Positions 1-64,000 of a stretch of 64,000 nt of DNA are shown piece after piece. Both the position numbers and the translations under genes were made by a program. The notes under the pieces were generated by a model. That model was not told where the DNA came from. It saw only the letters and a program-made list of their open reading frames with translations, and made no database searches. This DNA comes from Hygrocybe punicea. Lineage: Eukaryota > Basidiomycota > Agaricomycetes > Agaricales > Hygrophoraceae. Location: assembly GCA_963556145.1 (NCBI GenBank), contig OY744472.1, positions 4,836,001-4,900,000 of the forward strand, given 5' to 3'. Position 1 is the first letter of the stretch. Each line of letters begins with the position of its first letter.

Positions 1-549
1 GCGCGAACTACGGCTATTGCTAGGTGAGTGTTTCTCCTTTATCTAAGTAATATCTGATAGATTCTGTACACAACAGACCCGACGTCACTAGACTTCGGCG
101 ACGTCGTTCGTCTCACCAACCGAATGGGCGTCGACAAAGTCACCCGAATACCCGCAACGTCTTGAGGTGCAAGCCCATATGTGACACCTCCAACAAACTG
201 AAGCTGGTGTGGCCGGCGAAGGGTTTTGAGGCCTCCTACTAAGTTCCAGGACTCTCGAAGTATAGATTCATGATTGTCTAATAGCAATTCCACATATCTT
301 TTACTCAATAGTCTGGTGGTAATCTGATCAAGCCTCAGTCTTATATCAGAATTTATTGCTATGAAGATACTTGTACATGAAGACACTTGATGCTATGAGG
401 ACACTTGTTAAACGCTACGAAGACACTACTATATTACTTGTATGCGGAACACTTATCATTGGTGGAGTGTCCTGGGTCCTAACGCCATGCCGCGTCTGAC
501 ATTGAATATTGCGTTACAAAAAAGGGCTGATCACTGTTGCTTTCCATAC
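1..549. repeat. Long direct repeat, left copy
   Basis: Bases 1-549 recur at 5392-5940 with a constant offset of 5391 and no difference noticed on reading. The repeat may extend left of the window, so 549 bp is a minimum. It contains the last codons and stop of the alpha-kinase gene (531-549) and its 3' flank. A 115-codon reading frame on the minus strand (39-386) is present in both copies; I do not recognise it and do not call it a gene. The ends are not TG...CA, so nothing supports calling these LTRs. Confidence 0.9.
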
Positions 550-3003
550 TTTTTCTTCGACTTCCTTCCAGCTGGCCCTCCACCCTCAGTTATCTCCCCT
601 TCCTCGGCTAAGAACAGGCTGCCGCACTCCTGGCCTAAAACCTCCAACGCTTGCTCTTGCTGTAGCCTTTCCAACATCAATCCAGGTTTCAAGTGAGCCT
701 TCAGTGCTGGCTTGATAGGAGATAGATCATAGAATTCACAGAACTTGTTGCAAATATGATCATCTCCGAAGTAGGTGAAGGAGGCCGCCAAATTCCCATC
801 AGCGAACACACGCTCAGGTCCGAGGTCACTTTTGATACAAAGTAGGCATCAGAATACATAAAGAACAAGTAAAACTTACGGCGAAGTGATTATTTGTGGA
901 TCAGAGAGTAAAGTGAGACCTCCTGTGAGAAGTTGAATGTCAGCATGATTCTTGGCGACAAAACAATATTGTATACCTTGTTGATCAGAAACAAAGACAT
1001 GATGCTGAGTCTCGAGCATTTGGACGTGCTGAGCAAATGACAAGAATAGACCAACGTATTCCCTCTTTGAGTCCAGCTGCGGAAGAGGAGCTGCCGAAGT
1101 GTTGTTGATATACTTGAGGAAATCTCCGTCTGATCCATCAACGACTTCCTCCAATAAATAAGCATCTCGTTTATTGTTACTAGCCACCGCCAATGCTACG
1201 TTGACATAACGCATCTTCAGTACAGGAAAGGGTGGCTTTCCTCGAGTCCAGTTTTCCTTTTCCATAAACTCGTATACGAGGCGCATCAGAGCTGAAGCCC
1301 AGCGTGAACAGTTGATTTCGGTGGTCAGTAATTCAGCTTGTTTAGGACCTTCAAATATAATTCGAGAATCCGACGTTCGGCTGTTACAAAATGCCTGCTT
1401 GACACAAACGGCAAGAGATTCCGAGCCTGGAAAGACCGGCTTGTTGGTATGACCAAAGTACGCCACTTTGCAAGCGCCAGAAATGGGGTCGTTGGTATTG
1501 AACGTGAGGATGATGGGGAAACCTTTGTCCACGAGGAGAACAGGGGCCTTCGGCTTTGCAATAAGGTGATCAATGGAAGGGAACTCCGTTGGGTAAACCA
1601 TGCATTCCGTGATTTTGAGGTCAACTTCGAAACAGATGAGTTGTCAGGGCCATTAGTGCATGTTGATCCACTTACATATCCCTTGCATAGCTTTCCGACC
1701 TGGTGCTTTTTGTGCTTGCAACGCATGCCTCAGTCGAGAAGTACTGGTGGTACCTGTGCTGGTGACTGATTGTAATGCCAGTGAACGGGTTCGAGGGACA
1801 TCGGAAGAGTTGTCATCGGCTGATAATTCGGCATGCTGTCGTTTGGGCCTGGGTGGAGCTGCAATTTCTTTCACTTCTGCGACAAGCTGAATGACAGTCA
1901 ATCAACCAGACATTCTTCGGTGCGTTTGCATACCTGTAATGGCACAGAGTCGTCTCGGATACTGTTGGTATGTGCAATTTCATATAGTTCATGTGATATT
2001 GCTAGTATCAACTCGAGAACCTTTCCACCAGCTTCAAAACGTCTTTTACCTCGAACCATTTTGAAATATCGTTGCGAAACAGCATCGACATCGAGATTCC
2101 CTAACCCCTTTGGTAAGAGCTCTTCCCATTGTGCGGATCGGAGTTCGACGTCATCAGGATTGAGCCCCATGCCTTTTGTCCACTTAATGTACTTGTGTGC
2201 TACAGCCGTCACTCCAGTCAACTTGAGATCATTCACGCCGCTATGAACAGGTATGGATCCAACGGTCTCGCAAATATCCTGTGAACGCCACGTTGAATTG
2301 GCTCTTGTGGAAATGTCATGGCTTCACTCACCGCGACCCATACGGCTGTTTTTCGACCTGGAAGCAGCACCTTCACCCAAAACTTGATAACGATGACCTC
2401 AGCGACAGGCCCAACTGCAAATGCCTGGGCACTGAACCGATTCTTTAACTCCACGTAACGCTGATGGGCTTCTTGATAGCCGTTGACAGTGGGTAGGTTC
2501 CGGAATTCCGCAGGGAATGTTAGTTGCGGGGCCTGATTATAGAGGGCTGGTGTTATGATCACCGGCCCCGGGGCTGGAGGGGGAGGCAACGGTCGGAAAC
2601 CATCATGTCGAGCTAGATATCCAAGTGCCTGCACCGGATCTGTCCGCTCTGTAACATTCGGCATGTGAGTCAGCATATCCATAGGGTAATATTCTCATAC
2701 TCACCACCGCGCTGTGCAACAGCAACTTGTCTCTGGATAGATTTAACACTTTCCGCAGCTGTGTCTCATATGGGTTAGCAAAACGGAGGTAAAATGATGA
2801 AAGTGGTTACCATCAACACGGCGAGTGGTTTTTTTGTTGAGGTAGTACTGATGGCAGTCAGAGCACACTTTTCGCCCAGCCCGAGAGCGATCTTGGTTCA
2901 ACAGATAAAATATCCCCGCAGGCGGCTTGATCTGCTTCTTGCATGGACCACCGCAGATGACAATTTCATTTTCAGATGTGAATTCGGCGGCGTACTGCGG
3001 CAT
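531..3003 (-). pseudogene. Fungal alpha-type (atypical) protein kinase gene, one frameshift
   Basis: Seven exons can be joined: 3003-2811, 2764-2705, 2648-1934, 1886-1676, 1624-977, 922-880 and 828-531, with GT-AG introns of 46-56 bp. The product would be about 722 residues. The N-terminus has CxxxC (CGGPC) and CxxC (CSDC) pairs suggesting a small zinc-binding module. The middle is proline-rich. The C-terminal half is an alpha-kinase domain: AYLLEEV, FLKYINN, LSFAQHV, LSDPQIIT, FADGN, then HICNKFCEFYDL with the His/Cys residues that bind zinc in this family. Alpha-kinases phosphorylate Ser/Thr and are greatly expanded in agaricomycetes. Near 2236 the frame reaches a TGA after LFIAA and resumes one frame over at NDLKLTGV; exactly one base is missing from the total. 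No intron choice rescues it. This is either a fresh pseudogene or a sequencing error. The start ATG at 3003 precedes the first Cys motif. Confidence 0.82.
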
Positions 3004-3462
3004 GGATTGAAATATAAAAAGGAATGTTGGGGAGCAAAGGAGTGTTGTGTTGGGAGTGACGAGTATTCCGAAGGCAGGGACACTAATGTGACTGAATAAA
3101 ATTTTATTGGCCGTAAATTGTGTGAAACGACGGAAGTGTAACCTCAGTCCGAATTGGGATTTCCATGCCGATTGGTGTTCGACTGCTGAACTCTGTGTAT
3201 TGTTATCGTACTTTAAAGGAAGCAAAGTTTACATATATATCATGATCTCGAGACTGACCAGCCCCAAAACGTCCGCATAGGATCAATCAGCTTGCCTAGC
3301 CAATATGTTGCGAAAGTGTAATACATTTACTTGCCGACACGTTGAATACATTTTGAATTGAGTAGCATTTGAAGGTATGGTACACAATACATATGATAAA
3401 CGGCATTCCACTACTTATTCTTGCTAAAGGGAAGTCATTTTCGGTGGAAGCTGATCCGGCGC
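3004..3462. other. Intergenic, no gene seen
   Basis: Upstream region of the alpha-kinase and downstream of the BRR2-like fragment. Open frames here are short and without recognisable similarity. Confidence 0.5.
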
Positions 3463-4017
3463 TCAGTGCTCTGGAACTTGGTAGCTCTTGATAGCTTTCT
3501 CATCTGTGACGCCGATGAACTGCTGTTGTAGGCGGTACGATGCATCAAAATAGAAGAGGTCGCTGTTGGGGTCGACACGGTGGAATGTTGCAACATCCTG
3601 GCAATTGGGGAGCGTCACCGAGGCCCCGATAAGCTGTATGTGTGTTCGTGTGCATACCTTGCCAACCACGGTTGGGGCACACAACAAGATTGGCTTGTCT
3701 GTACCATAAGCAATAGGATACAACTTGCTTTGAATACGATTCAAACTAGGCCCAGTAAAGGCCTGCCGAGCCCACTCTGGAAGCGCCGTGATGGGGACGT
3801 GTTCGCCCTCGATGACCGGTTTCCACTTCGGGACCGGAAAGTGGATCTCCTCATGGTCCTGGCGTGTTCGCTTGAGCGAACCGTCAGGAAGTTTGCACTT
3901 TTTGTTCGACATGAGGTGGCCACCCTGGCTAACCGCTGTGCCCGCAAGGTCGACTGTCGTTCTCGGTTGGACAATGGAGCCAGGTGAAGGGTGATCTTGG
4001 GGGTTCATGGTGTGCAA
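3463..4017 (-). pseudogene. Truncated BRR2-like splicing helicase fragment
   Basis: The frame matches the stretch before and into the first helicase domain of the U5 snRNP helicase BRR2 (Ski2-like): GGHLMSNKKCKLPDGS, VPITALPEWAR, LNRIQSKLYPIAYGTD, ILLCAPT. Motif I is altered (APTVVGK with no following Thr). The sequence then jumps to a much later piece (LIGASVTLPN, then LFYFDASYR and QQFIGVT), so most of the RecA1 core including DExH is missing. The join runs through intron-like sequence (GTATGC ... ACAG), which suggests a deletion between an intron donor and a distant exon. A functional BRR2 is about 2,100 residues, so this is a relic. I could not extend it upstream of 4017. Confidence 0.72.
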
Positions 4018-4738
4018 ACGTGTCAGAACATGGCAATCCCCAGCAAGTTCCCTAAGGATCCAGACAACAGCCTTTGGCCTTTGGCCACCTTGACGTTGAT
4101 AAGCTCGTCACTGGGTGACGGACGTACCTGTCAATACATGGGTACCCCTCGGTATCGAAATGATAAAGACATGACGACGCAACCTTCTTGTCGTTTAGAC
4201 CGAGATTGTAGTAGAACAACAGGAGCTCGTGTAGCTCGTCCTCGGGAGCTTGGAGTGTGTCAGCCAGAAAGAAAGAGATGGAATGAAAAACGACTGACGG
4301 CATGGCTTGTATTGGTTTTTCTGGTTCACCTTGGTCATGGGTGAGAAGAAAAGACGGCGTGTTTCACAACACGTGCCTGCAATTGTTGTCAAGATTCCAC
4401 AAAGATCACCGACTTGCTATCCCACTGCCGGACGCTATCACCAGCTTTGCTCAAAGACCAAACCAGAGCTTGCCATATGAAGTGAAAGCATCAGGGCGAA
4501 TCTACGCAAGAGCAGAATCTTCAAGAGCATTTATCTAATTCAACATTTCACAAACGGGAGTATCCAAAAATTTTCATTATTCTCCTCTAACAACCACTCC
4601 CATCATGGCAATTTCATCACCCAGATCAACATCACCTGCAAAACTGTTAGCCCTGATAATTTCAATGCAAGAAACGGAGGGGCAAGCAAGGGGGGGGGAA
4701 ACTCACGGATACGCGCCATATTCACATTATCCATTTGC
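4018..4738. other. Unassigned spacer
   Basis: Several short open frames on both strands (for example 4052-4303 minus) show no family resemblance and no convincing splice partners. Confidence 0.4.
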
Positions 4739-5326
4739 TTACAATGATTCTCCACCGCCGTTGCGAACTTCGGCCTGCACAGGAACTAACGACGCTTCGG
4801 GAGACCCTTCACTGCTGCGTTGGATGTCAAACGATCGGAGGGAGAGAGGGAGGGGCGACAATCCGTCGTTCTCATTCCCCATGCCCGAAAGTTGGGCTGG
4901 GGCCGATAGAAGTGCCGGAGAGTCGAACGATAGGAGGGCCAGGGCGAGTGGGGATAATTGACCGTCGTTTTTGATGCTCAGACATAGCGCTGAGGTGGGT
5001 GGGAGCGTCAACGAGTTGAACGATCGAAGGTTGAGTGTGAGTGGAGAAAGTTGGCCGTCTTCGTTTGAGCCAACGCCTGCAAGTTGGGCCTGGGCAGATA
5101 GAGGCCCCGGCGAGTCGAACGATAGCAGGGTGAGCGCGAGGGGAGATAGAGGCCCCGGCGAGTCGAACGATAGCAGGGTGAGCGCGAGGGGAGATAACAG
5201 GCCGGATTCGTTATTGCCGTTGGCGTTGGCCATGGCTTGGGTGGGATTGTTTGGGGTGGATAGCGGCGGCGGCGAGTCGCTTTGTGCCTCGAGCACCAGT
5301 GTGGATGAGGTAGAGTGGTGGGACAT
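4739..5326 (-). CDS. Hypothetical repetitive Ser/Leu-rich ORF
   Basis: A 195-codon frame built of degenerate 16-residue units of the type LSPLALTLLSFDSPGP. Two of them are nearly identical at DNA level (48-bp period, about 5101-5196). No family is recognised, and the frame may simply reflect a tandem repeat that happens to be open. An ATG lies at 5326. There is no signal peptide or membrane segment. Confidence 0.3.
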   Translation of the reverse strand: MSHHSTSSTLVLEAQSDSPPPLSTPNNPTQAMANANGNNESGLLSPLALTLLSFDSPGPLSPLALTLLSFDSPGPLSAQAQLAGVGSNEDGQLSPLTLNLRSFNSLTLPPTSALCLSIKNDGQLSPLALALLSFDSPALLSAPAQLSGMGNENDGLSPLPLSLRSFDIQRSSEGSPEASLVPVQAEVRNGGGESL

Positions 5327-5391
5327 TAGATTGTTGTTTGGGAGTGTGAGTGTTTAAAGCGCGACCGCGACCCAAAACGTGCAAATAAAGT

Positions 5392-5940
5392 GCGCGAACT
5401 ACGGCTATTGCTAGGTGAGTGTTTCTCCTTTATCTAAGTAATATCTGATAGATTCTGTACACAACAGACCCGACGTCACTAGACTTCGGCGACGTCGTTC
5501 GTCTCACCAACCGAATGGGCGTCGACAAAGTCACCCGAATACCCGCAACGTCTTGAGGTGCAAGCCCATATGTGACACCTCCAACAAACTGAAGCTGGTG
5601 TGGCCGGCGAAGGGTTTTGAGGCCTCCTACTAAGTTCCAGGACTCTCGAAGTATAGATTCATGATTGTCTAATAGCAATTCCACATATCTTTTACTCAAT
5701 AGTCTGGTGGTAATCTGATCAAGCCTCAGTCTTATATCAGAATTTATTGCTATGAAGATACTTGTACATGAAGACACTTGATGCTATGAGGACACTTGTT
5801 AAACGCTACGAAGACACTACTATATTACTTGTATGCGGAACACTTATCATTGGTGGAGTGTCCTGGGTCCTAACGCCATGCCGCGTCTGACATTGAATAT
5901 TGCGTTACAAAAAAGGGCTGATCACTGTTGCTTTCCATAC
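5392..5940. repeat. Long direct repeat, right copy
   Basis: Matches 1-549. At 5940/5941 it is joined directly to an inverted copy of part of the F-box gene, so the right end of the repeat is a rearrangement junction. Confidence 0.9.
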
Positions 5941-6173
5941 ATATTCGATCTTGCAGCAGATGAAGATGTTATTTTCCAATACGCGTTACCCAATGTCATG
6001 GCAGAATCGGCGTGGTTCAAGACAATATTTGGCGAGTGGACACTGAGGTTTCCTCAAGAAGCGCTCAATCTTATTCAGAGAAGAAGTTATGCGACAAAGA
6101 AGGTATTAGTTCACCATTGTTCACCCACGACCTGTAAAATCCCCAGTTAAAAATAAAACCAAATTTTCAAACA
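5941..6173 (+). pseudogene. Inverted partial copy of F-box gene exon 1 and intron
   Basis: Nearly identical to the reverse complement of 10100-10321: it covers the end of the F-box motif, the rest of exon 1 and the first intron (with a short internal change). Because the intron is retained, the copy was made from DNA, not from mRNA. It is followed by an A-run and has no start codon of its own. One exonic difference (Cys to Tyr) was seen, so the copy is recent. Confidence 0.85.
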
Positions 6174-6248
6174 TGAAAAAAAAAAAACTTAAGAAGGTGT
6201 CGATACATCCTCTTCTTATTTCCTCCTGTCTCCCCGTCTCCGAGTGAC

Positions 6249-6543
6249 ATGTCGATTGTTCACCACCGCCTCCGCATGCTGACCCTTGGCGTTGGATTTA
6301 GAGACAAATACCGGAGTTTTTCGACTGACTCACCTTGCCTGCTCTTTGCACCGTCGTGTTCGAATTCCTCTCGCGATCGGGATGCTCTCTCAAAACATTC
6401 AAAGTCCACACTGCCGTTGTCTCTAGCGAGCGTTGCTGGGCTTTCTTCCAACACTCACAGAACTCACCATTCAAGGAAGCCCAATCGATACACTCGGAGA
6501 CAAATTGTTTCGCAGTCTTACATATGACATTCCTTGATGATAA
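6249..6543 (+). pseudogene. F-box/LRR protein remnant
   Basis: Three successive frames carry consecutive pieces of an agaricomycete F-box-associated leucine-rich region: LRMLTLGVGFRD, then LTLPALCTVVFEFLSRSGC, then LLGFLPTLTELTIQG. Two frameshifts and missing ends show that it is not functional. A related remnant lies at 54340-54640 and in its duplicate. Confidence 0.6.
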
Positions 6544-6656
6544 CGAGTGGACTTGAGGTAGTTGACTGGCTGGCAAGTTATTATTGATAATAATAATAAT
6601 ATTAGATTTTGAATTCCGTTTTTAAATTATAAACTTGAAACCCTCTGGTGGACGCT

Positions 6657-8587
6657 ATGGCACCAAACGACCCTTCAATCGACACCATTCTGCACCAGAT
6701 CACGACCACTAACAACTTCTTGGTGCTCAACCACACCTTGCGAAGTTTCCTACCCAAAGATGTTCGGGAAACAATCCTCGCGAGCCCCTTAGCGTCTGGC
6801 CAGGATCCGTTGTCCGTGCTCGATGTCAGGGCAAATACATTGGGCGTTTTGTACATTATGTGAGGTCTTCTCCGTTTTGTCGTGTAAAAGACCACCGGGC
6901 CGCCGCCATCAGACCGGGAGGGGTGTATCCATGACCGAACTCACAACGCAAGCGCTTATATAGGTCTGCACGGCTAAGGCGCACGACAGCGCCTCCGCCT
7001 CCTCTTCCTCTCATCCAGGATTTCTGTCGATATTTCTCCCCAGAACAAGCCCGCCTCGCTCCGGATCGAGGTACGTTCACACCCCCCCCCCTTTCTTTGT
7101 GCCTGAGAAGCTATTCTGATTTATGAACTGTAAACAAAGTCACCCTCCTCGCAAAGGGAATCAAAAATTTGGCGGAGGAGATGAACGACGTGAGAATCTA
7201 ATTTATTCTTGTGCTATCCTAACGTTTGGTTAAATCATGTCACGATCCAGCCAAAATTCGCCATTCAGCCCTTGTACAACCTCCTCGTGCGGTACCCGTA
7301 CAACCTCGCATACCTCACTACAATTCACCCTCTTTATCTCAGGGTAAGTCAATTAACAATTAACATCCATCTCTCCTCAACCCAAATCAAACTCGCAGAC
7401 CTGCGTGACGTCACACCATTTCTCCGCAGCCCTTCCCGTCCTCTCGCATCCGATAACCGCGATAGACACCTCTCTCTCTGACCTCACTTACAATGACAAT
7501 CTCGTCTACCACTACACTGGAGGCATCGCCCTCGCCGCCCTGAAACATTGGAGTGAGGCGGAAGAGTTTTTCGAAATATGCGTGAGCAGTCCAGGGCAGG
7601 TGCCTGCCGCTATACAAATGGAGGCGCTGAAGAAGTTGGTGCTGGTGCAACTAATCTCACGGGGCAAGGTCTGCCCCCCTTTTTTCGTTTTATTTACCAA
7701 ACCTAAACAAAATTCGGGTCTCACTCCAACCCCATCCTGACGACGGTATCGCGATGTAGACAACGAATCCTCCGAAATACACGCACCCGACTCTCTTGCG
7801 TTCGTTCAAAAACACGCCCTACACAACATTCATCAACTACTACCCACAGCAAACCGAACAACTTCGTGGGCTTGTTGAAAAGGAGCGGCAGTTGTTCAGC
7901 ACGGTAGGTACCTGACCTGACCTCGCCACATGCGCCTGTGGCTGATCTAGACGTGGACGCCTTATGCAGGACAAAAATATAGGTCTACTGAATCAGGCTC
8001 TTGTACGCGCGCCGCGGTGGGCGATCAAGAAGCTCACCGCGACCTATCTCACTCTCGCGTTATCCGATATCGGACGAGCAGTCAGGATCGAGAGCGAGGA
8101 GGAGGTCCGCGCAGTGATCCTGAGTATGGTCCGTTGCTTCCCTTTCCCCCCACCCCCCCCTTCTGTCTTGAATCGCAAACTTGTGCTGCAAACAAAATTG
8201 AAACGGTGGACATGTCCGTGTTATATAGATCGAGTCTTCCGAGATAAGCGCCCGGATCTCTGCAGATGGGACGGTGACGTTCTCGGACCCGCCTCCGCAG
8301 TTTGCCAAAGCGGAGGTTGACAGGATGTTGCAGCAGACGCAAGAGCAGAGCGCGTTGCTTTCGAGGCTTGAGATGGAGGTGGCGCGGAGTCGGGAGTACA
8401 TTGTGAAGGTTGCGTATGCTTTTCTGCCCCACTGTCGTGTTTCCAGAAATTATATACTGATATACCCCCCCCCCTCCCGAACTAGGCTGTGAAGAATAGA
8501 GAAGAGTCGTGGAGTTCCCTTGCTGATGAGGAGATGATTTTCCCGAGTGCTCATAGCTGGATCGAGGATTCGGGGATGCTCGCATGA
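6657..8587 (+). CDS. CSN3: COP9 signalosome subunit 3
   Basis: Nine exons give a 435-residue product (the animal protein is about 423): 6657-6859, 6964-7070, 7140-7189, 7251-7343, 7399-7668, 7760-7903, 7970-8128, 8229-8408 and 8486-8587, all with GT-AG introns of 55-104 bp. The reading frame is continuous across every junction. Recognisable CSN3 stretches include LGVLYIMSARL, HPLYLRTCV, YHYTGGIALAALKHW, EALKKLVLVQLI, a PCI-domain region (KKLTATYLTLALSDI, EEVRAVILSMIESGEI) and a C-terminal helical tail. The COP9 signalosome removes Nedd8 from cullins and so tunes SCF ubiquitin ligases; CSN3 is a scaffold subunit. The start is the ATG at 6657 (MAPNDPSIDT); codons just upstream in frame lack an ATG. 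Its 3' end faces an F-box gene 100 bp away. Confidence 0.93.
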
Positions 8588-8687
8588 CGTCTATTATTAA
8601 TTTTTTCCCTTTCGTGTGTTTTGGCTGTACATCAGAATTTTTCTGCCTGTCTCTATTCAATTGTACGGGTATGCTTGCCCACTGTGG

Positions 8688-10390
8688 TCACTCGTGTTGG
8701 TACCGCCAACCTGGAAGCAGAAATTGGGATTCCTCCCTCTCCGCCGACAGCTTCCGACATTCATCCAACAGCTGTCTGAGCTCACTAACCGGCCCTTCTT
8801 CCTCCCTGGGCGGTATTTTGAGCCTGAATCCCATCCCATCCGGATCCTCTTCGATCTCAAAGCTGTCATCGTATCCATCCTCTCCATCTTCTTCGGCGTC
8901 AGAGTCGTCGTCGTCGTCGCCATTATCATCGGAATTCTCCTCAGCATACTGCGGCAAAGTGCCCAAAAGGTTCCCAGTGCAATCTTCCAGTCTAATCCTC
9001 TGACGAACGCAATGGTCCCACCACCGCTCCCACCTCTCATACCCACTCGCCTGCGGGCCGTCCGCCTCGTTCAGATCGCTTAGCACCGTCCCGCTGAGAA
9101 CGCGCACGCTTTTCAGCGCGGGGAAGTTGCTCCGGGTGAGGGCGGCGAAGTTCCTGTCATTCGTTCGGCGGATCATGTCGGAGCGTAGTGGTTCGAAGGT
9201 GGCGTATGTAGCTGCGTAGCCGACGCCGAACGCGTACAGGAGCCCGTGGCAGCCGATGTGCGTGATGCGGTCGTGCGGGCGGTTCACGAGCGCGGAAGAA
9301 GGGGTAGTACCGGTACCGGGCGTGTCGTTGTCGTTGTCGTTGGATGTGAGGAGGCGCCAGTCGGCGTTGAAGGTGAAGGTTGTGAGGAGGGGGCAAAGCT
9401 CGAGGATCTTTGGCACGTTGAGGGGGGGTATGCAAAAAAGGTCGAGGAAGATGAGGGAGGCGCCGTGGGAGGCGAGGAACGTGACAGCGTCAGGTTGGTC
9501 CGTGTGGCTGAGGCCACAGTCGATCGAGAAGCTCTTGAGCATAGGGATGCTCCAACCAGTCGCTTGCTCGAGGAATTCTTGGAAAAATCCACGGAGGGAG
9601 AGTTGTTGGAGGTGTGGGAGAGTGAGGTGCAGGTTAGATGCAGCACCGAGGTGGAGGTTCTCCGTCACAGGCGGGTCAAATTCGATGTGGGCTGCGAGAA
9701 TGGACGGGAGCGAATCGAGGGCCCAAATTGCCTTGGCGAGGGCTTCGGAGGGTATGTTCCAATGTACGGTGCGAAGCGATTTGGAGCAGTAGGTGGTTAG
9801 GGCGTCAGCAACTGGGCCAAATACATTGCTCATGGACCAATCGACAATGAATATCTCGAGATTCGGACAATGTCTGATGACAGATACGAGGACATTTTCA
9901 ATATCGCTCAAGGTATCATCCACACGTCCTGGGTAGTATCGCGTGATGTGTATTCTCCTCGTCCACCAACCCAGTGAAGATTCGCGGTCCAGAATGGCGC
10001 AAAGAGACCTGAGTTTTGCTGGATCACCAAAGAAGAGACATCTAAACAGAAACTCGGAACCTAACCGGCGCCAACGTTTGCAGGTAGCAATGATGGCCTG
10101 TTTGAAAATTTGGTTTTATTTTTAACTGGGGATTTTACAGGTTGTGAGTGTACTAATACCTTCTTTGTCGCATAACTTCTTCTCTGAATAAGATTGAGCG
10201 CTTCTTGAGGAAACCTCAGTGTCCACTCGCCAAATATTGTCTTGAACCACGCCGATTCTGCCATGACATTGGGTAACGCGCATTGGAAAATAACATCTTC
10301 ATCTGCTGCAAGATCGAATATGTGGGTCCAGAGTTCAGGAGGTAGGTCAAACCCTGGCGAGTCTTTCGACTTTGTTGTGGTTGGCTGCAT
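8688..10390 (-). CDS. F-box protein with leucine-rich C-terminal region
   Basis: Two exons, 10390-10160 and 10097-8688, with a 62-bp intron, give 546 residues with the frame kept. The F-box is at about residues 15-45 (LPPELWTHIFDLA). After the splice the sequence continues with TCKRWRRLGSEFLFRCLFFG, the usual linker in mushroom F-box proteins, then irregular leucine-rich repeats. A very acidic stretch near the C-terminus (about residues 470-500) is made of Asp/Glu codons. F-box proteins bind Skp1 and recruit substrates to SCF ligases; this family is hugely expanded in agaricomycetes and substrates are unknown. A Tc1/mariner-like element sits 31 bp upstream of the ATG, separating the gene from its original promoter. 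Confidence 0.88.
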
Positions 10391-10420
10391 GGTTCAAGTT
10401 CAAGTTGTAGGCTTGTGTGT

Positions 10421-11610
10421 TACAGCTGATTCGGAAATTCTTGTCCCACGGTTCAAAAAGCGCGAAAAAAATCAAAAAAATCAAAAAAAATCAAAAAATC
10501 ATTTGCTCCCTCAATACCAGCTAGAATCGCCTACATTTTCATGGTCAGACCCATAAACCCTCAGAGAATACCCTGATGAAGATCTTCGTGCATTAACAGA
10601 TGTCAATTTCTCGAAGATTTCTCGAAGATCTACATGGTTTGTCAAGACCAATTGCGCCTTCGCTGGCTTCTCCACATCGGAATACGAGTTTGGGAATCCA
10701 AATGGAGACACCTTCATCGGCGTAAACATGCTGAGGGTGTCAAGAAAGATGTCTGTACATCTCAAGGTGCAGTCGTCTCCCACTTGCCTTCCGTCACACT
10801 CATTCTCAATCAGTTTAGCAATAGTGGAATCGACGATTGGGACGATTCGCACCTCTCAGGCCCTCCCAAAACTAGGCGGAGGCCCCATGCCGTTTTCAAC
10901 AAGCGGGTTCAAATGTCGCAATGAGCAGTGGCTGAGGGACAGCGAAGATGTTAAGCAAAGAGTTTGTTGGCCTTCCCTACTACTCCGAGTGGGTTTGAGA
11001 CGATGGGCAAGCAAATTCTCGCATCAAAGGAACACAGCTGTCATACTTGTGGCAACAGCATCGCCAACAACACCAAGGAGCAGTGATCAGCGTGAGTATT
11101 AGGTGAGTACTCCCTGTCAGTTTGCATTCAACTTGGGTCATACTCAGTCACTCAGTCACTACTCAGTGGGTCTGTTCGGCAAGCCTTGGGCAGTCCCCAA
11201 AGTAATGTTGAAGTACTATTGTGTTCGGCCAGTACTAGTAATGTTTTAACATATACTCTGTGTATACCAACTTCCTTGCCTTATCCATAGTAACTGCTGT
11301 TATGCCTGCTTCAACTAAGTCATGTTCAGGATACCCGCTCACTCAAATTGATCTCCATTGACATCGTAGAAGAATTTTGGTTAGGCTGTCTTAGGCAATG
11401 TGCTTGGTGGAGACACCAACAGATTCAACGATGTTGTCTGTATCCCAGCCTTCCAGCAGTAGCCGCAACACTCCTTGTTTCATTTTGTAGCTGATATGGC
11501 AGTAACCCATAGTGAATGAGTGGTATTGAGGGAGCAAATGTTTTTTTTGATTTTTTTGATTTTTTTCGCGCTTTTTGAACCGTGGGACAAGAATTTCCGA
11601 ATCAGCTGTA
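10421..11610 (-). mobile_element. Tc1/mariner-like element with TA target duplication
   Basis: Body 10423-11608 (1186 bp), flanked by TA at 10421-10422 and 11609-11610. Terminal inverted repeats of about 95 bp begin CAGCTGATTCGGAAATTC and include T/A homopolymer tracts. A minus-strand frame at 11391-11510 encodes a helix-turn-helix-like piece (VLRLLLEGWDTDNIVESVGV) typical of the DNA-binding start of Tc1-type transposases, then stops. No DDE catalytic core was found, so the copy is non-autonomous. An uninterrupted version of the target is present at 18202-18349, which proves the ends. A 113-codon minus frame (10511-10852) inside is unassigned and might be captured sequence. Confidence 0.85.
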
Positions 11611-11739
11611 GGTCTTGTTAGCGCCAGACTCCTACGGTCCTACGGCATCCAACACTTCCGAGTCAGCAGTTGAGAATTGCTGGGAAGAGTTTTCGCCTGG
11701 TGGTTGTGATATATATTCCTCAAACAAAATTATTCCGCT
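11611..11739 (-). promoter_or_regulatory. Displaced ancestral upstream region of the F-box gene
   Basis: This segment and 10404-10420 were contiguous before the transposon landed, as shown by the uninterrupted counterpart at 18202-18349. It would have lain just upstream of the F-box ATG. No clear TATA box can be assigned. Confidence 0.6.
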
Positions 11740-11872
11740 AGTAGTACAGATTACAAAAACAAAAACCAGATGATACAACTACATACAAGAAAGGCAGAAC
11801 ATAGGACCATTCAATGGAGAAGCTTCAGAACTTAACTGGTAGCAAATCATAGCTTTGAGCAACTCAACACCG

Positions 11873-12052
11873 TTAACCCCTCCAATATCCACACTGATCA
11901 CACTTCTTTTCATACTCGAGGAATACGTTGCCCCCACAGTAGCAGACGCAGTACGACAAGTTGGACCAACCACAATTTGGGCAGGTCCAGCGCATATGCA
12001 TGGCATTCGCGGCATTCGGATGGTCCATGGGAAGATCCCGCGGGTCATTCAT
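11873..12052 (-). CDS. Small zinc-ribbon-like protein (59 aa), hypothetical
   Basis: The ATG-initiated frame (MNDPRDLPMDHPNAANAM) ends with two Cys pairs: WTCPNCGWSN, a CVCYC cluster, then KKCDQCGYWRG and stop. The spacing (CxxC ... CxxC) fits a zinc ribbon. The Cys content and clean ATG and stop argue for coding, but no longer family match is evident. A splice-acceptor-like TTTCAG lies upstream, so it could be the last exon of a longer gene. Confidence 0.5.
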   Translation of the reverse strand: MNDPRDLPMDHPNAANAMHMRWTCPNCGWSNLSYCVCYCGGNVFLEYEKKCDQCGYWRG

Positions 12053-12466
12053 GGCGAACAGTGTCTGAATGAGGTACTGTACAGTCTGAAAGGCTGGAAT
12101 AATTGAATGCTTACCTGTAGGCTGCTTTGTGGGTGGTAGAGCACGTATACGTTGTGATAAAGGGTGCCCAAGCGCTCAATGGCACATCAAGCGGCCTGTA
12201 ATGCCCGGATCGACATTCCCTTTTCCAACGAACGATGGAATATCAGCGGAGAAAGACGCTGGAGAATAACTCAAGATGTTGCATCAGCGCTCAGCCGGTG
12301 AGCTCGGTTTGCAAAGGAGAACAAGAACCAGGGTTGATGGCTAGCGACAGGACGACACCTACACGGCCACTAGTACTCAAGTTTTCAGCGCCCAGCTCTT
12401 AGCCTAAGGTAACCACCGTGACCGTTCATCAGTTACTCAACACGCCGAGAGTACTCTCAGCTTGCC
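12053..12466. other. Unassigned spacer
   Basis: No gene, RNA or repeat recognised between the zinc-ribbon frame and the CPO pseudogene. Confidence 0.4.
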
Positions 12467-13389
12467 ATGCGTCGGCAGGTTAAAGATTACATTGTTTCTT
12501 TGCAGGACAAGATAGTATCTGCCTTGGAGAATTTCGGCCCAAACACGCTCCAGCGAATGTTTGCTGCCCCAGCATCAATACCAACATCTGAATCAGCGGC
12601 ATCGGTTTTGGAGGAAGCTCGCGTTAACATCTCTGTTGTGGATGGCTTGTTTCCACCACCCGCCATCAAGCAGATGCGAGCAGGTCATTCATCCATTCCG
12701 TCCGACCCAAACTCGTAGACCGCTCTGCCTTTCTTCGTTGCAGGCATCAGTCTCGTGATGCACCCACGAAACCCAGCGCTCTCACCGTACACGTTAATTA
12801 TCGATACTTCGAGATCACCGAATCCATCCCCGAAGCACCGTCAGGGACAGGCAAGGTGCTCGCCTGGTGGTTCGGGGGGTGTTTTTGATCTGACACCGTC
12901 TGATCTCCTCGAGGAGGATGCGCGTCATTTTCACGCAACACTGAAAAACACCTATGATCAGCACGGAAGTGCTCTGTATCCTTCATTCCAAAAAAGGTGC
13001 GACGAATACTTCTTCATCGATTCATCCCTCATCGCGGAGAAGGTATTGCAGGGATATTCTTTGACAATCTCAATGACAGACACAAGCAACTCTCAGACAA
13101 CACTGCTCAGCGCCCAAGATCTGCCGCACGGATCGTTGGAGACGCCTTCTTGCCATCATATCTGGCCAAGGCTGTCGATGCCAAGTGAGGAGTGTAGGGG
13201 AGTGGTATCTGTTGAGGAGAGAGAGATGTCGAATTCAACTTGGTCTACGATCTGTCGCGAGGATAGAGAGCATCTTGATGAATTTGGCCAGAGACAGCTA
13301 GGTGCGAATATCGGACGGACTTGGGAGGTGATGGGAGTGAAGAAGGTAGGCTGGTCGAAATATTGAAGAATCCGAATGAATGGGTATAA
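12467..13389 (+). pseudogene. Coproporphyrinogen III oxidase pseudogene
   Basis: Fragments of oxygen-dependent coproporphyrinogen III oxidase (haem pathway, HEM13 type) follow each other in the right order: RRQVKDYIVSLQDKIVSALE, PPPAIKQMRAGHSS, GISLVMHPRNP, VNYRYFEIT, AWWFGG, DLLEEDARHFHATLK, PHRGEGIAGIFFDNLND, VGDAFLPSYL, FNLVYD and the terminal NPNEWV plus stop. They lie in different frames. There is an in-frame TAG at about 12716, frameshifts near 12790, 12885 and 13020, and damage around 13190-13260. The Asp/His catalytic regions survive in part. A second, working copy must exist elsewhere, since this enzyme is essential for haem. Confidence 0.85.
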
Positions 13390-13527
13390 GTTTAGACGAT
13401 AACTATGTAGGCCTTAGTTGCACCGAATTTACAATACCCGAACTGTAGAACAATATCATCACGAAGATGTAATTTACAAATTAATGAGGAACCGGCAACT
13501 GGAAAGAAAAGTAGAACATTGCATGCA

Positions 13528-16500
13528 TTACTGGAGCTGCCTTGCCTCCTCCACGGCTGTCTGGGCATCTTCGCGGCGACCCAGATCGGATAAAAGACGA
13601 GAAAGGGTCTTGAGGGACACGGCAAGACGTGGATTAAAAGCAGCAGGACAGTCGGCAGCAAGTTGCCGGCGCAGCTCAACCGCCTCCTCAATTGCTTTCA
13701 AGGCATCTTCTCGGCGAGCCAGATTGGTTAATCTAAGAGAGAGGTTGTTGAGTGACATGGCAAGATCTGGGATGAAAGTGGCAGGATGGTCAGCAGCAAG
13801 CTGCCGGTACAGCTCGACTGTGTCTTCGATTGCTCTCAAGGCATCTTCTCGGCGACCCAGATCGGATAAGCAGTTGGAGAGATTGTTCAGGGACATGGCG
13901 AGATCTGGAATGAAAGTCGCAGGACGGTCAGCAGCAAGCTGCCGGCATAGCTCAACCGCCTCCACAATTGCTTTCAAGGCATCTTCTCGGCGACCCAGAT
14001 CGGATAAGCGGTTGGAGAGATTGTTCAGGGACATGGCGACATCTGGAATGAAAGTCGCAGGACGGTCAGCAGCAAGCTGCCGGTACAGCTCAACTGCCTC
14101 CCCAATTGCTTTCAAGGCATCGTCTCGGTGACCCAGATCGGACAAACAGCCGGAGAGATTGTTCAGGGACCCGGCGAGATCTGGGGTGAAAGTCGCAGGA
14201 CGGTCAGCAGCAAGCTGCCGGCGTAGCTCAACCGCCTCCACAATTGCTTTCAAGGCATCTTCTCGGTGACCCAGATCAGATAAGCGGTTGGAGAGATTGT
14301 TCAGGGACATGGCGAGATCTGGAATGAAAGTCGCAGGACGGTCAGCAGCAAGCTGCCGGTACAGCTCAACTGCCTCCCCAATTGCTTTCAAGGCATCGTC
14401 TCGGTGACCCAGATCGGACAAACAGCCGGAGAGATTGTTCAGGGACCCGGCGAGATCTGGGGTGAAAGTCGCAGGACGGTCAGCAGCAAGCTGCCGGCAT
14501 AGCTCAACCGCCTCCACAATTGCTTTCAAGGCATCTTCTCGGCGACCCAGCTTGGATAAGCGGTTGGAGAGAATGTTCAGGGACATGGCGAGATGTGGAA
14601 TGAAAGTCGCAGGACGGTCAGCAGCAAGCTGCCGGCATAGCTCAACCGCCTCCACAATTGCTTTCAAGGCATCTTCTCGGCGACCCAGATTGGATAACAG
14701 AACAGAGAGGTTGTTCAGGGACCCGGCGAGATTTGGAATGAAAGTCGCAGGACGGTCAGCAGCAAGCTGCCGGCGTAGCTCAACCGCCTCCACAATTGCT
14801 TTCAAGGCATCTTCTCGGCGACCCAGATTGGATAAGCGGTTGGAGAGATTGTTCAGGGACATGGCGAGATCTGGAATGAAAGTCGCAGGACGGTCAGCAG
14901 CAAGCTGCCGGTACAGCTCAACTGCCTCCTCAATTGCTGTCAAAGCATCTTCTCGGCGACCCAGATTGGATAACAGAACCGAGAGGTTGTTCCGGGACAT
15001 GGCGAGATCTGGAATGAAAGTCGCAGGACGGTCAGCAGCAAGCTGCCGGTACAGCTCAACCGCCTCCACAATTGCTTTCAAGGCATCTTCTCGGCGACCC
15101 AGATCAGATAAGCAGTTGGAAAGATTGTTCAGGGCCATGGCGAGATCTGGAATGAAAGTCGCAGGACGGTCAGCAGCAAGCTGCCGGTACAGCTCGACTG
15201 CGTCTTCGATTGCTCTCAAGGCATCTTCTCGGCGACCCATGTAGTGAAATCGTGTGGAGAGCTCAAGAAACGCTGCAGCCTGTGTTTCGCCGGAAACTGC
15301 AGTTACAAGCATCGGGCACGTTTTCTATCCAGAATCACCATATTAGTTAGTACCACAGGAATTCAAATCCAAATTTCTAACCTGAAGCCAGACTCGTACA
15401 TTGACCAAACTTTGAAATTCAAATGTGGAATACAAAACCTCCATCCAGATCAGAAGCCGCCTCACAAGGAATGTGCTCACTGCATCGAGAAACATTTCCG
15501 ACAACGGCTCTTCGATGTCGATGATGTGCTCCGCCCAGAATCTGCACGCATACCATAGCACTTCCGGAACACTTGATTGGTCGATTTTAGGGATGCCTTC
15601 GACCTGCTTCTGTCCCGTTAAGTAGCCTGTATTAGCTATGTCCGGATTCAACTGTTCATTCATGACATCAATACACAAGAATGCCAGCCTCCGACTATGC
15701 TCCTTCTCGTTTATATAGAACCGTTCATGCACTGGGGAGGCTTGAGCCCGAAAAGTTAGGAAATCTCGAAAGGAGAGATGTAGGAGTTGTATAGGTCGAC
15801 ATTGATCGTCCAAGCCAATGAGTACCGAGCTGAGTTGGCGAAGAATTTCGTCGACTTTTAGTGTCGGATTAGCGCAATGAAGGCATCGGAGAGCAGTCAT
15901 GGACAGCGGTGTCTTGACTGCGACGATGGCCCCGATGAGCAACTCGTACCCCTCTACAAAATCCTCGTCTGTCCAGTTGCAGGTATTAAGAATCTCGGCA
16001 TACAATTTGTCCATCTTGGCTTCTGCGTGAAGGCCTGACGGGTCGTTCTTGTGCAAGAGTTTCCTGAGCTGCTTATCTGGATCCAAAGTGGTGGCCAAGT
16101 ACTTGCTGACTGTAGACGCCCAAATGAACAGGCCCTCCGCCTTCACCGTAAAGTCACGCGTTAATTGCACACCAGGCCAATCCGCATCCAGACGCTTCCG
16201 CGTTGCAATATATCGCAGCCTCGATTGGACATACAGAGCAATATCCCTCTGATTGCTGTCGTCGTGAATATTGATTGATCTGCAGTGGACATGATTTGCA
16301 GTGGACAAATCCATGAAAATGTCTTCCTTCGGGCGAGAGGTTAGGAATATGCGGAACGTCCCGGGAAGGTCAGGAACCTTGTTGCAAAGGATTTCGAGAG
16401 TCTCCAGATCATAGCCTTCATCCAGCGCATCGATGACTAGGACGATAGGTCTATGAATACGATGCCTGTGAACCTGAAAAGGATTCAGGATGAGCTCATC

Positions 16501-17241
16501 AAATTGACGAGATTGCGGTGCAGATGCAAGGCTGCAATCATTTTCGAGAACGACGCTGATATGTTCTGCCAGATCCTTGCTAAGTCCAGCAAGGTCACGT
16601 ACGATGGTGCTGAAGAACTTCTGAGGCCGGTTTCTATCCGGGATGTCTCGGTCGAAGAAGAAAGACGAGGCAAGAATTCCGGCCTTGTGGCAGTCGCGAG
16701 CGACGGTGTGCGCAATCGCGCTCTTTCCGGTGCCGGCCAAATCAGACAAGAAAAATATTTCCGCTGACTTGGTACTATCAGCTTCGTTGATCCATTTCCA
16801 TATATCACCAAGGAGGACTGTGCGGGTGCCAGGCAAGCACACGAGACTCGGGTTCCAGGAAGCATGTTCGGCGTATGGAAGGGTGCCCAGGGAATTGTTA
16901 GATGCTACGTTCAACACATTTGACAATCAGTTTCGAATTGCGTGAATGAAAGCATGTTGCATGTTCCACAACCCGACTTACAAGGAAATGGATGGAAATT
17001 GTGCTGGTCACCTCCAACGACGTTGAACGTTGAACCTGGAGCATTGATATGATGTGCGCTCAATGTGAGAGTGGGAGGCGGACGGAGGTCAACTGGATTC
17101 GGGGTTATATCTGCAATCTGGAAGAGTCGTTTGTCGTTGTCGTTGTCGTTCAGAAATGCTTGGACAAAAAGAACTCACCGGACCCCCCGGAAGCCTTTCT
17201 GCTCTGCCTTTACCGCGGCCGTCAATGACTTTCTTCAGCAT
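13528..17241 (-). CDS. NACHT-TPR NOD-like receptor (STAND NTPase)
   Basis: Four exons keep one frame: 17241-17179, 17117-16982, 16904-15354 and 15296-13528 (introns 61, 77 and 57 bp), giving 1172 residues. Residues about 45-66 hold an Asn/Gly motif (NAPGSTFNVVGGDQHN) common ahead of NACHT domains in mushrooms. NACHT: Walker A GTGKS at about 124-128, Walker B IVLVIDALDE at about 220-229, then winged-helix-like sequence and FLTSRP. Residues about 600-1172 are tandem TPRs. Fungal NLRs are thought to sense non-self or heterologous organisms and trigger cell death; the TPRs are the presumed ligand sensor. No classical effector domain (HET, HeLo, lipase) is visible, and the first exon is short, so the true start may lie further upstream. 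The large NACHT frame begins after a stop with no ATG, which is why the upstream exons are needed. Confidence 0.82.
13562..15240 (-). repeat. 138-bp tandem TPR-coding repeats
   Basis: Twelve near-identical units of 138 bp (46 codons, SDLGRREDALKAI then VELYRQLAADRPATF) plus a thirteenth partial unit. Most differences cluster at a few codons: Tyr/Arg/Cys after VEL, Val/Gly/Glu after KAI, Asp/Asn/His before LA, and Met-Ser/Gly-Ser. Two adjacent units (about 14110-14250 with the preceding one) recur as a 276-bp dimer, showing recent unequal exchange or conversion. Confidence 0.95.
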
Positions 17242-17884
17242 CGTTGGCGAGAAAATGTCAAGCTGGTTGGCTGTGCCAGTCCTAGGCCTGGCGCTTATAT
17301 CTCGCTGATATGCGGCGGCAGCAATCAGCACTGCCGAGTCGAGACTTTAGCACCTGGTGGGGCTTTTCACTGTCTTGTCCTGTATCCGCCAGCGCGAGTC
17401 AAGCTGTCATCTTCATCTTCCACCTCGCGAACACCAAGCACGACGACGACTATCGATGGTGGCCGACCCGGTTGTGGTGCTCGGAGGAAGTCTCCGTTAT
17501 TATTATGATATTGAATCCAGGCATGGCTTTTGCCACCGTGACGGTGCAACCTGCAGAATACAATCCGAGACTCGCCGTACATACCACCACTCGACAACCC
17601 GGCCGACCATGCTCATTCTGATAACCACGAGGACTCCAATACGGACAGGGAATCACAAGGGGCGCTACGGTTGGAGTGACAAGTGTACAGGTCAGTCTCA
17701 AGGCGGCGTGGAGAAGGGTCGGGTTGTACTAAGCTAAACAGACCAGAACGGAGTAAAGGAATGATAAACAGGGTTGCAGTCCACCGCTAAGTTTCTCAGA
17801 CCATCAAGAAAGTGGAGTACGTTTGTTTTCATTTACGTTTTGTTCACATGAAAGGAAACCAACAGATTATTTCATGGCAATTTC
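17242..17884. other. Upstream region of the NLR, no other gene seen
   Basis: Short open frames on both strands without recognisable similarity. The minus frame continues open upstream of 17241 for about 90 bp, so a longer first NLR exon is possible. Confidence 0.4.
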
Positions 17885-18201
17885 GTGCTCACTCCGGTGT
17901 ACCCACCGAACTGTGAACATGTGTGTTTTACTACGTCTCTGCGAATGTGTACGAATACACCGCACAAAGTTTGCCTATATGACACCGATTCATTTCTTGA
18001 CCAATCTGACGTCCGCTCTACAGATTCTGTCACTCCTTCAATGAAGATAGAAGGCGTACGGAAAGGCGTTGTTCCAGTGCAGGTCATGTTTTGCCTCGAG
18101 GGAAAAAACCAAAGGAACATCAATTCACTGTTTATCCATGTTTCTGGGTGCATACTGCAACCAAACGTTTTTGTGCTCCTCGACGTCGGGACGAAGTTTT
18201 C
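17885..18201 (+). pseudogene. Chitin synthase fragment
   Basis: About 105 codons match the region just before the catalytic core of fungal chitin synthases: LYDTDSFLDQSDV, MKIEGVRKGVVPVQVMFCL, EGKNQRNINS and LQPNVFVLLDVGTK, where functional enzymes read close to KEKNQKKINSHRW and VCVLLDVGTRPG. It has no start and stops abruptly where a copy of the F-box promoter begins. It is a translocated piece, not a gene. Confidence 0.75.
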
Positions 18202-18349
18202 GTTGTAGGCTTGTGTGTTAGGTCTTGTTCAAGTTAGCGCCAGACTCGGAAATCACTACCGCATCCAACACTTCAGCAGTTGAGAATTGCTGGGAAGAGT
18301 TTTTGGCTGGTGGTTGTGATATATTTTCCTCAAACAAAATGATTCCGCT
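18202..18349. repeat. Copy of the F-box gene upstream region (empty transposon site)
   Basis: Matches 10404-10422 followed directly by 11611-11739, that is, the F-box promoter without the 1.19-kb element. A single TA at 18219-18220 stands where the filled site has TA-element-TA. Small indels separate the two copies. Confidence 0.88.
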
Positions 18350-18854
18350 GACAATCTATGCTTGGCGAAAATATCAACCTTCGAGGGTCACGTGATCCTG
18401 ATTACTAATACCGGCCATGACCATTTTGGGAGTCGCGTCTTACTGTGACGTAGCAACGGAAACTTGTCCGCGCGTCTCTGCCAGTGTGTATGACTAGTCT
18501 CGTTGTCTGCACGGCCATATGGCCATGTAATTATCATGTGGCTCTGGACGAATTATTCCAGACCATCCTCGCTCGAGAGCTGTCCTAAGGTAACCTGGTG
18601 TCTGACGGGTTTCAAGTTGAAATGATCATGAACCTGTGATCCGCTACACTGAACGGGAAATGGCAGGTTCCTGAAATGCCGATCAGTGATCACCGTTTTT
18701 TTTTTCCACAACAAACAAACTTGCAAGATCCTCGCACAGCAAGATCCTCGCACAAGTAAATACATCTGTCCATCCATCGTCCGTCTTACCAATCCTACCA
18801 ATATTAATGGCACCAACGCTTTGTAAAATCTCCCACCGCACAACACGAAGTAAA
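18350..18854. other. Intergenic, 3' side of the RTA1 gene
   Basis: No coding signal. The region presumably contains the RTA1-type gene's 3' UTR. Confidence 0.4.
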
Positions 18855-19988
18855 TCAAACAGCCGTCTCCCAGGTCCCACGCCACATCTTCCCCTCCTCT
18901 ACCGCCAACCCGTTCTCCGCTCGTTCCAAAAATCTCCCATCCACTTTCCTCGCCTTCTTAGCCTCCCTTTCTGCTATCTTGGCTGCCTTCCGGGTCGCCT
19001 TCTCAGCATTCTTAGCTTCCTTCTTCACGCGTTTCTCCTCCTTCCTCTCCTTCCTTGTCTTCGTGGGGAATTCCGCGCCCGGCCCAACGAGTGTGCGACC
19101 AGGATGCGTGATATTCATAAGAAATAGAGCAAGGGCCATGGGAAGGGCTTCGAGGCCGTAGAAATAGCTTTCGTGTGTAGGGATCGCGCTCAGGAACCCA
19201 GAGGAATATTGGACCAGGCGAAAGATAATTCTGATGGTGATAAGCGTGAGTGACGCGTAGAGTGTGTAAAGTAGGGGCCTCCAACTCGGCTTCTCCTGGT
19301 GGCCGAGCGTGCCTTCCCTCTCCAGTCTCAACATGCGGCGGTGGAAAACTACGGCGGTGGATACAAAGAAGAGGATGAAAAATTCTTGCAAGCCGATCCC
19401 ACCCATGTAGACATATAATCCCACATGGACGGTTTGTATCGACTGGCCGGGCCCGCCGGACATGATGCTACCGCCTGCCCCTTGGATGAGAAAGGCCGCT
19501 ATATCCATCAACACGAAGTACTTTGCAAATTTGGTGGCCTGGATTCCGAGGACTTTTTGTTCTGGGACGAAGAAGTAGATCATGCGACCGAGGAGCATGT
19601 AGTCGAATGCGTTGACCCAAATCGGCGCAAGGAGGATGAGGAGTTCCTCCGGGATATAGAGCCCCATGCTCAGCTGATGGCGTGTTGACAGAATACGGAG
19701 GATGAAGCCAGCCGTTTCCCACATGCCGGCCATGATGATCACCCAGCAGAATTTCATCCTATAGTGGAACGACTGGAAAATGTGGATAACGGTGCTCATC
19801 CCGAATAGAACGGCGAAGACGACGGCGGACCCGAAGGATGGGTAGTAGACCCAGATGGCACGACAGTCGTCGAGAGGGACGTGGCCGAACTTGTCAGGAG
19901 TGGCGGTAATGCAGGAAGCAGCGGCGCTCGTCGTCGTGCTGACGGTCGCGCTTACGACGCTGCTGAGAGTGGCGGCAGCAGAGGCCAT
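18855..19988 (-). CDS. RTA1-like seven-transmembrane protein
   Basis: Single exon of 377 residues with ATG at 19988. An Ala/Ser/Thr-rich N-terminus is followed by YYPSFGSAVVFAVLFG and six further hydrophobic segments; loops carry the family pattern ETAGFILR, LILLAPIWVNAFDYMLLGRMI and GAGGSIMSGG. The C-terminal tail (about residues 315-365) is lysine/arginine-rich and probably cytosolic. RTA1-family proteins sit in fungal plasma membranes and are linked to lipid translocation and resistance to sphingolipid-pathway or membrane-active compounds. Length is slightly above the usual 300-350 because of the basic tail. Confidence 0.9.
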   Translation of the reverse strand: MASAAATLSSVVSATVSTTTSAAASCITATPDKFGHVPLDDCRAIWVYYPSFGSAVVFAVLFGMSTVIHIFQSFHYRMKFCWVIIMAGMWETAGFILRILSTRHQLSMGLYIPEELLILLAPIWVNAFDYMLLGRMIYFFVPEQKVLGIQATKFAKYFVLMDIAAFLIQGAGGSIMSGGPGQSIQTVHVGLYVYMGGIGLQEFFILFFVSTAVVFHRRMLRLEREGTLGHQEKPSWRPLLYTLYASLTLITIRIIFRLVQYSSGFLSAIPTHESYFYGLEALPMALALFLMNITHPGRTLVGPGAEFPTKTRKERKEEKRVKKEAKNAEKATRKAAKIAEREAKKARKVDGRFLERAENGLAVEEGKMWRGTWETAV

Positions 19989-20015
19989 ATCGAAACGTCG
20001 GGAAGAAGTTTGTCG

Positions 20016-20040
20016 GGGGGGGGGGGGGGGGTGGGGGGGA
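20016..20040. repeat. Poly-G tract
   Basis: A run of G broken by a single T, about 30 bp upstream of the RTA1-type start codon. Such tracts are prone to length error. Confidence 0.85.
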
Positions 20041-20049
20041 GAAGAAAAA

Positions 20050-20774
20050 AGATACGATTGTCCGTGGTAAGTTATCTGTCAGTGATGAGGCGAAAGGGCA
20101 GTAACTAAGGAGTGCTTCGAGTTCTGCGAGAGGGGATAGTTCAAGTAAGACTGTCGATAAAAATTATGTTGTTGGGAGGTTATTAATTTATCTCTTGAGA
20201 CAATGGAATATGAAAATCAAAACTCACTCAAATAAATACCAGGAAGGAGGCACAGGATGAATGGCATGGCTATGGTCACGGTATCATAGTCCTGTTGTGT
20301 CGGAAGGGCCAAATTTTACTGCGGCGCAGCTGCCAGTGATGTCAGTTTCTGGCGACTGGCCGCCGTGATGCCATTCTCCTCAGGCAAATTCTCACACCCG
20401 CACAGTATATGTGGATAAGGTGAATCCATATAGTTCGTGTGCAAAGAAAGCCAAGTTTGTGCTCGTTGAAATGGATCAGGTCCCGGGCCGCGAGGTCTGC
20501 AATTCCAAAGGCTTGAGCCGCTTGGCTCTGCCAGTGGGGACTTTCTGCAGCTGACATTCGGGCGGCGAAGCGCAAATTACGGGCTGTGCTACATCAATTG
20601 TTAATAAATGCTGTACTCGCGCCATAAGTCCAGTGAGAAAAGCAGCGGAGGGTTCGATGCGCAGTCGTAGTTTCTATGACACAGCTCTGTAGTTGATGTT
20701 TGTGTCTGTTGTCCAAAGGCTTCTAGCTCCTTCCACTGTTTCAATTTAAGTAACAAAATGTCTATATCTAGTCA
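20050..20774. other. Intergenic between RTA1 and MFS genes
   Basis: The shared stretch holds the RTA1 promoter and the MFS 3' region. A 77-codon minus frame at 20342-20575 has no recognisable family. Confidence 0.45.
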
Positions 20775-22928
20775 CTACGACGAGCGTGTTAACGGATTCC
20801 TCTGCCGCATCCTCTCGCCATAATAATAAATCCAGAGAGGAAACGGGATCCCGAGGAAGATCACCAGAGCTGCAAGCATTGAATTCCCAACGCCTATTCC
20901 AAGGTGATCATACAGTTGATGTCCGAATAGCGGGAAAGCGAACGCCAACAAGGATCGAAATACCTTGAGGAACCCGAGATGCACAGCGTAGATTTAGTTG
21001 GATGTCGGTAAAAAAAAAACTCAGTGGTATATATACATACCGATGCCGCTGCGATCGCGCTGGCAGCATATTCAAATGCATCTACCAGATAGAGTTGAAT
21101 CGGCAGGCTATCGTGACAAGTATAAGGCATCATGACAAAAATCAAAGATAATAGACCATACAAGGTCGTCATCACTGAAAAATCGCGCATCTTAGCTTTC
21201 AACACACTTCAGAGCAAGATATGAATAGCTCGTACATCCAAATGCAAATATACTTGTTCCAATTATTGGGAGAATCCAGTGTGCCCGTGCTTGTGCGGTC
21301 CAACCATACCAACTGATAAACACGGCCCCCGTTAGACATTGGGCACAACCGGCATGGTAATCAAGAATGATAAAGCTCACAATAACCCCACGGGCACAAA
21401 GAATGACCCAAAAATGAGGGCGGGTATTCTCATCTCTGGCGTCCCCTTGCCATTGTTCTGGGCTGCAAGCTGCAGGTTTCTTGATGGCAGTTGATATTGG
21501 GTACAGGGAAGGCAAACATACCTTTCGATACACACGATTTGCAAATCTGGCACCGAAGAGCGTTGCTGCGAAAAATCCCAGGCCTAATCCAATGTACGCT
21601 AGTCCCGCAAAGCCAGGGCTGAAACCATAGGTGCTACCAAATAGATCTGTGCTACTCGTTTAATCAAGAGAGTAAAACGACAGAAATAAATCACTTGCCG
21701 GAAAACGTAGCAAACATGAGGTAATCGATACCTGCGAAATTGTGTCAGCGGAGATGGACAACCATGTCGCCTCGCGAAGGACTGACCCAACATGAAAGCC
21801 ATATAGAGGCTCAAGATGAAACAAATAAAGCTTCTGCAAAGTAGCACAATGGGCCGACTCAGTGCAAGCCACAAAACCTTGAGTTTACTATCTGGCTTGT
21901 GACCAAGGTCATTTACAAGCGAGGATTTCTCGACATCCGCATCCTTGGCATAATGTCGGCGGCGAACGATGGGACCGTAGGTTTCTCTCAGAAAAGGAAT
22001 CCCAACGGCGGCAGCAATTCCACACAATCCAACGGTGATTAAAAACAGATACTTGGTACCGATGGTCTGGGCAATGAAACCTCCTGCGATAGGTCCAACC
22101 ACAGGTCCTAGACGTGCATATAAGGTTTGGGATAATAATAATGTCAATGGTCATTGGTAATTACCTATGAGAGGGCCTAGCGTATAAATAGCCATAGCAG
22201 TTGCACGGTCCTGCTCTGAGAAAAGGTCACTTATACATCCACCTCCACAAGCAATCGGGGCACTGGCGACAAACCCGGCTTCAAAATGAAATTAATCAAT
22301 AAGGAGGAATATAGACTGTGAGCAGAGATGGAAAAATCACAGAGAAATCGGAAGCCAATCAGGGCATTTGCTGTTGGGGCGAAGGCGCATCCTATGCTGA
22401 AGACAAGTAGGAAAAGATTCCCGACGTGCAGCACCTGCGGGGAATTGGTCAGTACCAACAATCCATTCAAAACACATACACTGGCATACCCATTTGCGGC
22501 CATACATCTCGGACAAAGGTGCGAGAACGAGAGGTCCAATTGCAAATGATAACAGAAATATGCTGAAAGTCAACGCAGTGACTGTAGGACTTGTTATGTT
22601 GTACCGGCTGGCGATTTCAGGTAAGCATGGAGCCATCATGGCGCTGGAGAGAGGAGACACGAATGTGTAGAAGGAGATCTAAAGACGTTGGTAGATCAGA
22701 AAGATTTGCTAGGGATGTCACTTTAACGTACGATTGCAGTCGCGGTCCATTTTGTGACAAAGGACCAATTGCGAGGGTTGATAGGATCGTGGTTCCATTG
22801 GTCATCGAGTGAATCACTGAGCGACGAATTTGTCTCGGATGACTCCTTCTGTGGAAGAGACTACGGAGCGTATTAGCGAAGACAGTGATAGCAGGGCTTT
22901 GGAACTTTACTTCATCTTGACTGGACAT
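20775..22928 (-). CDS. MFS transporter, DHA1-type drug:H+ antiporter
   Basis: Thirteen exons can be joined to an uninterrupted 481-residue protein: 22928-22911, 22848-22732, 22678-22490, 22434-22341, 22278-22165, 22107-21787, 21731-21699, 21646-21522, 21469-21381, 21312-21236, 21174-21162, 21107-21041 and 20963-20775. Landmarks: NPRNWS before the first helix, SSAMMAPCLPEIA, APLSEMYGRKW (motif A), GPVVGPIAGGFIAQ (motif C-like), LYMAFMLGIDYLMFATFS, MTTFLPIQLYLVDAF and RSLLAFAFPLFG. Such proteins export drugs or metabolites at the plasma membrane. Two oddities: intron 7 uses a GC-AG boundary (GCAAGT), and exon 11 is only 13 bp. Both are needed to keep the conserved frame. There is no sign of decay. 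Confidence 0.88.
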
Positions 22929-24925
22929 TGGGAGAGAAATGAAAACTGTTCATGATTCAGACTGACATTGATGAGGAGCGTCCCACCTTCAACACCGAGT
23001 CGCTTGAATATGAGAACTCTTCGCCAACGGCACGTCAAGAAGTCCAACTGCCCAAGTCAATGCTGGTGCTCGCCGTGTGGTTGATGTTCCAAGAATAAGT
23101 AGAGTTTCAGGCGACGACTGTTGGGAATACGTCGTAGTGTGGGTCACGGTTGATTTTCGAAGCGACTATAGTGATCCCACCTCAATTGCCTCCTTTTACA
23201 GTACAAGACCTTGCTAGACGAGCCTTCATTGAGAGTTTCATCATCACAGATGGGCTGCTCAAAGTCAAGGTGAGGCCAGAAAGTTCCGGACCTCAAAAGT
23301 CTGCCAGTCCGCCAAAGTGGCGGAGTAGCGGCACGCCACTAGAGTATCAATAAATACATACAAATAGACCCTATGTTACCTGCACCTCTCCCAGAAATCA
23401 AAACAGAGCTGGCATCACCCCACCCTTTCAAGCTCACCCATCATTCAACCGCCACCACAGAAACTGGACACACCCTCGCAGTACAATTGTAGAATTCAGA
23501 AGCTGGGCCTACAGTAAAACCCCCTATATTGCCACTTTTGTCAAGAACTAGATCTCTTGCACCTGTATGTTAGCCTGATCTTTGTTTCAATGCTATCACA
23601 ATTCATGAAATTCACTTGGGAAAGTAGTTGCCATTGAAGCTTGAAGTAAAGCTTGTAATGGGGACAAAGACAGGCACTTCGAACACACCCTTAGTGAAAC
23701 CACGAGGATTTTGAAAGTATATTACAAGAAACCCTGTATTTTCTTAAGCAGGGAAGTAATTGTCTAGTTCTTATGCTTGTCCCTAAGCAATGTGCGAAAC
23801 TCCTTGATCAGTAGCAATCTTGATACCACCACAACAAAAAAACTCACAGAAGTGTAACATGCATGGGGACCTGTGGTCCCTCTGTCTCATGCCCCCGGAT
23901 GTAGGGCGAGAGTGTGATTCCCATCCACCAGTCAATCGCTCTCTTCGGTATGGGAGCAAAGGAGAATGATGGGAACAAGACAGAGATGATCGAACAGAAG
24001 TACCTTCCATGATGAGAAGCTCCTTCATTTCTACACCTGTCACAGGGTCTCTGATAGGGAAGAGCAATGCACCATGGCATCCTGCATTGTTATATATATT
24101 TTCTGTCAGTGATACATAGACTTGAGAGCAAAAGGAGGATGTACTGCCACCTAGGAACCGCCACCATGTGCTTCCTTCCTTAGCAGGATAGGTCTAGATT
24201 CTCTCAGTGTCTGGCCTCCTTTTCTCAGCAGTTTCTCTCTGGGCGTTCTCTCCTTGCCCTTCCCCTTTATAGGTTGGGGCGGGCTTTTACGAGTTTTCCT
24301 TTACACCTGCTCGCATCAGTGATATCATCATCCTGTTGCTGGCAGGCCTTTCTCTTTCTTTTATTTGTTTTCAGGGCTTCATTCTAAGCCCTGTTGATTT
24401 CTTTTATTTGATTTCAGGGCTCGTTCTAAGCCCTGTTGAATTTTTGTATATATGCTCCTTTAGAAGGGAATATCTCCTTGAGGCTTACATCCTCATTTGG
24501 TCATTTCTGACCCTCCATCACTATGACATCACACTTGCTGGGCTTGATTACTAAGCCCAAGCAAGATTTCCAGTGCCCCATTCTCAGGCTCTTCAGCTTG
24601 GAGGCTGTCCCCCTTTCTCAGGGCTGCCCTCCGAGTCTATTCCTTGCCTCCTAGGCTTGGTTTTCTGTGCAGGCTTTGCCTTTTGTCAGTTGCCTTTGTT
24701 GCCTCAGTTTTGGGTGGTTCATCTCCACCTGCACAGCACAACCCAGATGGTTTGGCCAGGAATCCCTCTGCTTCGGCCTTTTAAATCCTCAGACAGATTC
24801 CTGTGCTGAACCTTCTTGCCCAAAAATAGGGCACAAGACTAGTTGGTAAATTCATATATCTAGCCCCTTAGAGACGCCCACAAAGCACGAGTCAGAGTGT
24901 TTTGCATCCAAAAGTGGGAAAGCAT
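22929..24925. other. Gene-poor tract
   Basis: Only short unassigned frames. A short direct repeat containing GGGCT(C/T)(A/G)TTCTAAGCCCTGTTGA recurs at about 24375-24445. No transposon ends were recognised. Confidence 0.5.
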
Positions 24926-25294
24926 TCAACTCTTCATAGTCCAGGGCATCACAACTTGGTGAGTTCTGTTTGTGTACTGTCCTGCACCCAAGGTTTTCAC
25001 ATTGAGGTAACCTGCATTTCTAGCATCCATGATTTCTTCATGGAGACAGGTCTGCAGGTTGGTGTTCATGGCCATAAGCAAGAGAAGGCGAGAAAGGGCT
25101 CCAGAAGTTGAGGATGAGGCATCACAGACATGCCAGAGAAACTTGACAATGGATGGGGGCAGGACAGTGGGCAGTCTAGAATGATCTTTGTCTTGAAGCT
25201 GTGCAGTGGCGTTGATGAAGGTCATTACTGTGAGAAATTGGTCATTGTTGTGAGGCTCACCTGGACCAGTGAGGACATCATGTATTATGAGCAT
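24926..25294 (-). pseudogene. Possible cytochrome P450 fragment
   Basis: Residues 57-95 of this frame (DASSSTSGALSRLLLLMA, LHEEIMDARN) resemble the I-helix and following helix of fungal P450s (AGxxTTSSALSRxLHLLA, LRxEIxxAR). The flanks do not extend to ExxR or the haem-binding Cys loop, so at best it is a short relic. Confidence 0.42.
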
Positions 25295-28200
25295 GGCATT
25301 GGACTACAACTCAGATGTAACAGACTACTGTGACTGCCATGACATGGCAGACTGGCAGGCTTTCGGGGTCTGTAATGTCCTTGAACTGGCAAGGTTAGGC
25401 CAGGGGTTCCGAGTCCTAAATTTATTTAGGCTCGGTCTTATATGACCTGAGCCACCCAAATCAAAATTCATTCCACTCTAACGTTGTGGCAAACACTGGT
25501 TTGGCTGTGTTTGCATTTCAACCTCTGAGTCACACAGAGCAATTGACCACTCAACAAGATTCCGAGTCCCACTGTCCCAGCTGCCCATGAACATGTATGT
25601 TTTATTTGTATTTTTCAAATTGTGCTTCTAACTACTAAATGATTAGAATTGACCAGATGAAGGCATTAATGGCCACCACCCCTTTAGTCTATCTCCACAA
25701 TCCTGGCTCTTTGACTCACACAAGTGTCCATTTCTCTCCTGTGTCGTTATTGGATTTTGTTTCCTTCTCCTTCACCCTACATGCCAACCATGGTCCACAT
25801 GGCAAAACCACAGCAGAGACAATTCAACCGGTACACTGATAATGGTGGAACCATCCTCGCTATCGCTGGTGCAGATTTCAGTGTTATCACAGGAGACACT
25901 CAGCAGTGTGAAGGATACAGCATCCAAACACCTTAAGTGCCAAAAGTATTCAAATTGTAAACACATCTTGTTTTTCTTTTCTGTTTTCTTTCTTTCTTTC
26001 TTTACTGTCTTTCTTTACTGTCTATCTTATGCTCTTCATTGTTTCAGAACTGATTGTGTGGTATTGGTTGTAAATGGGTTTGCAGCAGATGGAAATATGT
26101 TTGTGAAGAAGGTCAAACAGCAATTAGAGGTATAGATGCTTCCCTCCTTTTGACAAACCTCACAACTACGACACCACCAACCACAATTGTGAACATCAAC
26201 ACCATGGCCCATGAATGACCCACCCATGCCCCATCAAATGCGGGGTCAACATGACTCACAGCCCAGGTGTGCCTGCTCCCTCTGTTCTTGTATTTATTTC
26301 TATCTATGCTATAGTTTTTGTCTTAATTGGTGGACAGGACAAGTTGCTACCCTGCCTCATCAACACCCAGCACAACCAGCATGACCACCAACATGACCAC
26401 CAACATGACCACAACCATGAATGTGATCATGACAATGAATGTGACCATGACAACCCACAATGAACCACCAATGGTGATGGTGGAGTCGACAAGATGGATC
26501 ATGCAGTGGAGGGTGGTGCACCCACCTCCACTGTTACTTGGTATTTTTATTTCCTTTGACTGCCACCACCATGCATCAGGAAAAACACTTTGGCTCCGTG
26601 ACATCCTGGGAACTTATGAAATTCGCAGAGTGTCACAGTGGGCCACAGAGTGTCTCAGAGTGTCTCAGAGTGTCCCAGAGTGCCTCATGTCATTATAAAA
26701 TGTGGAAACATAATTGTTACATTTTACAACTCCGCAACTCCAATTCCGACTCCGTTACCCACCATGACAATTCCACTTTACCACACCTTCCTTTTTCATT
26801 CCCCTTTGCCTTTTGTCTTCTTTTGGACATCATTGTTTATTCTTGTTGTTCTCTTTTTATCCTTTCTTCTAGAACAATCCAGACCGACCATGGACACATC
26901 CCCACATTACCTTGCTGTATCCAAATAGTTGCCTTGCCAATGGACGTCACTTTCATTGTCTTCACTGTACGACATACTGTCTTCTCAAACCGACGCACAA
27001 TGGCTATCTTCACCAAACAGTTCATAACCATGATGATCATTGGTGCCATAGCGATCACCTTCCTGATCGGTTTCTACATCATCATGATTTGCCTCTGGAA
27101 AAGGATCCGCCTCAACAGTATACTGACATGTAATTGACCATTGCCATTCCTGGATATATGGTTTCCACTTTTGTATTCTGTGCTTACCATTATCCTCCCT
27201 GACAATCCGACGACATTCCTCACCTGCACGCATGCCCTGAACAATCCTCGATCACAAGACATTTCACTGTTCCCTCCAATCCGACCATCGCCGAAGCACA
27301 CACCTTCAGACTTCGACCGCAGACCATACAACTTCCCAAACAGTGAACCAACCCCTGTTGTGTATTGTTCACACATCATTGCCTCAATGCAGCACCCAAT
27401 GTCTTATTCCCACAGCTTGTCACTTGTGCCATGACTCAAAACCTGGACCCACATTCATTTATCCTTTTCCATCCATAACCTTGATACCTCCCACACTCAT
27501 TTACAACAATACCCTTTCTTGGACAAATACCGACATCAGGTGGACCGCATTGTTCCACACACAGGACAAGACATCACCCCTCAATACGTCATTGACACAG
27601 ACATTGTCATCTGGTACAGCTTATGCTATTCACATGTCTGACCTCGACTAGCCCACTGTCCTAGTTGGTTTTTCCTTCATACATTCCTTTGTTTTCTTTC
27701 ATACCAACCTTGCCACTATATCCACACTACCTCAAGACACTCTCTTCACCAATCCCACACTGGACAATACCCCTCTTCAACCTGACTGTGCATTGCACCT
27801 GCCAGACTGCGCACTTGCCTGTTACAGCAAGTATAGACCACAAATTGGCAATTCTGCATGTCACATGATCCAATGACAAATCATCCGAGTCATCCAGACC
27901 TCTTCTATTCTCAATGACACCCGGGCCTCCAGTTGGATCGCAAGAACATCGACATGAGGATGCCTCATGTGCGCCTCATGGTGAACACATGGTGTAGTTG
28001 GACATGTTGTAGCTTCATGGTTGTATTCCCATTTACCTCCCCTCAAGACCAGTCACTATATATACTGTTGTTGTTGTTGGTTCAGACTTTTTCTTCTTTC
28101 TTTTCCTTACATTTAGTCTGGTTCCTGGGGCAGACTCATCTTGTTTTGGGTAACCCCCACGGCTTGCAATGACATTAGACCTTGACCCCCCCCCTCTTAG

Positions 28201-28440
28201 CAGTGTTGTCTTAGCTGTAAGCAACAATGAAAACTGCTGTCCTCTCCTCTGGAATCTGATTTCCTAGTTAAGTTGATTGTTGCCGGAGCCCGCTGCAGAA
28301 GCGATCCGTAACAATAATTTAGTTCTCAACAACCTCATTGAAACCTTCTTTAGACATTTATACACCCATATTATATACCATATAGTCCTATATGAATACA
28401 TACTATGAAAAAATCCCAGACCAGTTCAGTTTTGATCTGG
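25295..28440. other. Gene-poor tract with simple repeats
   Basis: A TTTC-rich microsatellite at about 25976-26028. A (ACCAACATG)-type minisatellite at about 26366-26458, which in one frame spells His-Gln-His-Asp repeats. A run of GAGTGTC(T/C)CA units at about 26632-26685, related to the array at 44.9-45.2 kb. Otherwise only short frames without family resemblance. Confidence 0.5.
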
Positions 28441-29233
28441 TGTAAAGGCGAGGTCGGGGTGGCTGCGGAATAATAATCCTAAGCCTGTGGGGTCAGCGTA
28501 GAAGTGACTAGGAATAGTCTAACAAGCTTCAGTAAGATAATAGGATATAAAAAGTAAGAAGCCGCCGAGTAAACTACTGAAATCTATCGAGACCGATCGA
28601 AGCCGACGAAGCCGACAATGTCGGGTACGGCGGGTCGGGTGTCGGGTGACGAGAAATGTAGAGATAAAGGCGGTAGAATGACGGGGAGGGCGTCGAGGAA
28701 TCCGACGAGCAATGTGTGCGATGGAATTTACTGAGAGACTAATTCTCAGAGAGAGGAAATGGGGGAACTGGTTTCTTATTTTGAGACGGCGCTTGGGCAC
28801 CGTTTTTATACTACAAAGTTCTGTACCTAGATTCGGACGAGAGTCCTCGGCCGATGAGAGGAAACAAAGGAGAATAAAAATGGGGAAGTAGGAAGAGCGT
28901 TGCGAGGCGACGATGACAGGGAAAATGGGTGGAAGATATAAAAACCGTAAAAGATGCAAAATACTTTACTATATCCCCATAAGGGAGACGCTAGGCGTGA
29001 ATAAGGCAAGTCCGATGTCGGGATCCCAGTCCGATGAGATCTATCTTTGATATTTGAAGTTCCGTGAGTTTAGGAGATAGACCGACCAGGTACGTGAGCG
29101 GCCGTGCTAGTCGGTATGCATCGGGTTGCGTCAGGTTGCGTCAGGTTCGAACATAGATTGCTAGAGACGTCGGGTTCGAGCAGATTCGCTAGATATCGAT
29201 GTTACGGCCTCAGAGGGTCGAGGACCCTCTACA
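28441..29233 (-). repeat. Gypsy LTR (3' LTR in element orientation)
   Basis: 793 bp, starts TGTAAAGG and ends CCTCTACA on the plus strand. It differs from the other LTR by a 9-bp indel and scattered substitutions, so the insertion is fairly recent. Confidence 0.93.
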
Positions 29234-29403
29234 TCTCCTTGGGTCTTCTAATAGAGACCATCCGTGGTCGAGAATATGGGGTCTCCGAATGCGGGTTGCG
29301 AATGTGGCCAATCACGTGAGCGGCCAAACAACGGCAAAGTAAAAAAATAAAAAAAATTCTCGTTGTTGATCCGACCTTTCCTCTACACCATCACACGTTC
29401 ACA

Positions 29404-30792
29404 ATGTCCCAAGTCTACGACAACTTCCTCGCTTTCGTCGAAAGCATCGAACCCGATGTCCGGGCGGACTACGAAGAGGCCGTCAACGCGGTCACCGTGT
29501 TTCATAGCGACAACCTCGTAACGATGGTGGACGGCAACGAGGGGATGGCCCAACAATGGTTGAGCGGCCGCAAGAAAGCGCTGGTGAGTTTTCCCGATTG
29601 ACTACGCGTGTCCTAAGATAGCTCATGTCGTCCCGCCAGCATGCTTATAATGGAATCGTCGCGGAACTCCGAGCTGGTGGTACAAGGCCAGTAACGCCAC
29701 CGTTATGGGCCGACCGCCAATCGTACGCCAACGATGTCGAAGAGTGGCTGAAAGAAGCGGCGGACCGAGAGAGGCATGAAAAGGAAGAAGCCAGACGGCG
29801 GGCGGATGAAGAAGCGGCTACGCGGGAAGAGGAGGCCAGACGGATGGCAGAGGCAAATGCACAAGCGGCGGCGGAGAAAAGGCGAAAGGCGGCAGAGGAA
29901 AGGCGGGAGCGGCTTAGAATAGAACAACACGAGCAACACTGGAATCAAGAAGCGGATTGGGTTGAAAGGGATGGAGCCGCGTATCGGCGGCGGCTCAGCG
30001 AAGAACGGCGAGCTGAAGCAAACACGGGTGAACCAAGGACTGAGTCGATTCCGGAAGGGGAAGCCGCAGTTGAGCCAGAGGAAGGCCCCGTCGACCCGGC
30101 ACCAGAGACACCGGCCGATGTAGAAGATGTAGATACGCCGGGCGTAGAGACCAGAGACCTGGCTGGTACAACGGTGAGTTCATGTGTCGGTTCCTTTGTT
30201 CTTTAGTCACTGATCCTGGTAATAGTTCACCGGGCCGTTTCCCCTACAACCCTGCACCAACTGCGTCAAGGCGCAAGAGGCGTGTCGAGGCGTCACGGGC
30301 TACGTGTGCGAACGATGCCGGAGGCTGAAGAAAAGATGTACTAACGCTACACACCGGACGGGCGGGGGTCGGCGCAAGGTGGATACCGGAAAGGGCAAAG
30401 AGGTCGTGGTCGGCACGAGGAAGCCGTTGTCATTCACGACAAAGCCCATCCGCAGTAGGCCTGCCTGGGCCTCAACGAGCAAACCGCGGGTCGAGGACGT
30501 GGAGTCGGTCGAGGACGATGACGAAGACGAGGAGGAGTCGGAGGAAGAGCGGCCGACGAAAAGGCTTAGGACGGCCTCGGCAGCGAACCCGTTCGTTTTG
30601 ACGATGGAGAATTACAAGCAAGTGTCGGCGCGGCTAGCGGTCCTTACGGAGGAGCTGGGAGCCCTGGGCACCAACGTCAACCGTCACCTCGTCCACTTCG
30701 GTCAAGAGTTCCAGTGGCTTCGCGTCGATCTCGAACGGTCGACCTCAAGGTTGGCGATGTTGAAGCGGGATTACGAGACCGGCCGCCTGTAA
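29404..30792 (+). CDS. Antisense accessory gene of the gypsy element (coiled-coil, Cys-cluster protein)
   Basis: Three exons, 29404-29583, 29640-30173 and 30226-30792, with 56- and 52-bp GT-AG introns, give 426 residues in one frame. Order of parts: an N-terminal globular region (MSQVYDNFLAFVESIEPDV), a long charged helix rich in Glu/Arg/Ala (about residues 90-170, probable coiled coil), an acidic Pro/Glu linker, then a Cys cluster CTNCVKAQEAC ... VCERCRRLKKRC (about residues 248-276) that looks like a DNA-binding zinc module, a basic/acidic segment, and a C-terminal helix. It is transcribed opposite to gag-pol, tail to tail with integrase (210 bp apart), starting 170 bp from the LTR. Its introns survive because the element's genomic RNA is the other strand. 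Function unknown; a nucleic-acid-binding or regulatory role is inference. Confidence 0.75.
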
Positions 30793-31001
30793 AATATATA
30801 TATAAAAATAACGAGCCCATTGTATATATAAAAAAAATATATCGTGTACATAAAAGACGTGTCAGCTTGTTCACCCAGCTAAGGAAAGCCGATCGGCTCC
30901 CGAAGACATAGGACTATTCGCATCATTCGTCATATCGTTAGAAAACTAAGAGGAACTAAATAAAATGGGGGTATAACGTGGACAGAATATAAATGAAATG
31001 C

Positions 31002-33110
31002 TTAATCGTCGTCGGGTGAGGAGTCTATAGAGGGCGGGTACGTCGGATCATCAAGATCGTTTGAATCGGTATCGTCGGCATCGGGGTATTGTAAGAAGTC
31101 GTCCAACGGTATCGATATTTTTGAGTGGGCGTGGTAGGGTACGACTCGGAAAGCGGCAAATCGAGATTTAGAAACCGCACCGTCGAGTTCGGCGAGTATG
31201 TAGGATCCGCCTTCTGTTTTCCTGACGACAACCATGGGTCCAAAGTACCGCGGTTTTGCTTTACGATCGAGAGACATTTCGATACGTGAATTTCGGACAA
31301 GAACAAGGTTACCGGGTTCGAAGTCGTAAACTTTGATCGTGTTGGCGTATTTCTGCTCGAATTGCCGGGCGGACGCAAGCCGAGATTTGGTAAGCTTTTC
31401 TTTGACCCGATCGAGGTCGGCTTCTCGTTTATGAAGTTGTCGGGCGCAGATGACTATGAGGTCGGTTGTAGACATCGTATCTTGCGTCAGAACCATGTAC
31501 GTAGCTTCGGCAAAATCGAATGGAAAAAGCGGTTCTACTCCGTGTGCGATGTAGTAGGACGAGTATCCGAGGCTTTTGTGTGTCGTGACCCGTTCGGCCC
31601 AAAATACGGAGTGGGTTACGGTGTGCCATTTCTTTTCATCTCCATCACAACTTTTCATAATGGCCTCCCGGACATCTAGGTGGCGACGCTCAACGGGTCC
31701 GTTTGCTTGTGAGTTATAGGGCGAAATGCGGATGTGGCGGATACCGTAGCGGGAGGCGAGATAGTCGAGCGCTTCTACGAATGGCTTGCCGTTGTCGGTG
31801 ACGATTTCTTCAAGAGCGCCCCAACGGCATAAGATGTCTTCGAACAAGAACGTGCCGATGGTGGAGCCGGTCTCGCGGCGTAACATGCGGAACTCAGGGT
31901 AGGCGGACAGGGAGCAATGGGCTTGGACGATGTATCGATAGCCGCCAGATCGTGGCATAAACATTATGTCGACATACGCTTTACGAAATAGCGAGGCCGG
32001 TGTAGCGACGGTGGGCGGAATGTGATGATAACGCATTTGCCGTACTTGGCACTGATGGCAAGACTGGACGTACCACTTAACATCGTGGTCGAGGTGCGGC
32101 CACCAGAAACAGTCGAGTAGCCAAGCGCGGACGGAGAATATACCTTTGTGGCTGAGAGAGTCGTGAGCGTCTTTGAGTAACTGAAGCCGGCGGTCGGGCG
32201 GTATGACAAGTTTGTGTTTTCCGTGACGGTCTTTGCGCCAAAGCTTGTTATCGGTGATGAAGAATTCAAGGGCGTATCGTAAGAACAGACGGTATTCTTC
32301 GTCCGTGAAGTTCGCGGGTCGGGTTAGATCTCGTAACCAGATCTCGACGAGGGCAAGACGAGCGTTGGCCGCGCGGGCTTTATCGGATCGCGGTATGTCA
32401 GATACGGCTTCCTGATTTGTGTAGACGAGGACGGCGGGTAATTCTTGGAGTCGGTCGGCTGTGGCATGGCAGCGGCCGCATACGGCAATTGGCTTAGACG
32501 GTATGGGGATGGGTCGGTAGTTGACGACTTCCATAAAGAAACCGTAGGAGTGGTCGAGCCAATCGTCGGAATCGTTGATCTCCTCGGGGTCTTCTGCAGC
32601 GTGGGGACGTCGGGAGAGTCCGTCGGGTGCACTGTGTGCGGAAGCGGGTACGTGAACGAGTCTAAAGTCAAATAAGAGCACGCCGGCTATCCATCGGTTG
32701 ATCGTAGCATTGGGCTGAATGTCGGGGTTGTTGAGCATCCCTTTTATGTACTTCGCGTCGACTTCAACAGTGAGGTTGCGGACGCCGATGATGAAGATTC
32801 GGTAGGCGCAGAGGGCCCTGAAGAGGCCGTAGAGTTCGAGCTTGGACTGGGAGTATCGGGCTTCGCGTTCGTTCCACGATATTGAACCAAAGCGATTCGG
32901 ATAGCGCTTTCCGTCGGCGCGGATTTGCATAAGAACGAAGCCAACTCCAAGAACAGATGAATCGACGGCGAGAATCACTTCCCATTCACGCGTGTAGTTG
33001 ATAGCGCGCAGCGCTGGCAACGTAATGATGGCGTTTTTGAGGTAGTCGACGGCGGTCTCTTCTTCTTCACCAAATTCGAAGGGTATACCTTTGCGGGTAA
33101 GATGGACCAG
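31002..33110 (-). pseudogene. Gypsy pol remainder: RNase H and integrase
   Basis: The frame opens at the nested insertion with LVHLTRKGIPFEFG, the linker after the RT domain, then RNase H-like sequence (VILAVDSSVLGVGFVL, NEREARYSQSKLELYGL). Integrase follows: the HHCC zinc finger (HDSLSHKG ... CHQCQVRQ) and a DDE core with VDIMFMP, VTDNGKPF and NGPVERRH. A C-terminal chromatin- or GPY-like part (KPRYFGPMVVVRKTEGGSYIL) and an acidic tail end at 31002. No YxDD motif is anywhere in the element, so it cannot reverse-transcribe on its own. The integrase looks intact. Confidence 0.88.
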
Positions 33111-33229
33111 TAGACCCAGTCGTTTTGGTTAACCCGATCGCAGATATAGTTGCAAAAGGTAGGTACACATAGCACAGTTGCTTGCTGGGGGGGTAGGTTA
33201 ACCCAAAAGACAGCTCTTGCTGGGGAAAT

Positions 33230-35056
33230 GTGGTGTGGTAGGTTGACCCAGGTACAGATCTTGCTGGTCAAGGGCGCCTGGGTGGGTCAACCCGGTGTCA
33301 GCTCTGCCATGGGGTAGGTTAACCCAGGGCAGCTATTCCAGGATGGATGGGTTGACCCAGGTCCAGCTGTTCAAGCCATGTGGGTTTACCTGGCTTCAGT
33401 TATTGCTGCAGCACTGGGTTGACCCTAGACCAGTTCTTGCTGCACACTGGGGTTGACCTGGACCCAGCTGTTGCTGTGGCATTGGGTTGACCAGGGCCCA
33501 GCACATGCTGGAGGGGGTGACTGGGGTCCAGCGATTGCTGGGTTGACCTGGCCCCAGCTCTGGCTGCAGGATTGGGTTGACCTGGCCCCAGCTCTTACTG
33601 CAGGATTGGGTCAACCCAGGTCCAGCTCTTGTTGCAGCATCGGGTCAACCCAGGTCCAGCTCTTACTGCTGCACCGGGTGCACCCAGGGCCAGCTTTTGC
33701 TGCAGCACTGGGTCAACCCAGGGCCAGCTATTGCTGGAGCATTGGGTTGACCTGGTCCCAGCTCTTGCTGCAGCACTGGGTTGACCCAGGTCCAGCACCT
33801 CCTGCAGGGCTTGGGTTGACCAGGGTCCAGCTATTGATGCAGCACTTGGTTGACCCAGGTCCAGCAATTACTGCGCCATTGGGTTGACCTGGTCCCAGCT
33901 CTTGCTGCAGCACTGGGTTGACCGGGGTCCAGCTATTGATGCAGCACTTGGTTGACCCAGGTCCAGCACCTCCTGCAGGGCTTGGGTTGACCAGGGTCCA
34001 GCTATTGATGCAGCACTTGGTTGACCCAGGTCCAGCAATTACTGCACCATTGGGTTGACCTGGTCCCAGCTCTTGCTGCAGCACTGGGTTGACCGGGGTC
34101 CAGCTATTGATGCAGCACTTGGTTGACCCAGGTCCAGCAATTACTGCGCCATTGGGTTGACCTGGTCTCAGCTCTTGCTGCAGCGCTGGGTTGACCTGGG
34201 TCCAGCACTTCCTGCAGGGCTTGGGTTGACCGGGGTCCAGCTATTGCTGCAGCATTTGGTTGACCCTGGCCCAGCACTTGCTGCAGGGTAGGTTGACCTG
34301 GTCCCAGCTCTTGCTGCAGCACTGGGTTGACCGAGGTCCAGCACTTCCTGCAGGGCTTTGGTTGACCGGGGTCCAGCTATTTCTGCAGCACTGGGTTGAC
34401 CCTGGCCCAGCACTTGCTGCGGGGTAGGTTGACTGGGGTCCAGCTATTGCTGCAGGGCTTGGGTTGACCAGGGTCCAGCTATTGCTGCTCCACTTAGTGT
34501 ATTGCACGGGTACGGGTAAACCCACGGGTTTTGCCACGGGTACGGGTACGGGTAGGGTACGGCTACGGATTCCTGGACCCGCCAGCTTTTTTTTAAGCCC
34601 TGGATCATCCAAAATGGTCAAGTAATGAGCTAGATATGCTCAAAATACCTCATTGCAGTATTTTGAGCATATCTAGCTCAATACTTGACCGTTTTGGACA
34701 ATCCGGGGCTTAAAATGATGGGTAAAACCCGCGGGTTTTGTACCCGCAGGTACAACGGGTGTGGGTATGGGTACAGCCAAAAATACCCGGGGGTTACCCG
34801 TGCAATACACTAGCTGCACTAGGTAGACCCTGGCCCAGTACTTGCTGCAGGATAGGTTGACCGGGGTCCAGCTATTGCTGCAGCACTTGGTTGACCCAGG
34901 TCCAGCAATTACTGCAGCATTGGGTTGACCTGGTCCCAGCTCTTGCTGCAGCACTGGGTTGACCAGGGTCCAGCTATTGCTGCAGGGTAGGTTGACTGGG
35001 GTCCAGCCCATTCTGTAGCGTTGGTTTGATCCTGGACCCACTCAATCGGCAGGATT
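33230..35056. repeat. Outer-arm subterminal tandem repeats, left
   Basis: Dozens of imperfect units of about 35 bp of the type TGGGTTGACC(C/T)GG(T/G)CCCAGC followed by a TTGCTGCAGCA-like core, with higher-order duplication. The open frames seen here (NSWTLVNPSPAGGAGPG type) are products of the repeat, not genes. Confidence 0.85.
34495..34812. mobile_element. MITE in the left foldback arm
   Basis: Body 34497-34810 (314 bp) with inverted ends GTGTATTGCACGGGTA, flanked by TA on both sides. The interior is rich in ACGGGTA/TACCCGT units and has a central hairpin (CTCAAAATAC ... GTATTTTGAG). The right arm lacks it. A related ACGGGTAACCC-rich stretch lies at about 57885-58045. Confidence 0.8.
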
Positions 35057-36380
35057 ACACAAAAATGTCCTCTGTATAAATAACATTACAATAATCCAAA
35101 ATATGGAAAAACATGGTATGGGTCCTTGTAGCCCTTGAAAAATAGAACAACTTTCCCTTTACAACCATGTCAATCCAAGCATTTCTTGTACAGATATTCA
35201 TCATACAAGTTACAATGACTCAATTCAACAATTCCCCTATAACTTTCTATATAACACATATTTTGAAATTGTAAATGGAGGGAACAGTGGCCCTTAGGAC
35301 ATAGACAAACTGTCCCTCTCAAACTATGCAATTTGGTGCAGTATTTCACAAGTTATCATTTTACTAGGACCTCCTTCTTTAAAAGATTTATTTTTCAAAA
35401 AGGTCATTGTATATGCAAATAGCAATAAAGTAGACACATAAATTTAATAATAATTATATCCAAATACATAATTAAATAGTAAAGGGCAGGAGGCAGATGA
35501 GAGGAAGATAGGTGGGTGTGGAGTGGGAGGAAGGTGGTTGTGGGTGTGGGAGGAAGGTGGGTGTGGGAGGAAGGTGGGTGTGGAGTGGAGGAAGGTGGGT
35601 GTGGGAGAAGGGAGTGGGAGTGGGAGAAGAGGGAAGGTGGGAAGGCAGCAGGCAAGGGCAGCAGGGAGAGGGAGAGGGAGAGGGAGAGGGAGAGGGAGGA
35701 GGAGAGGGAGGAGAGTCGGAAGTACAGACCGGTTGCGTTCCCGTTGTCCTCGTCGTCTTTGTCTACGTCTCCGCCGTCCTCGTCCTCGTCGTTCCCGTCC
35801 CAGTCGTCCCCGTCCCCATCGTCCCCGTTTCCGCCGTTCCGGTCCCTGTCGTTCCCGTTCCCGTCGTTCCTCTCGGTGTCGTCATCGTCCTCGTTGTCGT
35901 TGTCATCGCCCGTAGTCCTCGTCGTCCGCCAGATCGTCGTCGTCGTCTGCGTCGTCCTATCGTCCCCTCGCTAGCCGTCCCCGTCGTTCCCGTCGTTCCC
36001 GTCCCCGTCGTTCCCGTTCCCGTCGTCCCCGTTCTCATCGTCCTCCTTGTCATCGTCATCGTCATCGTCATCGTCGTCGTCATCGTCGTCGTCCTCGTCG
36101 TCGTCATCGTCGTCGTCCTCTCGTCCTCGTTGTCGTCATCCCCGTCTCCGTCCCCGTCGTCGTCCTCGTCGTTCCCTGGATGCTCCCGTCGTCCTGTTGT
36201 CTCTTCGCTGGCCGTCTCCGTCCCCGTCGTCTTCCCTGGCTGGCCGTCTGTGCCCTCGTCGCCTCTGTCCCCGTCGTTGCCTGCCATCCGCCGTTTCGGC
36301 CCTTCAGTTGGGTGTTGACGTGACATGGCGCGGGCATGCCTGTTGCGGTTAATTTCAGGCGCGGCAGTGAGAAAGTCCTT
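35057..36380. repeat. Left inner arm, low-complexity coding-like region
   Basis: AT-rich stretch, then GAGGAAGGTGGGTGTGG-type repeats, then GTCGTCCCCGTCGTT-type repeats. In the minus frame the latter reads Thr/Gly/Asp-rich (TGTTGTGTTG), preceded by an exon-like piece (DFLTAAPEINRNRHARAMS) after a possible 64-bp intron. The matching structure at 37430-38245 points the other way. Confidence 0.6.
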
Positions 36381-37430
36381 CATAAAAACAATAATATTAT
36401 CTAGCATAGTAATAGTAATAAATTTTGAGAAATCTACTTACCTTCTACTTGATTTTGCTGCTGTTGCTGTTCTCGTGGACGCATCGTGGAGTACGCGACG
36501 ATTTGAACCCACGCCGGAGGTTGCCGATTGCCCAAACGGGCGCGAGTTGCCTTATATGTAACCAAGATATTACTTTTCTCAGTGTAATTGCATGGAGCAC
36601 AACGACTGTGTAGCACATTTAAGACCATGTAGAGATAGAATTAGCCTCTAACTACATCCTCCCCAAATTTTGTATTTTATTATGGCATACATAGAGAGAT
36701 ATCCATGATTCATTGATACCTCCCTGCCAATTCTGGACCCTTAAAGTGCTACTTTACCAATATTGCTCTGAAAAATATGAGAATAATTTGGAAACTACTA
36801 TGTAAAGTATTTATTGTATTGATGATCAGTGCCTGGCACTTGGTGGTCCCGGAATCTGTTGTAGCCAAGAAATGAAAGGTTCAAAGTAAAGCTGAACTTG
36901 AAGTTTGGACTTGGTTGATGGGTCAGCCACAATGCACAATTCTGTGCATTTGCTTGGCTGAAACAAAGGTCCTGGTCCACCCACAATCAGGCACTTATGT
37001 GTACCACAATGAGTACTCATTAAAGTACTCCTTAGATTAATTTCAGATTTTTAAGACAAAGTTAGATCATTAAGGGTCCAATTCTGGCAGAGGAATGGAA
37101 TAAATTGTGAATAGCTCTTGATGCAGGGCCGAATAAAATACAAATTTTGGTATGAGGGTAGATATACCATATTTACACCTTTTGAGGATCTCACTTCGGG
37201 TATGCATGCATTGTTGTGCATGCTAGAAGATTCAAAAGCTTCAGCGACACTTCCATGTTTGGCAACTCGAACCCGTTTGGGAAATCGGCAACAGCCGGTT
37301 GGCTTTCCCGCGCGAGTTCAAAGCTTCGACTCGTTGATTTCAACAACGCGTCAACGCGTCAGACGGGTCAGAGGAGCACCCAAGGTAAATTTCTGATTTG
37401 AACATTTTTGTCTTCTTTGCTAATTGTTGA
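36381..37430. other. Centre of the foldback element
   Basis: Mostly AT-rich and unassigned. Diverged inverted copies of a GGCAACTCG(C/A)(G/A)CCCGTTTGGG motif stand at about 36535-36555 (minus) and 37258-37280 (plus), each leading outward into an exon-like stretch and a splice-like GTAAGT/GTAAAT. Confidence 0.5.
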
Positions 37431-38780
37431 CCTTTTGCAGCTACACCACGCCAAACACAGGCGAATCCAAAAACCCATCACCAGAACACAACGCGCCAGC
37501 AAACAGAACGGAAGCCGACGAAAACGGCCACCGTGAGGATGGCGGAAACGAGGCCGCGAGGCCGGGTACGAGGATGCGCCAACGACCAGGACGGACGGCC
37601 GAGACAACCACGACGGCAACGACGAGGTCAGTCGACGAGGTCACAGACGGCCGGCGACGGGACAACGGGACGGAGAAGGATAGCGACGGGACGACAGGAC
37701 GACGGAGACGACGACGACCATCCGGGGGACGACGACAACCATCCAGGTGGCGACGAGGACGACGACGGGGACGGAGACGCGGATGACGACGACAACGAGG
37801 ACGATGACGACGACGACGGGAACGACGGGAACGGGAACGACAGCGACGGGGACGACGGGGACGAGGACGGCGGAGACGCAGACGAGGACGACAGGACGAG
37901 GACGACGGGACGAGGACGGCGGAGACGTAGACGAAGACGACGAGGACAACGGGAACGTATGTACATTCCACTCTCCTCCCTCTCCCTCTCCCTCTCCCTC
38001 TCCCTCTCCGTCTCCATCTCTGTCTCCCTCCCGTCCCTGCTGCCTTCCCACCTTCCCCCTTCTCCCACTCCCACTCCCTTCTCCCACTCCCACTCCCTTC
38101 TCCCACTCCCACCTTCCTCCCTCTCCTACTCCCACCTTCCTCCCTCTCCCACTCCCCTATCTTCCTCTCACCTGCCTTCTGCCCTTCACTATATAATTAT
38201 GTATTTGGATAAAATAATCATTAAATTTATGTGTCTATTTTAAGTAATAGTGAGGATATATATATTGATTCCAATGGAGAATTGAGCAATATTAAATAGA
38301 AAAGCACAATATTTGAAGTGGGGTAAGTTCTGATTTTGTCATAGATTGTCATTGGGAATAAATAGCTCCTGTAACGGCTGATAGCTGATAGTGAAAGTAA
38401 GATATTGTGCATTGTCAAAATAATAATGTTTTAATTTTGCTATTCCCTGTGCTTTTAATAAGTGCATTCAAATTATATTATGTGGTACATTGTGTGTCAT
38501 GTACAGATTGAAAATTTTTGAGGACTTTATATGGCAGTTTCTGAGTAAATATTGGCTTGAGCTGGTGTGAGCTCTGTCAATGTTGTGAACATGAAATAAT
38601 TGCAGGCAGACTGGGGTGTGGCTCAAGCCTGTGGACCAACATGAGCCCACATGGCAGCAAGACCTGGATCCTGGTCAACCAAATCCTGCAGCGAGAGCTA
38701 GGCCAGGGTCAACCCAATTCTGCAGCAAGAGCTGAGCATGGCAACCCAGTGCTGGAGCAATAGCCAGACCGTGGTGAACC
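37431..38780. repeat. Right inner arm
   Basis: Inverted counterpart of the left inner arm: on the plus strand an Arg/Thr/Asp-rich frame of GACGACGGGGACGAG-type repeats, then CTCCCTCTCC and CTCCCACTCC microsatellites, then AT-rich sequence without a partner at 38250-38780. Confidence 0.6.
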
Positions 38781-40162
38781 CAATCCTGCCGATTGAGTGG
38801 GTCCAGGATCAAACCAACGCTACAGAATGGGCTGGACCCCAGTCAACCTACCCTGCAGCAATAGCTGGACCCTGGTCAACCCAGTGCTGCAGCAAGAGCT
38901 GGACCCCGGTCAACCAAAGCCCTGCAGGAAGTGCTGGACCTCGGTCAACCCAGTGCTGCAGCAAGAGCTGGGACCAGGTCAACCTACCCTGCAGCAAGTG
39001 CTGGGCCAGGGTCAACCAAATGCTGCAGCAATAGCTGGACCCCGGTCAACCCAAGCCCTGCAGGAAGTGCTGGACCCAGGTCAACCCAGTGCTGCAGCAA
39101 GAGCTGAGACCAGGTCAACCCAATGGCGCAGTAATTGCTGGACCTGGGTCAACCAAGTGCTGCATCAATAGCTGGACCCCGGTCAACCCAGTGCTGCAGC
39201 AAGAGCTGGGACCAGGTCAACCCAATGGTGCAGTAATTGCTGGACCTGGGTCAACCAAGTGCTGCATCAATAGCTGGACCCTGGTCAACCCAAGCCCTGC
39301 AGGAGGTGCTGGACCTGGGTCAACCAAGTGCTGCATCAATAGCTGGACCCCGGTCAACCCAGTGCTGCAGCAAGAGCTGGGACCAGGTCAACCCAATGGC
39401 GCAGTAATTGCTGGACCTGGGTCAACCAAGTGCTGCATCAATAGCTGGACCCTGGTCAACCCAAGCCCTGCAGGAGGTGCTGGACCTGGGTCAACCCAGT
39501 GCTGCAGCAAGAGCTGGGACCAGGTCAACCCAATGCTCCAGCAATAGCTGGCCCTGGGTTGACCCAGTGCTGCAGCAAAAGCTGGCCCTGGGTGCACCCG
39601 GTGCAGCAGTAAGAGCTGGACCTGGGTTGACCCGATGCTGCAACAAGAGCTGGACCTGGGTTGACCCAATCCTGCAGTAAGAGCTGGGGCCAGGTCAACC
39701 CAATCCTGCAGCCAGAGCTGGGGCCAGGTCAACCCAGCAATCGCTGGACCCCAGTCACCCCCTCCAGCATGTGCTGGGCCCTGGTCAACCCAATGCCACA
39801 GCAACAGCTGGGTCCAGGTCAACCCCAGTGTGCAGCAAGAACTGGTCTAGGGTCAACCCAGTGCTGCAGCAATAACTGAAGCCAGGTAAACCCACATGGC
39901 TTGAACAGCTGGACCTGGGTCAACCCATCCATCCTGGAATAGCTGCCCTGGGTTAACCTACCCCATGGCAGAGCTGACACCGGGTTGACCCACCCAGGCG
40001 CCCTTGACCAGCAAGATCTGTACCTGGGTCAACCTACCACACCACATTTCCCCAGCAAGAGCTGTCTTTTGGGTTAACCTACCCCCCCAGCAAGCAACTG
40101 CGCTATGTGTACCTACCTTTTGCAACTATATCTGCGATCGGGTTAACCAAAACGACTGGGTC
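38781..40162. repeat. Outer-arm subterminal tandem repeats, right
   Basis: Inverted counterpart of 33113-35056, about 1.38 kb and shorter by several repeat units and the MITE. It translates to the same sequence as the left arm over long stretches, showing high identity. Confidence 0.85.
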
Positions 40163-40164
40163 TA

Positions 40165-42220
40165 CTGTGTCGAGGACACACTCGAATACGAATTTGCCGT
40201 TGATGAGCGGGTAGACCGCACGGAGAGGGACTGAGTCGCGGCCGACGACGAGCGGGACGTTTTCCTGACAGTGTTGACAGGCGCGAGTGGGGATTTCGGG
40301 TGCGTGAAAATGGAAGACCTCGACGTTGTTACTCTTGGCGGTGACCTTTTTCGACGTAGTGAGGTCCTTCATGTGATGGCGGGCGTCGGACGACATGGCT
40401 AAAAGTTCTCGCTGTGAAATGCAGACTTGAGAATCGAGCGCGCGGTCGATGACGGATTTGGCGATACCGGGATCTTCGATGGGGGCTTGGTAGCGGTATT
40501 GGGGGTGCGATGCGGGAAGGTTCTGGGGAGTGCGCGGTACAAGGGCGGTCGGCTTGGTCGGCCGCATGTTCGAAGGGGGGACTATGGTGATCGGCTGCTC
40601 GTTGATAGGTCTGGCCGTTTTCTCGGCGGGTTTCGCGGCGGGGACGGACGTGGAAGTGGCGGGCGGATTGGGAAACGTTTCTCTAGACTTGCCTTTCGCC
40701 TTCGATGGGATCTCTACACCGTCGAATCTAACCCGTTTACGAAGCTGCTGCACTTCGGCTTCCAGAACCTTAATCTGTTCGTTGTCGTTGTCGATGTCGG
40801 ACGTCGTGGACTGAAAGATGTCGGCGTACTCGGTAGTGACCTCTGGTTCGTAGGTGGGTACTTCGACAGCGGAGACGAAGTTAGCTTTGACATGAGGTGG
40901 CAGGTCGCGTTGGAACGGTTCTGTGGGGTTGCGGGCAGGGGGAGCGCGGTTGCCGGGGTTCTGTGCGTGCCACGCGTCGAAGCGTTCCCTCATATTTTTG
41001 CCGACGATAGCCTTTGGAAGATACATTCCGTTAGGCAACACGATGCGGCCGTGCTCGTTCTTGCGGCATATTCCATCTCGAGTGTACTGCTCGCAGATGG
41101 GACAATCGCATATACGATGGAACGGGTCGTCGCAAAAGAGGCAGTTGAAGTTGGTGAAACCCTGTCCCGCGGTGGTCGGCTCAGCCCTATTTGCACACGG
41201 CTTTGGGGGGTTGTTGCATTCGGTGAGGGCTTGTGTGAGGACGGCAAGTTGTTGCGAAACGAGACGAAATAGGTCGGATACGTTAGGTTCGACCGGTTCC
41301 GCTTTAGGAATGACCGGGTCATAGCGAGCGGGTGGCGGGTAGCGGGTGGCGGGTTCTATTGGAGTCGAGTACCGGATGGCGGCAGGCGACGTTGACGATA
41401 GACGAGAGACGGTGGACAGTTCGGCCGCGGTTCCGGCCAGCAAGAAGTGGGCGCAATTGTGGAAGTCCTGGAAGTTGTAAGGGTCGCTATGGAAATGGTT
41501 CGGCTTTTGGTACTGCAGACGGGTTTTGATGTCCTTTTTAAGCTCGACATGGAAGCCGTTCTCGTACGCGATGTTGCGTTCTCGGGGAGAGATCCGACCC
41601 TTGTCTAGAAGAAACCCTGAGATCCGGATGAACTCACGGTAATATTCACCAAGTTCGGCGCAGGTACAGATACCGTAAGCGGTTTGGGTGTGCGTAAGAT
41701 GGTCGAGATCCGCCATAGTGTACCGGTGATCGTCTTCCGTGCCCGGGTATAGCACGAGTACGCTCCTTTTTAATGCGGCATAATCGACGCCGGTCGCGCT
41801 AGGTAAACTTGCCCAAAGCTCGTAGTCACTAAGCGACACGTAGCGCAGACTATGCTTGATGCGTCCTGCGTCGTCGAGAGCGGCATCGGCAGCAAGTATC
41901 TCAACTTCTTCGAAGAAGCGGTTTAAATTGAGCGGGTTCCCGTCGAAGGTCGGGGCCGTGGAGTGACCGCGAGTGGGCATTTGTCGTGGAGTAACATGGG
42001 GAGCGGTGACGTGGGGAGCGGTCGAAGATCCAGAGGTCGAAGTCATTGTGGGTGGAAGGAGCTGAGATGTCGATGAAGCGGTTGTCGGGTGTACGATGAG
42101 CGGGTCGGGTAACGTGGGCGATGACGGTGTGGACGAAGACGAAGACGGGGACGATGACGATGACGGAGTTTTCGATGTCGAGAGCAAAGACGGAGACGAT
42201 GACGATGACGGAGTTTTCAA
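40165..42220 (-). pseudogene. Gypsy gag with protease start
   Basis: About 685 codons; the true start lies at or above 42220, since the frame stays open upstream without a clear ATG. Ser/Pro-rich N-terminus, a gag core (NLNRFFEEVEILAADAALDD, GVDYAALKRSVLVLYPG), and a CCHC zinc knuckle CLFCDDPFHRICDC. At the end comes the protease approach (PLRAVYPLINGKF, ECVLD), where the Asp is the expected catalytic residue. The sequence breaks right after that Asp, at the foldback insertion. Gag packages element RNA in virus-like particles. Confidence 0.82.
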
Positions 42221-42592
42221 TGTCGAGAGCGAAGACGTGGACGGGGGTTCTAGCGAGGTCGAAGTCGGGGACGTAGGCGATGCGGGTGTCGAACTGAGAT
42301 CGGATGAGTCCGGTGTGATGGTAATTATCGGTATATCGACCGATTCGAGACTGTCGGATGAAAGATATAGGGGGGTGTTTGACCCTGAGACGAGCGGGAG
42401 GTTGTTATGTCGAGTGAGGTGGTCGGGTACTAGCTGGAAGAAGTCGTCGTCGATTGTTGGGTCGAAGGCGGCTAAAGAGAGTTCTTGTTGAAGAGTTCTT
42501 CGAGGAAGATCTCGAAGACGACGGTCAGAGGGAGGGATATGGGAAGAGGAAGCTATGGTGGTGCTAGACTATTCCTCGCGGTGGGCTCCAGA

Positions 42593-43376
42593 TGTAAAGG
42601 CGAGGTCGGGGTGGCTGCGGAATAATAATCCTAAGCCTGTGGGGTCAGCGTAGAAGTGACTAGGAATAGTCTAACAAGCTTCAGTAAGATAATAGGATAT
42701 AAAAAGTAAGAAGCCGCCGAGTAAACTACTGAAATCTATCGAGACCGATCGAAGCCGACGATGTCGGGTACGGCGGGTCGGGTGTCGGGTGACGAGAAAC
42801 GTAGAGATAAAGGCGGTAGAACGACGGGGAGGGCGTCGAGGAATCCGACGAGCAATGTGTGCGATGGAATTTACTGAGAGACTAATTCTCAGAGAGAGGA
42901 AATGGGGGAACTGGTTTCTTATTTTGAGACGGCGCTTGGGCACCGTTTTTATACTACAAAGTTCTGTACCTAGATTCGGACGAGAGTCCTCGGCCGATGA
43001 GAGGAAACAAAGGAGAATAAAAATGGGGAAGTAGGAAGAGCGTTGCAAGGCGACGATGACAGGGAAAATGGGTGGAAGATATAAAAACCATAAAAGATGC
43101 AAAATACTTTACTATATCCCCATAAGGGAGACGCTAGGCGTGAATAAGGCAAGTCCGATGTCGGGATCCCAGTCCGATGAGATCTATCTTTGATATTTGA
43201 AGTTCCGCGAGTTTAGGAGATAGACCGACCAGGTACGTGAGCAGCCGTGCTAGTCGGTATGCATCGGGTTGCATCGGGTTGCGTCGGGTTCGAACGTAGA
43301 TTGCTAGAGACGTCGGGTTCGAGCGGATTCGCTAGATATCGATGTTACGGCCTCAGAGGGTCGAGGACCCTCTACA
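42593..43376 (-). repeat. Gypsy LTR (5' LTR in element orientation)
   Basis: 784 bp, same ends as the other LTR, followed by CTGG. Confidence 0.93.
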
Positions 43377-43414
43377 CTGGACCATGAAATGCTTGCCCTT
43401 CCCCGCACCATCTG

Positions 43415-43701
43415 ACCTCACAATAGTGCTGCACATGTCAATTGACATGGAGAGCCTATGTGCAAGGTGGGATGGGGGTGCTGGGGTGCTGGCTCTCTCC
43501 TCTCCTCTCTGCACCTCATAAATGCAGGGTGAGGTCCCCACGTCCCTGTAACCTCGTGAACACAGCTGCAATGTCAACTGACACTGGGCTGTGTGTTCGC
43601 AAGGTGAATCAGGTGGGGACCATGTCCCCTCCTCGTCTCCTCCTTCTCCTTGTGAACGTGGTGCTGATGTCAATTGACATGGTGGTGCTGATTTGCAAGG
43701 T
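43415..43701. repeat. Cluster of three ~54-bp palindromic micro-repeats
   Basis: Each copy starts ACCTC or CCTTG, has TGTCAATTGACA (or TGTCAACTGACA) in the middle and ends GCAAGGT. The ends are inverted complements and the core is a perfect or near-perfect palindrome. Cores at 43436, 43572 and 43668. Confidence 0.75.
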
Positions 43702-44987
43702 GGGTTGGGGGTGAGCTGTTGTCACTGCTGACTCGCCGGTGTGTTGGGTGGCCATTTGGCCATTTGGCCTGTGTTGTTTCTGTCTGTAGTTGGCACCCTG
43801 GGTGAGAGGGTGGGGGTTTGGGAGGATCTGCAGCTGTAGTCAGTAATAATAATAATTGAAATACATACCTGTTGCAGTGGGTGGTGGGTGCACCACCCCT
43901 GCTGCTCCTCTCCTTGCCTTCATCATCCATTCCTGCCATGCTTGCTGTGCCGCTGTTGTTTGCAATTGATGTGGCTTGCTGCCACCACGGTTGTCCCTTC
44001 CACCCTTGCCCTTGCTCTTGCTGTGCCCATGCCAATGCCCACCATCAGTTTCGCTGTTGTGGTTGTTGTGATTATGGTCGTCATGTGTCTGACAGTGTTA
44101 GTCAGTCACAGTGATAAAACAAAAATATAAACTATATAAAAGAAGTTACATACCTAGTGTAGCAGGGGTGGGTGCACCATTCCCTGCTGCTTCTCTTCCC
44201 TCCATTGGTGTTGCTGTGGCTGCCATTATGGTTGCCATTGTTGAGTATGTTGAGTCAACATTTCACGTCTATGTTTAAGGTCACATGATGTAAATTCACA
44301 CGACTTCATACATGAAAATATATATTTCAGTATCTACATAGCTAAATAGAGGTTATGGTTTATGGTTTGAACCATGTTTGGATCAGTTCCATTCAGCATC
44401 ACTCGCCTTGATGACCCCTTTGAAAACTGTGTCCCAAAAAGGTGTCTATTTTATGGTGATAAAATGATTACCTGTTTTGGACACCTTCACACTACATTGG
44501 CAATGTTTGGTATGCATTTCTATCAAACACAGACAAATGGTCTGTGTACATCTTCAAACACTATATAACTCACATGCTTTGCTTACTCTCCAGCTCACTC
44601 AACTTAATGGTGCTTTGTAAGTCAACCAGCTGTATTGTCATTGATACTTAATTAATAATAATTTCAGGATAAAGTATTATTTAATAATTGATAGTTAATA
44701 TTTATTTATATATTAAATACAACTGAAATTACAATTAGAATTATATTATTCACATTTTTAATGTTACTCAGCATTTTGAACATCTTCTTCTGACTTTGTG
44801 AATAAACATCTCAATTGCGGATAACAGAAGCATGCACTAATGGCATTATTTCAATAACATATACTTCTGAGAGCTCTCAAGACTTCTTTGTGATGGTCTG
44901 AGGACCTTCCTCAGAGTGTCTCAGAGTGTCCCAGAGTGCTCTCAGTGCAGAATAGTCAGCCACTGTGCTTTCAGACCATCCCAGGTC

Positions 44988-45150
44988 ACTCTGAGAGCTC
45001 TGGTGCTCTGAGCACTCTGAGAGCTCTGGTGCTCTGAGCACTCTGAGAGCTCTGGTGCTCTGAGCACTCTGAGAGCTCTGGTGCTCTGAGCACTCTGAGA
45101 GCTCTGGTGCTCTGAGCACTCTGAGAGCTCTGGTGCTCTGAGCACTCTGA
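44988..45150. repeat. 26-bp tandem repeat
   Basis: About six copies of ACTCTGAGAGCTCTGGTG plus CTCTGAGC, with starts 26 bp apart. They are bordered by GACACTCTGA units like those at 26.6 kb. Confidence 0.9.
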
Positions 45151-45299
45151 GACACTCTGAGACACTCTTAGAGTGTCTCAGAGCCATAGTGTTTTTCCTG
45201 ATGTGCAATGGTCCCCACACAGCAGCAGTGTTTATGACACATATGATGTGTCAGGATGTCAATGCGAGGTGCACCCACACCTGGGCCAGCACTCCACTC

Positions 45300-45353
45300 A
45301 CCTTGCAAGCAAGCTGGCCATGTCAATTGACGTGTGCAGCACCATTGTGAGGT
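45300..45353. repeat. ~54-bp palindromic micro-repeat, opposite orientation
   Basis: Reads ACCTTGCAAG ... TGTCAATTGACG ... ATTGTGAGGT; its reverse complement matches the 43415 copy closely. Confidence 0.75.
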
Positions 45354-47025
45354 AAGAATGGCACAGCATAATGTTGCAATGGTGAATGAACACCTACATC
45401 AGCACTGAGAGAAGCACATGGCCATGCCAGTGAGTGAAGAAGACAGGGAAAATGGAGGGGGGTGTCACACAACCACAACAATTGAGGCCCTCCACCTTCT
45501 CACCAGCAAACAGGCCAAGTCAGATGAAGGGAAGCCATGGCAACAGCAATACACCTATAACCTCGCATATACAGCCTCTGTATCAATTGACGTGAGTGTG
45601 TGTTATGTTCTTGATTTCTTGAATGACAGATGGGGCTGCCTAGCCCCAGAACCATAGATGAAATTTGCCTCTACATACTTGCCAATCCAAGGTCTGGTTG
45701 CTGACTTATTTGTCTCCCACAGAAGGGTGACTGAAAACAGGTGAATTGTTTGGATGTTTTGTAATACATTTAATATTCAGAATCTAAGCCTGGGGCTGCC
45801 TAGCTCTTGTAAAATAGATGATTGTTCCCTGTTACACCTTGACAATCCATACAGTATTCCATGAGTTATTTAGTAAATAGTGATTTTGCTGAATTTGGTG
45901 CACATTTCAAGCCCTGCCAGCTTTACTGAAAACTGCAATAACAATTAGCATTTGGTGGGAGCTGCAGGGAGAGTAAACTTGCATCAATGGTGATGTGCTT
46001 GTTTGACCCCCAGAGCCGGAGGTTGCGGAAGTCCACAAGGCCGCTGAGGGCACCGACTATGTGAGCAAAAAGGGGCAGATCAGTTTCAAAGTTGTTAATG
46101 AGCAGCAGGTCATCATTGGCAGAGGTGGGGAAGTCATGGTAATGTCAAACTGGACTCAATTGAGCCAGCTGAAGGGTGCCTGTAGTTCCTCAAAATATAA
46201 TGAAAGCCTAACATATGTGATTGGACATATTCTCCATATGCAAATGCCTCACAACCACACTTAGGTATGGCAAAGCTCCATACACAGGGACCACTGCCTG
46301 CAGGTAGATTTGACACTCATCCATACAGATGTCTCCATACAACTGAGACAATGAACAAATTGGCACAAGTGGAATAACAAAGATGATCAAGCATGAGATG
46401 TCTGGATACGTTACCAGTGTTGGGGAGAGAAGTCCAAACACAAAAGGTTACCTCCCTCATGGCAACAACCAACACCCTGACTAAGAAAACCTAGCTCCTG
46501 GAGATTGGAACAGTAAGCCCAAAATGCCATTTGTTTGGAAGTTGATCCTACCTCCAGATGACCACCCATCCATGCAGCCATACCACAACAAAACCACCAG
46601 GTTGAACTGACTCAAACAGAAATGGTGTGTAGTGAATGGCTTGTAATTGTTTGATCAATGGTCTGAGACCCATTATCGGAGACTGACCTTTTGGCGACCT
46701 CAACATGCACATGCAGATCCACCTCATACTGTGTGTGGATGGTTGTGATGAGGTTGGAGGTCTTCTTGACATGCCTGCACTACATGTGATCTTATGGGAG
46801 GGCATGGTGGGGATCATGGACTGTGGGCTTTGGCACTGAAAGGGTCATCCTCAGCCTTGAGCGAGGTGGGGGCAATGAGCTGGGAAGGCTCATTGTTAAT
46901 GTGGAGGCTAATTATCTCATGGCAAAGACACACTCACTGGCATGGCACAATATTAGCTTACCTGAAACAAGTCATAAATTGTGCTAGTGAAAAGGTCAGT
47001 GGCACTTGCCCAAGACCAAATACAC

Positions 47026-47165
47026 ACTTGCCAAGTTCAAATGCACACTTGCAAAGTTCAAACACATACCTGCAAAGTTAAAATACACTTTTGCAAAGTT
47101 CAAGCACACACTTGCAAAGTTCAAGCCCAAACTTGCAAAGTTCAAGCCCACACTTGCAAAGTCAT
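47026..47165. repeat. 21-bp tandem repeat
   Basis: About six imperfect copies of CACACTTGCAAAGTTCAAG-type units. Confidence 0.85.
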
Positions 47166-47279
47166 CAAGTGGACTAGAAAAGGTTCAGCTTTGTGCTTGT
47201 AGGTGTTGGGAATAGTGGCCAAATAGTTGCGGAAAGGATTAGTAATCCATATCATGTGATCCCAGAACTCAAACACACC

Positions 47280-47434
47280 TGTCCAATGAATAATGCTGAA
47301 GTGCAGCAGTTATTCTACTTACCACAAGAAACTTCTAGTAGATTTAGCTAGTAGTATAAAAGCCCTCTCAGAGAGAGGTAAATATAATTCAATTCCACAT
47401 AAATTACTTAGTGGTCAACAACCACTGCACTACA
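47280..47434 (+). repeat. Copia 5' LTR
   Basis: 155 bp, includes CTAGTAGTATAAAAGCCCTC, a likely TATA box (TATAAAAG). Confidence 0.85.
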
Positions 47435-47521
47435 ATAGGTTATGAGCCCTGAATGGCTGTAATGGAAACATGATCACACACCTCCGAACATTGCACTGCC
47501 ACCTCATATACTAAGCCAACT

Positions 47522-50500
47522 ATGATGGACGAAGTCACACACACATCGGGATCCTACCAGATTGAGTTATTGAAGGGGAACAATTGGATGCCATGGAAGA
47601 GACAGATATTAGCCATGCTTCGGGATCTTGGGTTAGAGATGTACATCAATGTGGAATCAAAAGCCCCTGTCCCGGTGGACACTTCTCATCCAACACCAGT
47701 GGAATCCGAGGCAATGCAGAAATGGTGCAGCAGAGACACCAAGACGAGGACACAGATTGAGCTCACAATTGGCAATGTGGAAATGATACATATCGTTGGT
47801 GCACACACAGCGAGTGAGATGTGGAAGCAGCTAACCTTGGTAAAGGAATCCAGGGGGAAGCTCGGAATATTAGCGATGTGATGCGCATTGTACTGGTCAA
47901 TTGCTGAAGAACGATTCAACCTAATTGAGCACATATCGAAGCTCTGGAAACTGCAGGAGGAGCTCCACTTGATGGGAAGCCTTGTTTCCAATGAAGATTT
48001 TGTGATGATACTTGTATCCTCCTTACCAGAAAGTTGGGACTTGTATACATCAGCGTACTTAGGCTTGAAGAAAAACAGAACATCACTGATGTCACACGAA
48101 CTAGTCGTGATCCCATTAGAGGAAGACCACAGGTGCCATGAGCACAGTGGAGATCCTAACAATGTTGCTATGCACAGGAGGTTCACCAGAAAGTGCAACA
48201 GAAAGGGTAACAGAAAGCAGAAAGCGGCCAATTCCAAGACGGAATGCTTCAACTGCCACAAGAAGGGACATATGGCGAAGGACTGCTGGTCTAAAGGTGG
48301 CAGAAAGGAAGGGCAAGGGCCAAAAGGGAATGGAAAGGGTGCTGGAAAGGGTGGAAACCAATGGAACTGATCGAATCAAGCTGCAGACAATGTCAATAAT
48401 ATGTTACAGGATGTAGCATACACAGTGAATACAGACAATATTTCAAACTACAATTGGTTACTGGATTCCGGAACGACAAGTCACATCAGCAATTCCTGAA
48501 ACGCATTTATCACGTACAAAACTCTGGACAAAGCTACCGTTCAAGGACTAGGAAAGGTAGCCGCTCGAGCTCTTGGTCGCAGAACCATTGACTTACACTT
48601 CACAGTGGACGGAAAGGACATACAGCATGAGCTACGAGATGTACTACATGTACCAGAGTCACAGAACTTGCTACTATTGCTGAGCCGATTTGATGAAAGC
48701 GGGGGATGGGTTAACTTCCGCAACGGAATATGCAGGCTCTATATGAAGGAGAATAAACTTGTCGGAACAGGCTGGAAAGACAGATGACTATACCGTTTGA
48801 ATGCCCAAGCACAATCCCGCACGCCAGAAAAGGCAAACGTAGCCACGCCGAAGAAAATGTCTTGGGACGAATGGCACCGCCTATACGGACACATCGGAAT
48901 GAGCGGACTCAAGACCCTGCAGAGAAAGGGGTTAGTCATGGGTCTAGAAATTGACGAAGAGTGTGTCCCTTCTCAAACCTATGAGGCTTGCATTCAGGTG
49001 AAGCAAGCCGTCCAGCCATTTCTGAAAGAGGCTGATGGATGATCAAAAGTCGCCAGAGAGTGGACTTTGAGCGATGTCTGGGGCCCAGCACGCATAGAGT
49101 CTATCGGAGGATCGAGATACTATATCTCATTCATGGAAGACGTGGTATGCACCATAACCACTTTATTCATGAAACAGAAAAGCCAGGCAATGGAACATAT
49201 CAAGGCTTACATTAACATGATTGAGAAGAAGTTCAATCGAAACCCTAAATATTTGTGGTTCGATAACAGAAAGGAACTCATCAACAAGGAAGTCGAGAGA
49301 TGGGCAGCAGAGAAGGGAATTGTCATCAAAACAATGGCCCCTTACTCACCCTCGCAACACAGAACGGTGAAAAGATTTAATCGCACATTACTGGAGTTAG
49401 CCCATGCGATGTTGATCACTAAAAACCTGCCCACATTCCTTTGGCTGGAAGCCATTGCACATGCAGCATACATTCGAAACCAATCCCCCACCAAGGCTCT
49501 AGACGGAATGACTCCACATGAAGCCTGGACTGGCAAGAAGCCAGACGTATCGCATTTCTGGGAGTTTGGATGCGATGTTTGGGTCTTATATCAAGGCGGA
49601 AAAAGATTGAAGCTGGCACTGCAAACAGCTAAGATGAAGTTTGTAGGATTTGTGGAGTTGCAGAAGGCTATCTGATACTACAATGTCACAATGTGGACTG
49701 TTAAAACATCACAGAATGTTGCATTTCATGAGGATGGGGCATTTCAGGAAGTCCAGATTGTATCCAACTTACCAGGTTTGCAATTCGAGGGGGAGCAGAG
49801 TGAATCTGATGACTCGCAAACTCTGGAACAACTGGAACCCGCAATGGAATCACTGGAACCCACCAGAATGGCACTGGAAAGGGCTATTTGCAGACTGGAA
49901 AATGAAATAACATACCCACCAAGAGCAACATGAGGAGTCGACTGCAACTACCAACAGTTAAACAACCCGTGTGCACAACTGACACAATGTGAGATATGTG
50001 AACCGCTTGATGTATGAAGACCAACGGAATCATCCACAGCAAAACAAAAGGAAAAAGTCAGCACAGAAACAACCATAGCATATACATTCTTGAGCGCAAT
50101 GCAGCAGGATAGCAGTCTCACTGACAAGGACCCATGGGATTTGAAGGAAGCCAGGGAAGCCGTGGATTGGGAGAACTGGAAGATAGCGATGAAAGAAGAA
50201 TTCGATCAGCTACAAGAAATGGCATTTGGACTCATAGACTTCAAGTTACTGGAGGGGCAGGAAGCCATCAGAAGCAAGTGGGTTTTCCACCACAAGATGG
50301 GTGCAATCGCTAGGCACAAGGCCTGATTAGTAGCCCAGGGGTTTTCACAGAAGCCCAGAGTGGATTTCAGCAAAACCAAAACATTTGCTCCTGTGATGCA
50401 GTTCGAGACATTACGGACGTTGCTCATGTATTCCGCAGTCAAGGATTGGGATATTCAGCAGATGGATATCAAAGGCACATACCTTAATAGATGGGTGAAG

Positions 50501-51660
50501 GAGGAGCTGTACATGAAACAGCCAGTGGAATTTGAGGACAGAACTGGATGGGTTTGCCACCTCATATGCCCTATATATGGTCTCAGGCAAGCCAGAAACA
50601 TATGGAACATGGATTTTGATAACACGATGAAAGAATTTCATTATACGAGATTATGGACCAACTACTGTGTGTACTACTATTGGGAAGGAGAAACCTTCTC
50701 CATCGTACTCATATGGGTCGATGACCTTACAGCTTATGCAAACAACCAAGCAATGAATCAGCGGATAATCAACCAGCTGAAAGAAAAATACATGGTAACG
50801 GTCATTGGAAAGCCAATGTTACTGCTTGGAATCCATATCAAATGAGACCACCAACAATGGAAAGTCACCCTATTACAAAGCCGTTATATCTGGAAGATAC
50901 TTGCGAAGGCTGGAATGAAGGATGCGAAACCGGTATCAACCCCAATGGATCAGAACGTGATCCTATGAATAGACAAAACCAAAACCAACGAGAGCAAGTG
51001 GAAACACACCTCGATCGAGTATGCGACATGAGTCGGAGAGCTCTTGTATGCTGCGCATGCAACAAGACCTGATATCATGTATGCAACTGTAACTGTTGCG
51101 CAATTCACATGGAACCCGAGTCCGGAACACTGGACAGCACTTAAAAGGATATTCCACTACATAAAGGGAACAATTGATTATGAACTAATGTACGGCGGAA
51201 AGGACCAATGGATTATGACAGAAACTGTTCATTACGTCAATGCTGATTTGGGATCGAACCCACACCAGAAATCCATTAGCAGATATGTGTTCACAATCGC
51301 AGGGGGAGCTGTAGCTTGGAGCTCGAAGAAGCAGAGCATGATTGCATTGTCAATGGCTGAAGCAGAATATGTCGCTGCTACTCATGCCATGAAGCAGCAA
51401 TCTGGAATAGAAATTTGTTGAAGGAATTGGACCTATGATCTGATAATCAGGCTGTGATTGCTATATCGCACAACCCGGAATTCCACGCGTGGACGAAACA
51501 TATAGATATCAATCTACATTTCCTATGAGATCACGTTGCATCTGGTATCCTCAAAGTCATGTATATTCCTTCTGAAGAAAATCTAGTGGACATATTTATG
51601 AAAGGGTTACCTCGCCCCCTTCATGCAAAGTTCATGACCGAACTTGGTCTATTGACTGGA
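47522..51660 (+). pseudogene. Copia gag-pol polyprotein, broken
   Basis: Pieces in order: gag (MMDEVTHTSGSYQIELLKGN; knuckle CFNCHKKGHMAKDC), protease (LLDSGTTSHIS), GAG-pre-integrase (WHRLYGHIGMSGLKTLQRKG), integrase, RT (GFSQKPRVDFSKTKTFAPV, WVDDLTAYA) and RNase H (AVAWSSKKQSMIALSMAEAE). At least eight in-frame stops and some frameshifts occur, many of them TGA. The third integrase acidic residue is changed: VKRFNRTL where active elements read AERxNRTL. The DNG motif reads DNRKEL. It is not functional. Confidence 0.88.
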
Positions 51661-51750
51661 ACCAGAAAGAGCAGAACATGTAATGGAATACATGGACGAT
51701 GTTTACTGCGACCCAGAACGAGTCGAAGAGTATTCGACCAAGTGGGAGTT

Positions 51751-51906
51751 TGTCCCATGAATAATGCTGAAGCGCAGCAGTTATTCTACTTACCACAAGA
51801 AACTTCTAGTAGATTTAGCTAGTAGTATAATAGCCCTCTCAGAGAGAGGTAAATATAATTCAATTCCACATAAATATCTTAGCGGTCAACAACCACTGCA
51901 CTACCA
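51751..51906 (+). repeat. Copia 3' LTR
   Basis: 156 bp, slightly diverged from the 5' LTR. From 51807 onward it is part of duplicated segment A. Confidence 0.85.
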
Positions 51907-52439
51907 TATATTCCGAAAGAAATAAATGATTTTGGAAAGAATTCACCAATTCTGGAAAGTAATTACCATTTTGAAAAGAAAATACTTTTGGGCGAAACAA
52001 ATCTTTTTGTCCAATGAGACCCTTCATAGTCAGGCTATCAACTGACTTTGCTCTCTGGAGGCTGGCGAGATTAGAATATGTCGTCAATTGAGCTGGTAGA
52101 GATGCTAGATATCCACAGTCAGGAAAGGTTCTGGACATGAGTATCCACGAGTAGACGGCCCTCAGAATCACACCTATCCTACGACTCAAGCATGATCTCG
52201 GGAGAGATTTTGTATCAAGTTAGGAAAACTTCGGCGACTGTACTATTTCGTGCTACAATTGAACTCTGCTCTCAGAGAGATTCCAGCTATATTTAGGGTT
52301 TCCGCAGTGATTCTTACCCAGGGCCAGTGGAGCTAGAATCGGGGGGCATTGTCCTCGTCCGCTTCGGGGGGGCCGTGCGCGGCCCGCGCAGTTCCGTGCG
52401 CGTGCGCGAAACCGCCTCTCCCACAGAAGCGGGAGCCGC

Positions 52440-53000
52440 AATCTGTGAACCCGGTCGTAAACCCGGTCGTGAACCCTGAATTGGTGAACCCGGTTGTGGA
52501 CCCGGAATTGGAATCGGTGGAGCCGGATACTGCGTCGGTGGTCTAGGTAGCATCCGCGTCTGGCGCTGCGGATGCGGTGAAAGATCCAATGGTGAACCCA
52601 GTCGTGAAGCCGCTCGTGAAGAACCCGATGGTGAAGCCGCTCGTGAACCCGGAATTGGATCCGGGTTCACGAATTCCTGCGGTGAGGAACACGTCGAACA
52701 ATCATGAAGTTCCAAGGTGCCAGTGCTTCCTATCTGTAAAGGGCAACATGAGCGGGAGCATTGTTGTTTGTAGTGTGAGTGTTACCGGCTTCCATGTCTG
52801 AATTGGTGAACCCTGAATTGGTGGACCCGGTGGTGAACCCTGAATTGGTGAACCCGGTGGTGAACCCTGAATTGGTGAACCCGGTGGTGAACCCTGAATT
52901 GGTGAACCCGGTGGTGAACCCTGATTTGGTGAACCCTGAATTAGTGAACCCATTCCAATTCCGGGTTCATGACCGGAACACGTCGCACAAAGGCCCCAGT
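52440..53000. repeat. Minisatellite, copy A
   Basis: 27-bp units of GGTGAACCCTGAATTGGTGA-type sequence (Asn-Pro-Glu-Leu-Val in one frame, Gly-Ser-Pro in another), strongest at 52802-52950. The number and arrangement of units differ from copy B. Confidence 0.85.
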
Positions 53001-53187
53001 TGCTTCTTATCTGTAAAGCGCAACATGAGCGGGAGCATTGTTGTTTGTAGTGTGAGTGTTACCGGCCCCCCTGATAATGTCTCCTGCAAGTGAAGAAGTA
53101 AATGCGAGGAAGTGGGATTAAGCTCTGGGATTTATATGCAAGAACACGTGCTACTTACGTCCGGAGGCTGGTGTACGTGGTCGACTA

Positions 53188-53376
53188 CTGGAGTTGCGTG
53201 GTCGACTTGCGAAGGAGTTGCGTCTCCAACCTGCACGGCATGTAAGTGAAGATCTTCTGCAAGGATGCTGCCAGCGAATATGGATAGCGGCTTACTGGGA
53301 GGGGAGCAGAGGCTGTGAGGATGACAGAAGTGAAGGCAATGGCGAGGACAGCGAAGAGCGAAGTGAGGCCTCGCAT
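53188..53376 (-). pseudogene. Small secreted protein gene, copy A (frame-disrupted)
   Basis: ATG at 53376 opens a classical signal peptide (MRGLTSLFAVLAIAFTSVI, cleavage likely after TASA). A TATAAAAAAG box lies about 105 bp upstream (near 53480). The frame ends after 63 codons, short of the splice donor (GAC|GTAAGT, at about 53160) that its duplicate uses, because the middle of the exon differs. Either this copy makes a shorter protein or it is broken. Confidence 0.55.
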
Positions 53377-53849
53377 GGTTCAGCTTGAAAGAGTGAGGGT
53401 TCGTTGAGGTTGTCGTGAGTATCGCGAGTTGTGAATTGTGTGGGAGACCAGCTCTGGGCATTCCAGTGAGTGAGGGTGCTTTTTTATATGTTGGACAAGC
53501 AGGGTCATCGGTGGGTCTGTGCTGACATGTCATGTCAACGGTCAGATAGGGTCAAGGCGAAACATTTGGGAAATTTCAACTATTCCTTGGCAACGAACTA
53601 GTTGAAATATTCTCTCCTCTTGAGCTCTGACCTCACAAGAGCTGGATAGCGCTGTTCGACTAGGATATTTTCCCGCCGCCTACGACGTCTTACAATACAG
53701 GACCGTGACTACGCTAAAGCTGGGAGACCGCCTTCCTGTTCTTGGCTCACGATCATGATGTACCATGACAGCGTTTTATTCATGGACGCGTATACGCCAA
53801 CTGCACCTCGTCACGGGCCCGGGCTATGCCTGTTTCAAGGGAAGCCAGG

Positions 53850-54235
53850 GTTAGAGTACACTGCCATAGTCACCTGAATAGCTTGGCCAGTATCCGCATC
53901 TACGTCCGCGAGGGCATCTCATCCCAATGGATTCCGGGTGAAACTGTGATGATAGACGTAAGTGGCCGGTGGATCCTATTCTAAAGCCGTAAAGCAAGCG
54001 AGCATGGGTCAAGACATTGTTTCGTTGCGAGGTCGGAACGGCACCTCCGTCACTTGACGAAGTAGGAGGACGTGAGAGGGGCCTTTTTTTGGCGTTGGTA
54101 TGTTGAGAAGACATTCAGGTTCGATCTCGAGCATCCATCTCCTGCGGACACTTCCACCACTGCGGGGCTGGCACTTCGTTTGGCTTGACAATACTTCGGC
54201 ATTGTTGGATTCACCCTGCCGTGGTCCCAATTCAC
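53850..54235 (-). other. Unassigned frames conserved in both duplicates
   Basis: Frames at 54050-54235 (61 codons) and 53851-54114 (87 codons) overlap in different phases and have exact counterparts at 60685-60870 and 60486-60749. Conservation follows from the recent duplication and is not evidence of coding. Confidence 0.35.
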
Positions 54236-54339
54236 TCCATTTAAAACAGATTACGTCGTCGCGGATGAATGTTTCTGTCTATGCCCTCCACCAGATTAAG
54301 GCCTGATCGACTGCACAATTCTCGTTGGGCGCGCAGACC

Positions 54340-54640
54340 TTTGGCTATTCTAAACAGGTAGAAAAGTTCATGGATCATCTTGCTTATGCCCGTTCGTCGC
54401 AACGCTCATTCGCTCGCGATCAGGCTGCTCCTTCACAAGGTTCAAAGTCGATGATTCCTTGTTCACTGGATGTGATCTCTTTGAGACGCTGCCCCTTCTC
54501 CCAACACTCACAGAACTCTCCATTGAAGGCAACTTTTCGGAACCACCAGACACAATGTTTCACTACATACTTCCAGATCATACGTGGGTTGTGCTTGATG
54601 TATTACTACCCTTACAGGCTTGATCGTCTCATCCTAGCTC
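54340..54640 (+). pseudogene. F-box/LRR remnant, copy A
   Basis: One frame reads SRSGCSFTRFKVDDSLFTG, then LFETLPLLPTLTELSIEG, a leucine-rich stretch typical of mushroom F-box proteins and related to the remnant at 6249-6543. There is no start, no F-box and no clear end. Confidence 0.55.
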
Positions 54641-54889
54641 GATCCTTACAGCCCCGCTCTCATTCGGATTATACCCAATCTATGAAGCTGGTTTCATCAA
54701 AAAAAGTTGACATTGGCGTCACTTGTTGTCACCGTCACGTCACATTGGAATGTCAGTGGGACCCCAGAAACAGGAGTGGGGATCGGGGTGGGATGGGTTT
54801 GGAGATGATTGAAAGAATATGTGGAGTTGAAGACTGACTTGGTATAAATGGCCATGAGTACTGCTGCTGGTGTGAAACAACAGGACAGA

Positions 54890-55153
54890 ATGAACACTTT
54901 GAATATGAAACCAGTACAATGGATTCAACACTTTGAATATCATCTCATTCAAACTATTGAATTAATATGAATGTGTTGAAACCAATAAAACAGATTCAAC
55001 AGTATGAATGTCATGTCATTCAAAGTGTTGAATTTTGATGATGGTTTTCAAACCAATAAAATGGATTCAACATTTGTATGACTCTGGTCAAACCAATAAA
55101 ATGGATTCAACGCTTTGAATGTCACTTCAATGAAACCATTGAATCTGTATGAC
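54890..55153. repeat. 71-bp satellite, left part
   Basis: Diverged units containing AATGGATTCAACGCTTTGAAT and CATTGAATCTGTATGAC, continuing to the right of the inserted TIR element. Confidence 0.85.
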
Positions 55154-56378
55154 TATGGCGTTTCACATGTACTTTTATTATTCCGCAGGTTGCGCAACTT
55201 CGCGCAACTTCCGCAAGCTTGAGGCTGGTTGTGCCAGCTGTAATTCCTGTAGTCTAAGTAGCTAGTTGTCACGAAAATATATTACCCTTCCCTTCATGCT
55301 GCTCAATGAGCTCCCCTGTTGTCCACCCAGTGTAGCTCGTGCTACACATGATCACCCAGTCTCCCACCGCCAACTTAGCAACCTCGGAAATACAGATTCA
55401 TGTCAAATGACATGGCCGGCATGGTTCCGAGGTGGATTGGTGGGGCGGTGGGGTAGTAAGGTAGCTGTGGACATCTATCCATCAGTTTCCTCGTCCAATC
55501 ACTTACCATCCGTGGTGGATAAGGTGGCTGTGAGAGCCATGGGTTCTTTATGATCAAGCATGCACACACCTGGAACGAGGTTCCGGTGGGAGGAAGGGTA
55601 AGGAGGCGACATACATTGACATGGCGGTAACTGTCACTTGGGCTGTGACACAGTGATGCGTGATTTCCTGATTGGTCTGTTCTAAGTTCGAAAGGCAACC
55701 AAAAATTTGCAGCACGGCCACCGTATTAACGAGGACATGCATGACGCCGACCTTTCCAACAATGACACTACATCGAAGACGAGGGTCGAGGGATAATAGC
55801 AATTGCCCGATAACAATACACAACAAGCCCAGGCCACCGCCCCACCAATCCACCTCGGAACNNNNNNNNNNNNNNNNNNNNNNNNNNNNNNNNNNNNNNN
55901 NNNNNNNNNNNNNNNNNNNNNNNNNNNNNNNNNNNNNNNNNNNNNNNNNNNNNNNNNNNNNCGGCCACCGTATTAACGAGGACATGCATGACGCCGACCT
56001 TTCCAACAATGACACTACATCGAAGACGAGGGTCGAGGGATAATAGCAATTGCCCGATAACAATACACAACAAGCCCAGGCCACCGCCCCACCAATCCAC
56101 CTCGGAACCATGCCGGCCATGTCATTTGACATGAATCTGTATTTCTGAGGTTGCTAAGTTGGCGGTGGGAGACTGGGTGATCATGTGTAGCACGAGCTAC
56201 ACTGGGTGGACAACAGGGGAGCTCATTGAGCAGCATGAAGGGAAGGGTAATATATTTTCGTGACAACTAGCTACTTAGACTACAGGAATTACAGCTGGCG
56301 CAACCAGCCTCAAGCTTGCGGAAGTTGCGCGAAGTTGCGCAACCTGCGGAATAATAAAAGTACATGTGAAACGCCATA
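55154..56378. mobile_element. TIR element inserted in the satellite, contains assembly gap
   Basis: Ends TATGGCGTTTCACATGTAC ... and its reverse complement; inverted repeats of about 300 bp (55154-55455 and 56077-56378). It is flanked by GTATGAC on both sides (7-bp target duplication in the satellite unit). No transposase recognised. Superfamily uncertain. Confidence 0.8.
55862..55961. other. Assembly gap of 100 N
   Basis: The 147 bp before the gap (55715-55861) equal the 147 bp after it (55962-56108), so the two contigs probably overlap and nothing is missing. Confidence 0.95.
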
Positions 56379-57578
56379 GTATGACTGTGGTCAAACCAAT
56401 AACATGGATTCAATGCTTTGAATGTCACTTCATTGAAACCATTGAATCTGTATGACTGTGGTCAAATCAATAACATGGATTCAATGCTTTGAATGTCACT
56501 TCATTGAAATCATTGAATCTGTATGACTGTTGTCAAATCAATAAAATGGATTCACTGCTTTAAACATGATCTTATCGAAACCATTGAATCTGTATGACTG
56601 TGGTCAAATCAATAACATGGATTCAATGCTTTGAATGTCACTTCATTGAAACCATTGAATCTGTATGACTGTGGTCAAATCAATAAAATGGATTCAATGC
56701 TTTGAACATGATCTTATTGAAACCATTGAATCTCTATGACTGTTGTCAAACCAATAACATGGATTCAATGCTTTGAATGTCACTTCATTGAAACCATTGA
56801 ATCTGTATGTCTGTGGTCAAACCAATAAAATAGATTCAATGCTTTGAATGTCACTTCATTGAAACCATTGAATCTGTATGACTGTGGTCAAATCAATAAA
56901 ATGGATTCAATGCTTTGAACATGATATTATTGAAACCATTGAATCTGTATGACTGTGTTCAACCAATGAAATGGATTCAATGGTTTGAATGTGATCTTAT
57001 TGAAACCATTGAATCTGTATGACTGTGGTCAACCAATGAAATGGATTCAATGGTTTGAATGTCATCTCAGTGAAACCATTGAATCTGTGTGACTGTGTTC
57101 AACCAATCAAATGGATTCAATGGTTTGAATGTCATCTCAATGAAACCATTGAATCTGTATGTCTGTGTTGACTCAATGCAATAGATTCAATGGTTTGAAT
57201 GACATCTCATTAAAACCATTGAATCTACATGCACATGACTGTGTTCAACCAATCAAATGGATTCAATGCTTTGAACATGATCTCATTGAATCCATTGAAT
57301 CCATTTGATTGAGACAACACAGTCATACAGATTCAATGGTTTTAATGAGATGTCATTCAAACCATTGAACCTGCATGACTGTGTTCAACCAATCAAATGT
57401 ATTCAATGGTTTGAACATCATCTTATTGAAAACATTGAATCTGTATGACAGTGGTCAAACCAATAACATGGATTCAATGCTTTGAAAGTCACTTCATTGA
57501 AACTATTGAATCTGTATGACTGGGGTCAAACCAATAACATGGATTCAATGCTTTGAATGTCACCTCATTGAATCCATA
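56379..57578. repeat. 71-bp satellite, right part
   Basis: About seventeen units with the core ATGGATTCAATGCTTTGAAT and CATTGAATCTGTATGACTG; exact 71-bp spacing for the first units (56404, 56475, 56546), with more divergence and one inverted stretch near 57290-57350. Confidence 0.92.
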
Positions 57579-58582
57579 AGCCAGCAGGGCTGGGGGGAAG
57601 GACACCCCAGGCAATGGGTGAGAAGAGGTTGTGGTGATGTCAGTAGATAGTATATTCACTACTAAAATATATATGATTTTCACTCTGCAAAGACCATCAT
57701 TTCATATTAAATTAAAGAAAATCAAAATTCTATAAGTGACAGTCTTTCACTTGCTTTCACACCAAAATTATTGTTGAAATGGTGTGAAACACAGGCCTAA
57801 ATTGGACAAAAAGTATATGAAAATTTTCACCATTGTAATGGTGAGTGTCAGGTGGTTATGAATAGTAAATCCAAACCTGGGGATAGTGAACGGCACGGGT
57901 AACCCACAGGTTTTCTGAGCATACCCATGCCCACACCTGTGGAAACCCACACCCGCCTGGGGGGTATGGGTTATGCCACAGGTAACTAAACTTCACACCC
58001 ATACCCGTGAGAACCCGTACCCGCGGGTCTCACCCACTCATCGCCCTGCCCACATCACCATTTGACCTCGCAACAATGGACGTGCATCAATTGACGCAAT
58101 GCCGGTGGACGCGAGGTGAAGGGGGTGGTGGTCTTCAGGCACTCTGGCCCATCGTGGACCGGTATGTGGGGGGCCTGGGATGAGTCTTGAGCCCCGTTGT
58201 CCTTCGTGCGCCCTGATCGCATTGGTGTTCTTGGTGGTCGTGGTAATGGTCGTGGTCATGGTCGTGGCCATGGTTGTTATCGTCGTCACTGTTGTTGTGG
58301 CCATTGCCATTGTCGTTCACCTGCCGCCATCCTTGTTTTCATCCTCGTTTTGATTGGCGCAGTTATGTTTTACCTGTCAGATTCATTATACAGCTCACCT
58401 GAGGGTCTCGGTAGCCTAAACCCTCAGGTGATCCGTAGGTAATAGGGAACCTGCCGGTCAAACCGGCAGGTTCAGGTCACTTGAAATAAAATACTTGGCA
58501 GATCTGAGTAATGGTTTGTCATTTTAAAATACCTATGGGTTCGGATCCGAATCACCTGCAGGTGGATCTGTGATCAGCCTTA
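57579..58582. other. Spacer with MITE-like and micro-repeat sequences
   Basis: An ACGGGTAACCC-rich stretch (57885-58045) related to the MITE at 34497; a roughly 54-bp palindromic micro-repeat at 58065-58117 (core CATCAATTGACG); a GGTCGTGGTCATGGTCGTGG-type simple repeat at about 58230-58280. No gene. Confidence 0.5.
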
Positions 58583-59269
58583 TAGTAGATTTAGCTAGTA
58601 GTATAAAAGCCCTCTCAGAGAGAGGTAAATATAATTCAATTCCACATAAATATCTTAGTGGTCAACAACCACTGCACTACCATATATTCCAATATTTAGC
58701 TAGTAGTATAAAAGCCCTCTCAGAGAGAGGTAAATATAATTCAATTCCACATAAATATCTTAGCGGTCAACAACCACTGCACTACCATATATTCCAAAAG
58801 AAATAAATGATTTTGGAAAGAATTCACCAATTCTGGAAAGTAATTACCATTTTTGAAAAGAAAATACTTTTGGGTGAAACAAATCTTTTTGTCCAATGAG
58901 ACCCTTCATAGTCAGGCTATCAACTGACTTTGCTCTCTGGAGGCTGGCGAGATTAGAATATGTTGTCAATTGAGCTGGTAGAGATGCTAGATATCCACAG
59001 TCAGGAAAGGTTCTGGACATGAGTACCCACGAGTAGACGGCCCTCAGAATCACACCTATCCTACGACTCAAGCATGATCTCGGGAGAGATTTTGTATCAA
59101 GTTAGGAAAACTTCGGCGATTGAAAATCGGCTGTACTATTTCGTGCTACAATTGAACTCTGCCCCCAGAGAGATTCCAGCTATTTTAGGGTTTCCGCAGT
59201 GATGCTGTCCCGTCAGGGCCAGTGGAGCTAGGACCGCGCGTTATCAACGTCTTGGGGCCCGGTCCGGGC

Positions 59270-59600
59270 GCACAAATGCGGGAGCCGAAATCGGTGAACC
59301 CGAACCCGGTTGTGAACCCGCTCGTGAACCCGCTCGTGAACCCGCTCGTGAAGAAGCCGATGGACCCGGTGGTGAACCCGGTGGTGAACCCGGTGGTGAA
59401 CCCGGTGGTGAACCCAGAATTGGAATCGGTGGAGCCGGATCCAGTAGCTGCATCCGCCTCTTGGGCTTCAGATGCGGTGGAAGATCCAATGCCTGAACTG
59501 CCGGTGCCTGAACTGCCGGTGGAACCACAAATGCGGGAGCCAATGCCGATGCCTCCTCAGGTCGTAGTGGTTCCGGTGATGAACACCTCAGATCTTGCAT
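59270..59600. repeat. Minisatellite, copy B
   Basis: Same type of GTGAACCCGGTGGTGAACC units as copy A but a different number and order, followed by a diverged region (CTGAACTGCCGGTG repeats). Confidence 0.8.
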
Positions 59601-59607
59601 CGGATGG

Positions 59608-60011
59608 TCAAGTGGGCAGCCAGTGTCTCCTGTCTGTAAAGGGCAACATGAGCGGGAGCATTGTTGTTTGTAGTGTGAGTGTTACCGGCCCGGATAATGT
59701 CTCCTGCAAGTGAAGAAGTAAATGCGAGGAATAAGCTCTGGAATTTATATGCAAGAACACGTGCTACTTACGTCCGGAGGCGGTGTGTAGTGGGTCAGGG
59801 GGGTCAGGGAGCGCTGACCGGAGCGCCGATGGGGTGAAGGCGGAGCCTGTGTGTCACTTACGTGCTGCACGGCATATGAACGAAGATCAGTCTGAAAGGA
59901 TGCTGCCAGCGAATATGGATAGCAGCTTACTGGGAGGGGAGCAGAGGCTGTGAGGATGACAGAAGTGAAGGCAATGGCGAGGACAGCGAAGAGCGAAGTG
60001 AGGCCTCGCAT
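59608..60011 (-). CDS. Small putative secreted protein, copy B
   Basis: Two exons, 60011-59772 and 59703-59608, with a 68-bp GT-AG intron (CTTGCAG acceptor), give 111 residues. Signal peptide MRGLTSLFAVLAIAFTSVI, then a Ser/Pro/Thr-rich, cysteine-poor mature part. The last exon reads ETLSGPVTLTLQTTMLPLML. A TATA box stands at about 60115. No family recognised. Unspliced, the frame would end in CSCI; because there is a signal peptide and a good donor there, I do not read this as a prenylated pheromone. Confidence 0.5.
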
Positions 60012-60974
60012 GGTTCAGCTTGAAAGAGTGAGGGTTCGTTGAGGTTGTCGTGAGTATCGCGAGTTGTGAATTGTGTGGGAGACCAGCTCTGGGCATTCCA
60101 GTGAGTGAGGGTGCTTTTTTATATGTTGGACAAGCAGGGTCATCGGTGGGTCTGTGCTGACATGTCATGTCAACGGTCAGATAGGGTCAAGGCGAAACAT
60201 TTGGGAAATTTCAACTATTCCTTGGCAACGAACTAGTTGAAATATTCTCTCCTCTTGAGCTCTGACCTCACAAGAGCTGGATAGCGCTGTTCGACTAGGA
60301 TATTTTCCCGCCGCCTACGACGTCTTACAATACAGGACCGTGACTACGCTAAAGCTGGGAGACCGCCTTCCTGGTCTTGGCTCACGATCATGATGTACCA
60401 TGACAGCGTTTTATTCATGGACGCGTATACGCCAACTGCACCTCGTCACGGGCCCGGGCTATGCCTGTTTCAAGGGAAGCCAGGGTTAGAGTACACTGCC
60501 ATAGTCACCTGAATAGCTTGGCCAGTATCCGCATCTACGTCCGCGAGGGCATCTCATCCCAATGGATTCCGGGTGAAACTGTGATGATAGACGTAAGTGG
60601 CCGGTGGATCCTATTCTAAAGCCGTAAAGCAAGCGAGCATGGGTCAAGACATTGTTTCGTTGCGAGGTCGGAACGGCACCTCCGTCACTTGACGAAGTAG
60701 GAGGACGTGAGAGGGGCCTTTTTTTGGCGTTGGTATGTTGAGAAGACATTCAGGTTCGATCTCGAGCATCCATCTCCTGCGGACACTTCCACCACTGCGG
60801 GGCTGGCACTTCGTTTGGCTTGACAATACTTCGGCATTGTTGGATTCACCCTGCCGTGGTCCCAATTCACTCCATTTAAAACAGATTACGTCGTCGCGGA
60901 TGAATGTTTCTATCTATGCCCTCCACCAGATTAAGGCCTGATCGACTGCACATTTCTCGTTGGGCGCGCAGACC

Positions 60975-61260
60975 TTTGGCTATTCTAAACAGGTAGAAAA
61001 GTTCATGGATCATCTTGCTTATGCCCGTTCGTCGCAACGCTCATTCGCTCGCGATCAGGCTGCTCCTTCACAAAGTTCAAAGTCGATGATTCCTCGTTCA
61101 CTGGATGTGATCACTTTGAGACGCTGCCCCTTCTCCCAACACTCGCAGAACTCTCCATTGAAGGCAACTTTTCGGAACCACCAGACACAATGTTTCACTA
61201 CATACTTCCAGATCATATGCATATATGTGGGTTGTGCTTGATGTATTACTACCCTTACAG
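60975..61260 (+). pseudogene. F-box/LRR remnant, copy B
   Basis: Near-identical to 54340-54640, then interrupted by the hAT-like insertion at 61269. Confidence 0.55.
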
Positions 61261-62011
61261 GCTTGATCAGGACCCCGGCTTATCCCTATAAATGTTAGAT
61301 CCGATTTCGGCCCAAATTCAAAAAATATGTCCGGGCGATTTTTTTGCCCAGAGGGCACTTCGTGTCTGGATGAGGGATCTGGCTTACTTAAATGCCAAAA
61401 ATTTGTCTGGATGATGGATCTGACATGGCAAAAACTATAAAAAAAATTCTCAATGCCACGAGGCATCTATAGAAAATACTAGTCCATCTCATCATCCTCC
61501 TGCCTCCCACTACGCTTCTGAGACTCTTTGAGCACTTTGGCCAATGGCATTTGATACTTCTGCAATGCCTTGAAGACGTCAGCATCTTTTTTGCCCAGTT
61601 CAATCCCAGTCTGCGTCATGAGGGGGAGAAATTACTTGTTGCGGCTGAATTCATTGGAAACGTAAGTTGGTACGTTCTGGCATAGTGTCGGGATCAATAT
61701 CGAGGACTGTGTGAGACATATCTGAGACCGGAAGCCTGAGGATCTCTAGAGGTAGCAATTTTTTCCGTTGTAATATTGCAATCTACACTAGTATACATAT
61801 GGTCTGCCGACACTCGGCATGTTGACCATGTCCGGATATGGATCTGACATTTCTGAAATTTGGGAGCCATGTCTGGACAAAATGTCTGACCTTCACACGA
61901 TTTTGCCTGCCCATGTCTGGATGAAAATCTGACATTTTGACCGAATACCAATCTTTTTGTCCGGATCCGGGATCTATCCTTAGTACAGATAAGCCGGGGT
62001 CCTGCTTGATC
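61261..62011. mobile_element. hAT-like MITE with 8-bp target duplication
   Basis: Body 61269-62003 (735 bp) with terminal inverted repeats AGGACCCCGGCTTATC, flanked by GCTTGATC on both sides. Copy A of the segmental duplication has the uninterrupted site (CAGGCTTGATCGTCTC at about 54617). Subterminal GTCTGGATGATGGATCTGAC-like units occur. No transposase. Confidence 0.92.
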
Positions 62012-62062
62012 GTCTCATCCTAGCTCGATCCTTGCAGCCCTGGATTATACCCAATCTATGAA

Positions 62063-62612
62063 GCGTGACAGTCCATGGATATTGTGGTCGGTGTCACATG
62101 TGGAACAAGGATTTAATTAGAGGGGAGCAGTCTATGGTATCGATATAGGCAAGTATTTAGTAATAATATAGGCGGCTAACAATGCAAGGAAGGATTGATT
62201 GGGTTGTACATATGAAATCTAACTCGTCTTTGACACTTTACACCTTACTGCCTCCCTGAGTCCCTGCGTCTCTAAAATTCACTCCTTCCTGTGTTTCTGA
62301 TAAAGACTCGTGGTCTATCAGGTTTTACGTATGCGTTAGCAAAGGGTTCTGAAATAAACTCAGGGACGAACAGAGCTGATAATCATGGCCCTTAACGACC
62401 TCGGGTTTCTCGAGCTGTGCAAAGATTTTCTTCGCGAGGACTTTCCCGACTCGGAGCTCCAAAATGTCGGACCGCCGACAATTATGTCTAGTGGATATGT
62501 CCACGCGCTTCAAACTCAGCTCCCTGACTTTGAAGTTGCTGCTCGGCGCATCAAATAATTATTTTGTGCATGTCATATTTCAATAAAATATATTTCAATA
62601 AATTGTCACGCA
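62063..62612. other. Spacer with one short frame
   Basis: A 57-codon plus frame (62385-62558, starting MALNDLGFLELCKDFLREDF) has a clean ATG and stop and a biased composition, but no family or splice partner could be fixed. It may be an exon of the following gene or a separate small protein. Confidence 0.35.
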
Positions 62613-64000
62613 ATGTCGTTCGCAATATCTTCCTTTCTGTGCAGGCAATGTGGCAATATCTTGAACCAGCCATCTATCAACAAGGGAACCGGTAATATAA
62701 GAAACAAAAATCGTATACAGCAAACGGTCTTCAAGTTTTGTCAAATTTTCAATTGTCAATTGCTGACTTGAATTCGGTACAGTGTTCAAATCGTTCCTGT
62801 CGCAATACTGTCTTCCATTCCGACCCTCTCGATTACGAAGCTGCACAAGCTATTATAGACGTTGCAAAAACCGATCCTACCTTTCTTCATCAGCTCTCCA
62901 ATAATCCAGAGATGCGGACAATCTACAACACTGACCTCATTTCCAACACCACCCAACCGTCATTCTTTTCTCAAACCAACCAAAACCTGTCACTCTTTTC
63001 ACAAACCAACCAACCCCCATTCTTTTCCATTCCTATTTCCACTGAAACAACCTCAGCCCGAGAAGTGTTCACACCTTCGCTTGAACAACCAAAGGGCAAA
63101 ATAAACTGTGCTCGCGATACCTGTAGGACCGTCAAGGGAATAAGGACACAAGGACACAAGGACTGTACATACCTTCTATGCAAAAAATGTTGTCAAGAAT
63201 TTGCCCGTGACGCGATTGCCAAGGGAATCGACTGTACCGGCTGTCAGGAGCGAAAACATCGACTTGATTCTCCTCAGAATCCAACTCCAACTTCCATTTC
63301 CAGTTCGCAAGCAATCCAAAGCGGTCTGGCGGCAGAAATGACGGCCATTGGTAGACATGTTCCAATGCCGATGCCGCAGGTTCCAATGCCAATGTTTCCA
63401 ATGCTGCAGGTTCCAGTGCAGCAGGCCCAGGACATGGTGGGAACACAACAGCAAGTTGTTAATGATGGGAACCCAGACCATTATGGTGCACGCACCGTCG
63501 CAGCAACCCCAGACCCACCAAACCCTCCTCCATCCTTGCCACAACCGTCGCAAAGATCAAATTATGCTTTACCAATAGCCACCATGTGGCAGAAAGTTAC
63601 GCCAGATTGGTTAGAAGCACGTCAGGTCGCTGCAAGGGAGGATGACCGACGCACCAATGTGAAACAAGCTACACTAGAATCGCGTCAACAAAAGATGATG
63701 CAAGTCAATGCGATATTGTGGTTTGAGGTATACCATCTTAATTTTCAGGCTGCGAGACTTTTTCTGATGCGTTCAACCTAGGAGAGCCAAGAGCCCATTG
63801 TGCTTCCATTGCATGTCGACACCTACCCAGACTTTCGAATTGGGGACCACCCAGAGCTGGTAGAAGTGTTAGCTCTGCAAAAGAATACGAGGGTTGAGAC
63901 TTACAATAGGTTTGAAAGCCGTTGGGAATTGCACACTCTCAATTCTGTCCGTCAAGTGGAGACCGGTGAAACAGTGCTTTTTCGGAAGCTCCCTGCAGGT
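62613..64000 (+). CDS. Cys-rich protein of unknown function, 3' end outside window
   Basis: Probable exon 1 at 62613-62691 (MSFAISSFLCRQCGN, CxxC), a short 44-bp intron, then a long exon from 62736 to 63727. A second intron (GTATAC ... ACCTAG, 53 bp) leads to an exon from 63781 that is open to the window edge (EPIVLPLHVDTYPDFRIGDH). Cysteine groups: CSNRSC near the start, then CARDTC, CTYLLCKKCC and CTGCQ at about residues 140-190, suggesting a zinc-binding module. After that comes a Met/Pro/Gln-rich segment (VPMPMPQVPMPMFPM) and a charged helix. I have the impression that similar proteins recur in agaricomycete genomes, but I cannot name the family. The start and the 44-bp intron are the weakest points. 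Confidence 0.6.

Follow-up and report, generated by a model that had tools for sequence, protein, structure and literature searches.

In the 64 000 nt stretch of DNA analysed here (the window; G000:C40:4836001–4900000 of a source genome of 92.2 Mb in 42 contigs), a high-copy Ty3/gypsy family carries a conserved three-exon coding gene that is antisense to the element and lies between pol and the 3′ LTR, and a homologue of this gene is present in another family, herein termed family D. The gene is found at 29404–30792 (+), opposite gag and pol, and its three exons specify a product of 426 aa; the earlier note on this DNA had taken it for an accessory gene with introns, antisense within a Ty3/gypsy element, a description that the present analysis bears out.

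The host element is bounded by two LTRs on the minus strand, the 3′ LTR at 28441–29233 (793 bp, with TGTA…TACA ends when read on the plus strand) and the 5′ LTR at 42593–43376, which are 97.5 % identical to one another and each have CTGG directly outside them as a target-site repeat. Between these, again on the minus strand, are a gag ORF at 40103–42568 with a DUF4100 domain (PF13352; 32.0 bits, cut-off 27.9) and the 3′ part of pol at 31002–33128, comprising RNase H and integrase (PF17919, PF17917 and PF17921 above cut-off); on this pol remnant rve reached 29.1 bits against a cut-off of 32.6. The gag ORF is interrupted at 40167/40168 by a 7.06 kb insert (33111–40167) with inverted ends of 1.36 kb that are 98.7 % identical, which stands where a full copy, L009, has ∼1.9 kb of element; the bases of the pol ORF past 33110 are insert sequence. 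In L009 the protease match scored 21.3 bits against a cut-off of 24.3. Taken together, the window and L009 possess the LTRs, target-site repeat, gag, protease and order of RNase H before integrase of a Ty3/gypsy element, with the rve and protease matches below cut-off. The window copy of the element is broken, yet its antisense gene is open. As to other features of this DNA, the insert is rich in 34 bp minisatellite repeats, and 138 bp (46-codon) tandem repeats occur at 13543–15239 within a long minus-strand ORF, which we take to encode a TPR protein beside an NTPase-like ORF. Additionally, the ORFs at 47280–51908 are flanked by 158 bp direct repeats (95.6 %) and presumably belong to a copia-type element, and two pairs of duplicated blocks (53010–54625 with 59633–61268, and 51813–52789 with 58694–59689) show 95 and 81 % identity, respectively.

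The antisense gene is composed of exon 1 (29404–29583, 60 codons), exon 2 (29640–30173, 178 codons) and exon 3 (30226–30792, 188 codons followed by TAA), all on the plus strand and separated by two phase 0 introns: intron 1 (29584–29639, +, 56 nt, GTGAGT…GCCAG) and intron 2 (30174–30225, +, 52 nt, GTGAGT…CTGAT…AATAG, with CTGAT as the branch site). Judged by intron style and type of element, the host may be a mushroom-type basidiomycete. The 3′ LTR is separated from the ATG by 170 bp (29234–29403, +), an interval that could house a promoter or leader for the antisense gene. At the other end, the gene and pol converge on a spacer (30793–31001) that contains many short indels, several of which are common to different copies.

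Splice signals were compared in an alignment of 33 copies (that of the window plus 32 more, with duplicate loci L002, L004 and L007 left out), which were drawn from best-scoring lists and are hence biased towards intact ones; one of them, L005, is without its 5′ half. For intron 1, the donor GTGAGT and the acceptor AG were present in all 32 aligned copies, whilst for intron 2 the donor was GTGAGT in 32 of 33 copies and GTAAGT in one, with both the acceptor AG and the CTGAT motif retained in all 33. The ATG was kept in 32/32 aligned copies and the TAA in 31/32. Across the 33 aligned copies, the sole exon indel common to several of them is 9 bp long (21 copies), and intron 1 and the spacers carry shared 1 bp indels. 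The spliced frame was free of stops and frameshifts in 24 of these 33 best-scoring copies. Two in-frame acceptor AGs exist for intron 1, at 29621 and 29639, the former being kept in 30 of 32 copies. Nine of the 32 copies read GCTAG or ACTAG at the 29639 acceptor, so that use of 29621 would place TAG in frame in these copies, and the diverged copy L023 is without the 29621 site. For these reasons the aligned sequences point to 29639 as the preferred acceptor and make 29621 less likely, although the latter might be used in some copies. The element would put up with these introns since, read in the sense direction, its genomic RNA does not contain them as introns; in line with the earlier proposal that they are never spliced out during retrotransposition, the copies and subfamilies examined retain them.

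At least 150 copies of exon 3 are present in this genome (150 scored, the best of 484 candidates), which are 91–100 % identical and of which 19 contain an internal stop, and for exon 1, where the best 150 of 371 candidates were scored, a stop was found in none; both counts are lower bounds and are skewed to the best copies. Placement was counted over the top 56 of 99 DUF4100 matches, leaving out the other 43, which belong to the diverged element L060 and to other families. Exon 3 was located downstream of, and on the opposite strand to, 54 of these 56 best-scoring family gag matches within 15 kb, and at ∼4.4 kb in 48 of them, compared with 4/56 for a same-strand control and 2/56 for an upstream control; the gene is accordingly found in other copies at the same place, which was one of the checks proposed in the earlier note. 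Furthermore, in three 10 kb stretches (L009–L011) the parts follow one another as LTR, gag, pol, antisense gene and LTR, with one LTR per stretch cut off by the stretch end, and in the full copies examined the antisense gene is separate from gag-pol, with no fusion. The same gene also occupies the same place in L060, a decayed and more diverged copy. As most family copies carry it and, as judged from its sequence, it is conserved as a protein, it would count as an antisense accessory ORF (aORF-3R of PMC7264820).

Comparison of the window gene with diverged subfamilies gave dN/dS values of 0.30 (L023), 0.14 (L077, where synonymous sites are saturated) and 0.18 (L082), as opposed to 1.17–1.61 for frames +1, +2, reverse 0 and reverse 1 in the same three comparisons. 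The reverse frame that faces the third positions of the gene gave 0.24–0.35, yet it holds 10–15 stop-bearing codons versus 0–6 in the true frame; its low value arises because it lies opposite third positions of the gene frame, and coding on the sense strand was rejected on account of the stops. In a context-matched test, wherein each change was redrawn among sites with the same base and CpG state, the value for L023 was 0.48, with the observed synonymous count reached in none of 2000 simulations. For five chosen diverged copies (L023, L016, L022, L013 and L006) the values were 0.46–0.52, and in 500 draws for each of the last four the observed synonymous count was never reached. No contrast was seen between shared and singleton changes, for which N/S was 1.21 and 1.22, respectively, over all 33 copies; nor was any seen after context correction without L023 (shared 0.61, doubletons 0.75, singletons 0.63), whilst the youngest subset gave 0.62, 0.67 and 0.71 for the same classes. 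The purifying selection that the earlier reading called for is therefore clear between lineages in these sequence comparisons, whereas the thin sample does not separate out post-insertion changes on terminal branches. A chance ORF was rejected, given the presence of at least 150 copies, the conserved splice signals and the frame specificity of this selection.

With respect to L023 (G000:C39:5377700–5380900), dS was 0.70 in exons 1–2 versus 0.20 in exon 3, and this copy is apparently a recombinant, with exons 1–2 and the leader from a diverged subfamily, and exon 3 and the pol end near the window family. In the 32 aligned copies without L023 (window 29234–31200), singleton transitions amounted to 0.319 per CpG site (125 on 392) versus 0.072 per other C/G site (50 on 698), and TGA was found in 18 of the 19 stop-bearing exon 3 matches. 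Because singleton transitions concentrate at CpG, this pattern of methylation-type decay suggests that the host methylates the copies.

The predicted product consists of a conserved N-terminal segment, a long charged coiled-coil-like stretch (E/K/R/A-rich, identified by eye in exon 2 at ∼29736–30029, +), a Cys cluster containing basic residues, and an acidic stretch. It also has a C-terminal helix (residues 122–187 of exon 3; 30589–30786, +), for which pLDDT is mostly > 90. The cluster (exon 3; 30253–30339, +) contains six cysteines in the arrangement C-x2-C-x6-C-x7-C-x2-C-x6-C, and identical spacing is found in family D (L079) and in P0001, P0002 and P0004. The consensus of Gal4-type Zn2Cys6 clusters is C-x2-C-x6-C-x5–12-C-x2-C-x6–8-C, and the cluster of the window gene fits this spacing (PF00172). 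The Pfam Zn_clus score, at 13.9 bits for exon 3 and 12.4 bits for family D, stays below the cut-off of 21, and for this reason the product was not filed as a Gal4-type factor. On exon 3 the Zn_clus alignment covers the second half of the cluster only, which is also where the basic residues are found; in Gal4 they are in the first half. In the AlphaFold model, pLDDT is < 50 over most of the cluster, and short helices at 14–19 and 29–34 are at most suggestive of a zinc-cluster fold. Thus, the window gene shares with Gal4-type proteins the six-cysteine spacing and the occurrence of coiled-coil-like stretches in the same protein, and differs from them in its sub-cut-off score and the position of its basic residues. 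No Pfam domain was found above cut-off in the product, PF04195 (TRP28) was not matched even at E values as high as 1, a PDB sequence search returned an uninformative best E of 0.26, and neither the spliced product nor its exon 3 region retrieved anything in protein searches.

The family D gene was reached by walking outward with exon 1 of L023 to L078, the homologue lying ∼1 kb further. It has 28–33 % protein identity to the window gene, introns at the same two positions (phase 0; 49 and 52 nt) and all six cysteines, and its parts are arranged in the same order. For its exon 3, the 503 candidates include at least 151 matches, of which 150 were scored, and the C-terminal domain of family D gag is 45 % identical to window gag over 51 aa (E 1 × 10−13). 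Amongst the 150 best-scoring gag matches, the gene was found downstream, on the opposite strand and within 15 kb in 128 (median distance over the 128, 1061 bp), and in 102 the two face each other ∼1.0–1.1 kb apart; the placement controls gave 5/150 and 8/150. As the gap is only ∼1.06 kb, this usual arrangement is without room for pol. LTR sequence adjoins the gene in L078 and is found beyond gag in L081, the two being 97 % identical over 365 bp; in the L081 / C33 copy it ends ∼1.2 kb past the gag domain. Pieced together in this way from different copies, family D appears to comprise LTRs and gag with no pol in its usual arrangement, and in this it matches a non-autonomous gag-only LTR element of the TR-GAG class. 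Between two short-spacing copies, one of which is decaying (TGA stops and frameshifts), dN/dS was 0.19, with 1.08–1.52 for four other frames and 0.32 for the facing reverse frame; therefore, selection seems to have retained the antisense gene inside this pol-less lineage. Separately, five family D units stand in tandem at G000:C35:1851867–1871138, with a 4334 bp period and with gag and the antisense gene in each.

Using an exon 3 profile, four ORFs of source ‘jgi’ were found among 7842 candidates, two of them D-like, a further one sharing 62 % identity with the window gene and the last forming a third branch at 34 %; the two D-like ORFs and the one at 62 % may derive from this species or from a near relative. 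The genome also contains a second DUF4100 family, with a pol ∼42 % identical, in which the product had no tblastn match below E 0.78 in three elements (L061+L067, L062+L066 and L064+L068, covered to ∼3.4 kb past pol) and two stretches (L063 and L065), the absence holding for these only. Sense open frames follow pol in this second family at L066:773–1468 (+) and L067:810–1472 (+), with 97.7 % DNA identity, and a 263 aa frame is shared by L068:1691–2482 (+) and L063:536–1327 (+).

We see an even chance that the antisense gene encodes a nuclear, element-specific DNA-binding protein, which acts on the LTR or flanks of its own family as an activator or anti-silencer. Transcription would proceed from a promoter in or beside the 3′ LTR, the host would splice the antisense transcript, and translation would give a nuclear coiled-coil DNA-binding protein, probably dimeric, with a Zn2Cys6-spaced cluster and basic and acidic stretches. 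By analogy with other systems, this protein would bind sites in the LTR or flanking DNA of its own family, and its binding would keep own-family copies transcribed, whether by activation or by counteracting silencing. In the pol-less family, gag and the antisense gene would act on family-specific sequences with pol supplied in trans, and they may have been kept because both are family-specific, whereas pol can come in trans; the retention of these two genes with the loss of pol would fit such a cis-specific role. More tentatively, and with somewhat less than an even chance, family D may be a pol-less two-gene parasite, made up of gag and an antisense spliced regulator whose DNA-binding protein recognizes its own LTRs only. 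Gag/regulator pairs would then form separate recognition groups sharing one pol in trans, with the antisense gene, not pol, as the part that cannot be borrowed.

A cluster of DNA-binding-like type, together with a basic stretch and coiled coils, would also suit a protein that accompanies the cDNA/integrase complex into the nucleus and tethers it to chromatin, with no transcription control; a pol-less element would likewise need its own cDNA imported, and a role of this kind is among those discussed for plant antisense ORFs in PMC7264820. A separately transcribed, antisense, intron-bearing gene that is unfused to gag-pol in the full copies examined nevertheless suits a nuclear regulator better than a particle protein, and we regard this role in entry or integration as rather unlikely. 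Because the gene and pol converge within ∼210 bp, overlapping transcripts are likely, and the product might act as an RNA-silencing suppressor or RNA binder, e.g. against dsRNA formed by convergent transcription of the element and the gene. No Pfam domain above cut-off was found in the product, however, and its cysteine spacing is of a DNA-binding cluster type, rendering this improbable.

Non-coding antisense transcripts are known in other elements, according to PMC7264820, but that the RNA itself is the functional product here, with the reading frame incidental, is hardly credible: it is contradicted by purifying selection that is specific to this frame, between subfamilies as well as inside family D, and by the protein identity and conserved cysteines that link the two families. 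In favour of host-gene capture, with the element as no more than a carrier, one may point to the host-style introns, which DNA-level capture would retain, and to the possible existence of a copy outside the element, since scoring was limited to the top 150 candidates of each search. Against this stands the presence of the gene in two families with 28–33 % protein identity, placed and oriented alike with respect to gag and the LTR and under selection in both, and we consider capture of this sort highly improbable. The nuclear, element-specific regulator remains our preferred reading.

Such a regulator may be likened to several known systems. HBZ of HTLV-1 is a spliced, coiled-coil bZIP protein. 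It is specified by an antisense gene of an LTR element and has a nuclear product (PMC11963269; PMC7264820); HBZ is viral and bZIP, whereas the window gene has a cysteine cluster, and the likeness is one of kind, with no homology claimed. The proposed mode of action corresponds to that of VANC of Arabidopsis VANDAL transposons, described as sequence-specific anti-silencing of its own family (PMC10398659); VANDALs are plant elements of another kind, and again no homology of VANC to the window gene is claimed. Antisense accessory genes as such are already known from plant Grande, RIRE2 and Retand elements and from fungal Boty. Grande gene23 and the antisense ORFs of RIRE2 and Retand are described as having the same position and orientation and as occurring in most copies, and the nuclear product of Grande and the predicted DNA-binding TRP28 (PF04195) of Retand are comparable to what is proposed here (PMC7264820; PMC11963269). 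For the Grande antisense ORF, transcription from its own promoter and a nuclear product are reported as demonstrated (PMC7264820), and some Retand elements are described as non-autonomous (PMC7264820; PMC11963269). The window gene is unlike Retand TRP28 in that a PF04195 match is absent, and it contains two conserved introns, whereas the main texts of PMC7264820 and PMC11963269 on the plant ORFs nowhere use the word ‘intron’.

The earlier note knew of no characterized fungal case with introns, and it needs correcting in that an antisense gene of a fungal element is on record: Boty-like elements of Botrytis cinerea carry brtn in antisense orientation (Zhao et al., 2011, via PMC7264820, PMC8365987 and PMC4227169). 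As with the window gene, brtn is described as an extra gene of a fungal LTR element, antisense to gag-pol and between pol and the 3′ LTR; the two are likened by description rather than by sequence, and the passages on brtn in these accounts mention no pol-less sister family keeping it. Overall, the interpretation as an antisense, intron-containing accessory gene stood, whilst the precedent of brtn had been overlooked and the family D homologue missed. Among the literature titles and abstract beginnings listed (mostly without subscription papers; e.g. 20 of 129 in one list), there was no intron-containing, zinc-cluster-type antisense gene in fungal elements, and no report of an antisense gene retained in a pol-less family was found among such titles and abstract beginnings.

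In reviews, the roles of LTR-element antisense genes are described as still undetermined (PMC7264820; PMC11963269). The present genome offers 300 or more scored copies, a gene built cleanly in host style and selection signals in two old families, along with a natural deletion experiment in which pol was lost and gag and the antisense gene were kept. This makes the question of what an antisense protein can do that cannot be borrowed directly testable, and it illustrates how an RNA-mobile element can keep carrying introns. Moreover, the antisense gene has survived in a sister family even though the enzymes for copying itself were lost there, which suggests that these elements depend on it.
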